Assembly: GCA_002840275.1 (NCBI GenBank)
Contig: PHAB01000004.1
Location: forward strand, 62,001 to 126,000
DNA length: 64,000 bases
Origin: Firmicutes bacterium HGW-Firmicutes-14
GTDB lineage: Bacteria > Bacillota > Thermincolia > Thermincolales > UBA2595
Reading direction: 5' to 3'
In this document: piece by piece, positions 1 through 64,000 of the stretch
How the letters are laid out: the number at the start of each line of letters is the position of its first letter
Numbering within the stretch: position 1 is the first letter of the stretch
Position numbers and translations under genes: made by a program
The notes under the pieces: generated by a model
Databases searched by the model: none
What the model saw: the letters and a program-made list of their open reading frames with translations, nothing else
What the model was told of the DNA's origin: nothing

Positions 1-208
1 ATTATATTCTTCTACACGGCGTTGTAAACTATTGATTTCCTGCATTACTTTTTGGGCCGCTGCCGGGTCATCCCAAAAGCCGTCGGCGGTCGTTTGAGAC
101 TCCAGTTTTTTAATTTGTTCGACTTTGTGGTCTAAGTCAAAGAGAGACCCTCAGTTCTTCGATACGGGTATTGAGCCTTTCCAGTTCTTTTTTAAGGTCA
201 GCCAACAC
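1..208 (-). CDS. prfB: Peptide chain release factor 2, N-terminal part (cut by window edge)
   Basis: RF2 recognises UGA and UAA stop codons and releases the finished peptide. The reading starts at a GTG at 208 with a GGGGG ribosome site seven bases upstream. Frame one gives 23 codons and stops at TGA (137-139). A +1 shift continues the protein as DLDHKVEQIKKLESQ and then GFWDDPAAAQKVMQEI, the typical N-terminal helical domain of RF2. The gene leaves the window at base 1, so the GGQ and SPF motifs are not visible. It follows secA and motAB on the same strand; secA-prfB proximity is known from Bacillus. The start is GTG rather than ATG (the nearby ATG is out of frame). The family call is firm because of both the sequence and the frameshift signal. 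Confidence 0.95.
137..151 (-). promoter_or_regulatory. Programmed +1 frameshift site of prfB
   Basis: On the minus strand the codons read CTG AGG GTC TCT CTT TGA CTT. The CTT (140-142) followed by in-frame TGA (137-139) and then C is the known RF2 slippery stop. AGGG lies three codons before the CTT, the same register as the internal Shine-Dalgarno element of Escherichia coli prfB. When RF2 is scarce the ribosome slips to TTT GAC and makes full-length RF2, which is autoregulation. The intervening bases differ from the E. coli example, so the strength of the stimulator is unknown. Confidence 0.93.
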
Positions 209-289
209 ATTAATACCCCCAAAACCTTTATTGAATAATATTCTCATAACTTATATCATTATACTTTTACCGGCAGGTTTTGTCAAAAT

Positions 290-1456
290 CTACTTGCATG
301 AATTAGCCTTCGCCCTGGCTTCATGGAAATTTGCCTCAATATCACCTTGAGAGCCAAAGCCGAAGCGTACATCCATTCCGGTTCTGTTCTGAATCGCTTT
401 CTTAATGCGGTTAACCATCCTGTCGATAATCTCCGGCTCTTTCACCTTGGTTATCAGGGCATATTCATCGCCTCCGACCAGGCTGACCAGGTCCTTATCC
501 CTATACCGGTCCTGTACCCGTATAACTGAACGGATGGTTTTTAAAATTTCTTTTTTTATGGCCTGGACCTTATATTCGCTGTTCTGTTGGACAAACGCGC
601 CAAAACCCCTGATATCAAATAATATTACGGTTTCGTTGCCTTCCAGCCTGGCCCCCAGCAGGGCAACCCTCGGGTCCTGGATGTCAGTCACACCGATAAC
701 CAGTTCCTTGGCCAGTTCGTCTTCCATTTCCTCCGGGTCCCTGGCCACATATACCCGTCCGGCAAATTTCCGTTCAATGGCGCAAATCTGGTCAAGGGCG
801 GCAATAACCTGGGACAGTCCACAGCCCTTTGCCGTATACTGCTCCGGTTTAAACCTCAGTATATCCCCATAAATTACATCCGGCAGGCAGAGGCCCCGGG
901 CCAGTTCCTTGAGCACCTCGGGAAGGATTTTTACATGGTGGTGCAAGGCTACTGCTTCAAGGATTTCACCTTCTATATCATATGCTTCGGCAATTTCAAT
1001 GCTCCGTTCCACATGGTCATGCAGGGGTGAATAATATTCCGCCCATCCGGGCACCCCGTATTTTTTGAGTTTCCGGGGCACCTTTGCCGGTTTGAACTCC
1101 TCTTCATAAAAACGACAGTCATCTATTTCTTTTCCCTTTCCGGAATCGTGAAATAATGCGGCAGTCGTCAACTGCTCACGGTTGACACCAAGGGCAGTCA
1201 GGCAACTGTCCTTAAGCCGGTGAATATGTTCACACATTCGGATTGTGTGGTAAAGCTGGTTTTCGCCGAGGCAGCTGACATCAGCCAGCTGGAACAATTC
1301 CTGGACTTCAAAAATTCTGTGGATAACAGGCATCATTTCAGGCCTGACCAGACTCCCGAGAACCTTCAGCATCAGTTCCCGGCTGCACATAACCTCTCCA
1401 CAGCCGTTTCCGGTCTTTTTGCAGTCAACCGGTTCCCCGTGATACATTAATTTCAT
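290..1456 (-). CDS. HD domain plus GGDEF-like domain signalling protein
   Basis: This cytoplasmic protein of about 388 residues has two domains. An HD phosphohydrolase-like domain (about residues 50-190) shows HDSGKG, then LHDHVERS and ALHHH as metal-ligand histidines. A GGDEF-type domain follows (about 250-385) with ILFDIRGFGAFV and the signature GGDEYALI. It could make or bind c-di-GMP or another nucleotide; Tyr replaces the usual Phe of GGDEF, which is tolerated in some active enzymes. No membrane segment is seen. I place the start at ATG 1456, 11 bases after a run of seven G; GTG at 1462 is also possible, while the longer reading to 1522 would lie upstream of this site. The gene sits between the motAB terminator and prfB, so it is probably a unit of its own. 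Its link to motility is inferred only from neighbours. Confidence 0.8.
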   Translation of the reverse strand: MKLMYHGEPVDCKKTGNGCGEVMCSRELMLKVLGSLVRPEMMPVIHRIFEVQELFQLADVSCLGENQLYHTIRMCEHIHRLKDSCLTALGVNREQLTTAALFHDSGKGKEIDDCRFYEEEFKPAKVPRKLKKYGVPGWAEYYSPLHDHVERSIEIAEAYDIEGEILEAVALHHHVKILPEVLKELARGLCLPDVIYGDILRFKPEQYTAKGCGLSQVIAALDQICAIERKFAGRVYVARDPEEMEDELAKELVIGVTDIQDPRVALLGARLEGNETVILFDIRGFGAFVQQNSEYKVQAIKKEILKTIRSVIRVQDRYRDKDLVSLVGGDEYALITKVKEPEIIDRMVNRIKKAIQNRTGMDVRFGFGSQGDIEANFHEARAKANSCK

Positions 1457-1577
1457 TTGCACAAAGGCCCCCCCTTTCAGTAGGACCGAAAAAGAAACCG
1501 TAATATGAAATATATTTGACAAAAATCTCCTGTTTCCTTCATAATATCGCAGGCTTTCCTATTAAAAAGGAAAATAA

Positions 1578-1611
1578 CAAAAAAAGAGGTTAAATACTCC
1601 ATCTAACCTCT
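1578..1611 (-). terminator. Rho-independent terminator after motB
   Basis: On the minus strand AGAGGTTA (1604-1611) pairs perfectly with TAACCTCT (1585-1592) around an 11-base loop, and a run of seven T follows. It closes the motA-motB unit before the HD-GGDEF gene. Confidence 0.9.
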
Positions 1612-1623
1612 TAATCAGATATA

Positions 1624-2418
1624 TTACCGGACTTGGGTGTTTGCCTGGGTGTTTGCCTGCCCTGTGCCAGTCCCTTTTCCCTCTGTGCCGGGCTCAGCCA
1701 CATCGAGGGCGGTCCGGAGGACCACTATATCAACCCGGCGGTTTTTGGCCCTGTTGATCTCTGAAGTGTTGGACACTATTGGCCGAAACTCACCGTATCC
1801 TGTTGCCGAAAGCTTCTCCGGTTTTAACCCCACATTATTCACCAGAAATCTCACCACATTGGTGGCCCTTGCCGTAGAAAGTTCCCAGTTGGAGGGAAAC
1901 TGGGAGGTCCTGATAGGAAGGTTACAGGTATGCCCTTCAATCCTGATGTTGTTGGGCATCTCCGCCAGGATCCGGCCCACATTCAGAATTACATCCCTTG
2001 ATTCCGGAGTAATATCAGCTGAGCCTAATTTAAACAGGAGGGCCTCTTTCAGGCTGATTATCAATCCGCGTTCCTCCTGACCTACATCAACTTTCCCTTT
2101 CAGTCCTTTTTCCTCAATATATTTCTCCAGCTTTTCCTTCGCTTCTTTCATACTTTCCATCTCTGTTTTGCCCCCTGGGGAGTAACTATCCTGTATGACC
2201 AGGGGACCTGGAGCTTCCCCCAGGAAATACCCGCTGTTCTGACCAAGAAGGGCTTCACTCATGGAAGCGGAAAGCTGGGCAAACTTCTTTGAATTCACAT
2301 TGCTAATAGTGTACATCAGGACAAAGAAAATCATCAGCAGGGTAATCAGGTCAGCATATGTAATTAACCAGCGTTCATGGTTTGGGGCTTTTTCAGGTTG
2401 TGCGCTCCGCCTTGCCAT
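1624..2418 (-). CDS. motB: Flagellar motor stator protein MotB
   Basis: MotB anchors the stator to peptidoglycan and forms the proton (or sodium) channel with MotA. The 264-residue protein has a short cytoplasmic N-terminus, one membrane helix (about 20-42) with the ion-binding Asp in TYADLITLLMIFFVLMY, a linker, and a C-terminal OmpA-type peptidoglycan domain (about 125-245) with RIEGHTCN, ATGYGEFRP and NRRVDIVV. The gene begins ten bases after motA ends, with GGGGTGG before the ATG. The last 20 residues are a low-complexity tail rich in Gly, Thr and Gln. Whether the motor uses protons or sodium cannot be read with certainty. Confidence 0.95.
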   Translation of the reverse strand: MARRSAQPEKAPNHERWLITYADLITLLMIFFVLMYTISNVNSKKFAQLSASMSEALLGQNSGYFLGEAPGPLVIQDSYSPGGKTEMESMKEAKEKLEKYIEEKGLKGKVDVGQEERGLIISLKEALLFKLGSADITPESRDVILNVGRILAEMPNNIRIEGHTCNLPIRTSQFPSNWELSTARATNVVRFLVNNVGLKPEKLSATGYGEFRPIVSNTSEINRAKNRRVDIVVLRTALDVAEPGTEGKGTGTGQANTQANTQVR

Positions 2419-2428
2419 TTAACCACCC

Positions 2429-3205
2429 CTATTCCTTGGAAACCGAAGCCTCCTGGCGCATCTTCCCAGACAGGAATGCCCTCAGTTTTTCCCTTACAAT
2501 ACTCGGGTTGTCACCCGCCTGGATTGAAAGGATCCCTTCCAGGGCAATTTCCCTCATAAAGCGTTCCTGTTTACTCTTCAGTTTAAGCTTATGTCCGATA
2601 GGAAGCCAGGCAACATTGGCAAAACAGACACCATAAAGGGTCGCAATAAAGGCTACTGCAATGGAGGGCCCCAGGGATTCAGGATCCGACAGGTTACTCA
2701 GCACGTGAACCAAGCCCATAACCGTACCGATAATACCCATGGTCGGTGAATACCCGCCTGCAGCTTCAAATATATCTGCACCAATTTTATGTCTTTGGTC
2801 AGTAAAATCTATCTGGGTTTCCAGGATGTCCCTTACCAGCGCCGGGTCGGTTCCGTCCACCACCAACTGAATCCCCTGCTTCAGAAACTCATCATCTATG
2901 GCGGTAGTTTCCCTCTCAAGGCTTAACAGACCTTCACGCCTTGCTTTCTCGGCAAACCCGGTAAGAATTCCTATCAACTCATTAACTTCATACTTCTTCT
3001 CAATAAAAGTAATTTTAAAAAGCTGCGGGACCTGTTTGATATCCTCCATGGCAAAACTGGTCATGGTAGCTCCGATAGTACCGCCAAATACTATCATCGC
3101 TGCTGTCGGTTCCAATAGGGAGGTAAAATGACCGCCCTCCAGCATAAAACCGCCAATCAACATGCCAAAACCCATAATAAGTCCCAAAATAGACGATAAA
3201 TCCAC
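2429..3205 (-). CDS. motA: Flagellar motor stator protein MotA
   Basis: MotA is the membrane part of the stator that surrounds MotB and pushes on FliG. The 258-residue length is normal. Membrane helices are visible near the N-terminus (residues 4-22 and about 33-52) and again at about 150-200, with a large cytoplasmic loop between them that holds the charged residues facing the rotor. GGYSPTMGIIGTVMGLVHVL is the typical third-helix region and contains the conserved Pro. It is the first gene of a two-gene unit with motB, lying after the secA terminator, so it needs its own promoter in 3206-3382. Confidence 0.94.
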   Translation of the reverse strand: MDLSSILGLIMGFGMLIGGFMLEGGHFTSLLEPTAAMIVFGGTIGATMTSFAMEDIKQVPQLFKITFIEKKYEVNELIGILTGFAEKARREGLLSLERETTAIDDEFLKQGIQLVVDGTDPALVRDILETQIDFTDQRHKIGADIFEAAGGYSPTMGIIGTVMGLVHVLSNLSDPESLGPSIAVAFIATLYGVCFANVAWLPIGHKLKLKSKQERFMREIALEGILSIQAGDNPSIVREKLRAFLSGKMRQEASVSKE

Positions 3206-3345
3206 GACCGGCCCACCTTCTCAAAGACTTTTTAAAAACGTTCTGATAATAATAATTAGCCGTCCATTCTTCTTTTCCTGCAATTCTTTTGCATGTTTTG
3301 ACATTTTTTTCACTTGTTGTCGGTGATTATACTGTAACGGTAATA

Positions 3346-3373
3346 GTATCGTGGAAATATGTGTTCAACTTTA
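3346..3373 (-). promoter_or_regulatory. Possible sigma-D (flagellar) promoter for motAB
   Basis: Minus-strand TAAAGTTG (TAAA at 3370-3373) is followed after 16 bases by CACGATAC (3346-3353). The known flagellar sigma pattern is TAAA, 15 bases, GCCGATAT, so the CGATA core matches with one extra spacer base. The site lies just downstream of the secA terminator and about 140 bases before motA. The match is imperfect and the call is tentative. Confidence 0.35.
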
Positions 3374-3382
3374 GGCTGAATG

Positions 3383-3427
3383 AAAAAAAATAAAAAAAAA
3401 GACACCCCTGTTTGCCATTGGGGCATC
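3383..3427 (-). terminator. Rho-independent terminator after secA
   Basis: Minus-strand GATGCCCC (3420-3427) pairs with GGGGTGTC (3401-3408), with two G-T pairs, around an 11-base loop. A tract of 17 T broken once by A follows. It separates secA from motAB. Confidence 0.9.
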
Positions 3428-3476
3428 TTCTTAATATTTGTTACTATATCTGCCTATGGATAGTACCGGAGAAAAG

Positions 3477-6089
3477 TTACCGGCCACAACATTTCTTGTA
3501 TTTTTTCCCGCTGCCACATGGGCAGGGGTCGTTCCGCCCAACACGGTTCTCAACCCTCCGGGGCTGTTTTTGCACATCATCGGCATACCTGTTTTCAATA
3601 ACGTCCCGGTGCTGGGGAACAGGTTCCTCGACCACCTTTACCCGGAATATATAGCGTACGACATCTTCCTGGATGGAAGAAATCATGTTCTGGAACATCT
3701 CGTATCCCTCAAACTTGTATTCAACCAGGGGGTCTTTCTGGCCATAGGCCCTGAGTCCGATACCCTGGCGCAATTGGTCCATGGCATCCAGATGGTCCAT
3801 CCATTTCTCATCAACCATTTTTAAAAGGACAGCCTTTTCAATCCGCCTCATGGTTTCCGGGCCAAGTTTTTGTTCCCTGTCGTCATAAGCCTCCATAGAT
3901 TTATCGAACAGGATTTCTTTGACAGCGTCTCTGCCCATACCGGTCAGGTCTTCAGGGGTAAGAACATGGTTGGGCAGGAAGAGGTCCCTGGCATGTTCCA
4001 GGAGTCCGTCCAGGTCCCACTCCTCGGGATGAATCCCCTGGTTGCAGTATACTTCCAGGGAATTATCGATTACCGTATCTATCATCTGGGAAATTGTCTC
4101 CCTGAGGTTTTCATCGAGCAGGACACGCCGGCGCTGTTCATAAATAACTTCCCTCTGTTTGTTCATCACATCATCATATTCCAGGACATGTTTCCTGATG
4201 TCAAAGTTGCGGTTTTCAACCCGTTTCTGGGCTGTTTCTATTGAACGGGTAATAAATGTGTGTTCAATCGGGACATCCTCTTCCAAGCCCAGCTTGCCCA
4301 TTATACTGCTGATATTATCTGACCCAAACAGGCGCATCAGGTCATCTTCCAGGGAAATATAGAACCTGGTAGACCCCGGATCACCCTGGCGGCCGGCCCT
4401 CCCGCGAAGCTGGTTGTCGATCCGGCGGCTCTCATGGCGTTCGGTGCCGATGATGTGGAGACCACCCAAATCTACTACCTTATCATGTTCCTTATCTGTT
4501 TCAGCTTTTATCTTTTCATAGAGCTCTCTGAATTCTTCGGGGTCCGGATTTCCCTTCTCATCCTTTTTAGCCTGGGAATGAGCCAGAAAATCGGGGTTGC
4601 CCCCCAGGAGGATGTCGGTACCGCGTCCGGCCATGTTAGTGGCAATGGTGACTGCCCCAAAACGCCCGGCCTGGGCTACAATTTCGGCTTCTTTTTCGTG
4701 GTATTTGGCATTAAGCACCTGGTGAGGAATGCCGCGCTTTTTTAGCATGGAACTAAGCACTTCCGATTTTTCAATGGAAATGGTTCCAACCAGGACAGGC
4801 TGGCCCTCAGCATGCCTCTCAGCAATCTCTTCAACGGCTGCCCTGAATTTACCGGCTTCGGTTTTATATATCACATCAGCCAGGTCTCTTCTGATCATCG
4901 GCATATTTGGCGGGATAACAACAACATCCAGGCCGTAAATCTTCCTGAATTCCTCTTCTTCCGTCTCCGCCGTACCGGTCATACCGGCAAGCTTCTCATA
5001 CATCCGGAAGTAGTTCTGGAAGGTGATGGTAGCCAGGGTCTGAGATTCTCTCTCTATTTTGACTCCTTCCTTGGCCTCAATGGCCTGGTGCAGTCCCTCA
5101 CTGTACCGCCGGCCAAACATCAGGCGGCCGGTAAATTCGTCAACAATAATGACTTCCCCTTCTTTTACCACATAGTCCCTGTCCCGTTTCATCAGGCTGT
5201 GGGCCTTCAGGGCCTGGTTCAGGTGATGGGTCAGCTCTATATGGTCGTCTTCATAGAGGTTCTGAACTCCCAGCATCTGCTCAACCTTGGCAATCCCCTG
5301 TTCTGTAAGGACTACCGTATGGGCCTTTTCGTCAACGGTATAATCATCTTCCTTCTTTAACCTGGGAACTATCTTGGCCATGGTGTAATAGAGGTCTGTG
5401 GCCTTATCCGCCTGGCCCGAAATAATCAACGGGGTTCTGGCCTCGTCAATGAGAATGCTGTCAACCTCGTCCACTATGGCATAATACAGGTCCCGCTGGA
5501 CCATGTGGTCCTTCTCGGTAACCATGTTATCTCTCAGGTAATCAAACCCGAATTCATTGTTTGTCCCATATACAATGTCGGAATTATAGGAAGCTCTTCT
5601 CTCATCATAATCCAACCCGTGCACTATCAGTCCCACAGAAAGCCCCAGGAACTTATAAATCCTGCCCATCCACTCACTGTCCCGGCGGGCCAGGTAATCG
5701 TTCACCGTGATAATGTGCACACCCCGGCCGGTCAGGGCATTGAGATATGCCGGCAGGGTAGCCACCAGGGTTTTCCCTTCACCGGTTTTCATCTCGGCAA
5801 TCCTTCCCTGATGCAGGACTATCCCGCCTATAAGCTGGACATCGAAATGGCGCATCCCCAGTACCCGCCATGAGGCCTCGCGAACAACGGCGAATGCTTC
5901 AGGCAAAATATCGTCGAGAGTATCCCCATCAGCAAGTCTTTCCCTGAACTCGCCGGTTTTGGCCTTCAGACTGTCATCAGATAATTCCCGGATTGCAGGT
6001 TCAAGGCTGTTAATCTCTCCAATCACGTTCTGGAGTTTTTTAATAATTTTTGCATTGTCATCAAACAGGCTCTTTACAAAACCCAGCAT
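3477..6089 (-). CDS. secA: Preprotein translocase ATPase SecA
   Basis: SecA drives secretory proteins through SecYEG with ATP. The 870-residue length is typical. The nucleotide-binding domain 1 holds Walker A MKTGEGKT and the DEVDS box ([17 protein letters not shown]); the preprotein cross-linking domain and second nucleotide domain follow ([19 protein letters not shown]). The C-terminal zinc-binding tail is intact, with [21 protein letters not shown] lies before the ATG. A good sigma-A promoter lies about 85-113 bases upstream, and a terminator lies downstream. Its place after hpf and near prfB matches Bacillus. Confidence 0.98.
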
Positions 6090-6173
6090 TTATATATCAT
6101 CCTTTCAGGTTAAACGAAATATAAGCAAAAGAGACCTGTGCGGTCCCTTATGTTCCAAGGAATTCACTATTAA

Positions 6174-6202
6174 ATTTTAGCATGTTTAGGAATGGAGTTC
6201 AA
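6174..6202 (-). promoter_or_regulatory. Sigma-A promoter for secA, extended -10
   Basis: The minus strand reads TTGAAC (6197-6202), 17 bases, then TAAAAT (6174-6179), with TGC directly before the -10, which gives the extended -10 TGN motif. This lies about 90 bases upstream of the secA ATG and explains how secA is transcribed separately from the gene before it. Confidence 0.72.
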
Positions 6203-6230
6203 GGTCCATAAAAAAGGCCGCCTGTCAAAA

Positions 6231-6755
6231 CTAGCAACTCCGTTTCATTCCCAAGATTATCAGGATCAAAACTCCAATATTAATTATTATGTCTCCCAGG
6301 CTGATCAACTGCTCCTGGTAAGGCAGGGTTATATGAAATATATCAGCCAGGAAAGCCAGTCTTGTTCCTTCGGTCATCAGGCCATGGGTACCGCCATGTC
6401 CCGCCGCCAGGGTCTCTGCCATCTTCGCGGGAATCACATCGGCCCTTACCGGCATCCTCCCGCCATTTAAGGCTATCACGGCAAAATTCATAACGGTCCC
6501 CCCAAGGATATAGTTCATCCCGGGCAGGTACAGGTTCTTATACATGGCAAATATGAGTACTATGTATGAAATAATATGGAGATACGGGTACCCCCAAAAA
6601 TCATATCTTGCAGCCCCAATATCAATGCCTGCCTGGATCAGGTAGGCCAAAACAATAAGGTAAATATATTTTATGTTCATCCGGCCGAGGCTGGAAAATT
6701 TTCCTCCGGCAATCAGGCCGATTATTGCTGCAGCCACCAGGACTTCAAAAAACAT
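6231..6755 (-). CDS. DUF5317-type integral membrane protein
   Basis: This protein of 174 residues is mostly hydrophobic, with about five membrane helices (near 1-18, 27-46, 55-72, 78-98 and 150-170). The motif NGGRMPV after the fourth helix is what I associate with the DUF5317 family of clostridia; its function is not known. The start codon directly follows the stop codon of the HD-GYP gene, so the two are translationally coupled. The family assignment rests on memory of the motif. Confidence 0.65.
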   Translation of the reverse strand: MFFEVLVAAAIIGLIAGGKFSSLGRMNIKYIYLIVLAYLIQAGIDIGAARYDFWGYPYLHIISYIVLIFAMYKNLYLPGMNYILGGTVMNFAVIALNGGRMPVRADVIPAKMAETLAAGHGGTHGLMTEGTRLAFLADIFHITLPYQEQLISLGDIIINIGVLILIILGMKRSC

Positions 6756-8012
6756 CTATATTTCTCCCCGTTTTTTCAGGATTTTCTTGAACGGTTCCAC
6801 CAGGTCAGGGTCAAACTGGGACCCCGCCAGCCGTTCCATCTCTTCTACGGTCTGCTCAGGTGTCTTGGCCGGTCTGAAAGGACGATCGGTAGTCATTGCA
6901 TCATAGGCATCTGCTACAGCCAGAAACCGGGACAGCAGCGGGATCTCATCACCTCTGAGACCTGCCGGGTAACCGGTCCCGTCATAATGTTCGTGATGAT
7001 AAAGGATAGTATCTGAATAAGACTGCAGGAACTTAATCTTCTGCAGGATTTCTGCCCCAAGGGCCGAATGTTCCTTTACTCTATCATATTCTTCCACAGA
7101 GAGGGGTCCGGGTTTATTTAATATTTCGTCAGGAATTCCTATTTTCCCTGCATCATGAAGCAGGGCAGCAAATTCAAGCTTCTGTATTTCATTCTCCCGC
7201 ATCCGGAATTCCCGGGCCAAGGCCACAGTTAACTCTGCAACGCGCTCGGAATGGCCCTTCATATATGAATCTTTGGCCTCAATTGCCGCAGCAATTGTGG
7301 TTACGGTTTTCAGATAACTCTGCTTCATACCTGTTGCCAGGCGAAAAGCATGGCTGACAAGGATTACGGGGACAAAGAAGACCAGAATACTAAATATTTT
7401 CAGCTCTAAAGAGCTGTTTTCTATCATATAGATATAAACGAAAGAAAGAGAGGATAAAACAAAATAGTTGACATAAATGGTCTTAATAACCGACAGCCAT
7501 GTTTCTTTGAAGCTTTCCCTGGTTATTGAAATACTGTATAAAGCAATAAACAATGTTGAAGCCAGGAAATATGTTATAGAAGTCAGTATAGATGTAAGGA
7601 CCATCTGGGGTATTGAATAATAAACAATTCCGCTTAACCCCACAACCAGAACAGACTGGCTGGAAAACTGCAGCACCCGGGGCAATGAATCTTTTTGGAC
7701 CAGTATCCCGGAAAACAATCCCGCACCGAATGTAACCACAAACTTGGTGACCGCAGCCACCGGTGTACCGTATAACCCTATCAATATAATATCTATAATA
7801 AACGCAACCGAGAAAGTGGCACCCTGGGGCAGGCGGGCAGGTATAAGCTGGGCAAGAAAAGATAAAACTGCAAAAATAATGACCTGTCCCCATATATTTG
7901 ACTCTATCTGCAAAGAGCTGATGACAGTCACGGTTAAACCGCCTAATACAGTTAATAATATGAAGAGTTTGATTCTGAAACTGGTCGGCCGGGAACCGGA
8001 ACTTAACTCCAT
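6756..8012 (-). CDS. Membrane-bound HD-GYP domain protein (probable c-di-GMP phosphodiesterase)
   Basis: The N-terminal half (residues about 14-215) is a bundle of hydrophobic helices that may act as a membrane sensor. The C-terminal half (about 230-415) is an HD-GYP domain: GHSERV, LLHDAGKIGIPDEIL, KEHSALGAEIL, YHHEHYDGTGYPAGLRG and VADAYDAMTTDR are all present, so the metal ligands and the GYP loop look complete. HD-GYP proteins hydrolyse c-di-GMP to pGpG or GMP, but activity is inferred. It lies twelve bases after a related gene (8025-9317) and directly before the DUF5317 gene, in one unit. Confidence 0.88.
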   Translation of the reverse strand: MELSSGSRPTSFRIKLFILLTVLGGLTVTVISSLQIESNIWGQVIIFAVLSFLAQLIPARLPQGATFSVAFIIDIILIGLYGTPVAAVTKFVVTFGAGLFSGILVQKDSLPRVLQFSSQSVLVVGLSGIVYYSIPQMVLTSILTSITYFLASTLFIALYSISITRESFKETWLSVIKTIYVNYFVLSSLSFVYIYMIENSSLELKIFSILVFFVPVILVSHAFRLATGMKQSYLKTVTTIAAAIEAKDSYMKGHSERVAELTVALAREFRMRENEIQKLEFAALLHDAGKIGIPDEILNKPGPLSVEEYDRVKEHSALGAEILQKIKFLQSYSDTILYHHEHYDGTGYPAGLRGDEIPLLSRFLAVADAYDAMTTDRPFRPAKTPEQTVEEMERLAGSQFDPDLVEPFKKILKKRGEI

Positions 8013-8024
8013 TTATCCTTCTCC

Positions 8025-9317
8025 TCATTTTTCAGTTAGAGATGCCATTTCTATATAAGCAGCCATTTGAGGAACGGGAGCTTTCTCCTGCCAGCATTCA
8101 AGGAAGGCCCGGGCCAGATACGGGTCAAAGTGAGACCCGGCACAGCGCCTGACTTCATCAAGAGCTTCTTCAACCGTCATTTTCTTCCGGTAAGACCTGT
8201 CTGTGGTCATCGCATCAAATGAATCTGCAAGGGTTATTATCCTTGCACCCAAAGGGATATCATCTCCCTTTAACCCGTCCGGGTAGCCAGAACCGTCAAA
8301 TTTTTCATGATGGTATCTGACATACTCGGTATAGCTGCCCATATAATTTAAATCCCTGAGGATATTAGCGCCTATGACAGGGTGGAGCTTGATGAGGTCA
8401 AATTCCTCGTCAGAAAGTCTTCCCACCCGGTTTAACAGCTCATCACTTATGCCAATCTTGCCAATATCATGGAGGAGAGCCATGTGCTGTATTACTTCCA
8501 CCTGGTCTTCCGGTGTTTTCAACTGCCGTGCCAGTTCCACTGCGTATTTGGCTACCCTGTCCGAATGTCCCCTGGTATACCTGTCCTTGGCATCAAGAGC
8601 GCTGGCCAGGGCTTCGAGGGTATTAACATATAATTCCCTTGTATCCATATAGGATTTAAAGATAAAGCGGGCCAGTAAAAGCGGGGCAAAAAACAGGAAA
8701 ACTCCAAGGGGGCCGATAGTAACATAAACATAGGCCATGATCAGTCCCAAGACTGGGAGGGTCAGCATATTAGGTATTGTCCACTTTATACTGGTAACCC
8801 ATATCCCCCAGGGGGGAACTCTCTGCACCAAAGCCAGGATAAATGTTATTGCGGTTATATTGATTGTAAAAAATGTCAGGGCAGCTAACAGTAATGGGAT
8901 TATATTAAAAAAGTTATTACTTGAGAAACTCCCTCCGGTAAATTTATATACCACTCCGGCGATGGCGATGGCAATTACGTATTGGGCACAATTAAAAATG
9001 ACCTTGTGCCATTCGATTTTTTCCCTGGAGAAAAACTGGCTTCCCACATTGGCAATTATCATAATATACATTGAAACTGCAGGCCCAAAAAGGATAATAC
9101 TCCCATAAACCAGGGCCACCGTTACCGTTACTGCCCCGCCGCGCCCCAAATATACCGGCAGGGATTCGGTAGCTACCGCCAGAGCGGAAAAAAACAAAAA
9201 TCCCTGAACGGTAGCTGTGTCAATCTGCACATTGTACGACATCAGCACTAATAAAAGAACCGCCAGTCCCACAATTGAACAAATGTATATTTTTACCGCC
9301 TTAGGATATCTTTTCAT
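8025..9317 (-). CDS. Membrane-bound HD-GYP domain protein, tandem paralogue
   Basis: It has the same build as its neighbour 6756-8012: an N-terminal membrane region with several helices (about 10-220) and a C-terminal HD-GYP domain (about 235-415) with GHSDRV, LLHDIGKIGISDELL, KLHPVIGANIL, YHHEKFDGSGYPDGLKG and LADSFDAMTTDRSY. The catalytic pattern is intact. The similarity of the two HD-GYP halves suggests an old tandem duplication, while the membrane parts differ more and may sense different inputs. AGGTGATTTT precedes the ATG. A 26-codon open frame lies 50 bases upstream and may share its transcript. Confidence 0.88.
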   Translation of the reverse strand: MKRYPKAVKIYICSIVGLAVLLLVLMSYNVQIDTATVQGFLFFSALAVATESLPVYLGRGGAVTVTVALVYGSIILFGPAVSMYIMIIANVGSQFFSREKIEWHKVIFNCAQYVIAIAIAGVVYKFTGGSFSSNNFFNIIPLLLAALTFFTINITAITFILALVQRVPPWGIWVTSIKWTIPNMLTLPVLGLIMAYVYVTIGPLGVFLFFAPLLLARFIFKSYMDTRELYVNTLEALASALDAKDRYTRGHSDRVAKYAVELARQLKTPEDQVEVIQHMALLHDIGKIGISDELLNRVGRLSDEEFDLIKLHPVIGANILRDLNYMGSYTEYVRYHHEKFDGSGYPDGLKGDDIPLGARIITLADSFDAMTTDRSYRKKMTVEEALDEVRRCAGSHFDPYLARAFLECWQEKAPVPQMAAYIEMASLTEK

Positions 9318-9338
9318 AAAATCACCTAAAAGAAATTA

Positions 9339-9606
9339 GACCGACAACAGTTATTTAGAAGTGGTTTTTAGACCCACTTGTAACCAGCACCACCTGCTAA
9401 TATCAAAGTAACTATAGCCATAGCGATCTTAACGATAGTTGCTTTCATGTAAAGTTAACCCCCCGTCTGTCTCTAACTCAGCCTTCTTCCGCTCGAAAGG
9501 GCCGGTATGGGACTCCGCTCGGGTGGGTCTTCGCTCATTTTAGTTTTGTTTTCTTTGGTGTCACTTTACCTGCAACTTTAAAGACCCTGGCATAATGTTG
9601 TCGGTC
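9339..9606. repeat. 268-bp unit bounded by 11-bp perfect inverted repeats
   Basis: GACCGACAACA at 9339-9349 is repeated in inverted orientation as TGTTGTCGGTC at 9596-9606. The unit contains the 26-codon microprotein gene and its leader. I see no clear target-site duplication outside the repeats (AAATTA on the left, CTTTAA on the right). It could be a small mobile unit or a pair of regulator sites. Confidence 0.5.
9368..9448 (-). CDS. 26-residue hydrophobic microprotein
   Basis: ATG at 9448 opens 26 codons ending with TAA at 9368. The peptide starts MKATIVKIAMAIVTLIL and ends AGGAGYKWV, a single membrane-spanning segment with positive charges at both ends. A run of six G lies ten bases before the ATG, as good as the ribosome sites of the neighbouring genes. 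It has no close reading in other frames and sits in an otherwise empty stretch. I do not recognise the family. A small membrane regulator, a toxin-like peptide or a leader peptide for the HD-GYP gene are all possible. Evidence is the ribosome site and the tidy hydrophobic pattern only. Confidence 0.5.
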   Translation of the reverse strand: MKATIVKIAMAIVTLILAGGAGYKWV

Positions 9607-9660
9607 CTTTAAATAAACTTATATGTAAAATTGAAAAATCAATCCCTTTTTCTTCAGCCC
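9449..9660 (-). other. Long leader with repeated GAGCG blocks, possibly structured RNA
   Basis: This 212-base stretch between the gene ending at 9661 and the microprotein holds no other gene. On the minus strand GGGTCTT (near 9580-9586) can pair with AAGACCC (near 9522-9528), and three GAGCGRAG-like blocks follow (near 9531, 9515 and 9489). The sequence is GC-rich compared with its flanks. I compared it from memory with c-di-GMP-I riboswitch consensus parts and found no match. A structured leader is inferred, not shown. Confidence 0.35.
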
Positions 9661-10317
9661 TTATTCACTCAACAGAAGCGCCATGCGCCTGTTGACTGCA
9701 GCAAGGGTTGCTTTAACGGCAGCCTCCCTTTCATCATGGTTTAAAAAAGCGGCGCCTATAAGCCGCTCCTCACCAATATTTGTCACCAGCGATATTGAAG
9801 CGGCTATTGCCTGGCGCCTGGCCAGGGTGATAACTGTAATATCCTCAGTAACAAGATTGCATGTGCCTTTCAGAAAACTCTCCAGTGCCAGGACCGCAGC
9901 ATGGGAAATCAGGCGAAGCTTGTTATTGGAAGTACTCGGGCCGGAAGCCGTCCCCTCGTAAATCTCCCCTGCTATTTCCAGCTGAACCCTGGCCTCTGTT
10001 GTCCGGCCCCCTGAAAGGACGGTAACACTGACAAGCTTGGGCCTGACCTCTGAAGTAGGGCGGGGTTCATCCTCATCCTGCATCTGGGCCACACTTATTT
10101 TTTTATGGTCGACAGCAATCCCAAACTGAGCCATAAAAGCCGATTCAATATCCCTGACCACCTGTTTGGGACTCCTGCTGGAACCGGCTAAAACGTGAAC
10201 CTCGGTAATCTCACCGGTTTCGTCCGTCACAATCCTCGCCGAGATAACATCCTTTATTTGCCGAATAATATCCTCGTAATCGGAATGCTTAGCGCCGATT
10301 AACCTGTCAGACCCCAT
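9661..10317 (-). CDS. Conserved-looking protein of unknown function
   Basis: The 218-residue protein has no signal peptide or membrane helix. Its N-terminal part (about 10-75) has the rhythm of a small alpha-beta domain (ARIVTDETGEITEVHVLAG then VVRDIESAFMAQFGI), followed by a charged linker with EDEPRP and a second alpha-beta part (about 90-218) ending RRMALLLSE. I do not recognise a family with confidence. GGGGG lies six bases before the ATG. It stands alone between the hpf terminator and the microprotein leader. Its composition is like that of the flanking core genes, so nothing points to recent transfer. Confidence 0.7.
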   Translation of the reverse strand: MGSDRLIGAKHSDYEDIIRQIKDVISARIVTDETGEITEVHVLAGSSRSPKQVVRDIESAFMAQFGIAVDHKKISVAQMQDEDEPRPTSEVRPKLVSVTVLSGGRTTEARVQLEIAGEIYEGTASGPSTSNNKLRLISHAAVLALESFLKGTCNLVTEDITVITLARRQAIAASISLVTNIGEERLIGAAFLNHDEREAAVKATLAAVNRRMALLLSE

Positions 10318-10540
10318 CGTGAACCCCCGCAGTTCCTAGTATTTTTAAAAAACACTACTATTCCTAGATTCTAAAAATTTATATTTCTATTTTCTACTTT
10401 TAAGGATAATTTCCTTCTTTTTCATGAATATAATTGGATAAATTTTTCTGTAAACTTTGTTTTTTCCCGAAGATATTGTTATATATTTCACTATGCCGGC
10501 TGTAATCAATACTACAGCAGAGCGTATTTATGTAAAATTT
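10318..10540 (-). other. AT-rich intergenic stretch upstream of the unknown gene
   Basis: Together with the hpf terminator this makes a stretch of about 310 bases without a gene. It is very AT-rich. Apart from the weak promoter at 10427-10454 I see nothing that can be supported here. Confidence 0.6.
10427..10454 (-). promoter_or_regulatory. Weak sigma-A-like promoter for the gene at 9661-10317
   Basis: The minus strand reads TTTACA (10449-10454), 16 bases, then TATATT (10427-10432). The stretch is AT-rich, so chance matches are likely. It is placed about 110 bases before the start codon and after the hpf terminator, where a promoter is needed. Confidence 0.3.
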
Positions 10541-10572
10541 AAAAAAACCCGCCCATTTGATGAGCAGGTTTT
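10541..10572 (-). terminator. Rho-independent terminator after hpf
   Basis: The minus strand forms a 13-bp stem (10560-10572 with 10544-10556, three G-T pairs) around a three-base loop, followed by a T-rich tract. The end of the stem is itself four A-T pairs. It ends the hpf transcript. Confidence 0.9.
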
Positions 10573-10627
10573 TCCAAGACTTTTATTTACATTTTAGCCC
10601 TTTTATACCAGCGAAAAGTATTAAAAT

Positions 10628-11146
10628 TTAGAATTCGGGTTCAATCAAACCGTAGTTTCCGTCTTTCCTCTTATAAAGTACGTTCACCTCTTCAGTTTCC
10701 GCATTGGAAAAGACAAAGAAACTATGGCCAAGGAGGTTCATCTGCATAACTGCTTCATCAACCGGCATCGGCTTGATAGCAAACCGCTTGGTCTTCATGA
10801 TGAGCGGCTCCTCCATGGTCTCCTCTGCAGCCGGAGCAACAATCTGCTTGCCTTCAATCCTTGCTTTTTTGTTAAACCGGGCTTTGTACTTGTTGATCTG
10901 TTTTTCCATCTTTTCGACTACAAGATCGATGGAGGCATACATGTCATCAGTTGCCTCTTCACCCCTGAGAATCATTCCGTTAATCGGTATGGTCACTTCT
11001 ACTTTATGGGTCTCCTTCACCACTACCAAAGTAACCTGCGCCTCGGACAGATCAAGGTATTTTTCGAGTTTTGCCAGTTTCTTTTCCACATACTCCTTCA
11101 ATGCATTTGTCACATTGATGTTTTTTCCTCTTACATTGATCTTCAT
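10628..11146 (-). CDS. hpf: Ribosome hibernation promoting factor, long form
   Basis: Long HPF binds the decoding centre and joins two 70S ribosomes into inactive 100S dimers in stationary phase. The N-terminal S30AE domain (about 1-95) is clear, with INVRGKNINVTNALKEYVEKKL and the basic helix MEKQINKYKARFNKK. The C-terminal dimerisation domain (about 115-172) reads KRFAIKPMPVDEAVMQMNLLGHSFFVF and ends LYKRKDGNYGLIEPEF. I choose ATG 11146, eight bases after GGAG; a GTG three codons upstream overlaps that site. Its place between the fliST pair and secA is the same as yvyD in Bacillus. Confidence 0.96.
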   Translation of the reverse strand: MKINVRGKNINVTNALKEYVEKKLAKLEKYLDLSEAQVTLVVVKETHKVEVTIPINGMILRGEEATDDMYASIDLVVEKMEKQINKYKARFNKKARIEGKQIVAPAAEETMEEPLIMKTKRFAIKPMPVDEAVMQMNLLGHSFFVFSNAETEEVNVLYKRKDGNYGLIEPEF

Positions 11147-11265
11147 AATGGCCACTCCTTTCCGGTCACTTTCTTTTTATTATTCCCTTGATATTGGCAA
11201 AAATCCTTCCGCATTCTATAATATTATGTATTACAGCAAAGGTCTGCCAAGGCACATTTATTACT

Positions 11266-11300
11266 TAAAAACCCCAGGAGGCTCAGGTCTCTCCTGGGGT
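11266..11300 (-). terminator. Rho-independent terminator after cspA
   Basis: Minus-strand CCCCAGGAG (11291-11299) pairs perfectly with CTCCTGGGG (11272-11280) around a ten-base loop and is followed by TTTTT. It ends the cspA transcript before hpf. Confidence 0.93.
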
Positions 11301-11325
11301 AACTTTATCATGGTATTTAGGTTTA

Positions 11326-11523
11326 TTAGAGTTTCACAACATTAGCTGCCTGTGGCCCACGAGCGCCTTCTACGATTTCGAATTCGACTTCCTGTCCCTC
11401 TTTCAGGGTTTTGAAACCATCCTCCTGGATGGCAGAAAAATGAACAAATACATCGCCGCCATCTTCCCGCTCAATAAAGCCGAATCCTTTTTCCTGGTTG
11501 AACCATTTGACCTTGCCTAACAT
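11326..11523 (-). CDS. cspA: Cold-shock protein
   Basis: This small single-strand nucleic-acid binding beta-barrel acts as an RNA chaperone. The RNP1 motif KGFGFIE and RNP2 motif DVFVHFSAI are both intact, as is the opening GKVKWFN. The second ATG at 11523 is chosen because GGGGG lies nine bases before it and only one base before the upstream ATG at 11532. The product is 65 residues, the usual size. A near-consensus promoter and a terminator make it a single-gene unit. Confidence 0.96.
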
Positions 11524-11549
11524 TCTCTTCATTCCCCCTAAATAAATCT

Positions 11550-11579
11550 ATCGTGAGCCTAGGTAAACCCACTTACGAT
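11550..11579 (-). promoter_or_regulatory. Inverted repeat at the predicted cspA transcription start
   Basis: ATCGTAAG (11572-11579 on the minus strand) and CTCACGAT (11550-11557) form an inverted repeat with one G-T pair and a 14-base centre. It begins directly after the -10 box, so it covers the predicted start of transcription. It could be an operator or the base of a short 5' hairpin. Confidence 0.45.
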
Positions 11580-11608
11580 ATAATATCACAGTGCCAAATT
11601 TTTGTCAA
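11580..11608 (-). promoter_or_regulatory. Strong sigma-A promoter of cspA
   Basis: The minus strand reads TTGACA (11603-11608), exactly 17 bases, then TATTAT (11580-11585). The -35 is perfect and the -10 has one mismatch. Transcription would begin near 11573, which leaves a leader of about 50 bases before the cspA start. Confidence 0.85.
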
Positions 11609-11694
11609 CAATACAAAACCTTAGCAAAACTATATTTCTATACCAAAAAACCGACCCAAACCGATGTCGAAAATTGGGCATTTTGGCTCTGCAT

Positions 11695-11770
11695 TGTGGA
11701 TATGAATTATGGGGATAAAGTGGATAACTCTGTTAATAAGTATTAAAATCAAGGGTCTGGCTGTGGATAA
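11695..11770 (+). promoter_or_regulatory. Cluster of four DnaA-box-like 9-mers
   Basis: On the plus strand TGTGGATAT (11695-11703), TGGGGATAA (11710-11718), AGTGGATAA (11719-11727) and TGTGGATAA (11762-11770) lie in the same orientation. The last is the exact complement of the consensus DnaA box TTATCCACA; the other three differ by one base. An AT-rich stretch lies between the third and fourth. The cluster sits about 90-160 bases upstream of the cspA promoter in the 367-base gap between cspA and the zinc-ribbon gene. dnaA and dnaN are not in the window, so this need not be the origin. Confidence 0.55.
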
Positions 11771-11830
11771 GTTTGTGGGCAGGCAATATTTTGTCACAAT
11801 TTCTGTATAGAATTGTCGAACATAAGTTTC

Positions 11831-11865
11831 ACAAAAAAACAATAAACCCGGAAAATCTCCGGGTT
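11831..11865 (-). terminator. Rho-independent terminator after the zinc-ribbon gene
   Basis: Minus-strand AACCCGGA (11858-11865) pairs with TCCGGGTT (11845-11852) around a five-base loop, then TATTG and a run of seven T follow. Confidence 0.88.
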
Positions 11866-11890
11866 AGTTGCAATTTTTCAGTTTTTGAAT

Positions 11891-12169
11891 CTACTTGTGG
11901 CTTTCGAAGCAATCCCGGCAGTATACCGGTCTGTCGTCTTTCGGCTGGAACGGAACCTGGGTTTCAGCGCCGCAATCGGCACAAATCACCGAAAACATCT
12001 CCCTGGGCCTTCCGCTGTTTCTTGCAGACCTGCGGTTTGAGCGGCAGTCCCTGCACCTCTGAGGCTCGTTTTCAAACCCCTTTTCAGCGAAAAATTCCTG
12101 CTCACCGGCTGTGAAAATAAACTCGTTTCCACAGTCCTTGCATACGAGTGTCTTGTCTTCAAACGTCAT
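11891..12169 (-). CDS. Small double zinc-ribbon protein
   Basis: The 92-residue protein has two CxxC pair sets. The first is CKDCG (about residues 10-14) with CRDC (about 39-42), the pattern of the probable zinc-ribbon family found in clostridia. The second is CADCG (about 63-67) with YCRDC (about 82-86), resembling the CxxC-x(n)-YCRDCF motif of other small zinc proteins. The middle is basic (SNRRSARN), which would suit nucleic-acid contact. The exact role is unknown. GTGGGGG lies before the ATG. It is a single-gene unit with its own terminator. Confidence 0.82.
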   Translation of the reverse strand: MTFEDKTLVCKDCGNEFIFTAGEQEFFAEKGFENEPQRCRDCRSNRRSARNSGRPREMFSVICADCGAETQVPFQPKDDRPVYCRDCFESHK

Positions 12170-12302
12170 TGATAAACCCCCACTTCTTAGGTATTGTTCA
12201 ACCTGAAACCGGACTGTGACCTAGGAAATGAGGCCTACCAGTAATACAGGTTGCATTATTGTCAATTATATCGCCTGTTTCCGGAATTTGCAATAATTTT
12301 CT

Positions 12303-12800
12303 TTATTTCTTTTTATCCAGAAGTTCTGGCCCTGTAGGTTGTTCAGCTTGATAGTAGGCATTTCTCACATTTTTCGAGTTCCTTATAAGTTTCATGTCAG
12401 CCTTCAATTTGATAATCTGCTCATAGGCAGTCCTCTCCATCTCTGTGTCAATTTTCTGAATCTCCGGCAGAATTTCCGAAAGTTTCCCGATAGCGGCAAA
12501 AAGCCGCTCACTCCCAGGTGTATGGACAACTTTTACCAGTTTGCTGACCTTAAATTCTTTAAAATGCAGGGTTTCACACACATCGTCTATCACCGCTTTT
12601 GAATCAGAATTAATCCGGTCTATTTCTTTCATCAGTTCCTGCCTCCGGGCAAAGGTACCCTTCATTTTTTCCTCACTGCCCTCTTTGATAGCTTCTATCA
12701 TAACTTCCGCCTGTTTAAGCATTTCCGTATATAAAGCCACCTGTTTTTCATAATTATCTGCCAGGAAATCCACATTATTGTTTAGGTGCTTAACCTTCAA
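12303..12800 (-). CDS. FliT/FlgN-like flagellar chaperone
   Basis: The protein of about 165 residues is almost all helical and charged, with heptad-like patterns through about residues 10-125, as in the small export chaperones FliT and FlgN. It overlaps the end of fliS by eleven bases; in Bacillus fliT is exactly there. TTG at 12800 is chosen because GTGGGG lies six bases before it and falls inside the fliS end; the GTG upstream is too close to that site. The sequence similarity to FliT is weak, so the name rests mainly on position and size. It would bind FliD or hook-associated proteins before export. Confidence 0.7.
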   Translation of the reverse strand: MKVKHLNNNVDFLADNYEKQVALYTEMLKQAEVMIEAIKEGSEEKMKGTFARRQELMKEIDRINSDSKAVIDDVCETLHFKEFKVSKLVKVVHTPGSERLFAAIGKLSEILPEIQKIDTEMERTAYEQIIKLKADMKLIRNSKNVRNAYYQAEQPTGPELLDKKK

Positions 12801-13194
12801 TATTAACCCCACCCGTCTGCTGGCCAGAACGACCGGTTTTCATTATTTCACTCCATGTAGCATGAAATTCCTGGAACATGCCCAGGATTTCTTTCACTAT
12901 CTGCCTGTCTTTTTTCAGGTTGGCCTCAATCAGGCGGCCGTTTATATACGTATAGAGGCTTTGCAGGTTTTTGCTGACCTCTCCCGCTTCAGGATTAAGG
13001 GATGAGATAAGTTCACCCACTACCTCCTGGGTTTTGCCAATTGCCTTGCCGGCCTCCACCAGGTTATTATGCTCAATCGCTTCATCAGCCTGTTTGAGAA
13101 AACGGAGCCCTCCCTCATAAAGCATCAAAATAAGTTTTTCCGGTGATGCTGTTGCAACCGCTGTCTGTTTGTACTGCTGATAAGGATTATTCAC
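12790..13194 (-). CDS. fliS: Flagellin export chaperone FliS
   Basis: FliS binds the C-terminal end of flagellin in the cytoplasm and keeps it unfolded for the export gate. The 134-residue protein starts NNPYQQYKQTAVATASPEKLILMLYEGGLRFL, the typical N-terminal region, followed by the four-helix bundle. The start is GTG at 13194 with GGAGG seven bases before it. The gene follows the glycan island by only 47 bases, so it may be read from the upstream genes. It overlaps the FliT-like gene. Confidence 0.95.
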   Translation of the reverse strand: MNNPYQQYKQTAVATASPEKLILMLYEGGLRFLKQADEAIEHNNLVEAGKAIGKTQEVVGELISSLNPEAGEVSKNLQSLYTYINGRLIEANLKKDRQIVKEILGMFQEFHATWSEIMKTGRSGQQTGGVNIEG

Positions 13195-13241
13195 TTTTGG
13201 TCCTCCTTCCGCTGTAATGACAGCTAATTTATTGCTTTATA

Positions 13242-13976
13242 TCAAAAGTATTTTTCAAGTGCTTCCGGCAATTCTTTAAACCGGCTGATTTCCATATGGG
13301 CCTCCGCGCCGCTGCCCAGGTTTACTCTCCGGTGCAGTCCCCGGCGAACCCGGACGGTATACAGGCCTGCTTTTTTCGCTCCGGTAAAATCCTTATGAGG
13401 GTTATCCCCCACGTAAACCGCCTTTTCCGGCGGGACCCCCAACCGTTCCGCAGCCTCAAGAAAAGATGCCGGGTCCGGTTTTCCGAATTCGCTGCCTTTT
13501 TCCCATGTATAAATTATTACCTGCATCATGTTTTCCAAACCAAGAGCCCCGATTTTTTTCCTTTGGACCAACGGGTCCCCGTCTGTAATTATCCCAAGGT
13601 TGTATCTTTGTTTTAAAAGGGATATTACCGGAAGGACATCGGGATATAAACCGATACATGGGGAGTGATCCCGGTATAGGGAAACCAGGTGGGGAACCAA
13701 CCTCTCCTGCTCACCCGGGGAAACACCCAGACACCCCAATACCTCGTTAAAAATTCTGCCTGTACTCCCCTTTTCCACCAAAAGCCTGAGACACAACTCC
13801 CGGAACCTTTCTGCCGGAATGTGCAGGCAGGACTCCAGGTAAGTACCAACGGCCATATATCCACCTGCACAGAACCTTATCACCGGGAACAGGGTATCAT
13901 CCAGGTCGAACAGGACAGTATTCTCTTTATTGTTCAGGTTTAACCAACTCCTCCCGGTGCAGGAAAACCCCTTCAT
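13242..13976 (-). CDS. HAD-superfamily hydrolase (probable phosphatase)
   Basis: The HAD motifs are all visible: LFDLDDTLF (motif I with both Asp), ITDGD (motif II), the conserved Lys region near QRKKIGALGL and KPDPASF, and VYVGDNPHKD (motif IV). An alpha-helical cap lies between motifs I and II (about residues 40-115). Family members remove phosphate from small substrates. The gene overlaps the end of the ATP-grasp gene by about 50 bases. ATG 13976 follows GAGG by four bases; a CTG near 13946 after GGGAGGAG is an alternative that would reduce the overlap. The substrate is unknown; position suggests a sugar phosphate of the island. Confidence 0.75.
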   Translation of the reverse strand: MKGFSCTGRSWLNLNNKENTVLFDLDDTLFPVIRFCAGGYMAVGTYLESCLHIPAERFRELCLRLLVEKGSTGRIFNEVLGCLGVSPGEQERLVPHLVSLYRDHSPCIGLYPDVLPVISLLKQRYNLGIITDGDPLVQRKKIGALGLENMMQVIIYTWEKGSEFGKPDPASFLEAAERLGVPPEKAVYVGDNPHKDFTGAKKAGLYTVRVRRGLHRRVNLGSGAEAHMEISRFKELPEALEKYF

Positions 13977-14991
13977 CAAACCTCAGCATAACCAGGTCTT
14001 CTCTAAACTCTCCTATCTGCGGTGTGACCGTCTCTCCAGCAACCATTTTGAGTATAAGCCGGGGAAAAGAGGCTCCTGCGGCATGGGAGAGGGGATACCC
14101 CCCCGCAAAACGCGGATTGATTTCTACCAGTTTTAACTCCACACCGGTGTTATGGCCGATGCCCCGGTTGGATGCGAAGCACTGGATATTTGCCGGACCG
14201 GTTATATGGAGGGCTTTGCTCACCCTGACGGCCAGGCCGATAAGCCCCGGGTCCCTTACCGTCGTTCCCTTTTGGGACACCCCCGCCGCCGTGGAAATCC
14301 TCTCCCTGGGGACGACAGAAACAACCTCCCCAGTGAAACCGGCCAGCAGGTCGATAGTATACTCCCTTCCCTCCAGGCATTCCTGGACAACGGGTTCTTC
14401 CACATATTCCAGGAAAAAATCCAGTTCTTTTCTGTTACAGGCCTTGAAACAATCGATGCTGCCCCGGCCGTGCCTGGGTTTAACAAAAAGGGGCAGGGTC
14501 ATGTTCTCAAGTCTCCCGCAGCCCCAGCCACTGCCCCGGCCAAGAGCCAACGGTCCTTCGGAAGGCAAACAGGTGGCCGGAACAGGCAGGCCTTCTTCCC
14601 GCAAAAACAGGTATGTAAGGTATTTGTCATTACAGATATTTATGGTGGAAGGATCTGATACCAATACGGTAATACCCTTTTCAGCAAAATCTTTTTTAAA
14701 CGGCGCCAGAACTGACAGTTCTATATCTGTGGTAGGGACAATAAGTCTTACATCCTCACGCCGGCAGATCTCCAGCAGGCGCGGGAAGTAGTCCGGATCT
14801 GAAGCCCCTGGCACCAGGTATGCCCGGTCACAGCAGTACAGCCCTGATGACAGGGGGTCAACTTCAACCCCGATAATATGCCCGGTAAAACCCGCCGACC
14901 CGTCCAGGGTCTCCCTGAAGGCCCTGATAAGCCCCACTTTTCTGCTGGCACCGGTAATAAGGACATTTATTTGCATGGCAGGTTTCCGCAT
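13927..14991 (-). CDS. ATP-grasp family ligase
   Basis: The protein of about 350 residues has the N-terminal Rossmann-like start NVLITGASRKVGLIRAF, then a preATP-grasp domain and an ATP-grasp core with NDKYLTYLFLREEGLPVPAT, FVKPRHGRGS, EYTIDLLAG and the metal-binding VEINPRFAGGYP. This is the type annotated as carbamoyl-phosphate-synthase-like protein in polysaccharide loci. It would join a carboxylate to an amine or similar group; the substrate is unknown. Three possible starts lie in frame: GTG 15003, ATG 14991 and ATG 14976. A 15-bp duplication spans the two ATG codons. It follows the SpsF-PseG gene by a few bases. Confidence 0.8.
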   Translation of the reverse strand: MRKPAMQINVLITGASRKVGLIRAFRETLDGSAGFTGHIIGVEVDPLSSGLYCCDRAYLVPGASDPDYFPRLLEICRREDVRLIVPTTDIELSVLAPFKKDFAEKGITVLVSDPSTINICNDKYLTYLFLREEGLPVPATCLPSEGPLALGRGSGWGCGRLENMTLPLFVKPRHGRGSIDCFKACNRKELDFFLEYVEEPVVQECLEGREYTIDLLAGFTGEVVSVVPRERISTAAGVSQKGTTVRDPGLIGLAVRVSKALHITGPANIQCFASNRGIGHNTGVELKLVEINPRFAGGYPLSHAAGASFPRLILKMVAGETVTPQIGEFREDLVMLRFDEGVFLHREELVKPEQ

Positions 14992-15001
14992 GGCAGGTTC
15001 C
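14973..15001. repeat. Tandem duplication over a start codon
   Basis: GCATGGCAGGTTTCC (14973-14987) is followed directly by GCATGGCAGGTTCC (14988-15001). The two copies differ by one T. Each contains an in-frame ATG of the ATP-grasp gene on the minus strand. Confidence 0.8.
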
Positions 15002-15008
15002 ACCTCAC

Positions 15009-16793
15009 TTATCCATAAAGCAGTGTCACAATCTTCTCCACGACCCTTTTCGTGCCTTTCCCGTCAATGGCCCGCCTGGCCGCTTCAGAGAGCAGGCAGC
15101 GTCTGTGAGGGTCTTCAATAAGTCTCCGGCAGGCTTCTTGCAATAGTTTCTCATCAACCTCCCGGCCAATCCCCAGGTTGATGACAGCCCCCATTTCTTC
15201 CATGTAATCAGCATTGGCCTTCTGTTCCTCATGCTGGCTCAGAACAATGCAGGGTATCCCCAAAGCCGCCAGCTCAAACATGGTCAGTCCTGCAGAACAT
15301 ATGGCGATATCAGCGTCATACATCAATCCACTCATATCAGGGACGTCTCTCAGTATTTCGATTTCACCGGCAAATTCCCCCGTCTCTGACTCCACCAGTT
15401 TTTGCAGCCGGTCTTCCCAGGGGAAGGCAGGCCCCAGGACCACCCGGATTTTTACGTTTATGTGGTTGGTGTTTATGCCGTTAGTATCTATACCGTTTGG
15501 GTTTATACAATAGGTGTTTATAGAGTCATTAAGCAGCGCCTTAAGGACTTTTACTGTCAAACAGGCCGGGTCGCTCCCACCCATGGTTACAAGGATGTTT
15601 TTTACCCCGGGTGAAATGTGCCGTTCCTTTTGAGATAAAAGGGCCACAGTATCCGGGAGAATCATATGGGAAAAATCTCTTTCCAATATAGCATTGAAAA
15701 ATAGGTCCGGCAGTTCTCTCGGGACCCTGATATTATCTAAGCAGATAACCTTTTGTCCCAGTTTCTGCAGTTGTTCTATATATTTTTCCCCGGTATCCAG
15801 GACATCGATCAGGACAGCATTACTTTTTTCCCTGCCCACAAGGCCGGTCAGTATATCCAGCTCTTCCTGGACCGGGCAGTTTTCTGCCATGGTCTCACAT
15901 TTGAACCCGGCTTCCCTTATTTTCTGAACCGCCGGGGAATAGTTCCCGGTCAAAAAAATTATATTCACAGGTTTTTCCGCCGCTATAGCCCGGGCCAGGG
16001 TAAGGGTGCGTGATATGTGCCCCATACCGGTCTGAATACCCCCGTCAGCCCTGATTATAAGTGTGCGGTCCCGGGGTTTTTTCTGGACAATGCCCTTGTT
16101 CCTGGCCGCCAGCTCCGGCTCTGTCCTAAGGAGGTTTATTACCTCTGCCAGGCTGATAATCTGCCCGTCTTTGCATAACCGTTTGAAGACCTCACCTATC
16201 AGGCTGAAATCCTCGGGGGTATCGACGGTAAGCCTTAATTCAGGGGCCCTGAGGCTCTCCGGCGCTTCCAGGGAGAAGAGCTTGAATTTCTGCGGGTTTT
16301 CTTTCGCATATACTGTTACATGCTCCCTATGGGGCTGCTGTTTCCCTTCACGGCAGGATTTTTCCAGGGCTCTGAAGGAAATGATTTCGGCAGTCGTGCC
16401 CAGGGGCAGGCCTGTCATACACCCATAATCGGCACCTGTTTCAACCTGCTTTTGGACCAGCCGGTCTATACATTCCGGGTCTGTCAGGGGGTTATCCCCG
16501 GTTACCCTTATCACATGGTCTGCCCCGGCTTTTTGGGCAGCCATGCAGAAGCGGGCCAGCACATCCTCTTCAGGGCCGGCAAAGGCTGTAATACCGGCCT
16601 GTTCAGCCGTGCTGACCAGTACCGTGTTTTCATCCCCTTCACCGGTGGCCAGGATTATTTCATCAACTGTGCAGCAGGTTTTCAGGCGCTCGATAAGGTG
16701 TATTATCATCGGTTTACCGGCGAGTTCCCTGATCACTTTCCCAGGCAGGCGGGTCGAACCCATCCTGGCCTGGATAATTGCCACAACTTTCAT
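15009..16793 (-). CDS. Fusion of SpsF-type cytidylyltransferase and PseG-type nucleotide-sugar hydrolase
   Basis: The N-terminal half (about 1-230) is an SpsF/PseF-like nucleotidyltransferase with IIQARMGSTRLPGKV, VTGDNPLTDPE and LRLTVDTPEDF. The C-terminal half (about 255-590) is a PseG-like GT-B fold hydrolase with RADGGIQTGMGHISRTL, VTMGGSDPA and CSAGLTMFELAALGIPCIVL. PseG removes UDP from the altrose intermediate of pseudaminic acid, and the first half would load CMP on the finished acid. ATG 16793 follows GGGGA by seven bases; the longer reading adds twelve residues. A 15-bp tandem repeat encodes an xINxx pentapeptide run within the PseG half. The gene directly follows the nonulosonate synthase. 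Confidence 0.86.
   Translation of the reverse strand: MKVVAIIQARMGSTRLPGKVIRELAGKPMIIHLIERLKTCCTVDEIILATGEGDENTVLVSTAEQAGITAFAGPEEDVLARFCMAAQKAGADHVIRVTGDNPLTDPECIDRLVQKQVETGADYGCMTGLPLGTTAEIISFRALEKSCREGKQQPHREHVTVYAKENPQKFKLFSLEAPESLRAPELRLTVDTPEDFSLIGEVFKRLCKDGQIISLAEVINLLRTEPELAARNKGIVQKKPRDRTLIIRADGGIQTGMGHISRTLTLARAIAAEKPVNIIFLTGNYSPAVQKIREAGFKCETMAENCPVQEELDILTGLVGREKSNAVLIDVLDTGEKYIEQLQKLGQKVICLDNIRVPRELPDLFFNAILERDFSHMILPDTVALLSQKERHISPGVKNILVTMGGSDPACLTVKVLKALLNDSINTYCINPNGIDTNGINTNHINVKIRVVLGPAFPWEDRLQKLVESETGEFAGEIEILRDVPDMSGLMYDADIAICSAGLTMFELAALGIPCIVLSQHEEQKANADYMEEMGAVINLGIGREVDEKLLQEACRRLIEDPHRRCLLSEAARRAIDGKGTKRVVEKIVTLLYG
15457..15531. repeat. 15-bp period tandem repeat inside the PseG half
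   Basis: TTTAT or TCTAT recurs at 15457, 15472, 15487, 15502 and 15517, exactly every 15 bases, with partly conserved bases between. On the minus strand it encodes five pentapeptides of the form x-Ile-Asn/Asp-x-x (SINTY, CINPN, GIDTN, GINTN, HINVK). The reading frame is kept, so copy-number change would only alter a loop length. Confidence 0.85.
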
Positions 16794-16838
16794 ATATTCA
16801 TCCCCAGTTTCCTGCAGAAATATCGCCACTGTTGAATA

Positions 16839-17891
16839 TTAACCTATCTTATCCCAGGTAATAACTTCGTCGTCATCAAGGTCAACCTTCGCGTAACGGC
16901 CAATTACCAGGTCTGTGTCTTTGGGGGCGATCCCCGAACCGGGCCGTTTGACAGTCACCATCTCGGGGGTAATCTTTGTCCCTTTTAATATAGGCCGTGC
17001 CGCCACCACACTGCGGCGGCCGATCTGTCTTATTTCTATCTCTGCTTCGACAGGGGCCTTTATGGGGGAGCCCAGGGCCTTCTCCACACCCCTCATCGCT
17101 TCCACCAGGGCTGTCATCTCCGCTGGATCGGATGACAGGGCCTGGTCCGGTCCGGGCATGGATTTATCCAAAGTAAAGTGTTTTTCCAGGACACAGGCGC
17201 CAAGGGTGACTGCCGCAATGGCGGTGGTTATACCCCTTGTATGGTCAGAATAGCCGACCGGGACCCGGAAGGCATTCTCCATTGTCACCATAGCCCTCAG
17301 GTTGATATCCTCTATAGAGGGCGGGTAGTTGGATGTACAGTGAAGCAGAATAAGCTTGGAGCGGTCCCCGAAATTTTCTATGGTGATAACCGCCTCCTCA
17401 ACCTCTCCCAAAGTGGACATCCCTGTGGAGACCAGGAGGGGCAGTTTCTTAAAGGCCAGCGCCTTGAGAAAAGGCAGGTTGGTGAGATCACCGGAGGCCA
17501 CTTTGAAGGCCGGGACACCCAGGTCCACCAGCAGGTTCATACTGTCATAGTCAAAGGGGGTAGAAAGGAATATCAGCCCCAGGCTGCGGCATAGCTGGGC
17601 GATTTCTTCATATGTTTTTTCCGATAGCTCCAGCCGCTTAAACATATCATAAAATGATTCTTCCTCACCGGTGGAGGCCTCTACGTACTTTGCTTTGGCG
17701 GTATCCTTAGACAATAATTTGTCTGCCTGGAAAGTCTGGAACTTGACAGCATCAGCGCCGCACCGGGCAGCCTCCTCTACCATCTGCAGGGCAGTTTCCG
17801 GGTCACCGTTGTGGTTAATGCCAATTTCCGCGATGATGAATGTGGGTTGGCGGGGGCCGATTGTTTTATGGCCGATTTGGATGGGATGCAA
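16839..17891 (-). CDS. pseI: Nonulosonate synthase (NeuB/PseI family), left copy
   Basis: This enzyme condenses a 6-carbon diacetamido sugar with phosphoenolpyruvate to a 9-carbon acid. The NeuB barrel (about 1-260) shows IIAEIGINHNGDP, AVKFQTFQADKLL, LLHCTSNYP, VPVGYSDHT and EKHFTLDKSMPGPD. A SAF antifreeze-like domain closes the protein (about 285-350) with RRSVVAARPI and VKRPGSGI. TTG at 17891 is chosen because AGAGGGGG lies eight bases before it; the longer reading adds 18 unlikely residues. With the next gene (SpsF-PseG) it makes a pseudaminic-acid type pair, but the substrate cannot be fixed from sequence. A second copy lies at 49820-50893. Confidence 0.87.
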   Translation of the reverse strand: MHPIQIGHKTIGPRQPTFIIAEIGINHNGDPETALQMVEEAARCGADAVKFQTFQADKLLSKDTAKAKYVEASTGEEESFYDMFKRLELSEKTYEEIAQLCRSLGLIFLSTPFDYDSMNLLVDLGVPAFKVASGDLTNLPFLKALAFKKLPLLVSTGMSTLGEVEEAVITIENFGDRSKLILLHCTSNYPPSIEDINLRAMVTMENAFRVPVGYSDHTRGITTAIAAVTLGACVLEKHFTLDKSMPGPDQALSSDPAEMTALVEAMRGVEKALGSPIKAPVEAEIEIRQIGRRSVVAARPILKGTKITPEMVTVKRPGSGIAPKDTDLVIGRYAKVDLDDDEVITWDKIG

Positions 17892-17967
17892 GGGTAATAC
17901 CCCCTCTATAAAGGTTTTAAATATCGAAATATTTTCCGCCCTCAAAATTATCGCCAGGCTTGATGTG

Positions 17968-18009
17968 CCTTCAGGTCTAAACAGCCTTCAGGTCTTAACA
18001 GCCCTCAGG
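17968..18009. repeat. 17-bp tandem repeat at a gene end
   Basis: CCTTCAGGTCTAAACAG (17968-17984) is followed by CCTTCAGGTCTTAACAG (17985-18001), one base different, and a partial third copy CCCTCAGG (18002-18009). It covers the last codons and stop of the gene at 17988-19985. Confidence 0.8.
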
Positions 18010-19985
18010 TGGAACTGGGCTGCAAAGAATTCCACCGCTTCCTCCCGGGCAAGGCTATCAAAGTGATGCAATTGTTTTAAATCTCCGGTGATGTCATCGC
18101 CATTGAGACATTTCTGAAGAAGCCCGTTGTAAATTTCAATAAAGCCGGGGCTCACTGCTTCCGGACCGTACATTTTCGCATACCACTGGCCGTCCCTCAG
18201 GGACGGTTCAATGTGTTCTATTTTAAGCCCCAGCCTGTGAAACATTTTCCCGATTTCATTCAGGGTATAAAACCTCAGATGGGTCCGGTCCAGGATGCCC
18301 CAGTTGGTGTAAATCCAGCTTCCGTGGAGCAGGTGGTGGATGATAAAAAGGTTTCTTATGTTAGGGATACTGCAAACTATGTACCCACCCGGCCGGAGGA
18401 AGCTAAGGTGGTTTTTCAGCAATACTTCAGGGTCTCTCAGGTGTTCCAGGGAGTCGCCATAGACAAGACAGTCAAAATACCCTTCCGGGAAGGGCAATTG
18501 AAATTCTTCGACATTTTCACAGTATACCGTTGTAAGCCTCTCCTTCGCTAACTCTGCCGTGGTGGGGTTTATTTCTATGCCAACCACTTCCTGAGACAGG
18601 TTTTCCCTTAGCAGGACCTGCCCGAAAACCCCATCGGCACAGCCAACATCCAGGACTTTGCTGCAGCCTTTCGGAAAAATACGTACCAGGTTGGCATTGA
18701 AGGCGCCCATGTAGTTATGTTTTTTAGTCTCTGCTTCGGCCCGGCCGGGGCCGCTTGTATTTATACCCGGTGTAGATCCCTGTATAGTACGGTCGTTTTG
18801 TACTTTGCCTTTTAAGACATTGATTATATATTCAACCCGGTGGGTATATGTATGGCCTGCAAGAACTGCCTTCTGCAGCTCCCGGGCCAGCTCAGCCCGC
18901 TCACCGTCCCGGAAAAGGAAATATGAGATCTTGTCATTTAAGTCATCGATAGAATGATAGGTAATGTGTTCATAATCAGGGAACACTTCTTTCAAGTCTT
19001 CCCTATAGTCAGTCAGCATGAAGCCGCCTGCTGCTCCTATATCAAATATCCTATTGTTCAAGGCCTTTTCCAGCTGTAGTGAGGTAATATTGAGATTTAT
19101 ACGGGATTCAGCGTAAATCCGGGGGAGTTCAGAAAAATAGTCGACTCTGCCATGGAAATTTATGCTGGGGTTTTCCCATTGAGCCCCGAAAACATCCGGC
19201 ACCGCTGCCTGGATGGAATCCAGGAATACACGCCTGATAAGCATTGACCCTTCCCTATGGGCTGCGTGATACAGTTTTTTCAACATTGGGTTGTTCCAAC
19301 TGAACACGAGTTCGGGGAATCCTTCGTTATTAAGTTCCTTCCAGATATCAAGTACAGGTATCGACGGGTTCTCTATTTTGGCCATTATGAGCCGGTCCAG
19401 GAATTCATTGATTCTCAGGGGTTGTTTTTCCATGCGTTCCTTTTTCATGGCCATAAAATCACTGATTCCACCGATAAAGGAAACATCCCAATTATGGTCT
19501 GTATTATAATCAATGGGACGGTTATCTATTGAACCTTCGGGCCGGAAATTGGCAGGGTCGGCGGCCAACATGATGTGATAGGAGTTTTTTATCTGGTTTT
19601 GCCGGTATGTTCCGAGGAATGACTTGTCCCAAATGAAATGGTAATAGTTATCAGGGTATTTAGTAAATTCCTGTTGCACCGTCTCATCCAATACAAAAAA
19701 GGGGCAGTCATAGTGGAGAATAACCAGGGGGATACCCATGACCCGAAAGAGGTATCCCTCTTTGGCATTGAGCAAACCGGTATGTCCGTAACTTACAGCC
19801 AGGTCAGGTTTCCAGCTTATGAGCTGATTGATTTTTTGCTGGAGTTCGGCCGGCTTTTGGCCCAGTTCGGCCAGGTCCAGGATGAAAGTCATAAGGCCGG
19901 CTTCCCTGAAAGCCCGGACATAGCAATCCATGACATATGGGGCGATTACGCCTCTGTATTTGATCAGGCAGACTTTTTGATACAT
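17988..19985 (-). CDS. Glycosyltransferase-methyltransferase fusion
   Basis: The protein of about 665 residues has two parts. The first (about 1-400) resembles CgeB-like GT-B glycosyltransferases: VCLIKYRGVIAPYVMDCYV at the start, a conserved HYDCPF region, and a C-terminal half with RINLNITS and RIFDIGAAGGFMLTDYRED, as seen in spore and surface glycosyltransferases. The second (about 430-640) is a class I SAM methyltransferase with VLDVGCADGVFGQVL, VVGIEINP and SLEHLRDPEVLLKNHLSFLRPGG. ATG 19985 follows GGAGG by four bases; the longer reading upstream lacks such a site. It comes after the terminator at 20124, so a new transcript probably starts in 19986-20123, though I see no clear promoter. 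Transfer plus O-methylation of a sugar is inferred. Confidence 0.82.
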   Translation of the reverse strand: MYQKVCLIKYRGVIAPYVMDCYVRAFREAGLMTFILDLAELGQKPAELQQKINQLISWKPDLAVSYGHTGLLNAKEGYLFRVMGIPLVILHYDCPFFVLDETVQQEFTKYPDNYYHFIWDKSFLGTYRQNQIKNSYHIMLAADPANFRPEGSIDNRPIDYNTDHNWDVSFIGGISDFMAMKKERMEKQPLRINEFLDRLIMAKIENPSIPVLDIWKELNNEGFPELVFSWNNPMLKKLYHAAHREGSMLIRRVFLDSIQAAVPDVFGAQWENPSINFHGRVDYFSELPRIYAESRINLNITSLQLEKALNNRIFDIGAAGGFMLTDYREDLKEVFPDYEHITYHSIDDLNDKISYFLFRDGERAELARELQKAVLAGHTYTHRVEYIINVLKGKVQNDRTIQGSTPGINTSGPGRAEAETKKHNYMGAFNANLVRIFPKGCSKVLDVGCADGVFGQVLLRENLSQEVVGIEINPTTAELAKERLTTVYCENVEEFQLPFPEGYFDCLVYGDSLEHLRDPEVLLKNHLSFLRPGGYIVCSIPNIRNLFIIHHLLHGSWIYTNWGILDRTHLRFYTLNEIGKMFHRLGLKIEHIEPSLRDGQWYAKMYGPEAVSPGFIEIYNGLLQKCLNGDDITGDLKQLHHFDSLAREEAVEFFAAQFHLRAVKT

Positions 19986-20123
19986 GCGGCCTCCGTGAAT
20001 TGAATTAAAGGGACAAAATGTTAATAAGGGCTGGACAGTTCTGATATTAGTTCTGACATAGTTATGGTTCGACAAATTTTTACTATTTCCTTGAAAATAT
20101 TGAGCATTTTGGATTGGAATAGG

Positions 20124-20151
20124 CAAAAAAATAAACCGGGCCTGCGGCCCG
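20124..20151 (-). terminator. Rho-independent terminator after a radical SAM gene
   Basis: Minus-strand CGGGCC (20146-20151) pairs with GGCCCG (20137-20142) around a three-base loop, followed by GTTTA and seven T. It divides the island into at least two transcripts. Confidence 0.82.
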
Positions 20152-20159
20152 AAAAAGTA

Positions 20160-21098
20160 TTATTTGGGACACCTTCTGCAGATGCCGGGAACAGACCCCT
20201 CTTCAAACCGTTTCCTGAAGCAGGAATATCCTTCAGAATTCCAGATTTCTTTAAAAGGCTGTTCATATATGTTACCAAAACTTATAAGGGATGGATCCAT
20301 CCTGATGCAGCAGGGTGTTATATAACCTTCATATGTAACAAATACACCTCGCCGGGGCCACCAGCATTCCGGGGCTAGAGGTGCCGATCCCTGGAAACTC
20401 CATTCTATCCCGGCTTCCTCACACTTTAATCCAAGCTCGGAATGCAGTTTATCCTCTATTTCATAGTCATCAATCTGCAAACCCCTGATTTCTGTCATTT
20501 TACTGTTTAGTTTTTCATCAGCGAAATCAGTGCCCACAGTATCCATCGCCATTATGAAACGAAGTTTGGAAATCCCGTATTCCCGGGCGATATCCACGAT
20601 GCCCGGAACATCGTTACAGTTGAGACTGGAAATTACGGTGTTCATAGTTATTTGAACAGGAGAGCCGTTCCTGTCTCTGGTCTCTCTTAGTTTTTGAATG
20701 TTTCCTGTAATCAGGTCATAGTCCGAACCACAGCGGACCTTTTCAAAAATCTCTTTGGATGCTGCATCAAAAGAGAAAATAACCTCATCAAATACCTTCA
20801 CTACCCGGTCCAGGTCAAATCTGTGAAGCAGCATCCCATTTGTCGCTGTCCGGCTGGCCAGGTTTCGCCTTTTCAGCTCTTCCGCCATATCGAGAAGCTG
20901 CGGATTCATAAAGGGTTCTCCCAAGCCAAGAAGACTGACGTCATCCAGGGTAGGTATCTGGTCAAGGACGTATTTCAGTTGTTCCAAGGTCATATTGCCT
21001 TTCCGGGCAAAATCTATTGACCAGGTAATACAACTCAGACATTTTAGGTTGCATAAGGTTGATGGTTCTATATGGGCGTGTTTTGGACCGTTATTCAT
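20160..21098 (-). CDS. Radical SAM protein with SPASM-like domain
   Basis: The radical SAM core starts with CNLKCLSC (Cx3Cx2C for the catalytic 4Fe-4S cluster), then LGLGEPFMNP and RTATNGMLL. The C-terminal part carries further cysteines: PECWW, PCCIRM and CRRCPK, as in SPASM domains that hold auxiliary clusters. ATG 21098 follows GGAGG by six bases; the longer reading from TTG 21167 overlaps glf and lacks a clear site. The protein is about 312 residues. SPASM enzymes alter peptides or small molecules by radical chemistry; the substrate here is unknown. A terminator follows directly. Confidence 0.84.
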   Translation of the reverse strand: MNNGPKHAHIEPSTLCNLKCLSCITWSIDFARKGNMTLEQLKYVLDQIPTLDDVSLLGLGEPFMNPQLLDMAEELKRRNLASRTATNGMLLHRFDLDRVVKVFDEVIFSFDAASKEIFEKVRCGSDYDLITGNIQKLRETRDRNGSPVQITMNTVISSLNCNDVPGIVDIAREYGISKLRFIMAMDTVGTDFADEKLNSKMTEIRGLQIDDYEIEDKLHSELGLKCEEAGIEWSFQGSAPLAPECWWPRRGVFVTYEGYITPCCIRMDPSLISFGNIYEQPFKEIWNSEGYSCFRKRFEEGSVPGICRRCPK

Positions 21099-21159
21099 AG
21101 TGGGCCTCCTGTTAAAAGAGCCGGTGATGGGTGTGGAAAACAGGCTCTGTTCACTGTAA

Positions 21160-22242
21160 TTATTCAAGACAGGTAACTAAATCCATGGCATCCTTTACCA
21201 CAATATCCATATTGGCATATTTGTATTTCCCCAGCCTGCCGGTGAACCAGACATGGTTCAACCGGGCGGCTTCTTGTGCATATTGATTATACAAATCACG
21301 GTTTTCCTTCCGGGGAATAGGATAGTATGGTTCTCCCTGTGAGGCGGGGTACTCCTTCATTATGGTGGTTACAGTCGACTGCTGCCCGGTCAGGTGTTTG
21401 AATTCGGTAATGCGGGTGAAATCGTAATCATTTGGGTAATTGACCGTCCCCGCAGGCTGGTAGTATTCCATTTCGTGAGTTTCAAACTGAAACCAGAGCG
21501 ACCGGTAAGGCAGCCTGCCAAACCTGTAGTCAAAGAAGTAATCGATAGGGCCGGTAAAAATCAGCCTGGCGTATTCAACCCGGTCCCGGACAGCTTTAAA
21601 GTCAGTGTTCAAAAGAATGCTGATATTGGGATGGTCCAGCATTTTCTCCACCATGGCTGTATAGCCATTTTCCGGCATACCCTGGTACGGGTCGGTGAAA
21701 TACCTGTCATCCCTGTTATACCGCACAGGAATCCGGGCCGTCACCTCACTGTCAAGGTCTTGGGGGTCGATATCCCACTGTTTTAAAGTATATCCTCTGA
21801 AAAATAGTTCGTACAGTTCCTGGCCGATCTTACTGACAACCATGTCCCGGGCATTTTTAATCTCGATGTCCTTTTCCCTGACGCTTTCATAGAATCCGGC
21901 GATGCTGGATTCATCATAGCCAGTGCCATATAATGTATTAACAGTATCCACGTTTATGGGCATAGGGACAAGCTTGCCCCGGACATAAGCAAGGACCCTG
22001 TGTTCATAATCTCTCCAGCCAGTGAAACGGGACAGGAAGTCCCACACATCCTTATAGACCGTATGGAAGACGTGCGGGCCGTAGTTATGTACAAGAATAC
22101 CGTGTTCATCGTATGAATCATAGGTATTACCGGCGAGATGGTCCCTTTTGTCTATAATGAGCACCTGTTTCCCTTTTTCCGCCAGCAGCCGGGCACAGGT
22201 TGTTCCCGACAGCCCACATCCTACTACCAGATAATCAAACAT
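21160..22242 (-). CDS. glf: UDP-galactopyranose mutase
   Basis: This flavoenzyme converts UDP-galactopyranose to UDP-galactofuranose. The FAD-binding start YLVVGCGLSGTTCARLLAEKG is complete, followed by NTYDSYDEHGILVHNYGPHVFHT, the typical active-site region, and IFTGPIDYFFDYRFG, PAGTVNYPNDYDFTR and WFTGRLGKYKYANMD near the C-terminus. The length of 360 is normal. Its product would feed a galactofuranosyltransferase, and a GlfT2-like enzyme lies three genes upstream. Confidence 0.95.
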   Translation of the reverse strand: MFDYLVVGCGLSGTTCARLLAEKGKQVLIIDKRDHLAGNTYDSYDEHGILVHNYGPHVFHTVYKDVWDFLSRFTGWRDYEHRVLAYVRGKLVPMPINVDTVNTLYGTGYDESSIAGFYESVREKDIEIKNARDMVVSKIGQELYELFFRGYTLKQWDIDPQDLDSEVTARIPVRYNRDDRYFTDPYQGMPENGYTAMVEKMLDHPNISILLNTDFKAVRDRVEYARLIFTGPIDYFFDYRFGRLPYRSLWFQFETHEMEYYQPAGTVNYPNDYDFTRITEFKHLTGQQSTVTTIMKEYPASQGEPYYPIPRKENRDLYNQYAQEAARLNHVWFTGRLGKYKYANMDIVVKDAMDLVTCLE

Positions 22243-22266
22243 ATGGTCACTTCCTAAACAAAGGTT

Positions 22267-22758
22267 TTACATTCTCTTCTCCAAGGATCTCAACAATAAA
22301 GGTAATATAGGCAAAACCACCACCCCAATTAAGACCGTGAACAGAGAGGCCAACACTGATATAACCGCATTCTTCGCCACAACAGCGAAAACGCCGGCTC
22401 TGCTGATTTCCCGCAGGTCAGAAACCATGTTGCATATAACATATTTTTTTGCTTTAATGGTCAGGGCAAACAGGCATACATTGGAAAAACCGGCTCCTGA
22501 TATATTGGTCACAGGAATTATTACCGTGTCAAAATCCCTGTTTTCCAGTTCCTTAACCGGCTTACCGTACGAAAAAGACCCTTGGTACGGGTAAACATAG
22601 ACCCTGTAAATATTTTTATATTTTTCAGCCAGCTTAACCCCGTGTTCATGGGTCAGTAAAGAAATCCGGCAATTCCTGTATTTTTCACGAATGGCTTTTA
22701 TGTTTTTGTCCAGCTGTTGAAAGCTTACAGAACGGATAATCAATACTTCCTGCATCAT
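22267..22758 (-). CDS. Small protein with Rossmann-like N-terminus and a C-terminal membrane helix
   Basis: The first 115 residues look like the N-terminal half of a GT-B fold (VLIIRSVSFQQLDKNIKAIREKY, ISLLTHEHG, DTVIIPVTNISGAGF), recalling heptosyltransferase-like proteins, but there is no nucleotide-sugar binding half. The C-terminal part (about 128-155) is a strongly hydrophobic segment ending in RSLEKRM. It may be a tethered helper or a truncated transferase. I do not recognise a family. GGAG lies shortly before the ATG, and the gene sits in the run of glycosyltransferases. Confidence 0.6.
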   Translation of the reverse strand: MMQEVLIIRSVSFQQLDKNIKAIREKYRNCRISLLTHEHGVKLAEKYKNIYRVYVYPYQGSFSYGKPVKELENRDFDTVIIPVTNISGAGFSNVCLFALTIKAKKYVICNMVSDLREISRAGVFAVVAKNAVISVLASLFTVLIGVVVLPILPLLLRSLEKRM

Positions 22759-22776
22759 ATTTCTCCTTACCTTTTT

Positions 22777-23673
22777 CTATTTATAAAACATGAAAGAAAA
22801 GTTAAATGGGGTCCTCAGGTTTTCCGCAATATACCTGCTGACCGGTTTTCTTTTACCTTTCAGTTTACCGGCATCCCGAAAAGCAGCCATCATTGCTTTA
22901 ATATAAATAAACGTTTTCTGCTCCATGGAATAATAGATACAGTCCCGAATCAACCTGAGAGTAATTCTTACAGCCATACCAGCCGGGTAGTTCTTCCAAA
23001 CCAGCCAAAATGCATTCCTGGTGAAATAGAAAGGCGCGCGCCACGATTCGCGGTTCTTGGGAGAATATTTATGATAGGAAATAATATCAGGGAAAAATTC
23101 TATCTTGTAACCGGCATCCAAGATCCTGAAGGCCGTATCCTGTTCGTTCCAATACAGAAAAAACTCTTCAGGATAGTAACCGGCCCTTTCCAGCACATCC
23201 CTCCTGATACCGGCTCCTGCTCCGTTAAAAGACATCAGGTAATCACGGGCGGCTGCCGCCCCACTGTCCCCGGGATTTCTGTCCTCATTCCGGATGTCAT
23301 CATAATCAAAATAGTTCCGGACATCAAAGGCTGCAACACCCAGCTTTTCGTCCTGCCGGAACTTATCCACCATATTGGCTATAGCATCTTCCCCGGGGAA
23401 AGAATCATCATCAAGAATTACTATGTATTCTCCCCCGGCCTTTTTAAAGCCGAAGTTATAAGCTTCTATACCAATGTTTTCGGACATCTTTATTAACTGC
23501 ACATAAGGAAATTCATTTTCAATCATCTCTATGGTCCCATCGGTGGAACAATTGTCAGATACAATCACTTCAATGTTCGGATAAGTCTGCTGCTGCAGCC
23601 TCAAAAGGCCTTCCCTGACATCTTCTTTCCGGTTCCAGCAGAGGATAACCACACTGACCAAGGGCTTATCCAT
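22777..23673 (-). CDS. Glycosyltransferase family 2
   Basis: It has a GT-A fold with VSVVILCWNRKEDV at the N-terminus, VIVSDNCSTDGT, NIGIEAYNFGFKKAGGEYIVILDDDSF (the DxD-type metal site) and FFLYWNEQDTAFRILDAGYKI (acceptor-side acidic motif). The length is 298 residues, and a hydrophobic patch follows at about 230-260. It overlaps the previous gene by eight bases. The donor sugar is not known. The neighbours (glf, GlfT2-like) suggest a role in the same chain. Confidence 0.88.
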   Translation of the reverse strand: MDKPLVSVVILCWNRKEDVREGLLRLQQQTYPNIEVIVSDNCSTDGTIEMIENEFPYVQLIKMSENIGIEAYNFGFKKAGGEYIVILDDDSFPGEDAIANMVDKFRQDEKLGVAAFDVRNYFDYDDIRNEDRNPGDSGAAAARDYLMSFNGAGAGIRRDVLERAGYYPEEFFLYWNEQDTAFRILDAGYKIEFFPDIISYHKYSPKNRESWRAPFYFTRNAFWLVWKNYPAGMAVRITLRLIRDCIYYSMEQKTFIYIKAMMAAFRDAGKLKGKRKPVSRYIAENLRTPFNFSFMFYK

Positions 23674-24829
23674 AAAACCTCTCCCTGTTTTCGTTTATAA
23701 ACCGTTCCTTTTCCTCTTCATGTTCTTTAAGAAAACTGTTAGCTAAATCAGCAGGCAGAACATTATTATAATTATCGGTATAAATAAGCCGCCTGTTATT
23801 TTTGTCAGCCTTCATTGCATCAAGAATGACATGGCCGACTTTTTTGTATTCCAGCCTGCTTTTTTCTTCCTCACTGCAGCTTGTCAGGTAATCTTTAGGG
23901 ACATCAACGCTTATGTCCCGTCCGGGTTCAAGAGAGACCGGCCCGCCGGTGTCATTGAAACCGTCAATCATCGCTTTCATGAGGATATTATATGTATTGT
24001 CCTTGTCAAACACCCTACAGGTAAAAAGGGCAGTGAAAAGGTCATTGATAAGGGTGTTCAGGACATCCCTGTCACCGTATTTCTTAAAAAACCTGATGCG
24101 GTTCCGCCAAAAATAGTAGGTAGGGAGCAGGTTTTTTTTATTGGCCGTGCCCATGTTGTGCCATACCCTGGAGGAAGCAACAGCATAGACCTTATATCCG
24201 TGACGGTTGAAGCGGAAACCCCATTCCATGTCATCCCAGTATATAAAATTGGTTTCATCCATCAACCCGCATTGTCTTATGGCATCAGCCCGCACCAGCA
24301 CAGAACAGGCAGGAACATAATCCACTTCTGCAATACCGGTTAGTACACCGTCTTTTGCTTCGGAATAATATTTCTTATTGGGCTTTACATGGGCCCTGTC
24401 CCAGTCAATCCAGGCGCCGAACTCCTGGACCAGGCCTGGCTGGGTCATAAAATACAGCTTGGATCCGGCCATCCCGGCATTCTCATTGGCCTCCATAAAA
24501 GTAACCAATTCGCCGAGGGCGCTTTTGTCCACCACCACATCATTGTCCAACAGCCAGATGTAAGAATAATCCCCCTTAAGGGCTTCCCTGATGCCGGTGT
24601 TGAACCCCCCTGATCCCCCCAGGTTCTCTGCGTTGACCAGGAGACGGACCCTGCAGCCGAACTCCTTTTCCACTGCTTCGGGGGACCCGTCAGCAGAGGC
24701 ATTGTCAACCACAAAAATGTCAATTTCGCGGTAATCCTGGTCCAGCACCGATTTTATGCAGTTTATGACATATTCTTTTTTGTTCCAGTTGCAAATAACC
24801 ACTGCTACATTGGCATTAATTTCAGTCAT
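23666..24829 (-). CDS. Glycosyltransferase family 2, GlfT2/WbbL-like
   Basis: The 387-residue protein has VAVVICNWNKKEYV, VDNASADGSP, NAENLGGSGGFNTGI and IWLLDNDVVVDKSAL, then ACSVLVRADAI and IYWDDMEWGFRFNRHGY. The NLGGSGGF run together with the WDDMEW motif is typical of rhamnosyl- and galactofuranosyltransferases such as GlfT2. With glf nearby, transfer of galactofuranose is the best guess. The last 80 residues are charged and without known motifs. GGAGAACAAAAG precedes the ATG. Confidence 0.85.
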   Translation of the reverse strand: MTEINANVAVVICNWNKKEYVINCIKSVLDQDYREIDIFVVDNASADGSPEAVEKEFGCRVRLLVNAENLGGSGGFNTGIREALKGDYSYIWLLDNDVVVDKSALGELVTFMEANENAGMAGSKLYFMTQPGLVQEFGAWIDWDRAHVKPNKKYYSEAKDGVLTGIAEVDYVPACSVLVRADAIRQCGLMDETNFIYWDDMEWGFRFNRHGYKVYAVASSRVWHNMGTANKKNLLPTYYFWRNRIRFFKKYGDRDVLNTLINDLFTALFTCRVFDKDNTYNILMKAMIDGFNDTGGPVSLEPGRDISVDVPKDYLTSCSEEEKSRLEYKKVGHVILDAMKADKNNRRLIYTDNYNNVLPADLANSFLKEHEEEKERFINENRERFYG

Positions 24830-24850
24830 CTTTTGTTCTCCGTTGGCATA

Positions 24851-25999
24851 TTAAAAAAAACTTAGATAATCATGTATTTCTTTGTAGCCATAACTGTCAA
24901 GTTGCTGTCTAATTTCAGAACTGTGAATAGATGTTATCAGAATCGGGTAGAGCGGTGGGGTTACTGCAAGCTCAGTCCCCCTGATAACCGGAAGCCCATC
25001 AAGTATTGTCCCTTCTTTGACCGGGTCATTGTCATAAACAGCTGCAATCTTGAAACCAAAATATTCAGCGGCTTCTTTAGCCGCCTGACCAGGGAGGCCG
25101 GCCCCAAATATTGCAAATACATTTTGGGTAAAAAGGTTGTCCCGCTTCAGACGATAGAACTTATTAAATATAAACCGTTTAGCCATAGTAACAGCATGGG
25201 CTTTTTCCGGTCCCATTTCTTCCGACAGGTCTATCCCTTCCTGGCAAATAGAAATGCTCTTATCTACCAGGTAATCCGGGACTCCTTTGCATAAAAAAAC
25301 ATCTTTATTTTTATTTAGGGTATTTATCGTATTCTTTAACATCATAAGACTGCCCAGCTTAGTGATATTCTGCCGGTGCCTGCGATATCGGAGCAATTTT
25401 TCGGGGATAACACCAAACCGGTAGAATTGTGATGCCCTGATAATAAAATCAGTATCAGATATGCTGGAAAACGCTGTGTCGTAGTAACCCACTTTTTCAT
25501 ATACCGCGCGCCTGGTTAAAAAACTGCTCATGGGGAAGTCCTGCATAAATATTAGATCCTGGGTTGGGTTATCTGAAACAATGCCGTCAAAAGACAGCAT
25601 GTTGGGTCGGATATAGTTCCCCTTATCGTCGATAACTACACCGTCAGTATATACCAACCCAATTGTTGAATCCCGACAACTATCATAGAAAGCGACTTCC
25701 TTTTCCAAAAGACTGGGCTCCATAATATCATCAGATCCGCAGATTATTACCAGGTCCCCTGAACTCAAATGAACCCCACGGGAAAAGGAATAAGGAATCC
25801 CCTTATTTTCCTGGTGAAACACCCGTACACTTGGCCGGTGGGCATATTCTTCTGTTATAATGCCGGTACTGTCAGTTGAGCCATCGTTTATAAGTATCAA
25901 TTCATAATCCCGATAAGTTTGGTTAAAAACACTATCAAGGGTTTCACGTATAAACTTCTCAGTATTGAAAGCAGAGATTATTATACTAACTCTCGGCAA
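24851..25999 (-). CDS. Glycosyltransferase family 2 with C-terminal Rossmann-like module
   Basis: The N-terminal GT-A domain (about 1-220) holds VSIIISAFNTEKFIRETLDS, LINDGSTDST, NKGIPYSF and LVIICGSDDIMEPSLL. After a helical linker, a separate module (about 285-382) reads FAIFGAGLPGQAAKEAAEYFGFK, AAVYDNDP, GTILDGLPVIRG and ILITSIHSSEIRQQL. That module is shared in pattern with five or six other proteins of the island. The start is TTG at 25999 with GGAGGG six bases upstream. The role of the module is unknown. Confidence 0.85.
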   Translation of the reverse strand: MPRVSIIISAFNTEKFIRETLDSVFNQTYRDYELILINDGSTDSTGIITEEYAHRPSVRVFHQENKGIPYSFSRGVHLSSGDLVIICGSDDIMEPSLLEKEVAFYDSCRDSTIGLVYTDGVVIDDKGNYIRPNMLSFDGIVSDNPTQDLIFMQDFPMSSFLTRRAVYEKVGYYDTAFSSISDTDFIIRASQFYRFGVIPEKLLRYRRHRQNITKLGSLMMLKNTINTLNKNKDVFLCKGVPDYLVDKSISICQEGIDLSEEMGPEKAHAVTMAKRFIFNKFYRLKRDNLFTQNVFAIFGAGLPGQAAKEAAEYFGFKIAAVYDNDPVKEGTILDGLPVIRGTELAVTPPLYPILITSIHSSEIRQQLDSYGYKEIHDYLSFF

Positions 26000-26044
26000 A
26001 ACTATCCCTCCAGCTATGTACCCAGCTCGATTTTGACAAAATCA

Positions 26045-27145
26045 CTATTTATAAAACTCCTTTACCTTCTGTATAACATATTTAACCTGTTCTTCAGTCA
26101 TTTCCGGGAATATGGGCAGGGAAATCAAACGGTCGGCAATATCCTGGACATACTGAAATCTCTGTCTGCAGTTCAGATGATGATAGGCTTTTTGAAAGGG
26201 CAGGGATATAGGGTAATGAATTCCTGCAGAAATACCCTGCTCCCGCAAATAACTAAGCAGTTCATCCCTCTTTTCCACTTCCAGGACATACAGATGGTAC
26301 ACACTTTCATAACCATCGGGGATATGCTGCGGTTTTGCATGACCAAAATCCTGAAATAATTTGTTATATGTAGCTGCTATGTTTCTGCGGGCATTGTTCC
26401 ACGAATCCAGGTACTTTATTTTTACGTTTAATACTGCAGCCTGGATGGTATCCAGCCGGCTGTTTGTTCCTTCTATGATATGTTCGTATTTCTCAGTTCG
26501 CCCATGGTCCGCGAGGAGCCGTATTTTTTGGCCCAATTCAGCATTATTGGTCAAAACCGCTCCGCCGTCGCCATAAGCGCCCAGGTTTTTACCGGGGAAG
26601 AAACTGTAAGTTGATACATCAGTATAAAAAGACACATCTTTTCCTTTATATTCAGCCCCATGGGCCTGAGCGGCATCCCCCACCACATGCAACCCATGCT
26701 GTTTGGCAATCTTCAGAACCTGGTCCATGTCACACGGGCAGCCATACAGGTGAACAGGAATCAATGCCTTTGTGTTTGGAGTTATAAATTCTTCAAGGGT
26801 TTCAGCATTAATGGTATATGTATTCCTGTCTATATCGCAGAAAACCACATCTGCTCCTGCCATAGAGATTGCTTCAGTGGTAGCTATGAAAGTGTTTGGT
26901 ACAGTGATTACCTCATCTCCCAGGCCTACACCCAGGGTTTTTAACGCAAGATATATCGCATCTGTCCCATTACTGACCGCTATACAATAATCGGCACTGC
27001 AGAAATCTGCAAATAATCTTTCGAATTCTTTTACCTGTTGCCCCTTGATAAAGTTAGCTGTAGTCAATACCTGTTCGATAGACTCATCAATTTCTTCCTT
27101 AAGCAAACGATATTGAATCTTTAGGTCAACTAATGGAATCTGCAT
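26045..27145 (-). CDS. DegT/DnrJ/EryC1 aminotransferase (WlbC/WbpE-like)
   Basis: A PLP-dependent sugar aminotransferase of normal length (about 366). Visible motifs are IPLVDLKIQYR at the N-terminus, AVSNGTDAIYLALK, VITVPNTFIATTEAI, VVGDAAQAHGAEYKG and the PLP lysine in SFFPGKNLGAYGDGG. ATG 27145 follows GGAG by eight bases. The gene directly follows a hexapeptide acetyltransferase and a Gfo/Idh dehydrogenase, which is the known trio for 3-amino or 2,3-diamino sugars (WlbABC, WbpBDE). The 3-keto substrate is inferred from these neighbours. Confidence 0.88.
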   Translation of the reverse strand: MQIPLVDLKIQYRLLKEEIDESIEQVLTTANFIKGQQVKEFERLFADFCSADYCIAVSNGTDAIYLALKTLGVGLGDEVITVPNTFIATTEAISMAGADVVFCDIDRNTYTINAETLEEFITPNTKALIPVHLYGCPCDMDQVLKIAKQHGLHVVGDAAQAHGAEYKGKDVSFYTDVSTYSFFPGKNLGAYGDGGAVLTNNAELGQKIRLLADHGRTEKYEHIIEGTNSRLDTIQAAVLNVKIKYLDSWNNARRNIAATYNKLFQDFGHAKPQHIPDGYESVYHLYVLEVEKRDELLSYLREQGISAGIHYPISLPFQKAYHHLNCRQRFQYVQDIADRLISLPIFPEMTEEQVKYVIQKVKEFYK

Positions 27146-27150
27146 CGGTT

Positions 27151-27789
27151 TCACTCCATTTCGTAAGGATGCGCTGTCAATCCAGTCTTACAGGTTAACT
27201 CCGATACTTTCTTTAGAGTTTTAGCTGGGTTTCCGCTGACAGCGGTAAAAGGCTCCACATCTTTTGCAACAACAGAACCTGCACCGACTAACGCACCCTC
27301 TCCAATTCTTATATGAGGGAGAATAGTTGCATTTGCCCCTATGATGGCTTTTTCACCTATTACTGGCCCCCTAAGGCAATCCTTAACCTTGGGGCACAGT
27401 GGATGAATCGCATTGGTCAGAGCAGCCTTTGGCCCAATCCAGCAACCCCTTTTAAGATGCGTATATTCAGGTATGAAGGCCTGGGAATGAATCCGTACAC
27501 CTTCTTCAATCTGCACATGATGTTCCACTACAGAATGAGTCCCGATACTGACATTGTCACCTATCAGGCAGTTTTCCCTGACCATAGCCCCGTGCCCGGT
27601 TGAAAAACCGTGCCCTATAACATTCCCCGCATAGATTACCGTATGTGACCTGATTACCGAATTATCGCCTATGACAGTCTTAAGTTCACCAGGCTCCGTT
27701 CCGGCAGGGGGCTCCCCAATAATCACAAAATCACCAACTACAATGTTTTTTCCTAGATTAACATTAGAATATACTTTAAATGTAGACAT
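27151..27789 (-). CDS. Left-handed beta-helix acyltransferase (WlbB/WbpD-like)
   Basis: The 212-residue protein is made of hexapeptide repeats (VYSNVNLGKNIVVGDFVIIG, then IGDNVSIGTHSVVEHHVQI and IIGANATILPHIRIGEGALVGAGSVVAKDV), the fold of acetyl-CoA-dependent sugar N-acetyltransferases. It would acetylate the amine put on by the next gene product. Its start overlaps the stop of the dehydrogenase gene (TAATG). Other acyl donors cannot be excluded. Confidence 0.87.
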   Translation of the reverse strand: MSTFKVYSNVNLGKNIVVGDFVIIGEPPAGTEPGELKTVIGDNSVIRSHTVIYAGNVIGHGFSTGHGAMVRENCLIGDNVSIGTHSVVEHHVQIEEGVRIHSQAFIPEYTHLKRGCWIGPKAALTNAIHPLCPKVKDCLRGPVIGEKAIIGANATILPHIRIGEGALVGAGSVVAKDVEPFTAVSGNPAKTLKKVSELTCKTGLTAHPYEME

Positions 27790-28865
27790 TAAGCCCTAAC
27801 CCCTCGTCTCCTTAACATCAGCTCTTCTATATCACTGTCTTTCCTGAGAGGAAGCTTGACCTCCTGCCCGGAAATTGCTGATTGATGAATAGCCAGAATC
27901 AGTTCAAGAGACTTCCTCCCTTCAAATCCATCCGTATATGGTTTTGCCCGGCCCAATAACACATCAATTACATTCTGGAAATACTCTAGATGACCGAAAC
28001 CATAAACATCGGGGGGGTTAGTGGAGTTGCTGCAGTAAATCTCGTCATCGGTGGTGTAATCTTCAAAATTCCAGGTTTCCATCTTGTTTACTGCAAAACC
28101 GCCGATTTTTACAGAGCCTTTATCACCGAGAATAATCAGGGATCCTTCCAGGTTTTTCTGGAAGACACAGGTAGTGGCTTCAATAACTCCCATCGCACCG
28201 TTTTTAAATCTGAGAATTGCTACAGCCGTATCTTCTGTCTCAATGTTGTGATTGAGAGTAGCTGTATAGGCTTTGACAGTTTCCACCTCACCCAGCATCC
28301 ATTGGAGGAGGTCTACATGATGGCTGGCCTGGTTCATAAGGACCCCACCGTCAAACATCCAGGTCCCGTGCCACTCATCCTGGTCGTAATATGACTGGGG
28401 TCTTGCCCACCTGACTGTAACATTACCCATAAACAGCCTTCCAAAACGTCCTTCTTCCAGGGCCTGCCTTGCTACTTTTACAGGGGAGTTAAGCCTGTTT
28501 TGCTTTATTACAAATAACTTTACTCCTTCTTTTTTACAGGTGTTTATCAATTCATCAGCCTCTGTCAAAGTAAGAGCCATGGGTTTTTCAACTACCACGT
28601 GTTTCCCGGCTCTGGCCGCTTCAATTCCCATCTCAGGGTGCAAACCACTGGGGGTGCAGATATGTACAACGTCTATATCATCACGTCTCAACATTTCCTG
28701 ATAATCAGTATAGCAATCTATTTCATATCTATCAGCATATTCCTGGGCTTTTTCCGGTTGGGTGTCACATATGGCAACCAACTTGGCTTCCGGGATTTCT
28801 TCAACCAGAAGCTTAATATGTTTTTTAGCAATTCTGCCACAACCAACCAGGGCAAAGTTGAGCAT
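27789..28865 (-). CDS. Gfo/Idh/MocA-family sugar dehydrogenase (WlbA/WbpB-like)
   Basis: The NAD-binding N-terminal domain starts NFALVGCGRIAKKHIKLL and contains VHICTPSGLHPEMGIEAARAGKHVVVEKPMALT, the EKP motif of the family. The C-terminal domain (about 130-350) has GTWMFDGGVLMNQASHHVDLLQWMLGE. In WlbA/WbpB such an enzyme oxidises C3 of a UDP-sugar acid. The start overlaps the stop of the glycosyltransferase before it (TAATG). A run of seven C lies within the coding strand near 28011-28017. Confidence 0.88.
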   Translation of the reverse strand: MLNFALVGCGRIAKKHIKLLVEEIPEAKLVAICDTQPEKAQEYADRYEIDCYTDYQEMLRRDDIDVVHICTPSGLHPEMGIEAARAGKHVVVEKPMALTLTEADELINTCKKEGVKLFVIKQNRLNSPVKVARQALEEGRFGRLFMGNVTVRWARPQSYYDQDEWHGTWMFDGGVLMNQASHHVDLLQWMLGEVETVKAYTATLNHNIETEDTAVAILRFKNGAMGVIEATTCVFQKNLEGSLIILGDKGSVKIGGFAVNKMETWNFEDYTTDDEIYCSNSTNPPDVYGFGHLEYFQNVIDVLLGRAKPYTDGFEGRKSLELILAIHQSAISGQEVKLPLRKDSDIEELMLRRRGVRA

Positions 28866-30010
28866 TAGCTTGTCCCCCTCTCCATTACAACCTGGCGATA
28901 AATCTTATCCATCTCCCTGCAATATGCATTATATGAGTACTTTTCAGAGGCTTTTCGTATTTCATCCCGATTGTACAGGTGGAATGTCGTTAACATTTGC
29001 AGGATGCCCTGCGCTAAGGAACCGCTATCCTTTGGGTCAACCACAATTCCCAGTTGTTCATTAACCTCATCCCGGGCATATCCAACCCGGGTAGATATAA
29101 CCGGCAGCCCGCATGCCATAGCTTCAAGCAATACACAGCCACCTGTTTCGTAGTCACTGCTCATGATAAAAAAATCAGATTCCCTCATCAGGTCTGCTAT
29201 TTCGGTCTTTTTTTTATAACCGTGAAATTCACAAAATCCAAATACCCCCAGTCTTTTTGACATTTCAGCATAATAATCCTTTGTTTCCCCGTCACCAATG
29301 ATATATAATTTAAAATTATTAAGTTTATCTTTAATAAGGGATAGTGCCTCAAACAGGTATTTTAAACCTTTTATATGGTCTGTCCGCATATTGGCCACAA
29401 TTACTGCATTGATGCTATTGTTATAATTTACTTTTTTTTCTCCCGGGTAAAAAACATCATGATTCACCACATTGGGAAGCACTTTATAATTTCCTGCAAG
29501 GTTTGCACTAACAAGCTCCTCCTTTAATAAGTTGCTTATTGCAATTACGCAGCTAGCTTGTTTGACAGCTTCCGGTATCAACGCTTTTCTTAAAGGGGTC
29601 CGCATAATCAGGCCAGGACGGGAATGTTCAGTAATGATATAGGGGATTTTGAATCTACGGCTCAGTATTTGTGCGGCAATACCACTGGGATAAGACAGAT
29701 GGGCATGGATTATGTGGGGTTTAAACCCGTCCTTCAGGATCAGTTCGTAGCTTAAAACTGCGTTGAGTGTATAATAATGATTTGATTTGGCGGGATTTCC
29801 GAGAATTTTAAGGTAAGTCCTATAAGTTACAACATTATCTTCGTTTTGTTTTATGAAATGAAATTCTTCCTGCCCTGATATAAATGTCTGCGGAAACAGA
29901 ACCCTTATTTGGTGAATATCCTTACATGCCTGAATTTGCTCCCTGATAAAGATTCCTTTGGTAGGGTCTTGTCCGTCTGAATAATAACCTGGGATTACCA
30001 GAACATTCAT
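28865..30010 (-). CDS. Glycosyltransferase family 4
   Basis: It has the GT-B fold. The N-terminal domain contains VLVIPGYYSDGQDPTKGIF and HAHLSYPSGIAAQIL; the C-terminal domain has VANMRTDHIKGLKYLFEAL, LYIIGDGE and the E-x7-E motif SDYETGGCVLLEAMACGLPVI. ATG 30010 overlaps the previous stop by ATGA. The 381-residue length is normal. The sugar donor is not known. Confidence 0.9.
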   Translation of the reverse strand: MNVLVIPGYYSDGQDPTKGIFIREQIQACKDIHQIRVLFPQTFISGQEEFHFIKQNEDNVVTYRTYLKILGNPAKSNHYYTLNAVLSYELILKDGFKPHIIHAHLSYPSGIAAQILSRRFKIPYIITEHSRPGLIMRTPLRKALIPEAVKQASCVIAISNLLKEELVSANLAGNYKVLPNVVNHDVFYPGEKKVNYNNSINAVIVANMRTDHIKGLKYLFEALSLIKDKLNNFKLYIIGDGETKDYYAEMSKRLGVFGFCEFHGYKKKTEIADLMRESDFFIMSSDYETGGCVLLEAMACGLPVISTRVGYARDEVNEQLGIVVDPKDSGSLAQGILQMLTTFHLYNRDEIRKASEKYSYNAYCREMDKIYRQVVMERGTS

Positions 30011-30540
30011 TCCATCCCGACCCCTTCTCCGTAAAGTCTTATCCATATGGTCCCAGCCGTTTCGTCATCTATATCCTCGAACAGATTGATAATCTGAAAA
30101 TCTGCATTGGCTGCCGATTTTATGTCTCCCAGCATTTTGACTATTTCTTTACCGTATATCACCGAGCCGACCAGCACTGCCTCTGGTTCAAGTTTAAGAA
30201 TTTCACCCGGTGGGTATATCCTATAACCGTTAAGGAGGGTGTTCCATTTATTTTCTTTGGAATCAAGCAGCCCAACAATATTATAGTTGTCAATAAACAA
30301 CAGTAATTTTTGAGCAAACTCCCCGGCGCCATAAATGAGCAACCGGTCTTTTTTATGCACTCCTAATATAGCAAGAATATCCTCCGGTTCTTTTTCTTTA
30401 TTCTTAGTACTTTTTCGTGTAATTTGATAGCACTGGGCCGATTCATTCCTGCCTGTAAATTCAAGCTCCATATTATTTAATATTTTGTCCAAATCATTTT
30501 CCAGGTTTGGCAAATAAAACACCTCTGTCCGGGAATCCAT
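30007..30540 (-). CDS. Stand-alone Rossmann-like module protein
   Basis: This 177-residue protein of unknown function is mainly one module (about 62-165) with LLIYGAGEFAQKLLLFID, IVGLLDSKENKW, GYRIYPPGEIL and AVLVGSVIYGKEIVKML. This is the same pattern as the C-terminal part of several transferases and radical SAM proteins nearby. The first 55 residues are charged and variable. No strong ribosome site is seen before ATG 30540. The gene is coupled by ATGA to the GT4 gene downstream. Confidence 0.6.
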   Translation of the reverse strand: MDSRTEVFYLPNLENDLDKILNNMELEFTGRNESAQCYQITRKSTKNKEKEPEDILAILGVHKKDRLLIYGAGEFAQKLLLFIDNYNIVGLLDSKENKWNTLLNGYRIYPPGEILKLEPEAVLVGSVIYGKEIVKMLGDIKSAANADFQIINLFEDIDDETAGTIWIRLYGEGVGME

Positions 30541-30554
30541 TAATAAAGAATTTT

Positions 30555-31316
30555 CTATCTGATCTTTATATCATAATACTTCATTATTTTTTCTTTGAAT
30601 CCGAGGTCCCTTGCCAAATCCCGGACAGCCAGTAAAAATTTATTATCATATATTTTTTCGGCCTCCGCCTGGACTTGGCCAAAATACCTGGTAGAAAGCT
30701 GTTTTTCACTCAGGAAAAAATAAGACAATGTTTTATCAATATAGACAAAACGCAGGTTGTTCTTCAGGGCCCGAACCCAGTATTCCAGGTCCATGGCAAA
30801 CCTGAAGTCTTCATTATAATAACCAATTTTTTTAGCAGTACATTTATTGAAAAAGACGGATGGGTGAGGTATGTAGCAGCCTATTATATAGAGCAGGAAC
30901 AACTTGATAACAGTGGGTTTGCTAACACTGAGGATTTTGATGTTATTTACAAATTCGCAGTTGCCTACTACAAAATCCGGTTCTCCATTTGCGATAAAGG
31001 CTTTTTCCACTGCGGCCAAGGCACCCTCGGCGTATTGGTCATCAGAGTTCAGAAAACCTATTATATCTCCGCCTGCCAGCCGCCAACCCTTGTTAAATGC
31101 CTCAGTCATATTCCTGTCCTGTTCGGAAATCACTTTAAATATATTTGAAAATTCCTTTTGATACTGTTCAACTACCGTTAAAGTGGAATCGGTCGATTTC
31201 CCGTCCACAATTATGTATTCGAGGTCAGGGTAGTTCTGTGATAATACGCTCTCAATAGTTTTGCCTATCGTTTTTTCACTGTTTTTACATACAGTTATAA
31301 TCGATATCTTGTGCAT
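30555..31316 (-). CDS. Glycosyltransferase family 2
   Basis: The GT-A fold shows ISIITVCKNSEKTIGKTIES, YIIVDGKSTDST, ISEQDRNMTEAFNKGWRLAGGDIIGFLNSDDQYAEGAL and then a conserved HPSVFFNK stretch. It is of the WcaA type that transfers to a polysaccharide or lipid acceptor. ATG 31316 follows AAGGGTG by six bases and is preferred to the reading from 31325. The 253-residue length is normal. Confidence 0.9.
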   Translation of the reverse strand: MHKISIITVCKNSEKTIGKTIESVLSQNYPDLEYIIVDGKSTDSTLTVVEQYQKEFSNIFKVISEQDRNMTEAFNKGWRLAGGDIIGFLNSDDQYAEGALAAVEKAFIANGEPDFVVGNCEFVNNIKILSVSKPTVIKLFLLYIIGCYIPHPSVFFNKCTAKKIGYYNEDFRFAMDLEYWVRALKNNLRFVYIDKTLSYFFLSEKQLSTRYFGQVQAEAEKIYDNKFLLAVRDLARDLGFKEKIMKYYDIKIR

Positions 31317-31339
31317 CAAATTCACCCTTAATAGTTTGG

Positions 31340-31825
31340 TTAAAGATCAAAAACCAAGTCATCGAAGGATACAGTTTTGGTGTTCTGAGAAATTTTACCT
31401 GCCAACTGCCGGTCGATGGCTTCCCTGGCATAAAACGGGGTGATTATTATGACATTCAGGTCAGGGTAATTCACTAGGTCATCAATGGTGACAATTTTTA
31501 CTCCGTTGTAGTTGTCCTGTATGAACTTCCCCTGGTCAATAAAACACCGGACATTTAGGTCATTACAACTGCTAAGCTCCTCAAACAGTCTTTCTCCAAT
31601 TTCGCCTAAACCGTAAATGCCTACTTCTCGATAACCCTTGTCCACCAAAAGTTTACAGAGGATTCGGCCCCGGTTTTTTGCGGATATCCATACATTATAA
31701 ATCTGGTAATAATTTTTAAAGGTATCCCTCGTTTGTTCGGCTTTATGCAGATTCTTTTTTAGATAACAGTTAATGTATATTAACAACAGCACTGCAATAC
31801 CCAGTAATAACGCCAATATTGCCAA
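31340..31825 (-). CDS. Membrane-anchored Rossmann-like module protein
   Basis: The 161-residue protein starts with a strongly hydrophobic helix (residues 2-20), then a short helical linker and a module (about 58-155) with VGIYGLGEIGERLFEEL, VRCFIDQGKF, NGVKIVTIDDLV and VIIITPFYAREAIDRQL. It has the same module as the gene at 30007-30540 but with a membrane anchor. TTG at 31825 follows GGGGG by about eleven bases. The function is unknown. Confidence 0.58.
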   Translation of the reverse strand: MAILALLLGIAVLLLIYINCYLKKNLHKAEQTRDTFKNYYQIYNVWISAKNRGRILCKLLVDKGYREVGIYGLGEIGERLFEELSSCNDLNVRCFIDQGKFIQDNYNGVKIVTIDDLVNYPDLNVIIITPFYAREAIDRQLAGKISQNTKTVSFDDLVFDL

Positions 31826-32046
31826 AGCTAAGATTCCCCCTCTTTTTCCCGCCGGTGGTTTTCTGTAACACCTATAAAAACAATCCTATTCAGGATTTTA
31901 TTATTATCTGCCGATTAATTTCATATGGGTTTGCTCAGATTTTTGTTATTTAGTCGTACTAAAGAATTCTCCACCAGGATGCTGAAACCCTCTTTCATTC
32001 CAATATTGAAAGTATCATGGTTAGTTTTCAATATGTCACCTATTTA
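31826..32046 (-). other. Intergenic gap with a weak hairpin
   Basis: This stretch of 221 bases has no gene. On the minus strand AATCCT and AGGATT form a six-bp hairpin with a four-base loop followed by TGTTTTTA, a weak terminator-like element about 150 bases past the glycosyltransferase stop. A promoter for the genes downstream may be here but no box pair is convincing. Confidence 0.35.
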
Positions 32047-33219
32047 CTAGCCAAAAACCTGCTTAGAAATTAACACAATATCGGAAAACCTGCGGGCAAA
32101 GTTTTCTACAAAACTGGCCGCTTTTTCTTTTGCTTGTGCTTCACGTTCAATATTTGGGCCGGGTGCCTCGGCATGCCAGACCTCTGTTATTTTCTTTGCT
32201 AAATCAGCTGCATCCGTTCTGTTAAAGTAAAAACTATGATCAGGATTTTGTTCAATATTCACGGGTAAATCAGAAAGTATCATGGTTTTGCCAAGCACTC
32301 TGCAGTCCTCAACTACGGTGCTCCATCCCTCAAACAAGGATGGTTGAACAACGGCAGCGCTCCGTCGGATTAATTGGACTTGGTTTTCCCGTGGAATCAA
32401 ACCAAGGATATGAACCAGATCTTCTATGTTAAGCTCCTTGAGATATCTTTTCAGGTCGTCAAAATATGCAGCTGCTCTATAATCACTTGTTGACCCGGTG
32501 CAGACAAGATAAACATCCCTCCCCTGCCTGCGAAGAATCGCTATTGATTCAAATAACCGCTTATGATTTTTGTGGATCCAGAACTGATTACAACATATGA
32601 GGAATTTGTCAGGTAACTGATAAAATTCCTGTATGGATACCGGATTGCCTTCATACCATTGTTCCTGGGGGAAAGCGTAAAAAGGCAATACCTTAGTGAC
32701 AGCACAAGAATTGGGATAGAACTGCCTGTAATCCTTTTCTGCATCATAACTGCTCAGCACTACCATTCGTGCCTCGTCGGCAATTCTGGCAAACCTGGTT
32801 TCTCTGGCGATATATTCTTCCTTTGAAAAAAACTCAGGTAAATGCCGGTGTTGGAAATCAGGTATCCATGAAGCAGCTGGCCGATGAGGGTATACATTTG
32901 AAAGAATTGGGTAACAAAAATCGATATGTTGATAAAGTTCATCATATGATGAGAATTGAATCAATGGCTGCCCGTTTACTTTTTGTTTGGCCGCGGAGAT
33001 ATCATCGCCAACATAAAAAATACCGTCATATAAATGCACAAAATGGCTATGAAGGTCATAAAATTCCAGTGTTCTGTCCGATACAACCATATAAAGTTGA
33101 GGCCTTTCAACCCGTGGCAAAGAGTTGATAGCTTTTATCAATAACTCGATATACGAAACTCCACCCAGCCAAAACTTTGAACCTATAATGGGTATCGCTA
33201 CACAAAGGTCATTTATCAT
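32047..33219 (-). CDS. Glycosyltransferase family 4
   Basis: The N-terminal half contains GSKFWLGGVSYIELLIKAIN. The C-terminal half contains FLICCNQFWIHKNHKRLFESI, YLVCTGSTSDYR, HILGLIPRENQVQLIRRSA and the E-x7-E motif FEGWSTVVEDCRVLGKTMILSD. This is the retaining GT-B type. The length is 390 residues. A gap of about 220 bases follows it. Confidence 0.87.
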   Translation of the reverse strand: MINDLCVAIPIIGSKFWLGGVSYIELLIKAINSLPRVERPQLYMVVSDRTLEFYDLHSHFVHLYDGIFYVGDDISAAKQKVNGQPLIQFSSYDELYQHIDFCYPILSNVYPHRPAASWIPDFQHRHLPEFFSKEEYIARETRFARIADEARMVVLSSYDAEKDYRQFYPNSCAVTKVLPFYAFPQEQWYEGNPVSIQEFYQLPDKFLICCNQFWIHKNHKRLFESIAILRRQGRDVYLVCTGSTSDYRAAAYFDDLKRYLKELNIEDLVHILGLIPRENQVQLIRRSAAVVQPSLFEGWSTVVEDCRVLGKTMILSDLPVNIEQNPDHSFYFNRTDAADLAKKITEVWHAEAPGPNIEREAQAKEKAASFVENFARRFSDIVLISKQVFG

Positions 33220-33236
33220 CTTAAACTCCTTTATTT

Positions 33237-34169
33237 TTAAAAATAATCCAGTTTAAACCAGTCACAGTACTTTTTGATACCTGCGTCCAGGGTTATTGAA
33301 GGAGAAAAACCAAGTGACTTTAGTTGATTTATATCAGCTTCCCAGCACAAAGGGTCACCCGGGCGAATCTGGCCGGTGAAATGAATATCTTTGTCACTAT
33401 TCATGGATTTTTTGATCTGGTTAACCAAGTTGGCGATCGTCGTCTGTTTCCCTGAACCTAAGTTAAAATAACCGGTTGCATTACCAAGCACTATGCAGCT
33501 TATAGCTTGAGCCACATCGGTCGCGTGGATAAAATCCCTGCTCTCTTGCCCTGTGCCATATACCTCAACCACATCACTTCCCGGATTGTTAAATTTCCGG
33601 CACAAATCAAAAACGACCTGTCTCCTCAGCCTTTCGCCATAAGCCGAAAATATCCTCAGAACCACTGCAGAAATACAGTGGAGGGTCCGGTATTCATCGA
33701 CGAGGGTTTCACACATGCGTTTATGATAACCATAAGGTGATACCGGTTCAACAGGGGAATGCTCTCTGACCGGCAGTTGTGTTGGATTACCGTAAACAGC
33801 TGCACTGGACAGCAGGATAAACCTGCAGTCCGGTACTTCCCTTCTGACGGTTTCCAAGGTAAAAGCACATACATCGACCGTCCGCTGAAAATCCGTATAT
33901 GGTTCGCTGACTGAATCAACAACCGACGAGGTTCCGGCGCAATGGATTAGGACAGTCGGCCTAAATTCGCGGACCGCTGTGATGAAAGCCTTGTCCGGCA
34001 GTGTTAAACCATATATCTTCCATAAATTCCGGTAGTCCCGGATGAGCTCCGGGTCGGTGGAAAAACGCCCCACCGCGGCAATCGGATATCCCAGCCGGCC
34101 AAAGTGCCGGCAGATATGACCGCCCAGGAACCCCCCCGCTCCGGTGACCATCATTCGCTGTTCTAACAT
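33237..34169 (-). CDS. NAD-dependent sugar epimerase/dehydratase (short-chain type)
   Basis: The Rossmann start MMVTGAGGFLGGHICRHFG is intact, and the catalytic pair is YGYHK (Tyr-x3-Lys) after LLSSAAVYG. QESRDFIHATDVAQAI and YFNLGSGK fit the extended SDR family. It acts on a nucleotide sugar, as an epimerase, dehydratase or 4-reductase; sequence alone does not decide. GGAGG lies nine bases before the ATG. Seven C at 34131-34137 (G on the coding strand) encode the glycine loop. Confidence 0.85.
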   Translation of the reverse strand: MLEQRMMVTGAGGFLGGHICRHFGRLGYPIAAVGRFSTDPELIRDYRNLWKIYGLTLPDKAFITAVREFRPTVLIHCAGTSSVVDSVSEPYTDFQRTVDVCAFTLETVRREVPDCRFILLSSAAVYGNPTQLPVREHSPVEPVSPYGYHKRMCETLVDEYRTLHCISAVVLRIFSAYGERLRRQVVFDLCRKFNNPGSDVVEVYGTGQESRDFIHATDVAQAISCIVLGNATGYFNLGSGKQTTIANLVNQIKKSMNSDKDIHFTGQIRPGDPLCWEADINQLKSLGFSPSITLDAGIKKYCDWFKLDYF

Positions 34170-34172
34170 ACC

Positions 34173-34925
34173 TTAATACCTCCGGATAGCAAAAGCTATC
34201 CCATAACCCATTTCCGTATATTCATATCCACTCAAATATCTAAATTCATACAACGCTTCATGCCAAACTTCAATTAAATGCGGTAGGTCAGGGTGAGATA
34301 TATCGTCAAACACCAGAACACCTCCCATAGATAAACGGGGAATGACGTTAAATAAATCTTCCAAAGCACCCTCTTTAGAATGATCGCCATCAACTGTTAT
34401 TAAATCGAATAAAATATCCGGGTTTTTTGACAAATATTCCGGAACGGTTTCATGGCTGTCTCCATTAATAAATGTTATTGCCCCAGAGTGTCCATGCTTG
34501 ATTATTTCTGATTGGACAAATTCCGGTCCCGGGTTTTCCATACCGGCGTAATTGGGTATCCACATATCAAATGCCACAATATTAACAGATGGGCATCCAC
34601 GAACCACGGTGCAGACTGAACGTCCTCTTCGCACTCCGATTTCCAGGTAATTGTACGGCTGTAAAGTCTTCGACGCCGCATACAATACATTGGTAATATC
34701 CATATAATGCCATTGCTGTCCAAAGCGTTGTAAACATTCACGGTAATAAGCATCCAGATATTCAACATATTCATCTGAAGCTAATAAACTGTGAAAAGCC
34801 AACAGCTCTTGCCAAATTTTCCCGGAGACAGCGATATTAGCCAAAGTGGTTGGGCTTAAAACCACTGGACCGTAAAAATTATTTCCATAATCAAATATCG
34901 CTCTTTTTTTTAAATTCACTGTCAC
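34173..34925 (-). CDS. Class I SAM methyltransferase (Methyltransf_24 type)
   Basis: The SAM-binding region is YNYLEIGVRRGRSVCTVVRG with IVAFDMWIP, followed by DLITVDGDHSKEGALEDL and GGVLVFDDISHPD. This resembles macrocin O-methyltransferase and cephalosporin hydroxylase-like families found in glycan clusters. It probably methylates a sugar hydroxyl. The protein is about 250 residues. The start may be GTG 34925 or GTG 34919 after AGAAGGTG. Confidence 0.78.
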   Translation of the reverse strand: MTVNLKKRAIFDYGNNFYGPVVLSPTTLANIAVSGKIWQELLAFHSLLASDEYVEYLDAYYRECLQRFGQQWHYMDITNVLYAASKTLQPYNYLEIGVRRGRSVCTVVRGCPSVNIVAFDMWIPNYAGMENPGPEFVQSEIIKHGHSGAITFINGDSHETVPEYLSKNPDILFDLITVDGDHSKEGALEDLFNVIPRLSMGGVLVFDDISHPDLPHLIEVWHEALYEFRYLSGYEYTEMGYGIAFAIRRY

Positions 34926-34955
34926 ACCTTCTTTATTTGAATAATAAAAGGGCCT

Positions 34956-36236
34956 TCAATTGACACCAAAAATTATCTTCTCCTCTGGTACCCCCATATC
35001 CAATAACTGATTTTCAATGTCATCTTTCCAGATTGAAGACACTACTATAAAATCGACTTCTTCTATAATGTCTGTTTGAGGTTTTAGTACGGTCTTGCCC
35101 ATAATGCATGAATGATGTTTTTGTGGATCATTATCCAGGAAGAACTCCATAACATTACTGTAGTTATAGACCTGGTTTAAGTTCTGCAGTATGCTTAAAA
35201 TACTCTGTCCACACATCCCTGCTCCAAATATCGCAAATTTTCGATTTTTCTTTGTCATCAAAGATTTTATTAAATCAAAATTAATAAACGGCTTATAACT
35301 ATTCAATCGGGATATTTCCTGATAATGGCCCTGTTCAAACATTTTATCAGTGATTTCAAATAACTCCCGCAATTCTTTTACAGATTTGTGGCTGGTTACT
35401 CCCCAATATTTATCTACTATTTCTCTCTGTTTACTTGAGATATCGGAACGAAACCCTGCAAAAGCTGTCTTAACTTCCTCAATTTCACTCATCTGCCGGA
35501 AACCACAGCCATCAGCTTTAAATATCCTGTCGTTTTCCACTGAAATTTCAACGTTCTCCGGAATATAATAGTGCGGTTTATTCAAAATCACACTATACCC
35601 GATATGTGTTCCAAAGTCGTTAGACACAGTAAGGGTTGCTGTTTCGATAATGCTTTTAAGCCGTGCCAAAAATAATGGATCAAACATATGACCTGCTGTA
35701 ACACATTCGAACCCATATTTTAAATACTCCTCAGCCCAGCCTCTTAAGACATCTTTCCAATACAGGCAAATCCTGACAGAATCAAAGTCTTTCCCTATCA
35801 ATTCTATATGCTCGCAAAACTTAGGAGTGTCAAAATTGACACTTACCCGGTGTGTAGAGTGCGCTGGGAAAACCAAGAGGTTCTTGCCCAGCCTTCGTTT
35901 TTCAGATTCAATCTCTTCGTGATTCAATAATCCGATTGTATAACTTATCATAGGGCCTATCGCATATAAATCCCTTTTTGTAAATTTCCTGAAAAAATGA
36001 AACCGGTAAGGTGCAGATACAAATATGGCAGGCAGCAAGGCCTCCAGGTCCGGCTTCCAGGGATCGGCTCCAAGTCTCGGTGCATGCTCAATAACTGCTT
36101 TGACCTTATAATCCGGAAAAAATCCTGCATATTTTTTTAGTATGGCAGCATGTCCATAAAAATCATTCGGTTGGTGAATCTCGGGAGTCAATAGCGGCCT
36201 GTCCGCAGAAAGTTCATTCAATTGGTTCAGTTTCAT
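34956..36236 (-). CDS. Possible GT-B transferase with C-terminal Rossmann-like module
   Basis: The protein of about 426 residues is not firmly recognised. Its first 320 residues resemble a GT-B transferase in layout: KNLLVFPAHSTHRVSVNFD, AEEYLKYGFECVTAGH and TVSNDFGTHIGYSVILNKPHYYI, the last similar to the donor-side region of polysaccharide transferases. A separate module (about 335-426) reads FAIFGAGMCGQSILSILQ, FFLDNDPQKH, GKTVLKPQTD and FIVVSSIWKDDIENQLLDMG. ATG 36236 follows AAAAGGGGC by seven bases. Its position before a methyltransferase and among transferases fits a role on a sugar chain. Confidence 0.65.
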   Translation of the reverse strand: MKLNQLNELSADRPLLTPEIHQPNDFYGHAAILKKYAGFFPDYKVKAVIEHAPRLGADPWKPDLEALLPAIFVSAPYRFHFFRKFTKRDLYAIGPMISYTIGLLNHEEIESEKRRLGKNLLVFPAHSTHRVSVNFDTPKFCEHIELIGKDFDSVRICLYWKDVLRGWAEEYLKYGFECVTAGHMFDPLFLARLKSIIETATLTVSNDFGTHIGYSVILNKPHYYIPENVEISVENDRIFKADGCGFRQMSEIEEVKTAFAGFRSDISSKQREIVDKYWGVTSHKSVKELRELFEITDKMFEQGHYQEISRLNSYKPFINFDLIKSLMTKKNRKFAIFGAGMCGQSILSILQNLNQVYNYSNVMEFFLDNDPQKHHSCIMGKTVLKPQTDIIEEVDFIVVSSIWKDDIENQLLDMGVPEEKIIFGVN

Positions 36237-36255
36237 GAATATTGCCCCTTTTAAA

Positions 36256-37437
36256 TTATTGCTTAGCAATCATCCATATCTCTTTTCCTTTATCTTCAAA
36301 GTGTTTTACCTGCTCATAAATTTCCCGGGCATATTTAACTGAATTAATAACAACTAAATCAAAATTTATTTCGTTCAATATTGAAGGGTGACATACATCT
36401 TTCCCCCCAAGGACTTCCCCAAATTTATTGTTGTCAACAACACACCTGATATAATTAGAAATACCCGGATTATCCAATATTTCCTGAGAAACATTATTTG
36501 CTCCAAATAGAACTATCGAAGGCTTTTGATCTCTCATTTCAACTTTACTTATCAACCGCATGACTTTGCCCAGTACTTCACGGCTTAATCCGTTACCATG
36601 CATAAATAAAACATCACAATCCCTGCACAAAGGAAGCTGAGAAAAATCTTGCTTTCGGTGCAGTTTTCGAAATTCATCCAATTTCGGATTCCTGTTCCAC
36701 AGATCATACAAGGATGAAGTATTAATGTTCCCTACAGCTAAAGCACCGTTATAATCCTGGCAACAGACTGTAACATCACCGTCGGCTAATACAACCAGCT
36801 TGTATGCTATTTCCGGGCAAACGAGCCTTTTCCCCTTGATTTGCCTGCCAAACTTACCTTTATATGTATTAAGTTTGGTAAAATAAACAGAGCCGGCCTG
36901 TAGTCCCCATTTTTCATAATACGGTAATACGTCTCTTATGCTGTCCTTGGTAACGATAAATTGCATATTAAGTTCCGGTTTGTCTTTATTTTGATTATTT
37001 CTCTCCAGAATAAAGTTTTCAATGTTTTTTTCTATCTCACCTAAAGAAAACCCGGTCTTATATCCTTGAAACATATTGTATGTTTCCTGGGTAAATCCTG
37101 TTACAGAAAATGTTATAGAATCAAGCTTTGACGATACCAGTTTACGGGCAATTTCATTGGAAAGAAGTGTTCCGTTTGTGTTAAAATCTATAAATTTGAT
37201 ACCTTTGTCTTTAGCATAGTTAATCATAGTCACTAAATCGGGATGCAATAAGGGCTCTCCAAATAAGAATAGTCTTACCTGGGGAACACCCAAATCAGCC
37301 GCCTCGTTAACAATTTTTTTAAATAAACCAAAGCTCATAAATTGCATTGGCCTTTTTAAAGTTGATCTAGGGCACATTGCACAGCTTAGGTTACATGTGT
37401 TGTTTATTTCAATAAATAATATATCGGGTTTAGACAT
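36256..37437 (-). CDS. Radical SAM/SPASM protein with C-terminal Rossmann-like module
   Basis: The core has CNLSCAMC (Cx3Cx2C), LFLFGEPLLHPD and FNTNGTLLS. The SPASM part has LVCPEIAY, VCCQDYNGALAVGNI and LCRDCDV. After about residue 300 comes a module with IVLFGANNVSQEILDNPG, CVVDNNKFGEVLGGKDV and LVVINSVKYAREIYEQV, the pattern also found on transferases in this island. The 393-residue length is therefore longer than a plain SPASM protein. The gene lies in an AT-rich stretch. The substrate is unknown. Confidence 0.82.
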   Translation of the reverse strand: MSKPDILFIEINNTCNLSCAMCPRSTLKRPMQFMSFGLFKKIVNEAADLGVPQVRLFLFGEPLLHPDLVTMINYAKDKGIKFIDFNTNGTLLSNEIARKLVSSKLDSITFSVTGFTQETYNMFQGYKTGFSLGEIEKNIENFILERNNQNKDKPELNMQFIVTKDSIRDVLPYYEKWGLQAGSVYFTKLNTYKGKFGRQIKGKRLVCPEIAYKLVVLADGDVTVCCQDYNGALAVGNINTSSLYDLWNRNPKLDEFRKLHRKQDFSQLPLCRDCDVLFMHGNGLSREVLGKVMRLISKVEMRDQKPSIVLFGANNVSQEILDNPGISNYIRCVVDNNKFGEVLGGKDVCHPSILNEINFDLVVINSVKYAREIYEQVKHFEDKGKEIWMIAKQ

Positions 37438-37477
37438 TTGATATTGTCCACCTCAATTTAAAAATGCTCTCTATTTT

Positions 37478-38773
37478 TTAACTGGATAAATAATCATTAA
37501 TCATAATTTCTGCCTGTTTGCTTATATCCTGGTAATAGGGGATTTTCTCTTCAGAAGGTTCTTTCTCAACAAGTTGATTATGTGAGAAATGATTAATGTT
37601 ATTTTTATTTAAATACTCCTTTACCTCAAGATAATTGGAATCAACAAATACTATCACGGTCTTATCTTTAAGTTTTTCTGCTGCCGGTTTCAGTATTTTA
37701 TGTCCTTTAAAAGTACCTTCTTTGAAAGAATCAACAATTTCAATTTCAGTAACATCCGGCCTGATAGCCCGAAATATTTTGTAAAAACTACTCATTAGGT
37801 CATTTACGCCCCAAAAAACAAATCCGGCTTTCGGTAATGTTTTAATTAATTCCGTTTTAAAATTTAAGCTAATTTCAGGAAAATAATAATCAGTTGTTTT
37901 CAAAGTGCTAAATAGGGCAGACATAGTTTTATGAGTCATTTGACTTCCATAATAAGCCTGAAAACTATAATCAACAGCTTTTTCTAACATTTCTTCGGGT
38001 AATTCACCGGCCTGAATATACCTTTTAATAACCTCCTTAGTTTTGGAGTAACGAAGATAAAATTTATCATTAAAGATATACTGACTTGGATAAATCGTGT
38101 TACCTGGAATCGATTGTCCAATTTGTCTTGCATAATAAATACACCTTAACTTTTTAACCTTTCCTTTTGCCACAGGTAAAACCGCAGCTAGAAGTTCTGC
38201 CATATGATAATCTTTTGGTTCAACGTGTTCAGATAATTCTTTAAAGACTTCTTTTAAAATTGCAGTACGATGCAAAGCATAATAAATAGGCTTATAATTG
38301 CTTAAGAAATCAAATATTCGTTCTAACGGATTTTCTTGTTCAAAAGAGAACGAACTATAATAAGGACTAAAAGTCACTGTTCCGTCTTCCCGTTTAAGAA
38401 AATATACATACTCCCCATGAGCAACAGAATACTTGGGATTTTCTTTAAGAAACTCAATGCCTGCGTTAAGCCCTTCAGGACTTAAAATGTCATCATCTGC
38501 CAACATCAAAACAAATTCTGTATTAACCGTTTCCAATCCTGATAGAATTCTGTCAGTCACAGATATCTCCGGACCATAATATTTATATTTGATACCAGTT
38601 TCCTGACAAATTCGTTCATTTATTTTTGCTTCCCTTTCGGAACCATCTAAAACAAAGAACTTCGTTTTTTCCAGGTTAAAGTTTTTAATTAGATATGAAA
38701 TGAGTTTTCGCAGATAATCTGGTCTCTCATACGTTGGAATTAATACTGTAACCAAATACGAATTGTTCACCAT
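37478..38773 (-). CDS. Glycosyltransferase family 2 with C-terminal Rossmann-like module
   Basis: The N-terminal GT-A domain (about 1-230) has VTVLIPTYERPDYLRKLISY, FFVLDGSE and EFVLMLADDDILSPEGL. The C-terminal part (about 305-400) has AGFVFWGVNDLMSSFYKIF, IEIVDSFKEGTFKGHKILKP and TVIVFVDSNYLEVKEYL, a diverged version of the module seen elsewhere in the island. ATG 38773 follows GGAGG by six bases. The coding sequence is AT-rich compared with the ends of the window. Confidence 0.8.
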   Translation of the reverse strand: MVNNSYLVTVLIPTYERPDYLRKLISYLIKNFNLEKTKFFVLDGSEREAKINERICQETGIKYKYYGPEISVTDRILSGLETVNTEFVLMLADDDILSPEGLNAGIEFLKENPKYSVAHGEYVYFLKREDGTVTFSPYYSSFSFEQENPLERIFDFLSNYKPIYYALHRTAILKEVFKELSEHVEPKDYHMAELLAAVLPVAKGKVKKLRCIYYARQIGQSIPGNTIYPSQYIFNDKFYLRYSKTKEVIKRYIQAGELPEEMLEKAVDYSFQAYYGSQMTHKTMSALFSTLKTTDYYFPEISLNFKTELIKTLPKAGFVFWGVNDLMSSFYKIFRAIRPDVTEIEIVDSFKEGTFKGHKILKPAAEKLKDKTVIVFVDSNYLEVKEYLNKNNINHFSHNQLVEKEPSEEKIPYYQDISKQAEIMINDYLSS

Positions 38774-38807
38774 TGAAATCCTCCAAGACATGATTTCAAA
38801 TTCTTGA

Positions 38808-39935
38808 TTAAATGTTGCTCAAAATGGACATTAGAATACCACTTACGTATTGAACTTTTTTCTTAGTCATATTTAAACCACTCGGAAGGTTCATACCATA
38901 CGGAGAGATTTTATAACTAATTGTGTTTCTCCGTTGTGCTTTTTTTGCTTCCGTGGAATTTTCATATGCTGGGATTGAACTTAGCGGGTGGAAGAAGGGG
39001 CGGCTGTCGATGTTTCTTTCAGCCAACAGCTTAATTAACTGCTCTTTTTTTATATCAAATTTTGGGTCAAGTATCAATGTAACCATCCAATAAGTATTTT
39101 TGGTATCCGGAAATTCATAATTGAGAGTAATTCCTTCAAATGTGTCCAGTTCATATTTATACCAGTTGAGTATTTCCCTTTTGCGTTTTACCAGCTCGTC
39201 TATCCTTTCCAGTTGGGCCAATCCCATGGCAGCCTGCATGCTGCTCATCTTGTACTTATGTGCAACTTCCGCATTATAGAACATTACGTCTCCCGGCTTC
39301 CGGCCATGGTCCCGCAGGAATAGACAACGCTTGTAAATATTTTCGTTATCGGTAACCAGCATTCCACCTTCTCCGGTAGTCATAGTTTTTGAACCGTGAA
39401 AGCTGAAAACACCGGTATCCCCCAAACTTCCCGCTTTTCTGCCCTTATATTCCGACCCTATAGCTTCCGCTGCATCTTCAATAACAGCAATTTTGTGTTT
39501 GGATGCAATCTCCCTTATTTGGTCCATATCAGGGATATTTCCGTACAGATCCACTGGTATTACAGCTTTTGTCCGGGGAGTGATCAGTTCTTCAAAAGAA
39601 TCTGCAGACAAGCACCACGTTCTTTCATTTACATCTGCAAAAACCGTTGTCGCCCCTACATAGCTTACCGGCGCTGAAGAAGCAATCCATGTTAGTTCGG
39701 GGACAATCACCTCATCACCGGGCCCTATTCCCAATGCCAGAAGAGAAAGATGTATCGCTGATGTACATGACGGAAGGGAAATTGCATAGCGCACCCCAAT
39801 ATATTCGGCAAAAGCCTTCTCAAACCGGTCATTGTACATGTTGGCATTGCTGTACCAGGCATTTGCTGCGGCATCTGCAACATAGTCTATTTCCTTTTGG
39901 GTTATGGATGGGCCTGAAACAGGAATCCGTTCCAA
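38808..39935 (-). CDS. DegT/DnrJ/EryC1 aminotransferase (perosamine-synthase-like)
   Basis: It shows SLPSCTSAIHLSLLALGIG, VIVPELTWIASSAPV, AVIEDAAEAIGSEYKGRKAG and the PLP lysine in FSFHGSKTMTTGEGGMLVT, the form seen in GDP-perosamine synthases that aminate a 4-keto sugar. TTG 39935 follows GGAG by eight bases; this also avoids overlap with the gene before it. The product is about 375 residues. The nucleotide carrier is not decided; nearby rfbF would supply CDP-glucose. Confidence 0.85.
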   Translation of the reverse strand: MERIPVSGPSITQKEIDYVADAAANAWYSNANMYNDRFEKAFAEYIGVRYAISLPSCTSAIHLSLLALGIGPGDEVIVPELTWIASSAPVSYVGATTVFADVNERTWCLSADSFEELITPRTKAVIPVDLYGNIPDMDQIREIASKHKIAVIEDAAEAIGSEYKGRKAGSLGDTGVFSFHGSKTMTTGEGGMLVTDNENIYKRCLFLRDHGRKPGDVMFYNAEVAHKYKMSSMQAAMGLAQLERIDELVKRKREILNWYKYELDTFEGITLNYEFPDTKNTYWMVTLILDPKFDIKKEQLIKLLAERNIDSRPFFHPLSSIPAYENSTEAKKAQRRNTISYKISPYGMNLPSGLNMTKKKVQYVSGILMSILSNI

Positions 39936-39940
39936 GCTTT

Positions 39941-40678
39941 TCACTCCTTTACACACCTCAGATATCCATCTGAGGCAACAGTAATAAGAAGCTTAGCTTC
40001 TATTTCTTTGTCAATCTCAAATCGGTCGTTGTTCTTCAGAAACTCCCATACGGCTGTTTTGGGGTTATCTCCTTTACCCCATGGCCGGTCAGGGAATAAA
40101 CCGGCAGGCATGTCCTCCACAACCGTATCAAAAACCACCAGGTAGCTGCCTTTTGTAACAAGGGGAGAATATAGTTCTAATTCTCTTAAAACATGCTCAT
40201 GAGTATGATTTGAATCCAAAACAACCAGTACTTTCTTTTTCCCTTCAGCAATTATACGGACTTTTCTCAAAGTGTTTTCATCGGTGGATGACCCCTGGAG
40301 CATATTAATACGTTTAAACATAGGGTGGTTTTCAATTTCAACCCTGTTATGTTCTCTAATATCAATATCAATTCCAAGGACCTGTCCGTTTTCACCTAAA
40401 AGCTCCAACATTGAGGCATAAAATATCAGTGACCCTCCGTGGGCAATACCAGTTTCAATAATTAAATCAGGTTTGATACTCCAAATTATTTCCTGCATTG
40501 CCACAATATCCTGTGGGTATTGAATGATAGGCCTGCCCAGCCAGGTAAAATTGTAAGAGTATTTATAACGTGAAGTCTTCTCTATCCAATCAACAGACTG
40601 TTTTTTTAAATTTGAATCCATTGACAAATCTTTAATCATTTTCTGCTTTTCTTTTATAAACTTCTGCAAACTATCCAT
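39941..40678 (-). CDS. CmcI/rhamnosyl O-methyltransferase family protein
   Basis: The 245-residue protein has TWLGRPIIQYPQDIVAMQEI, DLIIETGIAHGGSLIFYAS, VLGIDIDIREHNR and VLVVLDSNHTHEHVLREL, which match the family of cephalosporin hydroxylase-like SAM methyltransferases that includes rhamnosyl O-methyltransferase. It is likely a sugar O-methyltransferase. The DSNHTHEHV motif is the typical metal and substrate region. The gene ends six bases before the aminotransferase TTG. Confidence 0.82.
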   Translation of the reverse strand: MDSLQKFIKEKQKMIKDLSMDSNLKKQSVDWIEKTSRYKYSYNFTWLGRPIIQYPQDIVAMQEIIWSIKPDLIIETGIAHGGSLIFYASMLELLGENGQVLGIDIDIREHNRVEIENHPMFKRINMLQGSSTDENTLRKVRIIAEGKKKVLVVLDSNHTHEHVLRELELYSPLVTKGSYLVVFDTVVEDMPAGLFPDRPWGKGDNPKTAVWEFLKNNDRFEIDKEIEAKLLITVASDGYLRCVKE

Positions 40679-40682
40679 TATA

Positions 40683-41468
40683 TTATCTCCTTACCAATTT
40701 TATTGCATAAACCGGCCCGAAATCTCCTATGGGCGGCAATTTTGAAGCCACTTCATAAATCGGATGGTCATAATCCGGTTCTCTGCCTTCCATTTGACAG
40801 AGTTTGGAATAAACTACGCGGGTCACCAGGTAATACAGGCTGCTTATGTTTTCGCAAGATTCCATTTTGAAAATATGTTTTATTGAATCCCTAAACTCAT
40901 TCAAGGAAAAAAAGGAATTATGCCACCGAACCGGTATCTCAGGAAGGTCTAAATATGCACGTAAACGGTTCATTTCTACATGGCCTTCGATAAAATTTTC
41001 TATCATTAAATACTGACCACCATTATTCAGACAGGCAGCTATTTCACATAAGGCTTTTTTACGATTATTTAGGTTACTAAGATTTATCAGGCACCGGTCA
41101 GTGATAATAATGTCATATTTCTCTTTATAGTCAGAGAGTTTCAATACGTCCATAACTTTGAACTCTATGCCATTAAGTATTTTATATTCCTTCTGTTGCT
41201 CCCTGGCCGCCCTGATCATTTCTTCAGAATAATCAGCACCCGTAAAAGTGTGCCACTTTACTCTTTTTTTACATTCCAATGTACTGTAACCGTTACCACA
41301 CCCAATATCAAGAATTTTCAAAGGTTCTCCAAAAGATGATAAATAGCTGCATATATAATCAATTTCTATGTGGCGCATAAACACATCATTTGTTGTTGCT
41401 TCAGGCTTAGTGCCATAATCAAGTGCTTTGCTGTCCCAAAACTCCTTAATCTTATTAATGTTGTCCAT
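40683..41468 (-). CDS. Class I SAM-dependent methyltransferase
   Basis: The SAM-binding motif LKILDIGCGNGYSTLECKKR is followed by TGADYSEEMIRAAREQ, KVMDVLKLSDYKEKYDIIITDRCLINL and a post-motif region. The protein has 261 residues with no membrane segment. AAAAGGAG precedes the ATG. It lies in the branched-sugar group between the 3,5-epimerase and CmcI-like genes. The methyl acceptor cannot be told from sequence. Confidence 0.82.
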   Translation of the reverse strand: MDNINKIKEFWDSKALDYGTKPEATTNDVFMRHIEIDYICSYLSSFGEPLKILDIGCGNGYSTLECKKRVKWHTFTGADYSEEMIRAAREQQKEYKILNGIEFKVMDVLKLSDYKEKYDIIITDRCLINLSNLNNRKKALCEIAACLNNGGQYLMIENFIEGHVEMNRLRAYLDLPEIPVRWHNSFFSLNEFRDSIKHIFKMESCENISSLYYLVTRVVYSKLCQMEGREPDYDHPIYEVASKLPPIGDFGPVYAIKLVRR

Positions 41469-41486
41469 ATACTTATGCTCCTTTTA

Positions 41487-42026
41487 TTAATATCCGGTTG
41501 GGTTTAAACTAGAATAGCTTATATCTTTCAGTGATATCATGTTTACCGCAACCGGCCACTCAATCCCAAATGCCGGGTCATCCCACCTTACGCCCCTTGC
41601 GGATTCAGGATGATAAAATTCGGACATCTGGTAGAAAACCTCGGTGTTATCCTCCAGCGTCTGAAAACCGTGGGCAAAGCCCTCAGGTATATACAGCATC
41701 CTGTGGTTTTCGGCGCTAAGTTCCACTGACACCCACTGGCAGTAAGTGGGTGAAGCTGGCCGTAAATCTATAATCACATCATAAACTGACCCCTTTGTGC
41801 AACGTACCAGCTTGGCTTCTTCATGTGGTGCAACCTGGTAGTGCATTCCTCGCAGAGTGCCTCTTTTTTTATTAAAAGACATGTTACACTGGACAATAGA
41901 TTTGTTTAGACCATGCTCCATGAACTCTTCCTGGCAGAAACTGCGGGCAAAAAAACCACGTACATCCTGTATGGGTTCAATTTCGATGATATATGCACCT
42001 TTCAGTTTCGTCTCTTTAAAAATCAC
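41487..42026 (-). CDS. rfbC: dTDP-4-dehydrorhamnose 3,5-epimerase family protein
   Basis: The cupin-fold protein of 179 residues has VRGFFARSFCQEEFMEHG, VQCNMSFNKKRGTLRGMHYQ (the catalytic His region), VRCTKGSVYDVIIDLR and YIPEGFAHGFQTLEDNTEVFYQMS. It inverts C3 and/or C5 of a 4-keto-6-deoxy nucleotide sugar. Next to a C-methyltransferase and rfbF it likely serves a CDP- or dTDP-branched sugar rather than rhamnose, as rfbA, rfbB and rfbD are absent. The start is GTG at 42026. Confidence 0.88.
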   Translation of the reverse strand: MIFKETKLKGAYIIEIEPIQDVRGFFARSFCQEEFMEHGLNKSIVQCNMSFNKKRGTLRGMHYQVAPHEEAKLVRCTKGSVYDVIIDLRPASPTYCQWVSVELSAENHRMLYIPEGFAHGFQTLEDNTEVFYQMSEFYHPESARGVRWDDPAFGIEWPVAVNMISLKDISYSSLNPTGY

Positions 42027-42027
42027 T

Positions 42028-43260
42028 TTACATCACCGCTACTCCCGGAATTAATGTTACAAATTTCCCTCCCCAATCGCGGATATAAGCCATCTGTTCC
42101 ATTATTTCATCCTTCAGATTCCATGGAAGGATAATAACATAATCAGGTCTGGTTGCCCTGATTTTGTCGGGAACTGCGATAGGAATTCTCGTTCCCGGCA
42201 GATACATCCCCTGTTTATGCGGACTCCTGTCCACCGTATATTCCACAAAATCATTACGGATCCCGCAATAGTTGAGGAGGGTATTTCCTTTTGCCGGGGC
42301 GCCATAGCCTACAATGGTTTTGCCCTCTCGTTTTGCTTGTATCATAAACTCAAGAATGTTACACTTTGTATTCCTTACTTTTTCACTAAAGACCTGATAA
42401 GTCTGTAACTGCCTAAGTCCGGCTGTATCCTCAAGTTCCAGCAATCGTTTGACATTCGGAGTTTCCGGTTTTGTTTCGTCTTCTGTGTGGCAGGCATATA
42501 TCCGGAGGGATCCCCCATGGGTTGGCAGTTCCTCCACATCAAACAGGGTTAGGCCTTGGGATGCAAAGATCTTCTGGACGGTCCCGAAAGAAAAATAGGA
42601 AAAGTGTTCGTGATATATAGTATCAAATTGGTTATCCTGTATCAACCGCAGCAGATGGGGAAATTCCATGGTGATAATACCTTTTGGCTTGAGCACCAAT
42701 TTCATGCCTGCAACAAAATCATGAAGGTCCGGCACATGGGCCAACACGTTGTTTCCAATTAAAAGGTCTGCACTCCTGCCTTCCGCGGACAATCTGGCGG
42801 CAGTGTCCCGGCCAAAGAAATTGACTAAGGTAGGGATCCCCTTTTCACTTGCAGCCCGGGCAACATTGGCGGCAGGTTCAATACCCAGCACAGGTATATC
42901 GGCCTCAACAAAATACTGCAGAAGATATCCATCATTACTGGCTATTTCAACAACCTGTGAATTCCGGTCCAGTCGGAACCGGGAAACGGCCATCCTTGTA
43001 TATGCCCTGGCATGTTTCAACCAGCTTTCTGCGTAAGAACTGAAATATGTATATTCGTTGAAAATGTTTTGGGGTGCTTCGAATTCCTCAAGCTGTACCA
43101 AAAAGCAAGATTCACAGACATAAGCATGCAAAGGATAGAAGTCCTCTTTCACCTGTAAATTCTCAGTTTTAATGTAAGAATTAGCCAGTGGAGACAATCC
43201 TAAATCCGCAAAACTATGTTTTAATGAGTTACTGCAAAATCGGCATTGTTTTTCTCTCAT
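42028..43260 (-). CDS. Sugar C-methyltransferase with zinc-binding N-terminus
   Basis: Three parts are visible: a zinc-binding start with CRFCSNSLKHSFADLGLSPLANSY and CESCFLVQ, a SAM domain (about 90-240) with VVEIASNDGYLLQYFV and NVLAHVPDLHDFV, and a C-terminal domain (about 300-410) with TIVGYGAPAKGNTLLNY, YTVDRSPHKQGMYLPGTRI and YVIILPWNLKDEIMEQM. This is the family of NDP-hexose 3-C-methyltransferases such as TylC3. It makes a branched sugar. The C-terminal domain is similar in pattern to the module seen on other island proteins. Confidence 0.88.
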   Translation of the reverse strand: MREKQCRFCSNSLKHSFADLGLSPLANSYIKTENLQVKEDFYPLHAYVCESCFLVQLEEFEAPQNIFNEYTYFSSYAESWLKHARAYTRMAVSRFRLDRNSQVVEIASNDGYLLQYFVEADIPVLGIEPAANVARAASEKGIPTLVNFFGRDTAARLSAEGRSADLLIGNNVLAHVPDLHDFVAGMKLVLKPKGIITMEFPHLLRLIQDNQFDTIYHEHFSYFSFGTVQKIFASQGLTLFDVEELPTHGGSLRIYACHTEDETKPETPNVKRLLELEDTAGLRQLQTYQVFSEKVRNTKCNILEFMIQAKREGKTIVGYGAPAKGNTLLNYCGIRNDFVEYTVDRSPHKQGMYLPGTRIPIAVPDKIRATRPDYVIILPWNLKDEIMEQMAYIRDWGGKFVTLIPGVAVM

Positions 43261-43295
43261 TTTTTATTATATCCCATCTTTCAAAATTCTCTAAT

Positions 43296-44402
43296 TCATT
43301 CTATACTCCATTCCGGAGCATATTGATTGTTAATCTGAAGGAATGAATCTCTCCGGTTCCAGTTTGCGTGGGACGATTGATAACATCTTTTACACTCCTT
43401 GGGCATATTTTCTAAATTGTTAACACGCGACCTGAATCTTTGATATTCATCGGAATTCCACATTTCATTAAAAGAATTGTATTTGTTGACCGGAAAAAGC
43501 TTCAAAGACGTCGACTGACAAGGCCGTATATATCCATCCGATCCCACGTAAAAATCACGCCAACTGACGAAACAATCTTTATGAAAACGTTCCTTAGCAG
43601 GGTCTTCCCCGGGTAAATGCGGTAGTTTAATTTTTATTCCCAGGGATTGAGCCAGACTGGCCGCCTGATCAAAGTTTTGTCTTATTGTTTTGTCACTTCC
43701 CCACAATGTTTCTCCCAGTAAATTCTCTGTAAAAACTGTTAAATAAACCGCCTTGACCTCTTCCAGCCCTATTTCAGATGCCAGCCGGACCAAGTCAGGT
43801 AATTCATGAATATTTGAACGCATGACAGTAAATACAAAATTTATGTAAGGGTAATTTAAGTTTCTTTTTCTTTTTTCTTCTACAATTGAAGACAAATCTG
43901 AAACTATACGGACAAAACTGGAACCCCTTCTAATCCTGTCGTTTGTTTCGGCACAGGCTCCGTCAAGACTGACCGCCATGATGTCTACGTGGAAATCAAA
44001 GAGAGCGTCTTTCAAAAATTTCAGCCTTGTTCCATTAGTAACAAAATATTTTCTTACAGGAAAACTGTCAATATGCTTTAGGATATCAATAAACTCAGGA
44101 TGAATGGTCGGTTCCCCCCAACCGAACAAGGTCACTTCTTCGGCATTTTGAAAAACATCGTTAAATTTTCTGAAAAGCTCTGTATTTAACACCGTCTTAT
44201 TAAAATTTGCTTCATCTCTTCCACACATTATACATCTCAAGTTGCAGTCATTTGTCAATTCCAACACTACTCTTCTTGGGAAAGATGCAAGAATCTCTTT
44301 TCCTTCGTTTAATTCTTTCAGATTCAATTCACTGTTAGCCTTTTGTTGAGAGTTTAATTCCCCGGTTTGTAGCAAATCAACAGTCTTGGCCCTAAGTATC
44401 AT
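43296..44402 (-). CDS. Radical SAM/SPASM protein
   Basis: The core has CNLRCIMCGRDEANF (Cx3Cx2C), VTLFGWGEPTIHPEFI and FVTNGTRLKFL. The C-terminal part has a SPASM-like set with DCFVSWRDFYVGSDGYIRPCQS and CKRCYQS. The protein has 368 residues, with a basic and variable N-terminus of about 45 residues. It lies between rfbF and the C-methyltransferase, the place where a CDP-glucose 4,6-dehydratase would be expected in known clusters. The substrate is unknown. GGATG lies seven bases before the ATG. Confidence 0.85.
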   Translation of the reverse strand: MILRAKTVDLLQTGELNSQQKANSELNLKELNEGKEILASFPRRVVLELTNDCNLRCIMCGRDEANFNKTVLNTELFRKFNDVFQNAEEVTLFGWGEPTIHPEFIDILKHIDSFPVRKYFVTNGTRLKFLKDALFDFHVDIMAVSLDGACAETNDRIRRGSSFVRIVSDLSSIVEEKRKRNLNYPYINFVFTVMRSNIHELPDLVRLASEIGLEEVKAVYLTVFTENLLGETLWGSDKTIRQNFDQAASLAQSLGIKIKLPHLPGEDPAKERFHKDCFVSWRDFYVGSDGYIRPCQSTSLKLFPVNKYNSFNEMWNSDEYQRFRSRVNNLENMPKECKRCYQSSHANWNRRDSFLQINNQYAPEWSIE

Positions 44403-44420
44403 ATGTTCACATCCTTTTAT

Positions 44421-45188
44421 TTACCATACTTTCCAATTTGCCTGGCCCGATTCCCATAGTTCTTCCAGTTTAATCTTATCCCTCAACGTATCCATAGGCT
44501 GCCAGAAACCCTTATGCCTAAATGCCGACAATTGTCCGGCTGTTGCCAGCTTTTCCAGGGGTTCCCTCTCCCAGATGGTGCTGTCACCTTCTACAAAATC
44601 AAAAACCTTGGGTTCAAGAACGAAAAAGCCGCCACTTATCCATCCCCCATTCCCATGAGGCTTTTCCTGAAAGCTGACTATCAGATTGTGATTCAGGTCG
44701 ATTGCTCCAAACCGGCCGGGGGGCTGCACAGCCGTAAGGGTGACCCAGGTTCCCTGTTTCCTATGAAACTCAATCAGTTCCCTTATATTAACATCACTGA
44801 CTCCGTCGCCGTAAGTGAGACAAAAAGTATCGCCATCAACATACTTTTGAATCCGTTTTATTCTTCCACCGGTCATGGTATCTTCACCGGTATCCACTAT
44901 CGTAACCTTCCAAGGCTCGCAATGGTTATTATGAATATGCATTTTATTCTCACACATATCAAAGGTGACATCCGACTGGTGCAGGAAGTAATTCGAGAAA
45001 TACTCTTTAATCATATACCCTTTGTAACCCACACAGATTATAAATTCATTGATTCCGTAGAAAGAGTATATCTTCATAATGTGCCAAAGGACCGGTTTGC
45101 CGCCAATTTCAATCATCGGTTTTGGTTTTAAGTGTGTTTCTTCGCTGATACGGGTTCCGTAACCGCCAGCTAAAATCACTGCTTTCAT
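44421..45188 (-). CDS. rfbF: Glucose-1-phosphate cytidylyltransferase
   Basis: It makes CDP-glucose from CTP and glucose-1-phosphate. The nucleotide-binding start is AVILAGGYGTRISEETHLKPKPMIEIG, followed by YGDGVSDVNIRELIEFH, VTLTAVQPPGRFGAI and GWISGGFFVLEPKVFD, all typical for RfbF. The length of 255 is normal. ATG 45188 follows GGGGAG by nine bases; the longer frame adds twelve residues without support. No CDP-glucose 4,6-dehydratase gene (rfbG) is seen nearby. Confidence 0.93.
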   Translation of the reverse strand: MKAVILAGGYGTRISEETHLKPKPMIEIGGKPVLWHIMKIYSFYGINEFIICVGYKGYMIKEYFSNYFLHQSDVTFDMCENKMHIHNNHCEPWKVTIVDTGEDTMTGGRIKRIQKYVDGDTFCLTYGDGVSDVNIRELIEFHRKQGTWVTLTAVQPPGRFGAIDLNHNLIVSFQEKPHGNGGWISGGFFVLEPKVFDFVEGDSTIWEREPLEKLATAGQLSAFRHKGFWQPMDTLRDKIKLEELWESGQANWKVW

Positions 45189-45283
45189 CGGAATACACTC
45201 CCCTGCAAAGACAGTAATAGTCAATCGTCTTTTAAAACTTTGTTAGACCTATATAATTTTTTGCACCGGGAACCATCATTCTT

Positions 45284-46054
45284 TTACCATGCAGTCCAAC
45301 CACCGTCTGCAATCAAATTCTGTCCGGTTATATATGAGGAGGCATTTGATGACAAGAAGAGAATTGGCCCTGCAATGTCCCGTGGACAAGCCATCCTTGC
45401 CATAGGTGTCCGATTACAATACGCCGTTACAAAACTTTCCTGTTGATTGTCAAATATCCCCCCAGGTGAAATACAGTTGACCCTTATATTGTCGGCAGCC
45501 AAGTAAGTGGCTAAATACCTGGTTAAGTTAATGATCCCGCCTTTAATTGCTGAATAAGCTGCCGGCATCGTCAAATTGGTTCCCTGGTAAATTGAGAAGT
45601 CCGGTCCTAACATACCATAGATAGAAGCAATGTTGATGATAGTCCCTGATTGAACCTCTCTCATTTTTTGGGCGGCCTTTTGACAGCATATAAAATACCC
45701 GTTTAAATGCATATCAACATTTTGTCTCCATGATTGGACAGGGATATTTTCAAACTTTACGCCCCAATCTGCTGTTCTTGGATAAGCATTATTAATCCAA
45801 ATATCAATCTTTTCATATTTGCTGATAAGGTCCTCTACCGATTTTTCATCACTGATATCAATGAATTCAGCGGTAGCAACACCTTGTAAGCCATCAACAA
45901 CTGCCTGGGCTTTGTCCAGGGAAATATCAGCCACAACCGTTTTTGCACCAAAATCGCACAGGCCTTTTGCAGTTTCTTTACCCAAAAGACCGGCGCCTCC
46001 GGTAATAATTGCAACTTTTCCCTCAAGTGAGAAAAGGCTCTTATATTCATTCAT
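45284..46054 (-). CDS. ptmA: Short-chain dehydrogenase, flagellin modification PtmA type
   Basis: The classic SDR of 256 residues has VAIITGGAGLLGKETAKGL, NNAYPR, a Ser in NIASIYGMLG and the catalytic YSAIKGGIINLTRYLA (Tyr-x3-Lys). It has the same gene order as ptmA next to ptmB in Campylobacter flagellin modification loci. Its reaction there is not settled as far as I know. It overlaps the start of the gene after legF by eight bases. Confidence 0.8.
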   Translation of the reverse strand: MNEYKSLFSLEGKVAIITGGAGLLGKETAKGLCDFGAKTVVADISLDKAQAVVDGLQGVATAEFIDISDEKSVEDLISKYEKIDIWINNAYPRTADWGVKFENIPVQSWRQNVDMHLNGYFICCQKAAQKMREVQSGTIINIASIYGMLGPDFSIYQGTNLTMPAAYSAIKGGIINLTRYLATYLAADNIRVNCISPGGIFDNQQESFVTAYCNRTPMARMACPRDIAGPILFLSSNASSYITGQNLIADGGWTAW

Positions 46055-46757
46055 CGTATCTTCCTTCCTCCCTGGACATTATAAATTCAACAAAAGTGAA
46101 ATCAAGCTCGGAATCTATATCTATGGAGCGTTCCTCCGGCATTAAATAAAGCAAAGTATCTTCATTAAAAATAGTGTCATTTGATAGTAACGCATCTCTG
46201 TTCCAAACATATATAGATGCATTCATATCATAGCATTTCGGAGAATCCTGTCTTCTTACAACAGGCTTCTCCAGAGGCTTTGATAACCGCACCACACCGT
46301 CCCCATCGATTTCAACCAAGTTAAAATAAGGTGACCGGCGAGCAGGCATCCCAGTAATTACGTTCGAAACTCTACGTTCTTCGAGAAGTTTAACTGCTTC
46401 CCTAATATCACTGGCCTTCCGCAAAGGAGAAGTTGCATCCAGATCAACGATAGTATTAAAGTGTTTCTGATACAATCTTTCTGCCTCCAAAACACAGTGT
46501 TGTATAGCAGGGATTTTGGCTGCACTGTCTGTTGCAAGGTGAACCGGTCTCTTTATCAGGCAGTCGGCTCCCCACCGTTTTGCAGTTTCAAGGATAATAT
46601 CTGAATCACTGCTGACAGCGATCAAATCAAACAGGTCAGAAGACTTTGCCTGGATAATGCTGTGTGCAATCAAAGGTTTCCCCATTAAATCACGGATGTT
46701 TTTATTTTTTACTCCCTTAGAATTTCCCCTTGCACAGATTGTACATAACCTGCTCAT
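46047..46757 (-). CDS. legF: CMP-nonulosonate (legionaminate-type) cytidylyltransferase
   Basis: It activates the nine-carbon acid with CMP. The start CTICARGNSKGVKNKNIRDLMGKPLIAHSI is the CMP-sialate synthetase motif, followed by LIAVSSDSD, VDLDATSPLR and YDMNASIYVWNRDAL. It is named ptmB in Campylobacter. The protein has about 236 residues. ATG 46757 lies just after GGGTGGGAG; the upstream reading is less likely. Confidence 0.87.
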   Translation of the reverse strand: MSRLCTICARGNSKGVKNKNIRDLMGKPLIAHSIIQAKSSDLFDLIAVSSDSDIILETAKRWGADCLIKRPVHLATDSAAKIPAIQHCVLEAERLYQKHFNTIVDLDATSPLRKASDIREAVKLLEERRVSNVITGMPARRSPYFNLVEIDGDGVVRLSKPLEKPVVRRQDSPKCYDMNASIYVWNRDALLSNDTIFNEDTLLYLMPEERSIDIDSELDFTFVEFIMSREEGRYDE

Positions 46758-46796
46758 TTCTCCCACCCTGTCTTTCAAAAACAAAATAAACATATT

Positions 46797-47732
46797 TCAG
46801 ATCAAATATTTTTCTCTAAATTTTAAAGCAAGTTTTAATACCTCAACACCCTGGGTTAAACTACATCTTGGCGGTACCCTGTCATGGATTACATCAATAA
46901 AATGTGCCATTTGTTTTTGATAAGTTAAATCCCTATATATCTCAAAATGTTCTTCCTTAGTTTTTAAGGGTCCCGTAATTGTGATTGTTCCTGTCAGAAG
47001 GTCACCTTCTATTACACTTCGGTCAGTTATAATTTCTATGGTCCGTTGAGGGACCGGCCGAAAATAATCCAAGTGAATTACACCAAGACATGTTTTATAG
47101 CGTAATATTAGCTCTGCCGTGTCTTCAACATCTATTTCCAGTCCGGAAATTTTTCCACACTGGCCGGTAATCTCTACAGGTTGGCCAAAAAGCCATGTAC
47201 AATAATCCAACTCGTGAATAAGATCCAGCACTACCCCTCCACCTTGATCTCTGGAGGCACTGTAGGTACTGCGATAATCTGTTTCCCTCCAATCAGATAA
47301 ATAAGAACCACAATAAGCAGAAAACCTTAATATCCTCTCATTAGTTACCTGAATAATTTCCCTTAATCTTTCAATAACGGGGTGAAATCTCAGGTTAAAC
47401 CCAACCAGAGTTTTTAGATTGTTTTGCTGAACGATGAATTTTAACTCTTCTATACCTGTCATAGAGTGGGAAACGGGTTTTTCGACGAAGAGGTTGATTC
47501 CCTGATTAGCACACTTTAATGCTGTTTCAACATGTTTATGTGTAGGATTGGAAATGATAGCAGCATCGAAAGTGATCTCTCTTACCTGCTCCCAGTGGGT
47601 AAAGACATTTTTTTCGTTAGATTGTTCCTTCTCTTTTTTGAAGAAATACCGCTTACTATCAGGCACCATTTCCTTCAAGATCCGCAGATGTCTTTTGCCA
47701 ATAGAACCCATACCGATAAACAGTACATTCAT
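46797..47732 (-). CDS. ptmF: Gfo/Idh/MocA-family protein, PtmF position
   Basis: The NAD-binding start VLFIGMGSIGKRHLRILKEM is followed by AAIISNPTHKHVETALKCANQGINLFVEKPVSHS with the EKP motif. The C-terminal domain has DQGGGVVLDLIHELDYCTWLFG. The 311-residue protein sits between ptmE and legF as Cj1330 does in Campylobacter, where it belongs to flagellin modification. It may reduce or oxidise a precursor sugar. The start follows the ptmE stop by one base. Confidence 0.8.
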   Translation of the reverse strand: MNVLFIGMGSIGKRHLRILKEMVPDSKRYFFKKEKEQSNEKNVFTHWEQVREITFDAAIISNPTHKHVETALKCANQGINLFVEKPVSHSMTGIEELKFIVQQNNLKTLVGFNLRFHPVIERLREIIQVTNERILRFSAYCGSYLSDWRETDYRSTYSASRDQGGGVVLDLIHELDYCTWLFGQPVEITGQCGKISGLEIDVEDTAELILRYKTCLGVIHLDYFRPVPQRTIEIITDRSVIEGDLLTGTITITGPLKTKEEHFEIYRDLTYQKQMAHFIDVIHDRVPPRCSLTQGVEVLKLALKFREKYLI

Positions 47733-47733
47733 T

Positions 47734-48816
47734 TCAAATGCTCCACTCCATTACATTTCCTTCAAAAAAGCGCAAAGTTTCCCGGTATTCTTCCCATTGT
47801 CCGATATCAAACCATTTTCCGTGATGCGGGTAAACTCCTATTTTACCCTTGTCTAATTCAATTCTCCTAAACAGTTCTGTCATATCAATTTTTTCATCAT
47901 CACCGATTAAATCCAGGACAGCCGGTTCTAAAACATAAAGTCCTGTATTTACCAGGAAATGCAGATTGGGCTTTTCATCTATGTTTAACAATTTTTGCCC
48001 TTCCGTTTTGAGAACTCCATAGGGAATTGTAAATTCTTTGACTGAACCCACAATTGTCAGCATATTTCGCTTTTCCCGGTGATACCTGATTAAATCCAAA
48101 TAATTTAGTTCCAGAATAACATCACAGTTGGTCACCACAAAAGTATCATTTATATGATTTCTGTGTAAACTGAGAGGCCCGGCTGTCCCCAGGGGATGGT
48201 CTTCACATATATAATCAACACTATATGGACGCCTGTCGGATTCTGCAAAGTACATTTTAACGATCTCAGCTTTGTATCCCAATGACAGTACAAAATTACG
48301 GAATCCCTGCTGATGGAACTTGTCCATAATGATTTCAACAATAGGCTTATCTCCTAAAGGAATCATTGGCTTGGGAAGAATCTTTGTAAAAGGGTCAAGC
48401 CTGGTACCTTTCCCGCCAGCCATAATTATTATCTTTTCTTTTTGTTCCTTTGGAACATTTTCAAAACAATCTGTCCAAATAATAAGGTCCTGCACCCTGC
48501 CGCATTTGTCAATTAACGGTACATGCCGAATGCTGTGCTGCCGCATAATTGTTTTCGCTTGGACAACCGATGACCCGGTGGGTAATGAAAGAGGTGCTGT
48601 ATTCATAACTTCAGATACCGGAATATAAAAGTTAACTCCCTTCAACATGGCTCTTCTTATGTCGCCATCAGTTATAATTCCTATCAGCTTCCCGGATGCA
48701 TCTGTTACCAGGAGAATCTGTAAGGCTGCCTCGTTCATTTTTAAAATACTGTCGAACAAGATATCTCCAGAGGTTACGGTTATTCTATTGATTTGTTCCT
48801 TTGTTCTCCGTCTCAA
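47734..48816 (-). CDS. ptmE: Nucleotidyltransferase with CBS pair, PtmE type
   Basis: Two CBS domains (about 1-115) with LVTDASGKLIGIITDGDIRRAM and HVPLIDKCGRVQDLI precede a sugar nucleotidyltransferase (about 125-350) with IIIMAGGKGTRLDPFTKILPKPMIPLGDKP and EDHPLGTAGPL. In Campylobacter the PtmE enzyme makes GDP-glucosamine for legionaminic acid. The CBS pair may bind an adenine nucleotide as a regulator. The start is TTG at 48816, overlapping the formyltransferase stop. Confidence 0.88.
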   Translation of the reverse strand: MRRRTKEQINRITVTSGDILFDSILKMNEAALQILLVTDASGKLIGIITDGDIRRAMLKGVNFYIPVSEVMNTAPLSLPTGSSVVQAKTIMRQHSIRHVPLIDKCGRVQDLIIWTDCFENVPKEQKEKIIIMAGGKGTRLDPFTKILPKPMIPLGDKPIVEIIMDKFHQQGFRNFVLSLGYKAEIVKMYFAESDRRPYSVDYICEDHPLGTAGPLSLHRNHINDTFVVTNCDVILELNYLDLIRYHREKRNMLTIVGSVKEFTIPYGVLKTEGQKLLNIDEKPNLHFLVNTGLYVLEPAVLDLIGDDEKIDMTELFRRIELDKGKIGVYPHHGKWFDIGQWEEYRETLRFFEGNVMEWSI

Positions 48817-49823
48817 TTGTTATCACCCTGTTTTCTCAGCTGATTTACCAGCTTTTCAAGTTCTAAAAGACGATTTTCATATTCCCTAAGTTTTAACCAT
48901 GGATTAAGTCCTAATCTGCTTCCTAACATACATACCGGAATATCACCGGGAAATATATTTCCGTCTTGTGCAATATTGACGATACCTTTAACCCGAATGA
49001 TACTATCACCCGTTTTCACTATAATTCCTGTTTGCTCTTTACCGATAATTTCTCCCGGAGTCCCAATATAAGCCGGCGCTTCCGGTATTATCTCGGTTGA
49101 TAAAACTGCGATTTCCTTATCATTAAGATAAGTTCTGGCACACGGGCCAGGAACCGTTATTCCCCTGACAAAGTTATGAATTTGCTGGCTGGACCAGTTC
49201 CAATCAAGCCATTCATCTCCGTTCAGACGGCGGCCGCAATAAAACCCGACCGGGTGAATTGCTGCCTGACTAATTGGTTCGGCCACTCCATTGAAAATCT
49301 GTTTTAATGCCTCGAATAAAGCATCAGCACATAAATTACTTGCTTTCTCCAGCAAGCTTGCATAATCATCATCCTGATCAATGTTGCCAAACCTCTGAAC
49401 AATAATATCCCCTGTATCAATTCCCTCATCAATGTAATGCACAGTTACCCCAAAACTGCTTTCTCCGTTAATTAATGCCCAGTTAAGAACGTTGCGTCCC
49501 CGGTAAAAAGGCAGTGCTCCGGCATGACAGTTAATAAATCCCAATGGTGCAAGGTTTATAATCTCTTTTTTAAGAATCTGATCAAAAGACATGGATACAT
49601 TTAAATCCGGATTGAATCTTTTTATTTCATCAATGAAGCCCTTTGCATTGACGCTTGCATGAGACAAACAGGGTATTTGCAGCTTTTGAGCAAATTCCTT
49701 TAAAACAGGATCTGCGTTTTCATGCCTGGTTACAATAAAGACCACATCGAAATTACTGTCTTCCAGGATTTTGTTCAGGGCTAAATGAGACCACAGGCCA
49801 TCACCGAAATATCCTATTTTCAT
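48813..49823 (-). CDS. Sugar N-formyltransferase-like enzyme
   Basis: The N-terminal formyltransferase domain (about 1-190) has the Asn-His-Asp set: FINCHAGALPFYRGRN and YIDEGIDTGDIIVQ. This is the fold of methionyl-tRNA formyltransferase and sugar N-formyltransferases that use 10-formyltetrahydrofolate. A C-terminal Fmt_C-like domain follows (about 205-300) with WLDWNWSSQQIHNFVRGITVPGPCART. It is coupled by ATGA to legI, inside the legionaminic-type unit. No GNAT acetyltransferase of the LegH type is present here, so formylation of an amino sugar is a likely job. It is not the housekeeping fmt by context. Confidence 0.8.
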   Translation of the reverse strand: MKIGYFGDGLWSHLALNKILEDSNFDVVFIVTRHENADPVLKEFAQKLQIPCLSHASVNAKGFIDEIKRFNPDLNVSMSFDQILKKEIINLAPLGFINCHAGALPFYRGRNVLNWALINGESSFGVTVHYIDEGIDTGDIIVQRFGNIDQDDDYASLLEKASNLCADALFEALKQIFNGVAEPISQAAIHPVGFYCGRRLNGDEWLDWNWSSQQIHNFVRGITVPGPCARTYLNDKEIAVLSTEIIPEAPAYIGTPGEIIGKEQTGIIVKTGDSIIRVKGIVNIAQDGNIFPGDIPVCMLGSRLGLNPWLKLREYENRLLELEKLVNQLRKQGDNN

Positions 49824-50893
49824 TGAATCACCTCATCAGCCTCATAATCCCTGTCCGCAATTTTACCGAGCCATTCCCAATAACAAAACGGAGAGATTCC
49901 ATATCCCGGCCTTTTTACAGTAAGATTATTTTCAGTAAATACCTCTCCTCGTTTAATTCTCTTTTGGGCAACCAAACTCTTACGTATAACCGAAAGATTT
50001 TTTAACTCAGAATCTGTTGGTTTCTTCTCCCGAACCCCTAATGCGTCATCCACTTGGCGAATAGAACGGATCATTGCTGCCAATTCATTTGGCTCCAAAG
50101 AAGCAGCATGGTCAGGCCCGGATAAGTTCCGGTCCAATGTAAAATGCTTTTCTACGACAACTGCTCCAAGCGCGGCTGCGGCAATAGAGACTGCAATTCC
50201 GAGCGTATGGTCCGAATAACCAACCGGCAGGCCAAATACATTACTCATAAGTTTCATGGCCAGCAGGTTTATATCCTTGAACTTAGCTGGGTATTCCGTG
50301 GTGCAGTGTAATAAAACCACATGTTTTTTTAAAACATTCTTCCCTTCACTGGATAAATATGCTTCTTTAAAAACTTCAACAGCCGGAGTTTCTTTTGTTC
50401 TCAGGTACCCAAAGGCCAAAACACCTAAAGCCAGTTCAATTTCTTTTAAATCGGAAACCCCGGTTGAAAGAATAATCGGTTTCCCGGTTCTGGCAGCATG
50501 TAACAGCAAAGGAGCATTGGTTATTTCTCCGGAAGGAATTTTTAAGCGAGGTAGCCTCATTTGTTGAGCAAGTAAGTCAATACTGTCTATGTCAAATGCG
50601 GTCGATAAAAATTGGATACCTCTTTCATTACAATGTTCAACCAGCAACTCATGCGATTTTTGATCCAATTCCAGTTTTTTTAGCATTTCAAATTGTGATT
50701 CTGATTCATCTGTCTGCTCCATTTGATACTGAGCCTTAGGCGCATTTTTACTTACCAGCATTTCAGCCTTAAAAGTCTGAAATTTGACTGCATCAGCACC
50801 TGATTCAACTGCCACATCAATCAACTGTTTCGCCATTTCTATGGACCCATTATGATTAACCCCTGCTTCAGCTATGATATAAGTATGTTTCAT
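49820..50893 (-). CDS. legI: Nonulosonate synthase (NeuB/LegI family)
   Basis: The NeuB barrel has YIIAEAGVNHNGSIEMAKQL, AVKFQTFKAEMLVSKNAPKA, LPVGYSDHTLGIAVSIAAAALG and VVEKHFTLDRNLSGPDHAAS. The SAF domain at the C-terminus has RKSLVAQKRIKRGEV and VKRPGYGISPF. It joins phosphoenolpyruvate to the 6-carbon sugar released by the gene product before it. It differs at many places from the copy at 16839-17891, so each may have its own substrate. The length of 357 is normal. Confidence 0.9.
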   Translation of the reverse strand: MKHTYIIAEAGVNHNGSIEMAKQLIDVAVESGADAVKFQTFKAEMLVSKNAPKAQYQMEQTDESESQFEMLKKLELDQKSHELLVEHCNERGIQFLSTAFDIDSIDLLAQQMRLPRLKIPSGEITNAPLLLHAARTGKPIILSTGVSDLKEIELALGVLAFGYLRTKETPAVEVFKEAYLSSEGKNVLKKHVVLLHCTTEYPAKFKDINLLAMKLMSNVFGLPVGYSDHTLGIAVSIAAAALGAVVVEKHFTLDRNLSGPDHAASLEPNELAAMIRSIRQVDDALGVREKKPTDSELKNLSVIRKSLVAQKRIKRGEVFTENNLTVKRPGYGISPFCYWEWLGKIADRDYEADEVIQ

Positions 50894-50936
50894 AATCGAC
50901 TTTCCCTTCTCTTATTCCGTAACATATATCATAATT

Positions 50937-52103
50937 TCAGAAGCATATATCATAAAATTTCTTCATTAAAACTGTATCTATATCCACTGTCTTAAGGAAC
51001 TCTTTAATTTGAGCAGATGTATGACCACATCCATATAACGAGGACACCCCGGGAAGCATAATTTGAAATTCATGAGATAATGCCTTTTTTATAGCGGAAA
51101 TTATCGATTGGGAATTTTCAGTGCAATCAATAATTGATGCCGCTTTCAGCCTTCCTGTCTGCCTGTTTCCTATATTTATGCTTGGCCTCTTAAGAGCAGG
51201 GGCTTCAATTATTCCACTCGAAGAATTTCCTATTACCAAATCCATAATTTTCATTGCGCTCAGATAATTTAGCTGCCCCAGGGACGTATAAACTGTCACC
51301 CTGCCCGGATGTTTTGAAGCGTAAACATCTATCATTCGACCGATTATCCGGCCATAAGTATCTGCATTATGCTTGGTGATAATCACCTTGGCTTCCGGGA
51401 AATGGTCAAGTGCCTTAAAAATCTCTGTCAATGCCTTTTGAGGGCCGGATTTTTCTAATGTTTCCGGGTGGTAAGTGACTAGAAAGTTAATCTGCCCGAA
51501 TTTAAAATTTATTGACTGCTCTAATTCTTCCCTGTTTAATAATTTTAACCGTTTTATGTTATCCAGTCCGGGAGCGCCGTAATTTAGCACCCGCTCCGGC
51601 ATTTCTCCCAACTGTATAACCCTCCTGCGATAATCTTCTGCTGCAACAAAGTGAAATTGGGACATTTTTGTGATTGCATGTCGTATAGCTTCATCTATTA
51701 CGCCCTCTGTTGTCTCTCCCCCGTGTATATGAGCAATTGGAACACTTGCAATCAATGCGGCCTGTGCAGCAGCCAATATTTCATAACGGTCCCCTAACAA
51801 TACCAAAATGTCTGGCTGCAGCCCGTCCAATGCACTGGCAAATCCTATGGTACCTATTCCAATGGATTGTGTAATTCCAACAGGTGAATCACTGGACATT
51901 AACATTTCCACTTTTGCATTTAAAAAAAATCCGTCTTCCTCAATAATCTTATAAGTAAGTCCAAATTCATGAGAGAGGTGCATTCCTGTTGCTATCACCT
52001 GTAACTCGAGGGCAGGGTCTGCCTGAATTTCTTTTAAAAGCCAAAACAAAAGACCATAATCGGCTCTTGAACCTGTCACAACACAAATTTTACGTTTTTT
52101 CAT
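50937..52103 (-). CDS. legG: Hydrolysing NDP-sugar 2-epimerase (NeuC/LegG family)
   Basis: It removes the nucleotide and inverts C2 to give the substrate of the synthase. The start KICVVTGSRADYGLLFWLL and the region PIAHIHGGETTEGVIDEAIRH are typical; further on are LVTYHPETLEKSG and LVIGNSSSGIIEAPALKRPSINIGNRQTGR with the active-site Ser run. The length of 388 is normal. The ATG overlaps the end of legC after GGAGAAGG. Confidence 0.93.
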   Translation of the reverse strand: MKKRKICVVTGSRADYGLLFWLLKEIQADPALELQVIATGMHLSHEFGLTYKIIEEDGFFLNAKVEMLMSSDSPVGITQSIGIGTIGFASALDGLQPDILVLLGDRYEILAAAQAALIASVPIAHIHGGETTEGVIDEAIRHAITKMSQFHFVAAEDYRRRVIQLGEMPERVLNYGAPGLDNIKRLKLLNREELEQSINFKFGQINFLVTYHPETLEKSGPQKALTEIFKALDHFPEAKVIITKHNADTYGRIIGRMIDVYASKHPGRVTVYTSLGQLNYLSAMKIMDLVIGNSSSGIIEAPALKRPSINIGNRQTGRLKAASIIDCTENSQSIISAIKKALSHEFQIMLPGVSSLYGCGHTSAQIKEFLKTVDIDTVLMKKFYDICF

Positions 52104-53274
52104 ATCCTTCTCCTAACGTGGCACTGCTCGGAAGGTTTATTATCCTGCCTTCCAAACTTTCGGCCGTAACTAAATTCATCCTTGGACATGAACTAAACAT
52201 CTGCAGCCGGGAGAGCAGTCGCCATACCGGCCTGGTGGAGATTCCCATTTCATTGCTCATCTCAATCAATTTATCGAGCTGATTCTCATGGCCCTCATCC
52301 AATATTAATGTATTCAGCCAGTAATTACTCCGGGCGTAAGGCGGTTCTTCAAATACCGTGATTCCGTCCACACATTTAAATGATGTCAAATACTTTGAGG
52401 CTAACATGCGTTTCGTATTTAAAAAATCAGGCAATTGCTCTATCTGCGCACATCCTAACGCTGCATTAATATTGGGAAGCCGGTAGTTATAGCCCACCAT
52501 ATCGTGGACAAAGAACCACTGATGGGGCTTTTTGGCCGTTGTTGTCAGGTGCTTGGCCAACAAGGCAAGTGGTTTTTGATTAGTTAGTATAGCCCCACCG
52601 CCCCCTGTAGTTATTATCTTGTTACCGTTAAAGCTTAGAGCGGAAGCAATTCCAAAATTGCCTGCATGCCGCCCCTTGTATAATGAACCAAGCGCCTCAG
52701 CAGCATCCTCTATCATTTCTAAACGAAATTTTTCGCAAATTTCCATCAGGGGGTCTATATCAACCGGGTGGCCAAAAGTATGCATCGGTATAACCGCTTT
52801 AATTCTTCGGCCTGTTATCATATTGAAACACCCTTGGGGTCCAACACGGGCATTTTCCTTTAAGTAGTCCGCAAGTTTATGTGAGTCAATACCCAGGGTA
52901 TTGATATCTATATCAACAAAATGAGGAACAGCTCCGCAATATGTGACCGCATTTGCCGTTGCGACAAAGGTCAAAGCAGGAACAAACACTTCATCTCCCG
53001 GTTCGACTCCAGCCAGTTTCAAACAAATGTGTAATGCTGCAGTGCCGTTAACAGTAGCCACCGCATATTTTACCCCGGTATATTCTTCCAGTTTTGCCTC
53101 AAATAATTCCACAAATCTGCCCACAGAAGAAACCCAGCCTGTATCAAGACATTCTTTTACATATTCCCACTCGTTTCCATTGAATTGCGGTTCGTGCAAT
53201 CCAGAGGCCCCTTTGTTTGAAAGAACATCCTTCAACACTTGTAAAACTCTATTTAGGTCAAGGGGTGAGTTCAT
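52090..53274 (-). CDS. legC: DegT/DnrJ aminotransferase, LegC type
   Basis: It adds an amino group to C4 of the keto sugar. Motifs are ATVNGTAALHICLKLAGVEPG, VFVPALTFVATANAV, MIEDAAEALGSLYKGRHAG and the PLP lysine in LSFNGNKIITTGGGGAILT. The N-terminal NKGASGLHEPQFNGNEWEYV is typical of LegC. The ATG overlaps the legB stop (ATGA). The length of 394 is normal. Confidence 0.9.
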   Translation of the reverse strand: MNSPLDLNRVLQVLKDVLSNKGASGLHEPQFNGNEWEYVKECLDTGWVSSVGRFVELFEAKLEEYTGVKYAVATVNGTAALHICLKLAGVEPGDEVFVPALTFVATANAVTYCGAVPHFVDIDINTLGIDSHKLADYLKENARVGPQGCFNMITGRRIKAVIPMHTFGHPVDIDPLMEICEKFRLEMIEDAAEALGSLYKGRHAGNFGIASALSFNGNKIITTGGGGAILTNQKPLALLAKHLTTTAKKPHQWFFVHDMVGYNYRLPNINAALGCAQIEQLPDFLNTKRMLASKYLTSFKCVDGITVFEEPPYARSNYWLNTLILDEGHENQLDKLIEMSNEMGISTRPVWRLLSRLQMFSSCPRMNLVTAESLEGRIINLPSSATLGEGYEKT

Positions 53275-54275
53275 ATGTTATATACCCCGGCTTTATAATT
53301 TTTTAAGTTTGATGGCTGCTGAAACCACTCCACCGTTTCAACCAGCCCTTTTCTAAAGCCTTCCTTCCCACCATAAGCCGGTTCCCATCCAAGGAGTGTT
53401 TTTGCCAGGGAATTATCTGCTCTTAGCCGGTCTACTTCGCTTGCTGCAGGTCTAATCCGGCCAGAATCAGATTCTATATCTATTTCCGTATTCATTATCC
53501 CGGTTATAATCTTCACAACTTCTCCTATTGAAATCTCGTAATTACTTCCAATATTAATCACTTGGCCAATGGAACGGTCTGATTCGAGAACTGCTGTAAA
53601 ACCATTGATTGTATCTTTTATATAATTAAAATCCCGGGTGGGCGATAAAACACCCAGTTTAATTTTTCGGTGCCCCTTCAAAATCTGTGTAATAATTGTG
53701 GGGATTACCGCCCTGGCAGACTGGCGTGGTCCATATGTATTAAAAGGCCTGATTATTGCAACAGGGGTTGCAAAAGAATTATAAAATGACAAAGCCATCT
53801 GATCGGCTCCAATTTTGGAAGCAGAATAAGGGGATTGTCCCTGTAATGGATGGTCTTCTTTAATAGGAACAAATTTGGCTGTGCCATAAACTTCACTTGT
53901 AGATGTATGAACTACCTTAGATACTTCCAATTCGCGTGCTGCCTGTAAAATATTCAGTGTTCCTTTTATATTGGTGTCAACATAGGTATCCGGGGAATGG
54001 TAGGAATACGGAATCCCGATAAGTGCTGCAAGGTGAAGGACCGCATCACACCCGCACATAGCCTTCTTAACACCATGAGGGTCCCTGATATCTCCAGCAA
54101 ATACTTCCAAGCTGTCCTTAACTTCCTTTGCTGCACAATCCAGCCAGCCCCAAGAATTAAAAGAATTGTAAAAAACAAATGCCCTAACATCGTAACCAAG
54201 ACCAACCAGGTGTTCAGTCAAATGTGAACCAATAAAACCATCTGCTCCTGTGACCAAAACCTTATTAAATTTCAC
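53271..54275 (-). CDS. legB: NDP-GlcNAc 4,6-dehydratase, LegB type
   Basis: The extended SDR starts KVLVTGADGFIGSHLTEHL, with STSEVYGTAKFVPIKEDHPLQGQSPYSASKIGADQMA (Tyr-x3-Lys) and AIIRPFNTYGPRQSARAVIPTII. It matches LegB, which removes water from GDP- or UDP-GlcNAc to give the 4-keto-6-deoxy sugar. GTG at 54275 is chosen because GGAGG lies seven bases before it, inside the end of the NHL gene; only three bases separate it from that stop. It is about 334 residues. Confidence 0.9.
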   Translation of the reverse strand: MKFNKVLVTGADGFIGSHLTEHLVGLGYDVRAFVFYNSFNSWGWLDCAAKEVKDSLEVFAGDIRDPHGVKKAMCGCDAVLHLAALIGIPYSYHSPDTYVDTNIKGTLNILQAARELEVSKVVHTSTSEVYGTAKFVPIKEDHPLQGQSPYSASKIGADQMALSFYNSFATPVAIIRPFNTYGPRQSARAVIPTIITQILKGHRKIKLGVLSPTRDFNYIKDTINGFTAVLESDRSIGQVINIGSNYEISIGEVVKIITGIMNTEIDIESDSGRIRPAASEVDRLRADNSLAKTLLGWEPAYGGKEGFRKGLVETVEWFQQPSNLKNYKAGVYNI

Positions 54276-54277
54276 CT

Positions 54278-56257
54278 TTACACCTCCAGATATCCCTGAG
54301 TAAAACAATGAATCATATTGTTTGGATTATCTACAATAACCACTTTGTTTTTAAAAATCTTGATATTTACAGGTTTTGCGTTTTTAGCCGACATTCTATA
54401 GGAGTAAATTAGATTAAAGTTCTTATCAAACTTATGAAATCCTCCCGTTTCAGAAATATAGATGTACCCTTGTTTGTCTAATGCAACCGAATACGGATTG
54501 TTAAATGAAACATTCTCTTTGCATTTGTTCACAACATCCATCGTATTACCTGTATCTTCGATGACAATCTTATTTTCATCATAGCTAAGATACCAAGTTC
54601 TATGATTAGCTCTGTCTATTAATATTTCATAGGGAACTCTGGAAAAATTAATATCAGGTATGTTAAAATTATCCAGGAATTCCCCCTGTTTAGAATAAAT
54701 ATGAATATTGTTCTTGATGTTATCTCCAACCAGGATTTGATTTTCATCTGCCGTTATCCAAACCGGGCCTTCTAAATTTTCCCCAAAGGAATCAATATAT
54801 TCACCGTTTGTGCTAAAGACCTGGATTCTATGGTTGCCATAATCACAGACAAACACCTTGTCTTCCCGGTCAATCAGAATCCCAATTGGTCCATTAAACT
54901 GCCCCTCTTTTGTACCATAATCGCCAATTTGCATCAATGGTTCCCCGGAATAACTAAATTTTTGAACTCTATGATTAAAACTATCAGTTACAAAAAAGTT
55001 ACCTTTACTGTCAAAATCAACTTTATAAGGCTGGTTAAATTGGCCAAGTTCAGTTCCATAACCGCCGATTTCATAATCTTCATAGACATAGTTCACTTTT
55101 ATAAAATCAATAATTTTTTCTTTCAATATGTCATTGTCGGTATTCTTTACTTTATTATCTAAATAGTTATAGTATTGCTTTTCACAGAGCTGCAAAGGTA
55201 AAGACCTGAATTGATGTTTCATAATATTAAAGCCTTTATCATAAAACTTGTTATCAAATAAATAATCAATAATCTGTATGTTTTCATGATGTTCTTTAAT
55301 AGCAAGCCCGGAGACCTTTTCTATTACGCAATTAAAAGTTTCAAATTCGTTTTCTTTGAAAGTATATTTAGCTAGTATCTCATATCCAAGGCTCTCATGA
55401 ACATGCCCAACATTGTTTGCCTCAATTATCCCTCTCTCTGTCCGGGCATCAGTATCTCCTAATTCAATTATTCGTCTTCCGGAGACAGCAAAAAGTTTGT
55501 CAATATGTAATGCAAGTAACAAATATTCATCAATTTTCTCAAAGGCTTCAATAAAATATCCGTGCTTGGAATATTTTACAATCTTATGACTAACATCATC
55601 AAAAACATAAACAAAATCCCTCTTAGTTGCTAAGCTTATAGGTTTAACAAACTGATGGGGATTTTCCCCCTTTTGACCTATCATGAGAATATAATCAGCT
55701 TTGCCGTTAAACTTTTGTATCCGTCCATTACCGTTATCTACAACATAGATATAATTTTCATCATCAATGGTAATGGACAAAGGGTATTTGAAATTCCCCA
55801 GCTCACTTCCCTGCTCCCCGACGGTGGCCAAGCACTTCCCGTCTGGATTAGTCCTCTTCACCCTATGATTCCCGCAATCCACCACCCACAGATTCCCATC
55901 CCTGTCAACCGCCACATCAGTCGGCTCGGCAAACTCATCCTCCCCAGAACCATAGCTGCCAAACGAATATAAAAACTCCCCTTCCTTTGACAGCACCTGG
56001 ATCCGGTGGTTATAGCTATCAGCTACAAATATCCTGCCATCCCTGTCCATATCCATCCCGGCCGGGTAAAAGAATTCTTTCTCTCCACTTCCCTTTGACC
56101 CAATAGTCTTCACGAGTTCACCTGAAGTATCAAAAACCTTTATACTGTGGCCAAACTTGTCCAATATATATATGTACTCCCCTACAAACAGCATATCTGC
56201 GGGGTAAATATCTTCATATTCACTCAAATCCAGCAAAGTTTTTGTCTCAAGAACCAC
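54278..56257 (-). CDS. NHL-repeat beta-propeller protein
   Basis: The protein of about 659 residues has no signal peptide or membrane helix. NHL repeats of about 45 residues fill the first 235 (FFYPAGMDMDRDGRIFVADSYNHRIQVL, then FAEPTDVAVDRDGNLWVVDCGNHRVKR and YPLSITIDDENYIYVVDNGNGRIQKF), and a second set lies at about 395-655 (FNQPYKVDFDSKGNFFVTDSFNHRVQKF and others). A helical part without repeats lies between (about 280-390). NHL propellers bind protein or sugar and a few are enzymes. GTG 56257 follows GGAGG by seven bases. It is the gene directly before legB. Its presence in a flagellar glycan unit is unusual; role unknown. Confidence 0.85.
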   Translation of the reverse strand: MVLETKTLLDLSEYEDIYPADMLFVGEYIYILDKFGHSIKVFDTSGELVKTIGSKGSGEKEFFYPAGMDMDRDGRIFVADSYNHRIQVLSKEGEFLYSFGSYGSGEDEFAEPTDVAVDRDGNLWVVDCGNHRVKRTNPDGKCLATVGEQGSELGNFKYPLSITIDDENYIYVVDNGNGRIQKFNGKADYILMIGQKGENPHQFVKPISLATKRDFVYVFDDVSHKIVKYSKHGYFIEAFEKIDEYLLLALHIDKLFAVSGRRIIELGDTDARTERGIIEANNVGHVHESLGYEILAKYTFKENEFETFNCVIEKVSGLAIKEHHENIQIIDYLFDNKFYDKGFNIMKHQFRSLPLQLCEKQYYNYLDNKVKNTDNDILKEKIIDFIKVNYVYEDYEIGGYGTELGQFNQPYKVDFDSKGNFFVTDSFNHRVQKFSYSGEPLMQIGDYGTKEGQFNGPIGILIDREDKVFVCDYGNHRIQVFSTNGEYIDSFGENLEGPVWITADENQILVGDNIKNNIHIYSKQGEFLDNFNIPDINFSRVPYEILIDRANHRTWYLSYDENKIVIEDTGNTMDVVNKCKENVSFNNPYSVALDKQGYIYISETGGFHKFDKNFNLIYSYRMSAKNAKPVNIKIFKNKVVIVDNPNNMIHCFTQGYLEV

Positions 56258-56268
56258 TTCCAAGCCTC

Positions 56269-57420
56269 CTACCCCACAATCCCCTTCACCACATCCACCA
56301 CATACCGCAAGTCTTCTTCCGCCATGGCCGGATACAGCGGCAGTGACACAATCCTCTTAAATACATCCTCTGTCACCGGAAGCATCCCTTCCCCATAGCC
56401 AAAGGTCTTCCTATAATATGGGTGCAGGTGAACCGGAATAAAGTGGACACTCGTCCCCACATTCATCCTTCCCATCTCTTTAATCAACTCATCCCTGCCC
56501 ACCGGCGCCCGGTCTTCCAGCATTATCACATAAAGGTGCCTTCCATGAACTGCTCCGTCTATAACTCCCGGCAGTCTTATCCACCCTATCCCAGCAAACT
56601 CCCTGTCATAGTACGCCGCGTATTCCTCGCGCAGTTCCCTCCACCACTCCACCTTGCTCAGCTGGTGTATCCCCAGGGCAGCTTCAATGTCTGTCATATT
56701 ATATTTAAATCCCGGATAGAGCACTTCATAATACCACGAACCCTCAGCGGAATATCTCTTCCACGCATCCCTGGAGATGCCGTGCAGGCTTAAAACCCTT
56801 ATCTTCTCCGCCAGTTCATCATTATCAGTAGTGACCATCCCGCCTTCACCTGTGGTCAGGTTCTTTGTGGCATAAAAGCTGAAAGAAGCAATATCCCCCA
56901 GGGTGCCAACCATTTTCCCTTTATAACGGGCGCCTATTGCATGGGCGGCATCTTCAATCACCAGTAAATTATGGCTCCCGGCTATTTTGTTGATTGCATC
57001 CATATCACAGGGCTGCCCGGCGTAATGTACCGCTATGATGGCTTTTGTCCTGGGGCTGATTTTCTTTTCAATTTCTTCAGGGTTTATATTCAAGGTCTGT
57101 GGGTCAATATCGGCAAAGACAGGGGTGGCCCCCACATGGACAATCACATTGACAGTGGAACAGAAGGTCAGGGGTGAGGTAATAACTTCATCCCCCGGGC
57201 CAATCCCTGCCGCCGCCAGGGCCAGGTGCAGCCCGGCTGTACAGGAACTCACGGCCATAGCGTGTTCGCATCTGATATATTTCTTGAATTTCTCCTCAAA
57301 ATGCCCTGTCTTGGGCCCCCTGGTCAGCCAGTCTGATTTCAGGGAATCGATGACTTCATGTATCTCGTCATCCCCGATTAACGGCCTGGCAAAAGGCAGA
57401 AACTGTTCCCTCTTTTGCAT
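56269..57420 (-). CDS. pseC: DegT/DnrJ aminotransferase, PseC type
   Basis: It would aminate C4 of a 4-keto-6-deoxy UDP-sugar made by the gene before it. Motifs are FARPLIGDDEIHEVIDSLKSDWLTRGPKT at the start, AVSSCTAGLHLALAAAGIGPG, LVIEDAAHAIGARYKGKMVG and the PLP lysine in FSFYATKNLTTGEGGMVTT. The DWLTRGP segment is typical of PseC. ATG 57420 follows GGGGG by five bases, which leaves a gap of 41 bases to pseB. The length of 383 is normal. Confidence 0.9.
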   Translation of the reverse strand: MQKREQFLPFARPLIGDDEIHEVIDSLKSDWLTRGPKTGHFEEKFKKYIRCEHAMAVSSCTAGLHLALAAAGIGPGDEVITSPLTFCSTVNVIVHVGATPVFADIDPQTLNINPEEIEKKISPRTKAIIAVHYAGQPCDMDAINKIAGSHNLLVIEDAAHAIGARYKGKMVGTLGDIASFSFYATKNLTTGEGGMVTTDNDELAEKIRVLSLHGISRDAWKRYSAEGSWYYEVLYPGFKYNMTDIEAALGIHQLSKVEWWRELREEYAAYYDREFAGIGWIRLPGVIDGAVHGRHLYVIMLEDRAPVGRDELIKEMGRMNVGTSVHFIPVHLHPYYRKTFGYGEGMLPVTEDVFKRIVSLPLYPAMAEEDLRYVVDVVKGIVG

Positions 57421-57461
57421 GTGAACCCCCATTTTTATGTATAATCTTCCATTCGGTATAA

Positions 57462-58535
57462 TTATTCTTCCAGACCGGCCGCAATTTCGGCACAATAATC
57501 TGACCGCAAATCACTTTCCCTGCTCCAGAGCAGGTTAGCCTTGTAGAGAAGGTCCTTAATCTTTCTCTTGGTCAGGTGCCTGCCGTCCCGTGACGAATAG
57601 ATCGTTACACCGGCCTGTTCTACCAAGAAGGGATAAGCACTGGGCTGGACCCTGTCAGACACTATAAACATATCTTTCGATTCAAAAGTACGCGGTATCT
57701 CATCCGGACTCAGCAGGTCTTCATGCATCTTTTCCCCAGGCCTGGCTCCAATGTATTTTACCGGAATGTTTTTCGGGAGATAACCGTATTTCGGTGCCAG
57801 CTCCTTTATCAGAACCTCCACCAGGTCAATCAGTCTCAGGGTTGGCATCTTGAGAATAAAAGTCTCTCCTCCCCGGCTGACCTGGGCAGCTTTGAGAACA
57901 AGGTTGACCGCATCAGCTATACTCATCATAAACCTGGTCATATTGGGGTCAGTTATGGTCACCGGCCCGCCCTCAGATATTTGTTTCCTGAAGAGGGGGA
58001 TGACAGAACCCCTGGAACCCATCACATTACCAAACCTCACACAGGAAAACACAGTCTTTCTTTTGCCTTTATAGTGATTGGCCGATGCCACAAGTTTTTC
58101 AGCCATCAGCTTTGTGGCGCCAAGGGTATTGCCGGGATTAACCACTTTATCGGTACTGATGGCCACCACTTTTTCGACTTCTTCATCCAGGGCTGCCTCA
58201 ATCACATTCTGGGTCCCCAGAACATTGGTCTTAACCGCTTCAAAGGGATTATATTCGCAATATGGGACATGCTTCAGGGCAGCGGCATGGAAGACAATGT
58301 CAATCTCTTCAATGGCCCTCTGGAGCCTTTCCTTGTCCCTCACATCACCAATCAAAAACCTTATGTTGGGGCGGCCTGCAAACTCCTGCTGCATCTCAAA
58401 CTGTTTGTGTTCGTCCCGGCTGTACACCCGGACCACTTTGGGATCATAGAGCAGTACCTGACGGAATATCTCACTGCCTATGGAACCCGTGCCTCCCGTA
58501 ATCAATATGTTTTTTCCCTGCAAGAGCTTCCGCAA
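57462..58535 (-). CDS. pseB: UDP-GlcNAc 4,6-dehydratase, PseB type
   Basis: The SDR start is NILITGGTGSIGSEIFRQVLLYDP, with VYSRDEHKQFEMQQ, FHAAALKHVPYCEYNP and AISTDKVVNPGNTLGATKLMAEKL. The Asp-Lys pair of the TDK motif is present. The Tyr expected in the YGATK segment of PseB is Leu here, which may change the outcome at C5. TTG 58535 follows GAGGTG by six bases; ATG 58562 is possible but has no good site. It overlaps or adjoins the end of the Maf gene. The product would be a 4-keto-6-deoxy sugar for pseC. Confidence 0.85.
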   Translation of the reverse strand: MRKLLQGKNILITGGTGSIGSEIFRQVLLYDPKVVRVYSRDEHKQFEMQQEFAGRPNIRFLIGDVRDKERLQRAIEEIDIVFHAAALKHVPYCEYNPFEAVKTNVLGTQNVIEAALDEEVEKVVAISTDKVVNPGNTLGATKLMAEKLVASANHYKGKRKTVFSCVRFGNVMGSRGSVIPLFRKQISEGGPVTITDPNMTRFMMSIADAVNLVLKAAQVSRGGETFILKMPTLRLIDLVEVLIKELAPKYGYLPKNIPVKYIGARPGEKMHEDLLSPDEIPRTFESKDMFIVSDRVQPSAYPFLVEQAGVTIYSSRDGRHLTKRKIKDLLYKANLLWSRESDLRSDYCAEIAAGLEE

Positions 58536-58548
58536 CGGTATCACCTCA

Positions 58549-60384
58549 TCAGTTGTTAGCATTTGTTCCTCTATTCAGTGCTTCTAAAGCCTTGTTAAGC
58601 AAGTCAGCAGTATATTTGCTGTAATATGTTATTGCTGAATATATCTCCTTGGCTGAGATAAGCCTCAGTTTCGTCCCTTCGGCTGTACCGCCAAGCGTCT
58701 TCACCTTCAGCAGCGTAGGTTTTAATACGTCCCCGGTAAACTGCAGGGCAGCCATCCGGTCAACCCTGGCATCACTCTTGGCCAGCTTCTGCAAGCCCTC
58801 CAGTACCTTCCGGGTTTCACCCAGGGAACCATATTCCTCTGCGATCCTGACCACCAGTTTCAGGGTGTTCTGTCCCAGGTCCTGCAGTTCCCTGAGTCCT
58901 GATTCGAGCTTTTCCAGGAGCCTCCGGGCGTTTCTTAAGTTTCTTGATTGCCGGTTCTTCGTATAATAATCATCAAGCCTTGCGGATACCTGCCTTTCCT
59001 CCCGGCAGTACCTGAAGAGGACCTCTCTGAACAGCATACGTTCAGCCCCCTCGATCATGGCGCCGCCTTCGGTGGCGTTTATAAACCGGGTCTCCCCGCA
59101 GTCCCTGATGTAGTTTTCAATCCACTTGTTGAAGGAATATAAAACTCTGGAAGTAAGAACCTGTCCACCGAAATAACCCGGTAGGGTGACCTGGTTGAGG
59201 TCATCATCTTTGGCTTCCTGCCGGCCTCTTTCATAAAGGGTTCCCCCGGCATGGGTCCTCCCGCCGGTAAAGGCCAGGTCCTGGCCCATAAAGACGATAG
59301 GATTTCCTCCCAGCCTGACCGCCAGGTCCAGGGCCACAGTAGCCACTGAACCGCCGCTCCGTACTCTGCCCACAGGCCCGATGTTTTTTTCCACCCAGTT
59401 AATTATTGAATTGCCATAAGTGCATATCAGCTTTGACCCCTGATATGTTTCAAATATCCCTGGGTGGCTGGTGGGCTCGGCTACCAGGTAAATACCTTCC
59501 ACATCAAGTCCTTTGAAATGCTCAAAGTTTTTCTCCCGGGGGTCTATGGAAACAACGATGTCAGGTCTTATACCCCTGCCCAGAAGCGCTCTAAGGGCTG
59601 TCCCCACACAGATAATCAGGGCTTTTTCCTTAGCCAGCCTGAGGTATTCGACATTTTTGTCCAGGGACGGCCCGGCCGAAACGAGAATTATGGGTTCCCC
59701 CCGGAATTTCCCGAAGAGCCCCTCAACACCGGGATTTCGTAAGACCTCCGGCAGGTTTTCCAGGGTATTGGTGTACCATTTTTCAGCTTCATTCGTAACG
59801 GTTATCTGGTTCAGAACCATCTGGTTCAGGGTACCGCGGATAATTTCCAGGGCAGTGTCATAATATTTTCCGTTCCGTTCCACTGAAGGCCTGTGGTCAA
59901 GAAAACCCATTCCTTGCAATGTATTTATATCAACGGCTGACGCCAGTTTTGACACAAGGGAGTCGGTAGTTCCAACTAATAAAATAAATCTTTTGGAAAG
60001 CAACAGTTCTTTTAAATCGCTGTACTGCATTGCGGCTTTAAACACTGCCGGGTCAGCTTCCAGAACAACAATAATGTGTCCAGCCGAAGTGTGGCTCAAG
60101 AGTTCTGTAACATGATATCCCAGGCCAAAACCAGACACTATAAGGAGGTTGTTCTTATTGATATCAACGGAACCTGCCAGCCTCCGGGCTTCTTTGCCCG
60201 GGTCATAGGCGCTGTGGAACTGCACATACTGCCCGTCTTCTTTCTGCACCCTCAGGCTTGTCTGCCCGTTTTTTGCCGGAAAAACATTATATATCTGTGG
60301 GTCAACTGCCACACTGTCAATTACTTCAGCCAGTTCTCCATCTTTTTTTTTCAAAATGGCAAGGTTCTGTTCATATAGTCCCAT
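58549..60384 (-). CDS. maf: Maf-type flagellin nonulosonate transferase (DUF115)
   Basis: Motility accessory factor proteins transfer pseudaminic or legionaminic acid to Ser and Thr of flagellin in the cytoplasm. The 611-residue protein has the DUF115/MptE-like core (about 200-460) with EPIILVSAGPSLDKNVEYLR, RGIRPDIVVSIDP, GSVATVALDLAVRLGGNPIVFMGQDLAFTGGRTH and FINATEGGAMIEG. An N-terminal part of the Maf type (about 1-190) contains LLIVSGFGLGYHVTELL. A helical C-terminal part follows. It lies first in the sugar unit, downstream of fliD, which fits flagellin as the target. GAGGAATAGACTG precedes the ATG. Confidence 0.92.
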   Translation of the reverse strand: MGLYEQNLAILKKKDGELAEVIDSVAVDPQIYNVFPAKNGQTSLRVQKEDGQYVQFHSAYDPGKEARRLAGSVDINKNNLLIVSGFGLGYHVTELLSHTSAGHIIVVLEADPAVFKAAMQYSDLKELLLSKRFILLVGTTDSLVSKLASAVDINTLQGMGFLDHRPSVERNGKYYDTALEIIRGTLNQMVLNQITVTNEAEKWYTNTLENLPEVLRNPGVEGLFGKFRGEPIILVSAGPSLDKNVEYLRLAKEKALIICVGTALRALLGRGIRPDIVVSIDPREKNFEHFKGLDVEGIYLVAEPTSHPGIFETYQGSKLICTYGNSIINWVEKNIGPVGRVRSGGSVATVALDLAVRLGGNPIVFMGQDLAFTGGRTHAGGTLYERGRQEAKDDDLNQVTLPGYFGGQVLTSRVLYSFNKWIENYIRDCGETRFINATEGGAMIEGAERMLFREVLFRYCREERQVSARLDDYYTKNRQSRNLRNARRLLEKLESGLRELQDLGQNTLKLVVRIAEEYGSLGETRKVLEGLQKLAKSDARVDRMAALQFTGDVLKPTLLKVKTLGGTAEGTKLRLISAKEIYSAITYYSKYTADLLNKALEALNRGTNANN

Positions 60385-60406
60385 CAGTCTATTCCTCGTT
60401 AAACTT

Positions 60407-61027
60407 TTAATTTAATCCCTGCTCTATCTTCTCAATTACCTGGGGAATCAACATATTCCATTCACTTAAAAGAGGTGCCAGTTCATATTCCAAAAGGTCA
60501 CTCACTGCCAGGAGTTCTTCATTGGTGAGGTTTTCCACCACCTGGTTGAGCACCTTGTTGATGTCCTGCCTTTTCTCCAGCAGGGCCAAGTCTTCCACCA
60601 GTGAGGGGCTTATGGCTGAAGTGATAAGCTGACCCGATTTGTCGATGATTTCGGTAAACCACCCCAGTCCGGTTACACACTGCTGAAGCATATCCATTGC
60701 CTCGGTCCGCTTGCCTGCCTGGAGCATGGCTGCACATTCTTCAATACCTGCAACCAGCTGGGGCAGGTACTTAGTCAGTCCGGAAAGACTGTCTGTAATA
60801 ATAGTTTCCAGTAAATTGGTAAATATGGTAAACTCCCCTGTTTCAGCAACCGTTAAGTCCGCCAGCTGGCTGTCACTGCCTTCAAGAGGGGCGCCGTTGA
60901 TTTCGAAGTTGGTGATAATCCTCCGGTTTGACGCGATTTCCCGGGAAACCGACTGAACCACATCCTGCAGCTTTAATTCCCCTGAGAAATCATGCTTAAT
61001 GGCCTTGCCGTCAATAATAAGTTTCAT
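60407..61027 (-). CDS. Unknown protein between fliD and maf
   Basis: About 206 residues without signal peptide or membrane helix. The N-terminal 75 residues look like a small beta-rich domain (KLIIDGKAIKHDFSGEL, RRIITNFEINGAPLEG) and the rest is helical and acidic (about 80-206), with CAAMLQAGKRTEAMDMLQQC and LLEYELAPLLSEW. ATG 61027 follows AGGAGTG by six bases; the longer reading would overlap the gene before it. I do not recognise the family. Position suggests a flagellar or glycosylation helper. Confidence 0.65.
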   Translation of the reverse strand: MKLIIDGKAIKHDFSGELKLQDVVQSVSREIASNRRIITNFEINGAPLEGSDSQLADLTVAETGEFTIFTNLLETIITDSLSGLTKYLPQLVAGIEECAAMLQAGKRTEAMDMLQQCVTGLGWFTEIIDKSGQLITSAISPSLVEDLALLEKRQDINKVLNQVVENLTNEELLAVSDLLEYELAPLLSEWNMLIPQVIEKIEQGLN

Positions 61028-61058
61028 CGAATTCACTCCTATTTTTATTGACATGCTG

Positions 61059-61289
61059 TTACAACTTAAGTGCCTGTTTACCAGCCAAAAAATATCCTCC
61101 TCCCGGCCCACGCCTGACCCCCACCATATCCATCTTCTGAAGCGGTGTCATCTGCTCCCTGATATATGAAGGTGTAACATTCAGAGCATTCCCGATTATA
61201 TCCGAAGTTACCGGATTTACATAGCTAGCGCTGTTTTCGCGGAGAACCCTTATAATTTCATGGTGGATGGTCGTTAAGACCTGGGCCAT
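61059..61289 (-). CDS. Small winged-helix DNA-binding protein
   Basis: The 76-residue protein is one winged-helix domain: TIHHEIIRVLRENSASYVNP, then TSDIIGNALNVTPSYIREQMTPLQKMDMV as helix-turn-helix and RRGPGGGYFLAG as the wing. GAGGTG precedes the ATG by seven bases. Three direct repeats lie upstream at 61318-61355 and could be its own binding sites. It may control the island or late flagellar genes; the target is not known. Confidence 0.72.
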   Translation of the reverse strand: MAQVLTTIHHEIIRVLRENSASYVNPVTSDIIGNALNVTPSYIREQMTPLQKMDMVGVRRGPGGGYFLAGKQALKL

Positions 61290-61317
61290 CAGTAATCACC
61301 TCAAAACAATCTATACG

Positions 61318-61355
61318 AGTGGACATATTAATACATGAGTAGACACAAGTAGACA
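61318..61355 (-). promoter_or_regulatory. Three phased direct repeats TGTCYACT upstream of the regulator
   Basis: On the plus strand AGTGGACA (61318-61325), AGTAGACA (61338-61345) and AGTAGACA (61348-61355) are spaced 20 and 10 bases apart, so all face the same side of the helix. They lie between the fliD stop and the winged-helix gene. They may be an operator for that protein. Confidence 0.5.
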
Positions 61356-61379
61356 TTTTAATTCTTAGAAACTGGGGGA

Positions 61380-63140
61380 CTATTTCATCCCCCAGGTTGA
61401 ACTGACTTGGGCGCTCAACCAGGCGCTTTGGTTCTGGAAATTGCTCATAATGGTTTCCAATTGGCTGAACTGGCGCCAAAGGCGGTCTTCTTTGAGTTCA
61501 AGCCGGTATTCAAAATCCTTGATCCGCTCTTCCATATCCCGGATCTGGGATGACAGTATACCGGAACTGCCGGCCCGTCCCATTATTTCTCCGGTGGCTG
61601 ATGTGACGGAATTCAGGTAATCATTCAGTTTAACTGCTATTCCACCGGTTGCTTCCATAAATATGCCGGCAACTGCATCAGGGTTATTCTGGATGGCAGT
61701 CTTCAGTTTGTCTTTGTCAATCTGCAGTTTGGAATTCAAAGCTGCAGATGCCGAATCTGTCGGCATGCCGGTTGTAATCCCTATATCTGACAACTGGTCA
61801 TAATTATGGGGCAGTCCGCTGACCGGATTGAAGATGGATGACCTGAGGTAGGACTGAACCCTTCTTAAGGTGCTGTCGGTCCGCAGGATACCGCTTTTCC
61901 TGTCAAAGTCACTGAGGGGTTCCCTGACTTTGTTCTCCGTCAGTTTTGTATTTAACCAATCCATTACAGTATTGTATTCATTGACGAAATCTTCGACATT
62001 CTTGATTATCTTATCATTGTCCTGGGAAACAGTAATGGTGGTTGTACCGGCCTTTAGCAGGTTAAAAGTAATCCCGTTGATTTCAAAACTGTTGCTGTCC
62101 CTGTTCATATCAACACCGTTGAGGTTGAATGCAGACGAGGTGCCTAAAGTCTGAACAGCGCCGGATATATTGGTAACCGTCAGGAAATTGGAAGTATCAG
62201 TTGCCTTGCCCAGGGTAATTGCATCAGACCCGGTTGTCTTCGAAGTTATGGAAATAGTATCACTTTCACTGTCATAAAAAGCTGTAACCCCTGCTGACGA
62301 ATTGTTTATCTTGCTGATAATATCGTTCAGGGACTCTGTCGCCGTATCTACTGAAAAAGTATAATCATTTATTGTGAAATAACCGCTGGTAAAACCCAGG
62401 CCCGTATCCGCCAGGTTTCTGAATTCACCGGATTCGGTCCCGTCCACAACCACTGCCGCATCTAGTTTGGCCGCAGCCAGGAACCCGCTGGTATCCTCAC
62501 CAACAGTGATGGTGGCCTCCGAGCCGGTAGTCTTCTGGGTCAGAACAATCCTGTCTCCGGAAAGGACAGCCTTTACGCCGGCAGTTGAGTCGTTTATCTT
62601 GTTCAAAACTGTGTTAATTGTATCATCCGCATCCACTGTAATAGTAACATCATTGACCTTGAATGCTCCTGCCGTAACCTCGGATTCCAGGCGGGTAGCC
62701 GCAGTCCCTCCGCTAAAGGCGGCATTCGGGTCGGCATCCACCCCGGCCCCGGAATTCAATTCAGCAGTGCCTGTAAGTGTGGCATAGGTCCCGTCAGGGA
62801 TACCTATAGCGCCAGTACTGCTTACCTTTGTAGCGGTTGCCAGGCTGGTAACCTCCAGGGTATAGGTACCGTTGACGGCAGTCGCGCCTGTTGTTACAGT
62901 GGCTACTTCAGAGTCAGACGAAGCGCTTTTCTTTAAATCAAATGAAGTGGACAAGGTCAGTGCCGATGCTTTTTTCTGCAGATTCAGCAGCATGTTCCGG
63001 AAATCCAGGAGAGCGCTCTTGCGCCATTCCAGGACGTTTTTCTTATCCTCAAGCCTGGTCAAAGGCATTCGTTCCAGAGCCATCAACTGCTTGACCAAAC
63101 CCTCTGTATCTAATCCGCTGGCAATTCCTCCTAATCGCAA
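61380..63140 (-). CDS. fliD: Flagellar filament cap protein FliD
   Basis: FliD (HAP2) caps the filament and helps flagellin fold at the tip. The start LRLGGIASGLDTEGLVKQLM is typical, followed by the FliD N-terminal coiled-coil (about 20-70). Two flagellin hook-IN type repeats lie in the middle (about 170-240 and 260-340), and the FliD_C domain follows (about 340-560) with DFVNEYNTVMDWLNTKL and a C-terminal coiled coil. TTG 63140 follows GGAGGAGG by eight bases; GTG 63149 is too close to that site. About 586 residues, within the family range. It is the last conserved flagellar gene before the island. Confidence 0.94.
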   Translation of the reverse strand: MRLGGIASGLDTEGLVKQLMALERMPLTRLEDKKNVLEWRKSALLDFRNMLLNLQKKASALTLSTSFDLKKSASSDSEVATVTTGATAVNGTYTLEVTSLATATKVSSTGAIGIPDGTYATLTGTAELNSGAGVDADPNAAFSGGTAATRLESEVTAGAFKVNDVTITVDADDTINTVLNKINDSTAGVKAVLSGDRIVLTQKTTGSEATITVGEDTSGFLAAAKLDAAVVVDGTESGEFRNLADTGLGFTSGYFTINDYTFSVDTATESLNDIISKINNSSAGVTAFYDSESDTISITSKTTGSDAITLGKATDTSNFLTVTNISGAVQTLGTSSAFNLNGVDMNRDSNSFEINGITFNLLKAGTTTITVSQDNDKIIKNVEDFVNEYNTVMDWLNTKLTENKVREPLSDFDRKSGILRTDSTLRRVQSYLRSSIFNPVSGLPHNYDQLSDIGITTGMPTDSASAALNSKLQIDKDKLKTAIQNNPDAVAGIFMEATGGIAVKLNDYLNSVTSATGEIMGRAGSSGILSSQIRDMEERIKDFEYRLELKEDRLWRQFSQLETIMSNFQNQSAWLSAQVSSTWGMK

Positions 63141-63212
63141 GGTACTCACCTCCTCCTGTCCGGTATCGTCTAATATAGATGGACAGACACCAGCTAAAGT
63201 TTTAACCTGCAT

Positions 63213-63602
63213 TTATACGTGCTTATCCAGGAATAAACCCGTCAGGACAACACCGGCCATGTCCTTAAACCTGGCCACCAGGTCAAGAATTTCTTCCGGA
63301 GGAATGGTCCTGATAACCTTTTCAGTCTCAGTATCAATGACTTTAAGCTCATATCTCTGGGTTTCCTCATGTACGGAAACTTTAAACTTGTTATCCAGCA
63401 TTTTGGCCAAAGAGTTGAGGTCTTCAACGGCCTTTCTGATATCCTCGCCTTTAATACCGGCACTTTTTTCGTCTGGACGTGATGCGCTCTCGGAAAGGGC
63501 GGAATCAACCCTTTTGGCCCCGGATACCTGAGAAATCTGAGAAGCCTGAGATACCTGAGGCACCGGTTCGCCGGCAGCAGGTATTCTGTTAACGGCATCC
63601 AT
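63213..63602 (-). CDS. flaG: FlaG family protein
   Basis: FlaG proteins influence filament length in several bacteria. The N-terminal 45 residues are low in complexity and rich in Ser and Gln (QVSQASQISQVSGA). The C-terminal FlaG domain (about 60-129) reads VEDLNSLAKMLDNKFKFSV-like with KVIDTETEKVIRTIPPEEILDLV, the known signature. It sits between flagellin and fliD as yvyC does in Bacillus. ATG 63602 follows GGGATGGTG; the upstream reading adds four residues. Confidence 0.9.
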   Translation of the reverse strand: MDAVNRIPAAGEPVPQVSQASQISQVSGAKRVDSALSESASRPDEKSAGIKGEDIRKAVEDLNSLAKMLDNKFKVSVHEETQRYELKVIDTETEKVIRTIPPEEILDLVARFKDMAGVVLTGLFLDKHV

Positions 63603-63630
63603 AAAAATCACCATCCCGCAAAAGGATTAC

Positions 63631-63656
63631 AGCCGGTCGACCCAGGTCGACCGGCT
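63631..63656 (-). terminator. 12-bp perfect hairpin after flagellin
   Basis: AGCCGGTCGACC (63631-63642) and GGTCGACCGGCT (63645-63656) form a perfect inverted repeat with two bases between. The T run after it on the minus strand is weak (TAATCCTTTT), so it may stop transcription partly or protect the flagellin mRNA 3' end while letting some reading pass to flaG. Confidence 0.65.
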
Positions 63657-63670
63657 TGATTCCTTTGAGA

Positions 63671-64000
63671 TTATCCTAAGAGCTGTAAAATCGACTGAGG
63701 CTTGGCATTTGCCTGGGCAAGCATTGCAGTACCGGCCTGCATCAGGATCTGGGTCTTGGTGAAGTTCATCATCTCTGCTGCCATGTCTACGTCTCTGATC
63801 CGTGATTCGGAAGCCGTCAGGTTCTCAACAGCTACGCCGAGGTTCTGGATGGTATGCTCAAGACGGTTCTGCATAGCACCGAGATTGGCCCGGGAAACAG
63901 ATACACTTTCAATGGCAGTGTCGATGAGCCCGATGGCTGAAGAAGCATTGGCGATGTCAGTAACAGCCACACCATTTACACCAAGGTCACTTGAGCTGGC
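63671..64000 (-). CDS. hag: Flagellin, C-terminal part (cut by window edge)
   Basis: The last 109 residues of flagellin are in the window, continuing in frame to base 64000. The C-terminal D0/D1 helix region is clear: [39 protein letters not shown] and [18 protein letters not shown], ending SILQLLG. This end packs into the filament core and is bound by FliS. The surface-exposed middle region that would carry sugars is outside the window. Called hag by Bacillus naming. Confidence 0.96.

Follow-up and report, generated by a model that had tools for sequence, protein, structure and literature searches.

A candidate N-formyltransferase in the place of the acetyltransferase LegH in a legionaminic acid operon

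In the 64,000-nucleotide stretch of DNA analyzed here, henceforth called the window, we found a gene, X, the product of which is very probably a nucleotide-sugar N-formyltransferase taking the role of LegH in the synthesis of legionaminic acid (Leg), formylating the 4-amino group made by LegC and thereby giving CMP-Leg5Ac7Fo. As the X family occupies the place of LegH in many other phyla, it is probable that this flagellar sugar is widespread in a formylated form that has been overlooked, with X being the probable enzyme for N-formyl legionaminic acids. An acetyl group is then not a safe assumption in predicted Leg pathways, and surface sugars predicted from clusters with X in the LegH position should be redrawn with formyl. 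This surface decoration would thereby depend on the folate one-carbon pool and not on acetyl-CoA. X can furthermore serve as a marker gene, although one easily mistaken for that of a tRNA enzyme, and the proposed chemistry is open to test by a single enzyme assay or a single flagellin mass spectrum.

The leg operon and gene X

The window contains the full operon legB-legC-legG-legI-X-ptmE-ptmF-legF-ptmA (Table 1), and the gene order given in the preliminary description is real. LegB, LegC, LegG and LegI were called by NCBIfam cut-offs, which all four exceeded, and PtmE, PtmF, LegF and PtmA by domain content and order. The LegC of the operon is the sole one in the genome at E<=1e-100. Since a Maf-like transferase gene, fliD and flaG also lie within the window, the leg operon is part of a flagellar glycosylation island. 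A PtmE homolog is present in the operon, and the precursors are presumed to be GDP-linked. In the same island WlbE-, WlbB- and WlbA-like genes follow each other at window positions 26045-28865, a row that is a probable 3-acetamido sugar module, and a 661-residue NHL-repeat (beta-propeller) protein is encoded at 54278-56263, between the pseC-like gene and legB and overlapping the latter, which is odd company for sugar genes.

Table 1. Positions in the window of gene X, the leg operon, flagellar genes and the second nonulosonate set
Feature	Position	Strand	Basis or set
X, nucleotide-sugar N-formyltransferase (proposed LegH replacement)	48813..49823	(-)	Pfam, NCBIfam, structure model
legB, 4,6-dehydratase	53271..54308	(-)	TIGR04180 524.3 bits, cut-off 475
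legC, C4 aminotransferase	52090..53274	(-)	TIGR04181 532 bits, cut-off 420
legG, hydrolysing 2-epimerase (NeuC type)	50937..52103	(-)	TIGR03568 469.7 bits, cut-off 235.9
legI, NeuB-type legionaminic acid synthase	49820..50893	(-)	TIGR03569 494.5 bits, cut-off 399.65
ptmE, CBS + nucleotidyltransferase (GDP-GlcNAc pathway entry)	47734..48816	(-)	Pfam NTP_transferase + CBS
ptmF-like GFO/IDH/MocA oxidoreductase	46797..47732	(-)	Pfam
legF, CMP-nonulosonate synthetase	46047..46793	(-)	Pfam CTP_transf_3; PseF model 130 bits, under cut-off 205.7
ptmA-like SDR dehydrogenase	45284..46054	(-)	FlagModPtmA 160 bits, under cut-off 350; Pfam adh_short_C2
Maf/PseD-type flagellin nonulosonate transferase	58549..60384	(-)	Pfam MptE-like, Maf_flag10_N; NCBIfam FlagModPseD 115.9 bits, under cut-off
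fliD	61380..63212	(-)	Pfam FliD_N, FliD_C
PseB-like	57462		second nonulosonate set
PseC-like	56269		second nonulosonate set
PseI-like	16839		second nonulosonate set
fused PseF-PseG	15009		second nonulosonate set

Gene X has an ATG start and encodes 336 residues, consisting of Formyl_trans_N (PF00551, 4.2e-27) and Formyl_trans_C (8.7e-16) domains as recognized with Pfam, and a C-terminal helix; with NCBIfam, every match was under its cut-off. Both the intact Asn-His-Asp formyltransferase site and the ATGA coupling to legI that had been described earlier could be verified, with Asn98, His100 and Asp136 having no variation in a 50-sequence alignment and the start of X overlapping the stop of legI by the 4 bases ATGA. 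The stop of X and the start of ptmE likewise overlap by 4 bases. An AlphaFold2 model of X, built with 50 homologs, had a mean pLDDT of 95.1, and the folds closest to it were those of the ArnA formyltransferase domain (TM 0.76-0.85), Fmt, QdtF/FdtF and WbkC. Judged by this modelled fold together with the Asn, His and Asp residues, X is a member of the folate-dependent formyltransferase superfamily. A chance open reading frame was ruled out by the domains and by homologs in 80 loci. The C-terminal helix (residues 308-333; window 48813-48900) is shared with the relatives at L023 and L028 and absent from other family members.

X and acetyltransferases in leg clusters

The relatives of X, sought in GTDB genomes with a three-sequence alignment, were found at the 80 loci with 46-61% identity and in about a dozen phyla (Bacillota, Pseudomonadota, Bacteroidota, Campylobacterota, Cyanobacteriota, Spirochaetota, Planctomycetota, Chlorobiota, Elusimicrobiota, Bdellovibrionota and others), and a search of a plasmid collection gave no match at 1e-50. 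Their linkage to leg genes extends across these phyla, with legI, legG, legC or ptmE nearly always a direct neighbour. Neighbour counts cover 79 of the 80 loci, L036 having been left out with its gene unparsed, probably through a failure of the ORF caller; at most two genes away from X were LegI at 68 loci, LegG at 52, PtmE at 40 and LegC at 35, and the gap between X and the adjacent leg gene had a median of -4 bases.

LegC was sought in 398 genomes from the window's phylum, of which 86 matched at E<=1e-100 and 45 were over the cut-off, and up to 20 kb was inspected around 40 of the LegC matches. X is absent from all of these same-phylum loci. LegI or LegG is encoded at 38 of them, and at 34 of these 38 the leg genes are accompanied by a NeuD/PglD or GNAT acetyltransferase. 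Among the leg clusters with X across phyla, 62 of 73 were without an in-cluster sugar N-acetyltransferase and 11 had one, and in the same-phylum sample no acetyltransferase was present in the cluster of any of the three leg genomes with X (the window's genome, G139 and G381). With Fisher's test, p was about 1e-14 in the mixed comparison (11/73 versus 34/38), the two sets of which were sampled differently and with kinship ignored, and 0.003 in the same-phylum comparison, which includes only three X genomes and also ignores kinship. Locus L141 has the order of the window, legB-legC-legG-legI-NeuD-ptmE-ptmF-legF, with a NeuD over the TIGR03570 cut-off where X stands, and L139 and L177 likewise have legI-NeuD-ptmE. 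Five NeuD-type proteins, three of them encoded at loci lacking X and two at X-bearing loci, were compared with the NeuD/PglB/VioB model, and all were over its cut-off. Three further same-phylum leg clusters (L145, L148, L149) have a GNAT related to a protein of the window's genome on C39.

X and a NeuD/PglD (or GNAT) acetyltransferase are hence largely mutually exclusive in leg clusters and found in the same slot, which supports substitution at the N-acylation step. The replacement of the acetyltransferase by a formyltransferase, as put forward in the preliminary description, gains support from this comparative genomics, its chemistry being predicted, while the view of LegH as a GNAT only had to be abandoned, with LegH in the window's phylum mostly being of the NeuD/PglD hexapeptide type.

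The leg cluster of the window contains none of the usual acetyltransferases. That the window would have no GNAT-like gene agreed with our finding none on the whole contig, but a hexapeptide (LbH) acetyltransferase does exist at 27151..27789, scoring 99.7 against a NeuD/PglD cut-off of 160.8; it was ruled out as LegH by this score and by its WlbE/WlbA-like 3-amino-sugar operon neighbours. A LegH gene elsewhere in the genome, in combination with flagellin sugars bearing only acetyl groups, had been seen as speaking against the proposal, and the genome was searched family by family. No NeuD/PglD over the cut-off was found there, the best match (61.9 bits, its gene lying downstream of one for an aminoacyl-tRNA synthetase) probably being CysE, but at least 15 GNATs are encoded elsewhere in the genome, including PseH-family GNATs on C65 (94.3 bits, over the cut-off) and, more weakly, on C39 (66.9 bits). 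On contig 65 a second PseC-like aminotransferase and the PseH-type GNAT overlap by one base (L016:15812-17496), as part of a polysaccharide cluster distant from the flagellar island. These PseH-family GNATs could work in the second nonulosonate pathway or conceivably in that of Leg, and with the PseH-type GNAT on another contig an acetyltransferase could thus act in trans. No acetyltransferase for the second nonulosonate set (window 15009-17945 and 56269-58562) was found beside its genes or in the window. A PIG-L deacetylase was not found in the leg cluster, the sole match in the genome being on C13.

Proposed pathway, precedents and alternative readings

The order of the steps catalyzed by LegB, LegC, LegH, LegG, LegI and LegF is established (PMC6388019, PMC6137143). 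With X in the LegH position, LegB and LegC would convert GDP-GlcNAc to GDP-4-amino-4,6-dideoxy-GlcNAc, whereupon X would transfer formyl from N10-formyltetrahydrofolate to the 4-amino group, and LegG would take off GDP and invert C2 to give 2-acetamido-4-formamido-2,4,6-trideoxymannose. LegI would add PEP to form Leg5Ac7Fo, LegF would convert this to CMP-Leg5Ac7Fo and the Maf-type transferase would finally move the sugar to flagellin. In the finished nonulosonate, N7 derives from the C4 amine of the hexose. The formyl donor, the exact substrate, position 7 and flagellin as acceptor are what we infer. LegH, a GNAT in Campylobacter and a NeuD/PglD hexapeptide protein in many leg clusters, has the pathway step, the operon slot and the proposed acceptor amine in common with X, but differs in having an unrelated fold, acetyl-CoA as donor in place of N10-formyltetrahydrofolate and an N-acetyl instead of an N-formyl product.

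PseJ is a formyltransferase of a pseudaminic pathway, where it takes the place of PseH. Like X it belongs to a nonulosonic acid pathway, but PseJ (PDB 6ci2/6ci4) has about 217 residues and a UDP-linked altrose derivative as substrate, and it matched X with E 2.5e-10 over 94 residues and with nothing over the C-terminal domain. WbkC, the GDP-perosamine 4-N-formyltransferase of Brucella, was among the close sequence and fold matches of X, and its structure was solved in complex with GDP-perosamine, as given by the title of the PDB entry; a related fold is therefore capable of acting on a GDP-sugar at its 4-amine. WbkC and the ArnA formyltransferase domain N-formylate the 4-amine of a nucleotide sugar, as is proposed for X, but on different sugars, in different pathways and with 25-28% identity. 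In the flagellin glycosylation island of Geobacillus, fmt3 occupies the place of the acetyltransferase gene fdtC (PMC5109656), in likeness to X although in a dTDP-3-amino-6-deoxyhexose pathway. N-formyl groups on nonulosonates are already known (PMC6388019), and Halorubrum sp. PV6 carries 5-N-formyl-Leg on its S-layer glycan and has a leg cluster with a predicted formyltransferase gene, termed a possible modifying enzyme (PMC6137143). Judged by that cluster description, the archaeal case resembles ours in combining a predicted formyltransferase gene within a leg cluster with an N-formylated Leg, but the formyl was reported at N5 and a separate gene was named LegH. In a 2026 survey of Leg and Pse clusters in Clostridium, LegH was recognized by its acetyltransferase domain and formyl went unmentioned in the main text (PMC13317340), and a literature search that most subscription journals lay outside found no account of an X-type enzyme serving as N-acylase in Leg synthesis. 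N-formyl-Leg, PseJ and WbkC are precedents for the role proposed for X.

A role of X as second methionyl-tRNA formyltransferase, or its being a dead paralogue, appears extremely unlikely. The curated model with the highest score for X is indeed TIGR00460 (fmt), though its 162.7 bits are under the cut-off of 201.5, and the genome has three Formyl_trans_N proteins, namely X, Fmt and a PurN-like protein assigned by size and score. The genuine fmt is however located at a separate locus, L014, where it follows def, a pairing not true of X with its place in the leg operon. X is also without the PDRPxGRG stretch (PDRPRGRG in the genome's own Fmt), which we take to be the tRNA-binding loop of Fmt, its catalytic residues are invariant across phyla, and X with its relatives forms a single clade in the tree (support 100/98), separate from Fmt. 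The fmt gene elsewhere, the missing loop and the leg linkage together ruled out X as an Fmt paralogue.

That X would act on the C4 amine of the second (pseudaminic/Sps-type) pathway in the island, or in both pathways, with the leg pathway borrowing an acetyltransferase in trans, is an unlikely reading, although it would agree with the PseB-, PseC- and PseI-like proteins and fused PseF-PseG being encoded in the window without an adjoining acetyltransferase and with PseJ (PDB 6ci2 and kin) working in a pseudaminic pathway. PseJ is short (192-217 residues in PDB) and matches X over the catalytic core only, and at most six genes from X we found LegI at 69 of 79 loci as against PseC at 3 and PseI at 4, so that a PseJ-like linkage to pseudaminic genes is not seen for the X family, but pse-like genes share the island in the window. 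We also find it improbable that ordinary Leg5Ac7Ac is made with a PseH-type GNAT (C65 or C39) in trans, while X formylates another amine or acts at a later step. Such a route could draw on the two PseH-family GNATs with the scores given above, and the three same-phylum leg clusters with the C39-related GNAT point in the same direction, but the C65 enzyme has an aminotransferase of its own, with which it is coupled in a different polysaccharide cluster, X of the relatives sits in the acetyltransferase slot, and the leg cluster is without a deacetylase to free another amine. Our preferred reading accordingly has X formylating the amine made by LegC.

Possible additional acylation genes in leg clusters

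In some X clusters X is not the sole acylase, a NeuD-type protein also being encoded in 11 of the 73. Loci with both X and a NeuD-type protein were L031, L052, L054, L055, L064, L072, L073, L082, L088, L094, L095, L096 and L104. Six X-coexisting NeuDs from outside Bacillota formed one clade (100/100) apart from the LegH-slot NeuDs, which suggests that they have another task, and those of Lachnospiraceae and Clostridium were intermixed with the LegH-slot NeuDs in the tree. Some members of the non-Bacillota clade have an unusual C-terminal end.

Some clusters contain in addition a PIG-L deacetylase, either alone or together with a second formyltransferase in which the catalytic Asn is missing. 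This second protein, encoded directly after LegG and paired with PIG-L, was seen at L043, L049, L059, L068, L091 (L091:13039-14597 being an example), L092, L098, L169, L174 and L176; it groups in a separate clade (100/100), and Gly occupies the catalytic Asn position (G-F/Y-H-P). It may swap the acetyl group on what will become N5, or have a function other than formyl transfer, and PIG-L with or without this protein may be a separate module acting at N5. Tentatively, one can imagine a modular acylation code of leg clusters, in which an exchangeable slot would determine the group at N7 (acetyl with NeuD/PglD or a GNAT, formyl with X) and the group at N5 could be re-set by PIG-L and the second, non-canonical formyltransferase. 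Leg5Ac7Fo, Leg5Fo7Ac and Leg5Fo7Fo would then all be made in about a dozen phyla, and the genes responsible would be ones scoring as methionyl-tRNA formyltransferase.

A relative of X with 51% identity was seen in a Campylobacter sp. (L097). A clade-specific 'methionyl-tRNA formyltransferase' of Campylobacter coli has been read as a change in translation initiation (PMC12102941), and this protein may be an X-type sugar formyltransferase.
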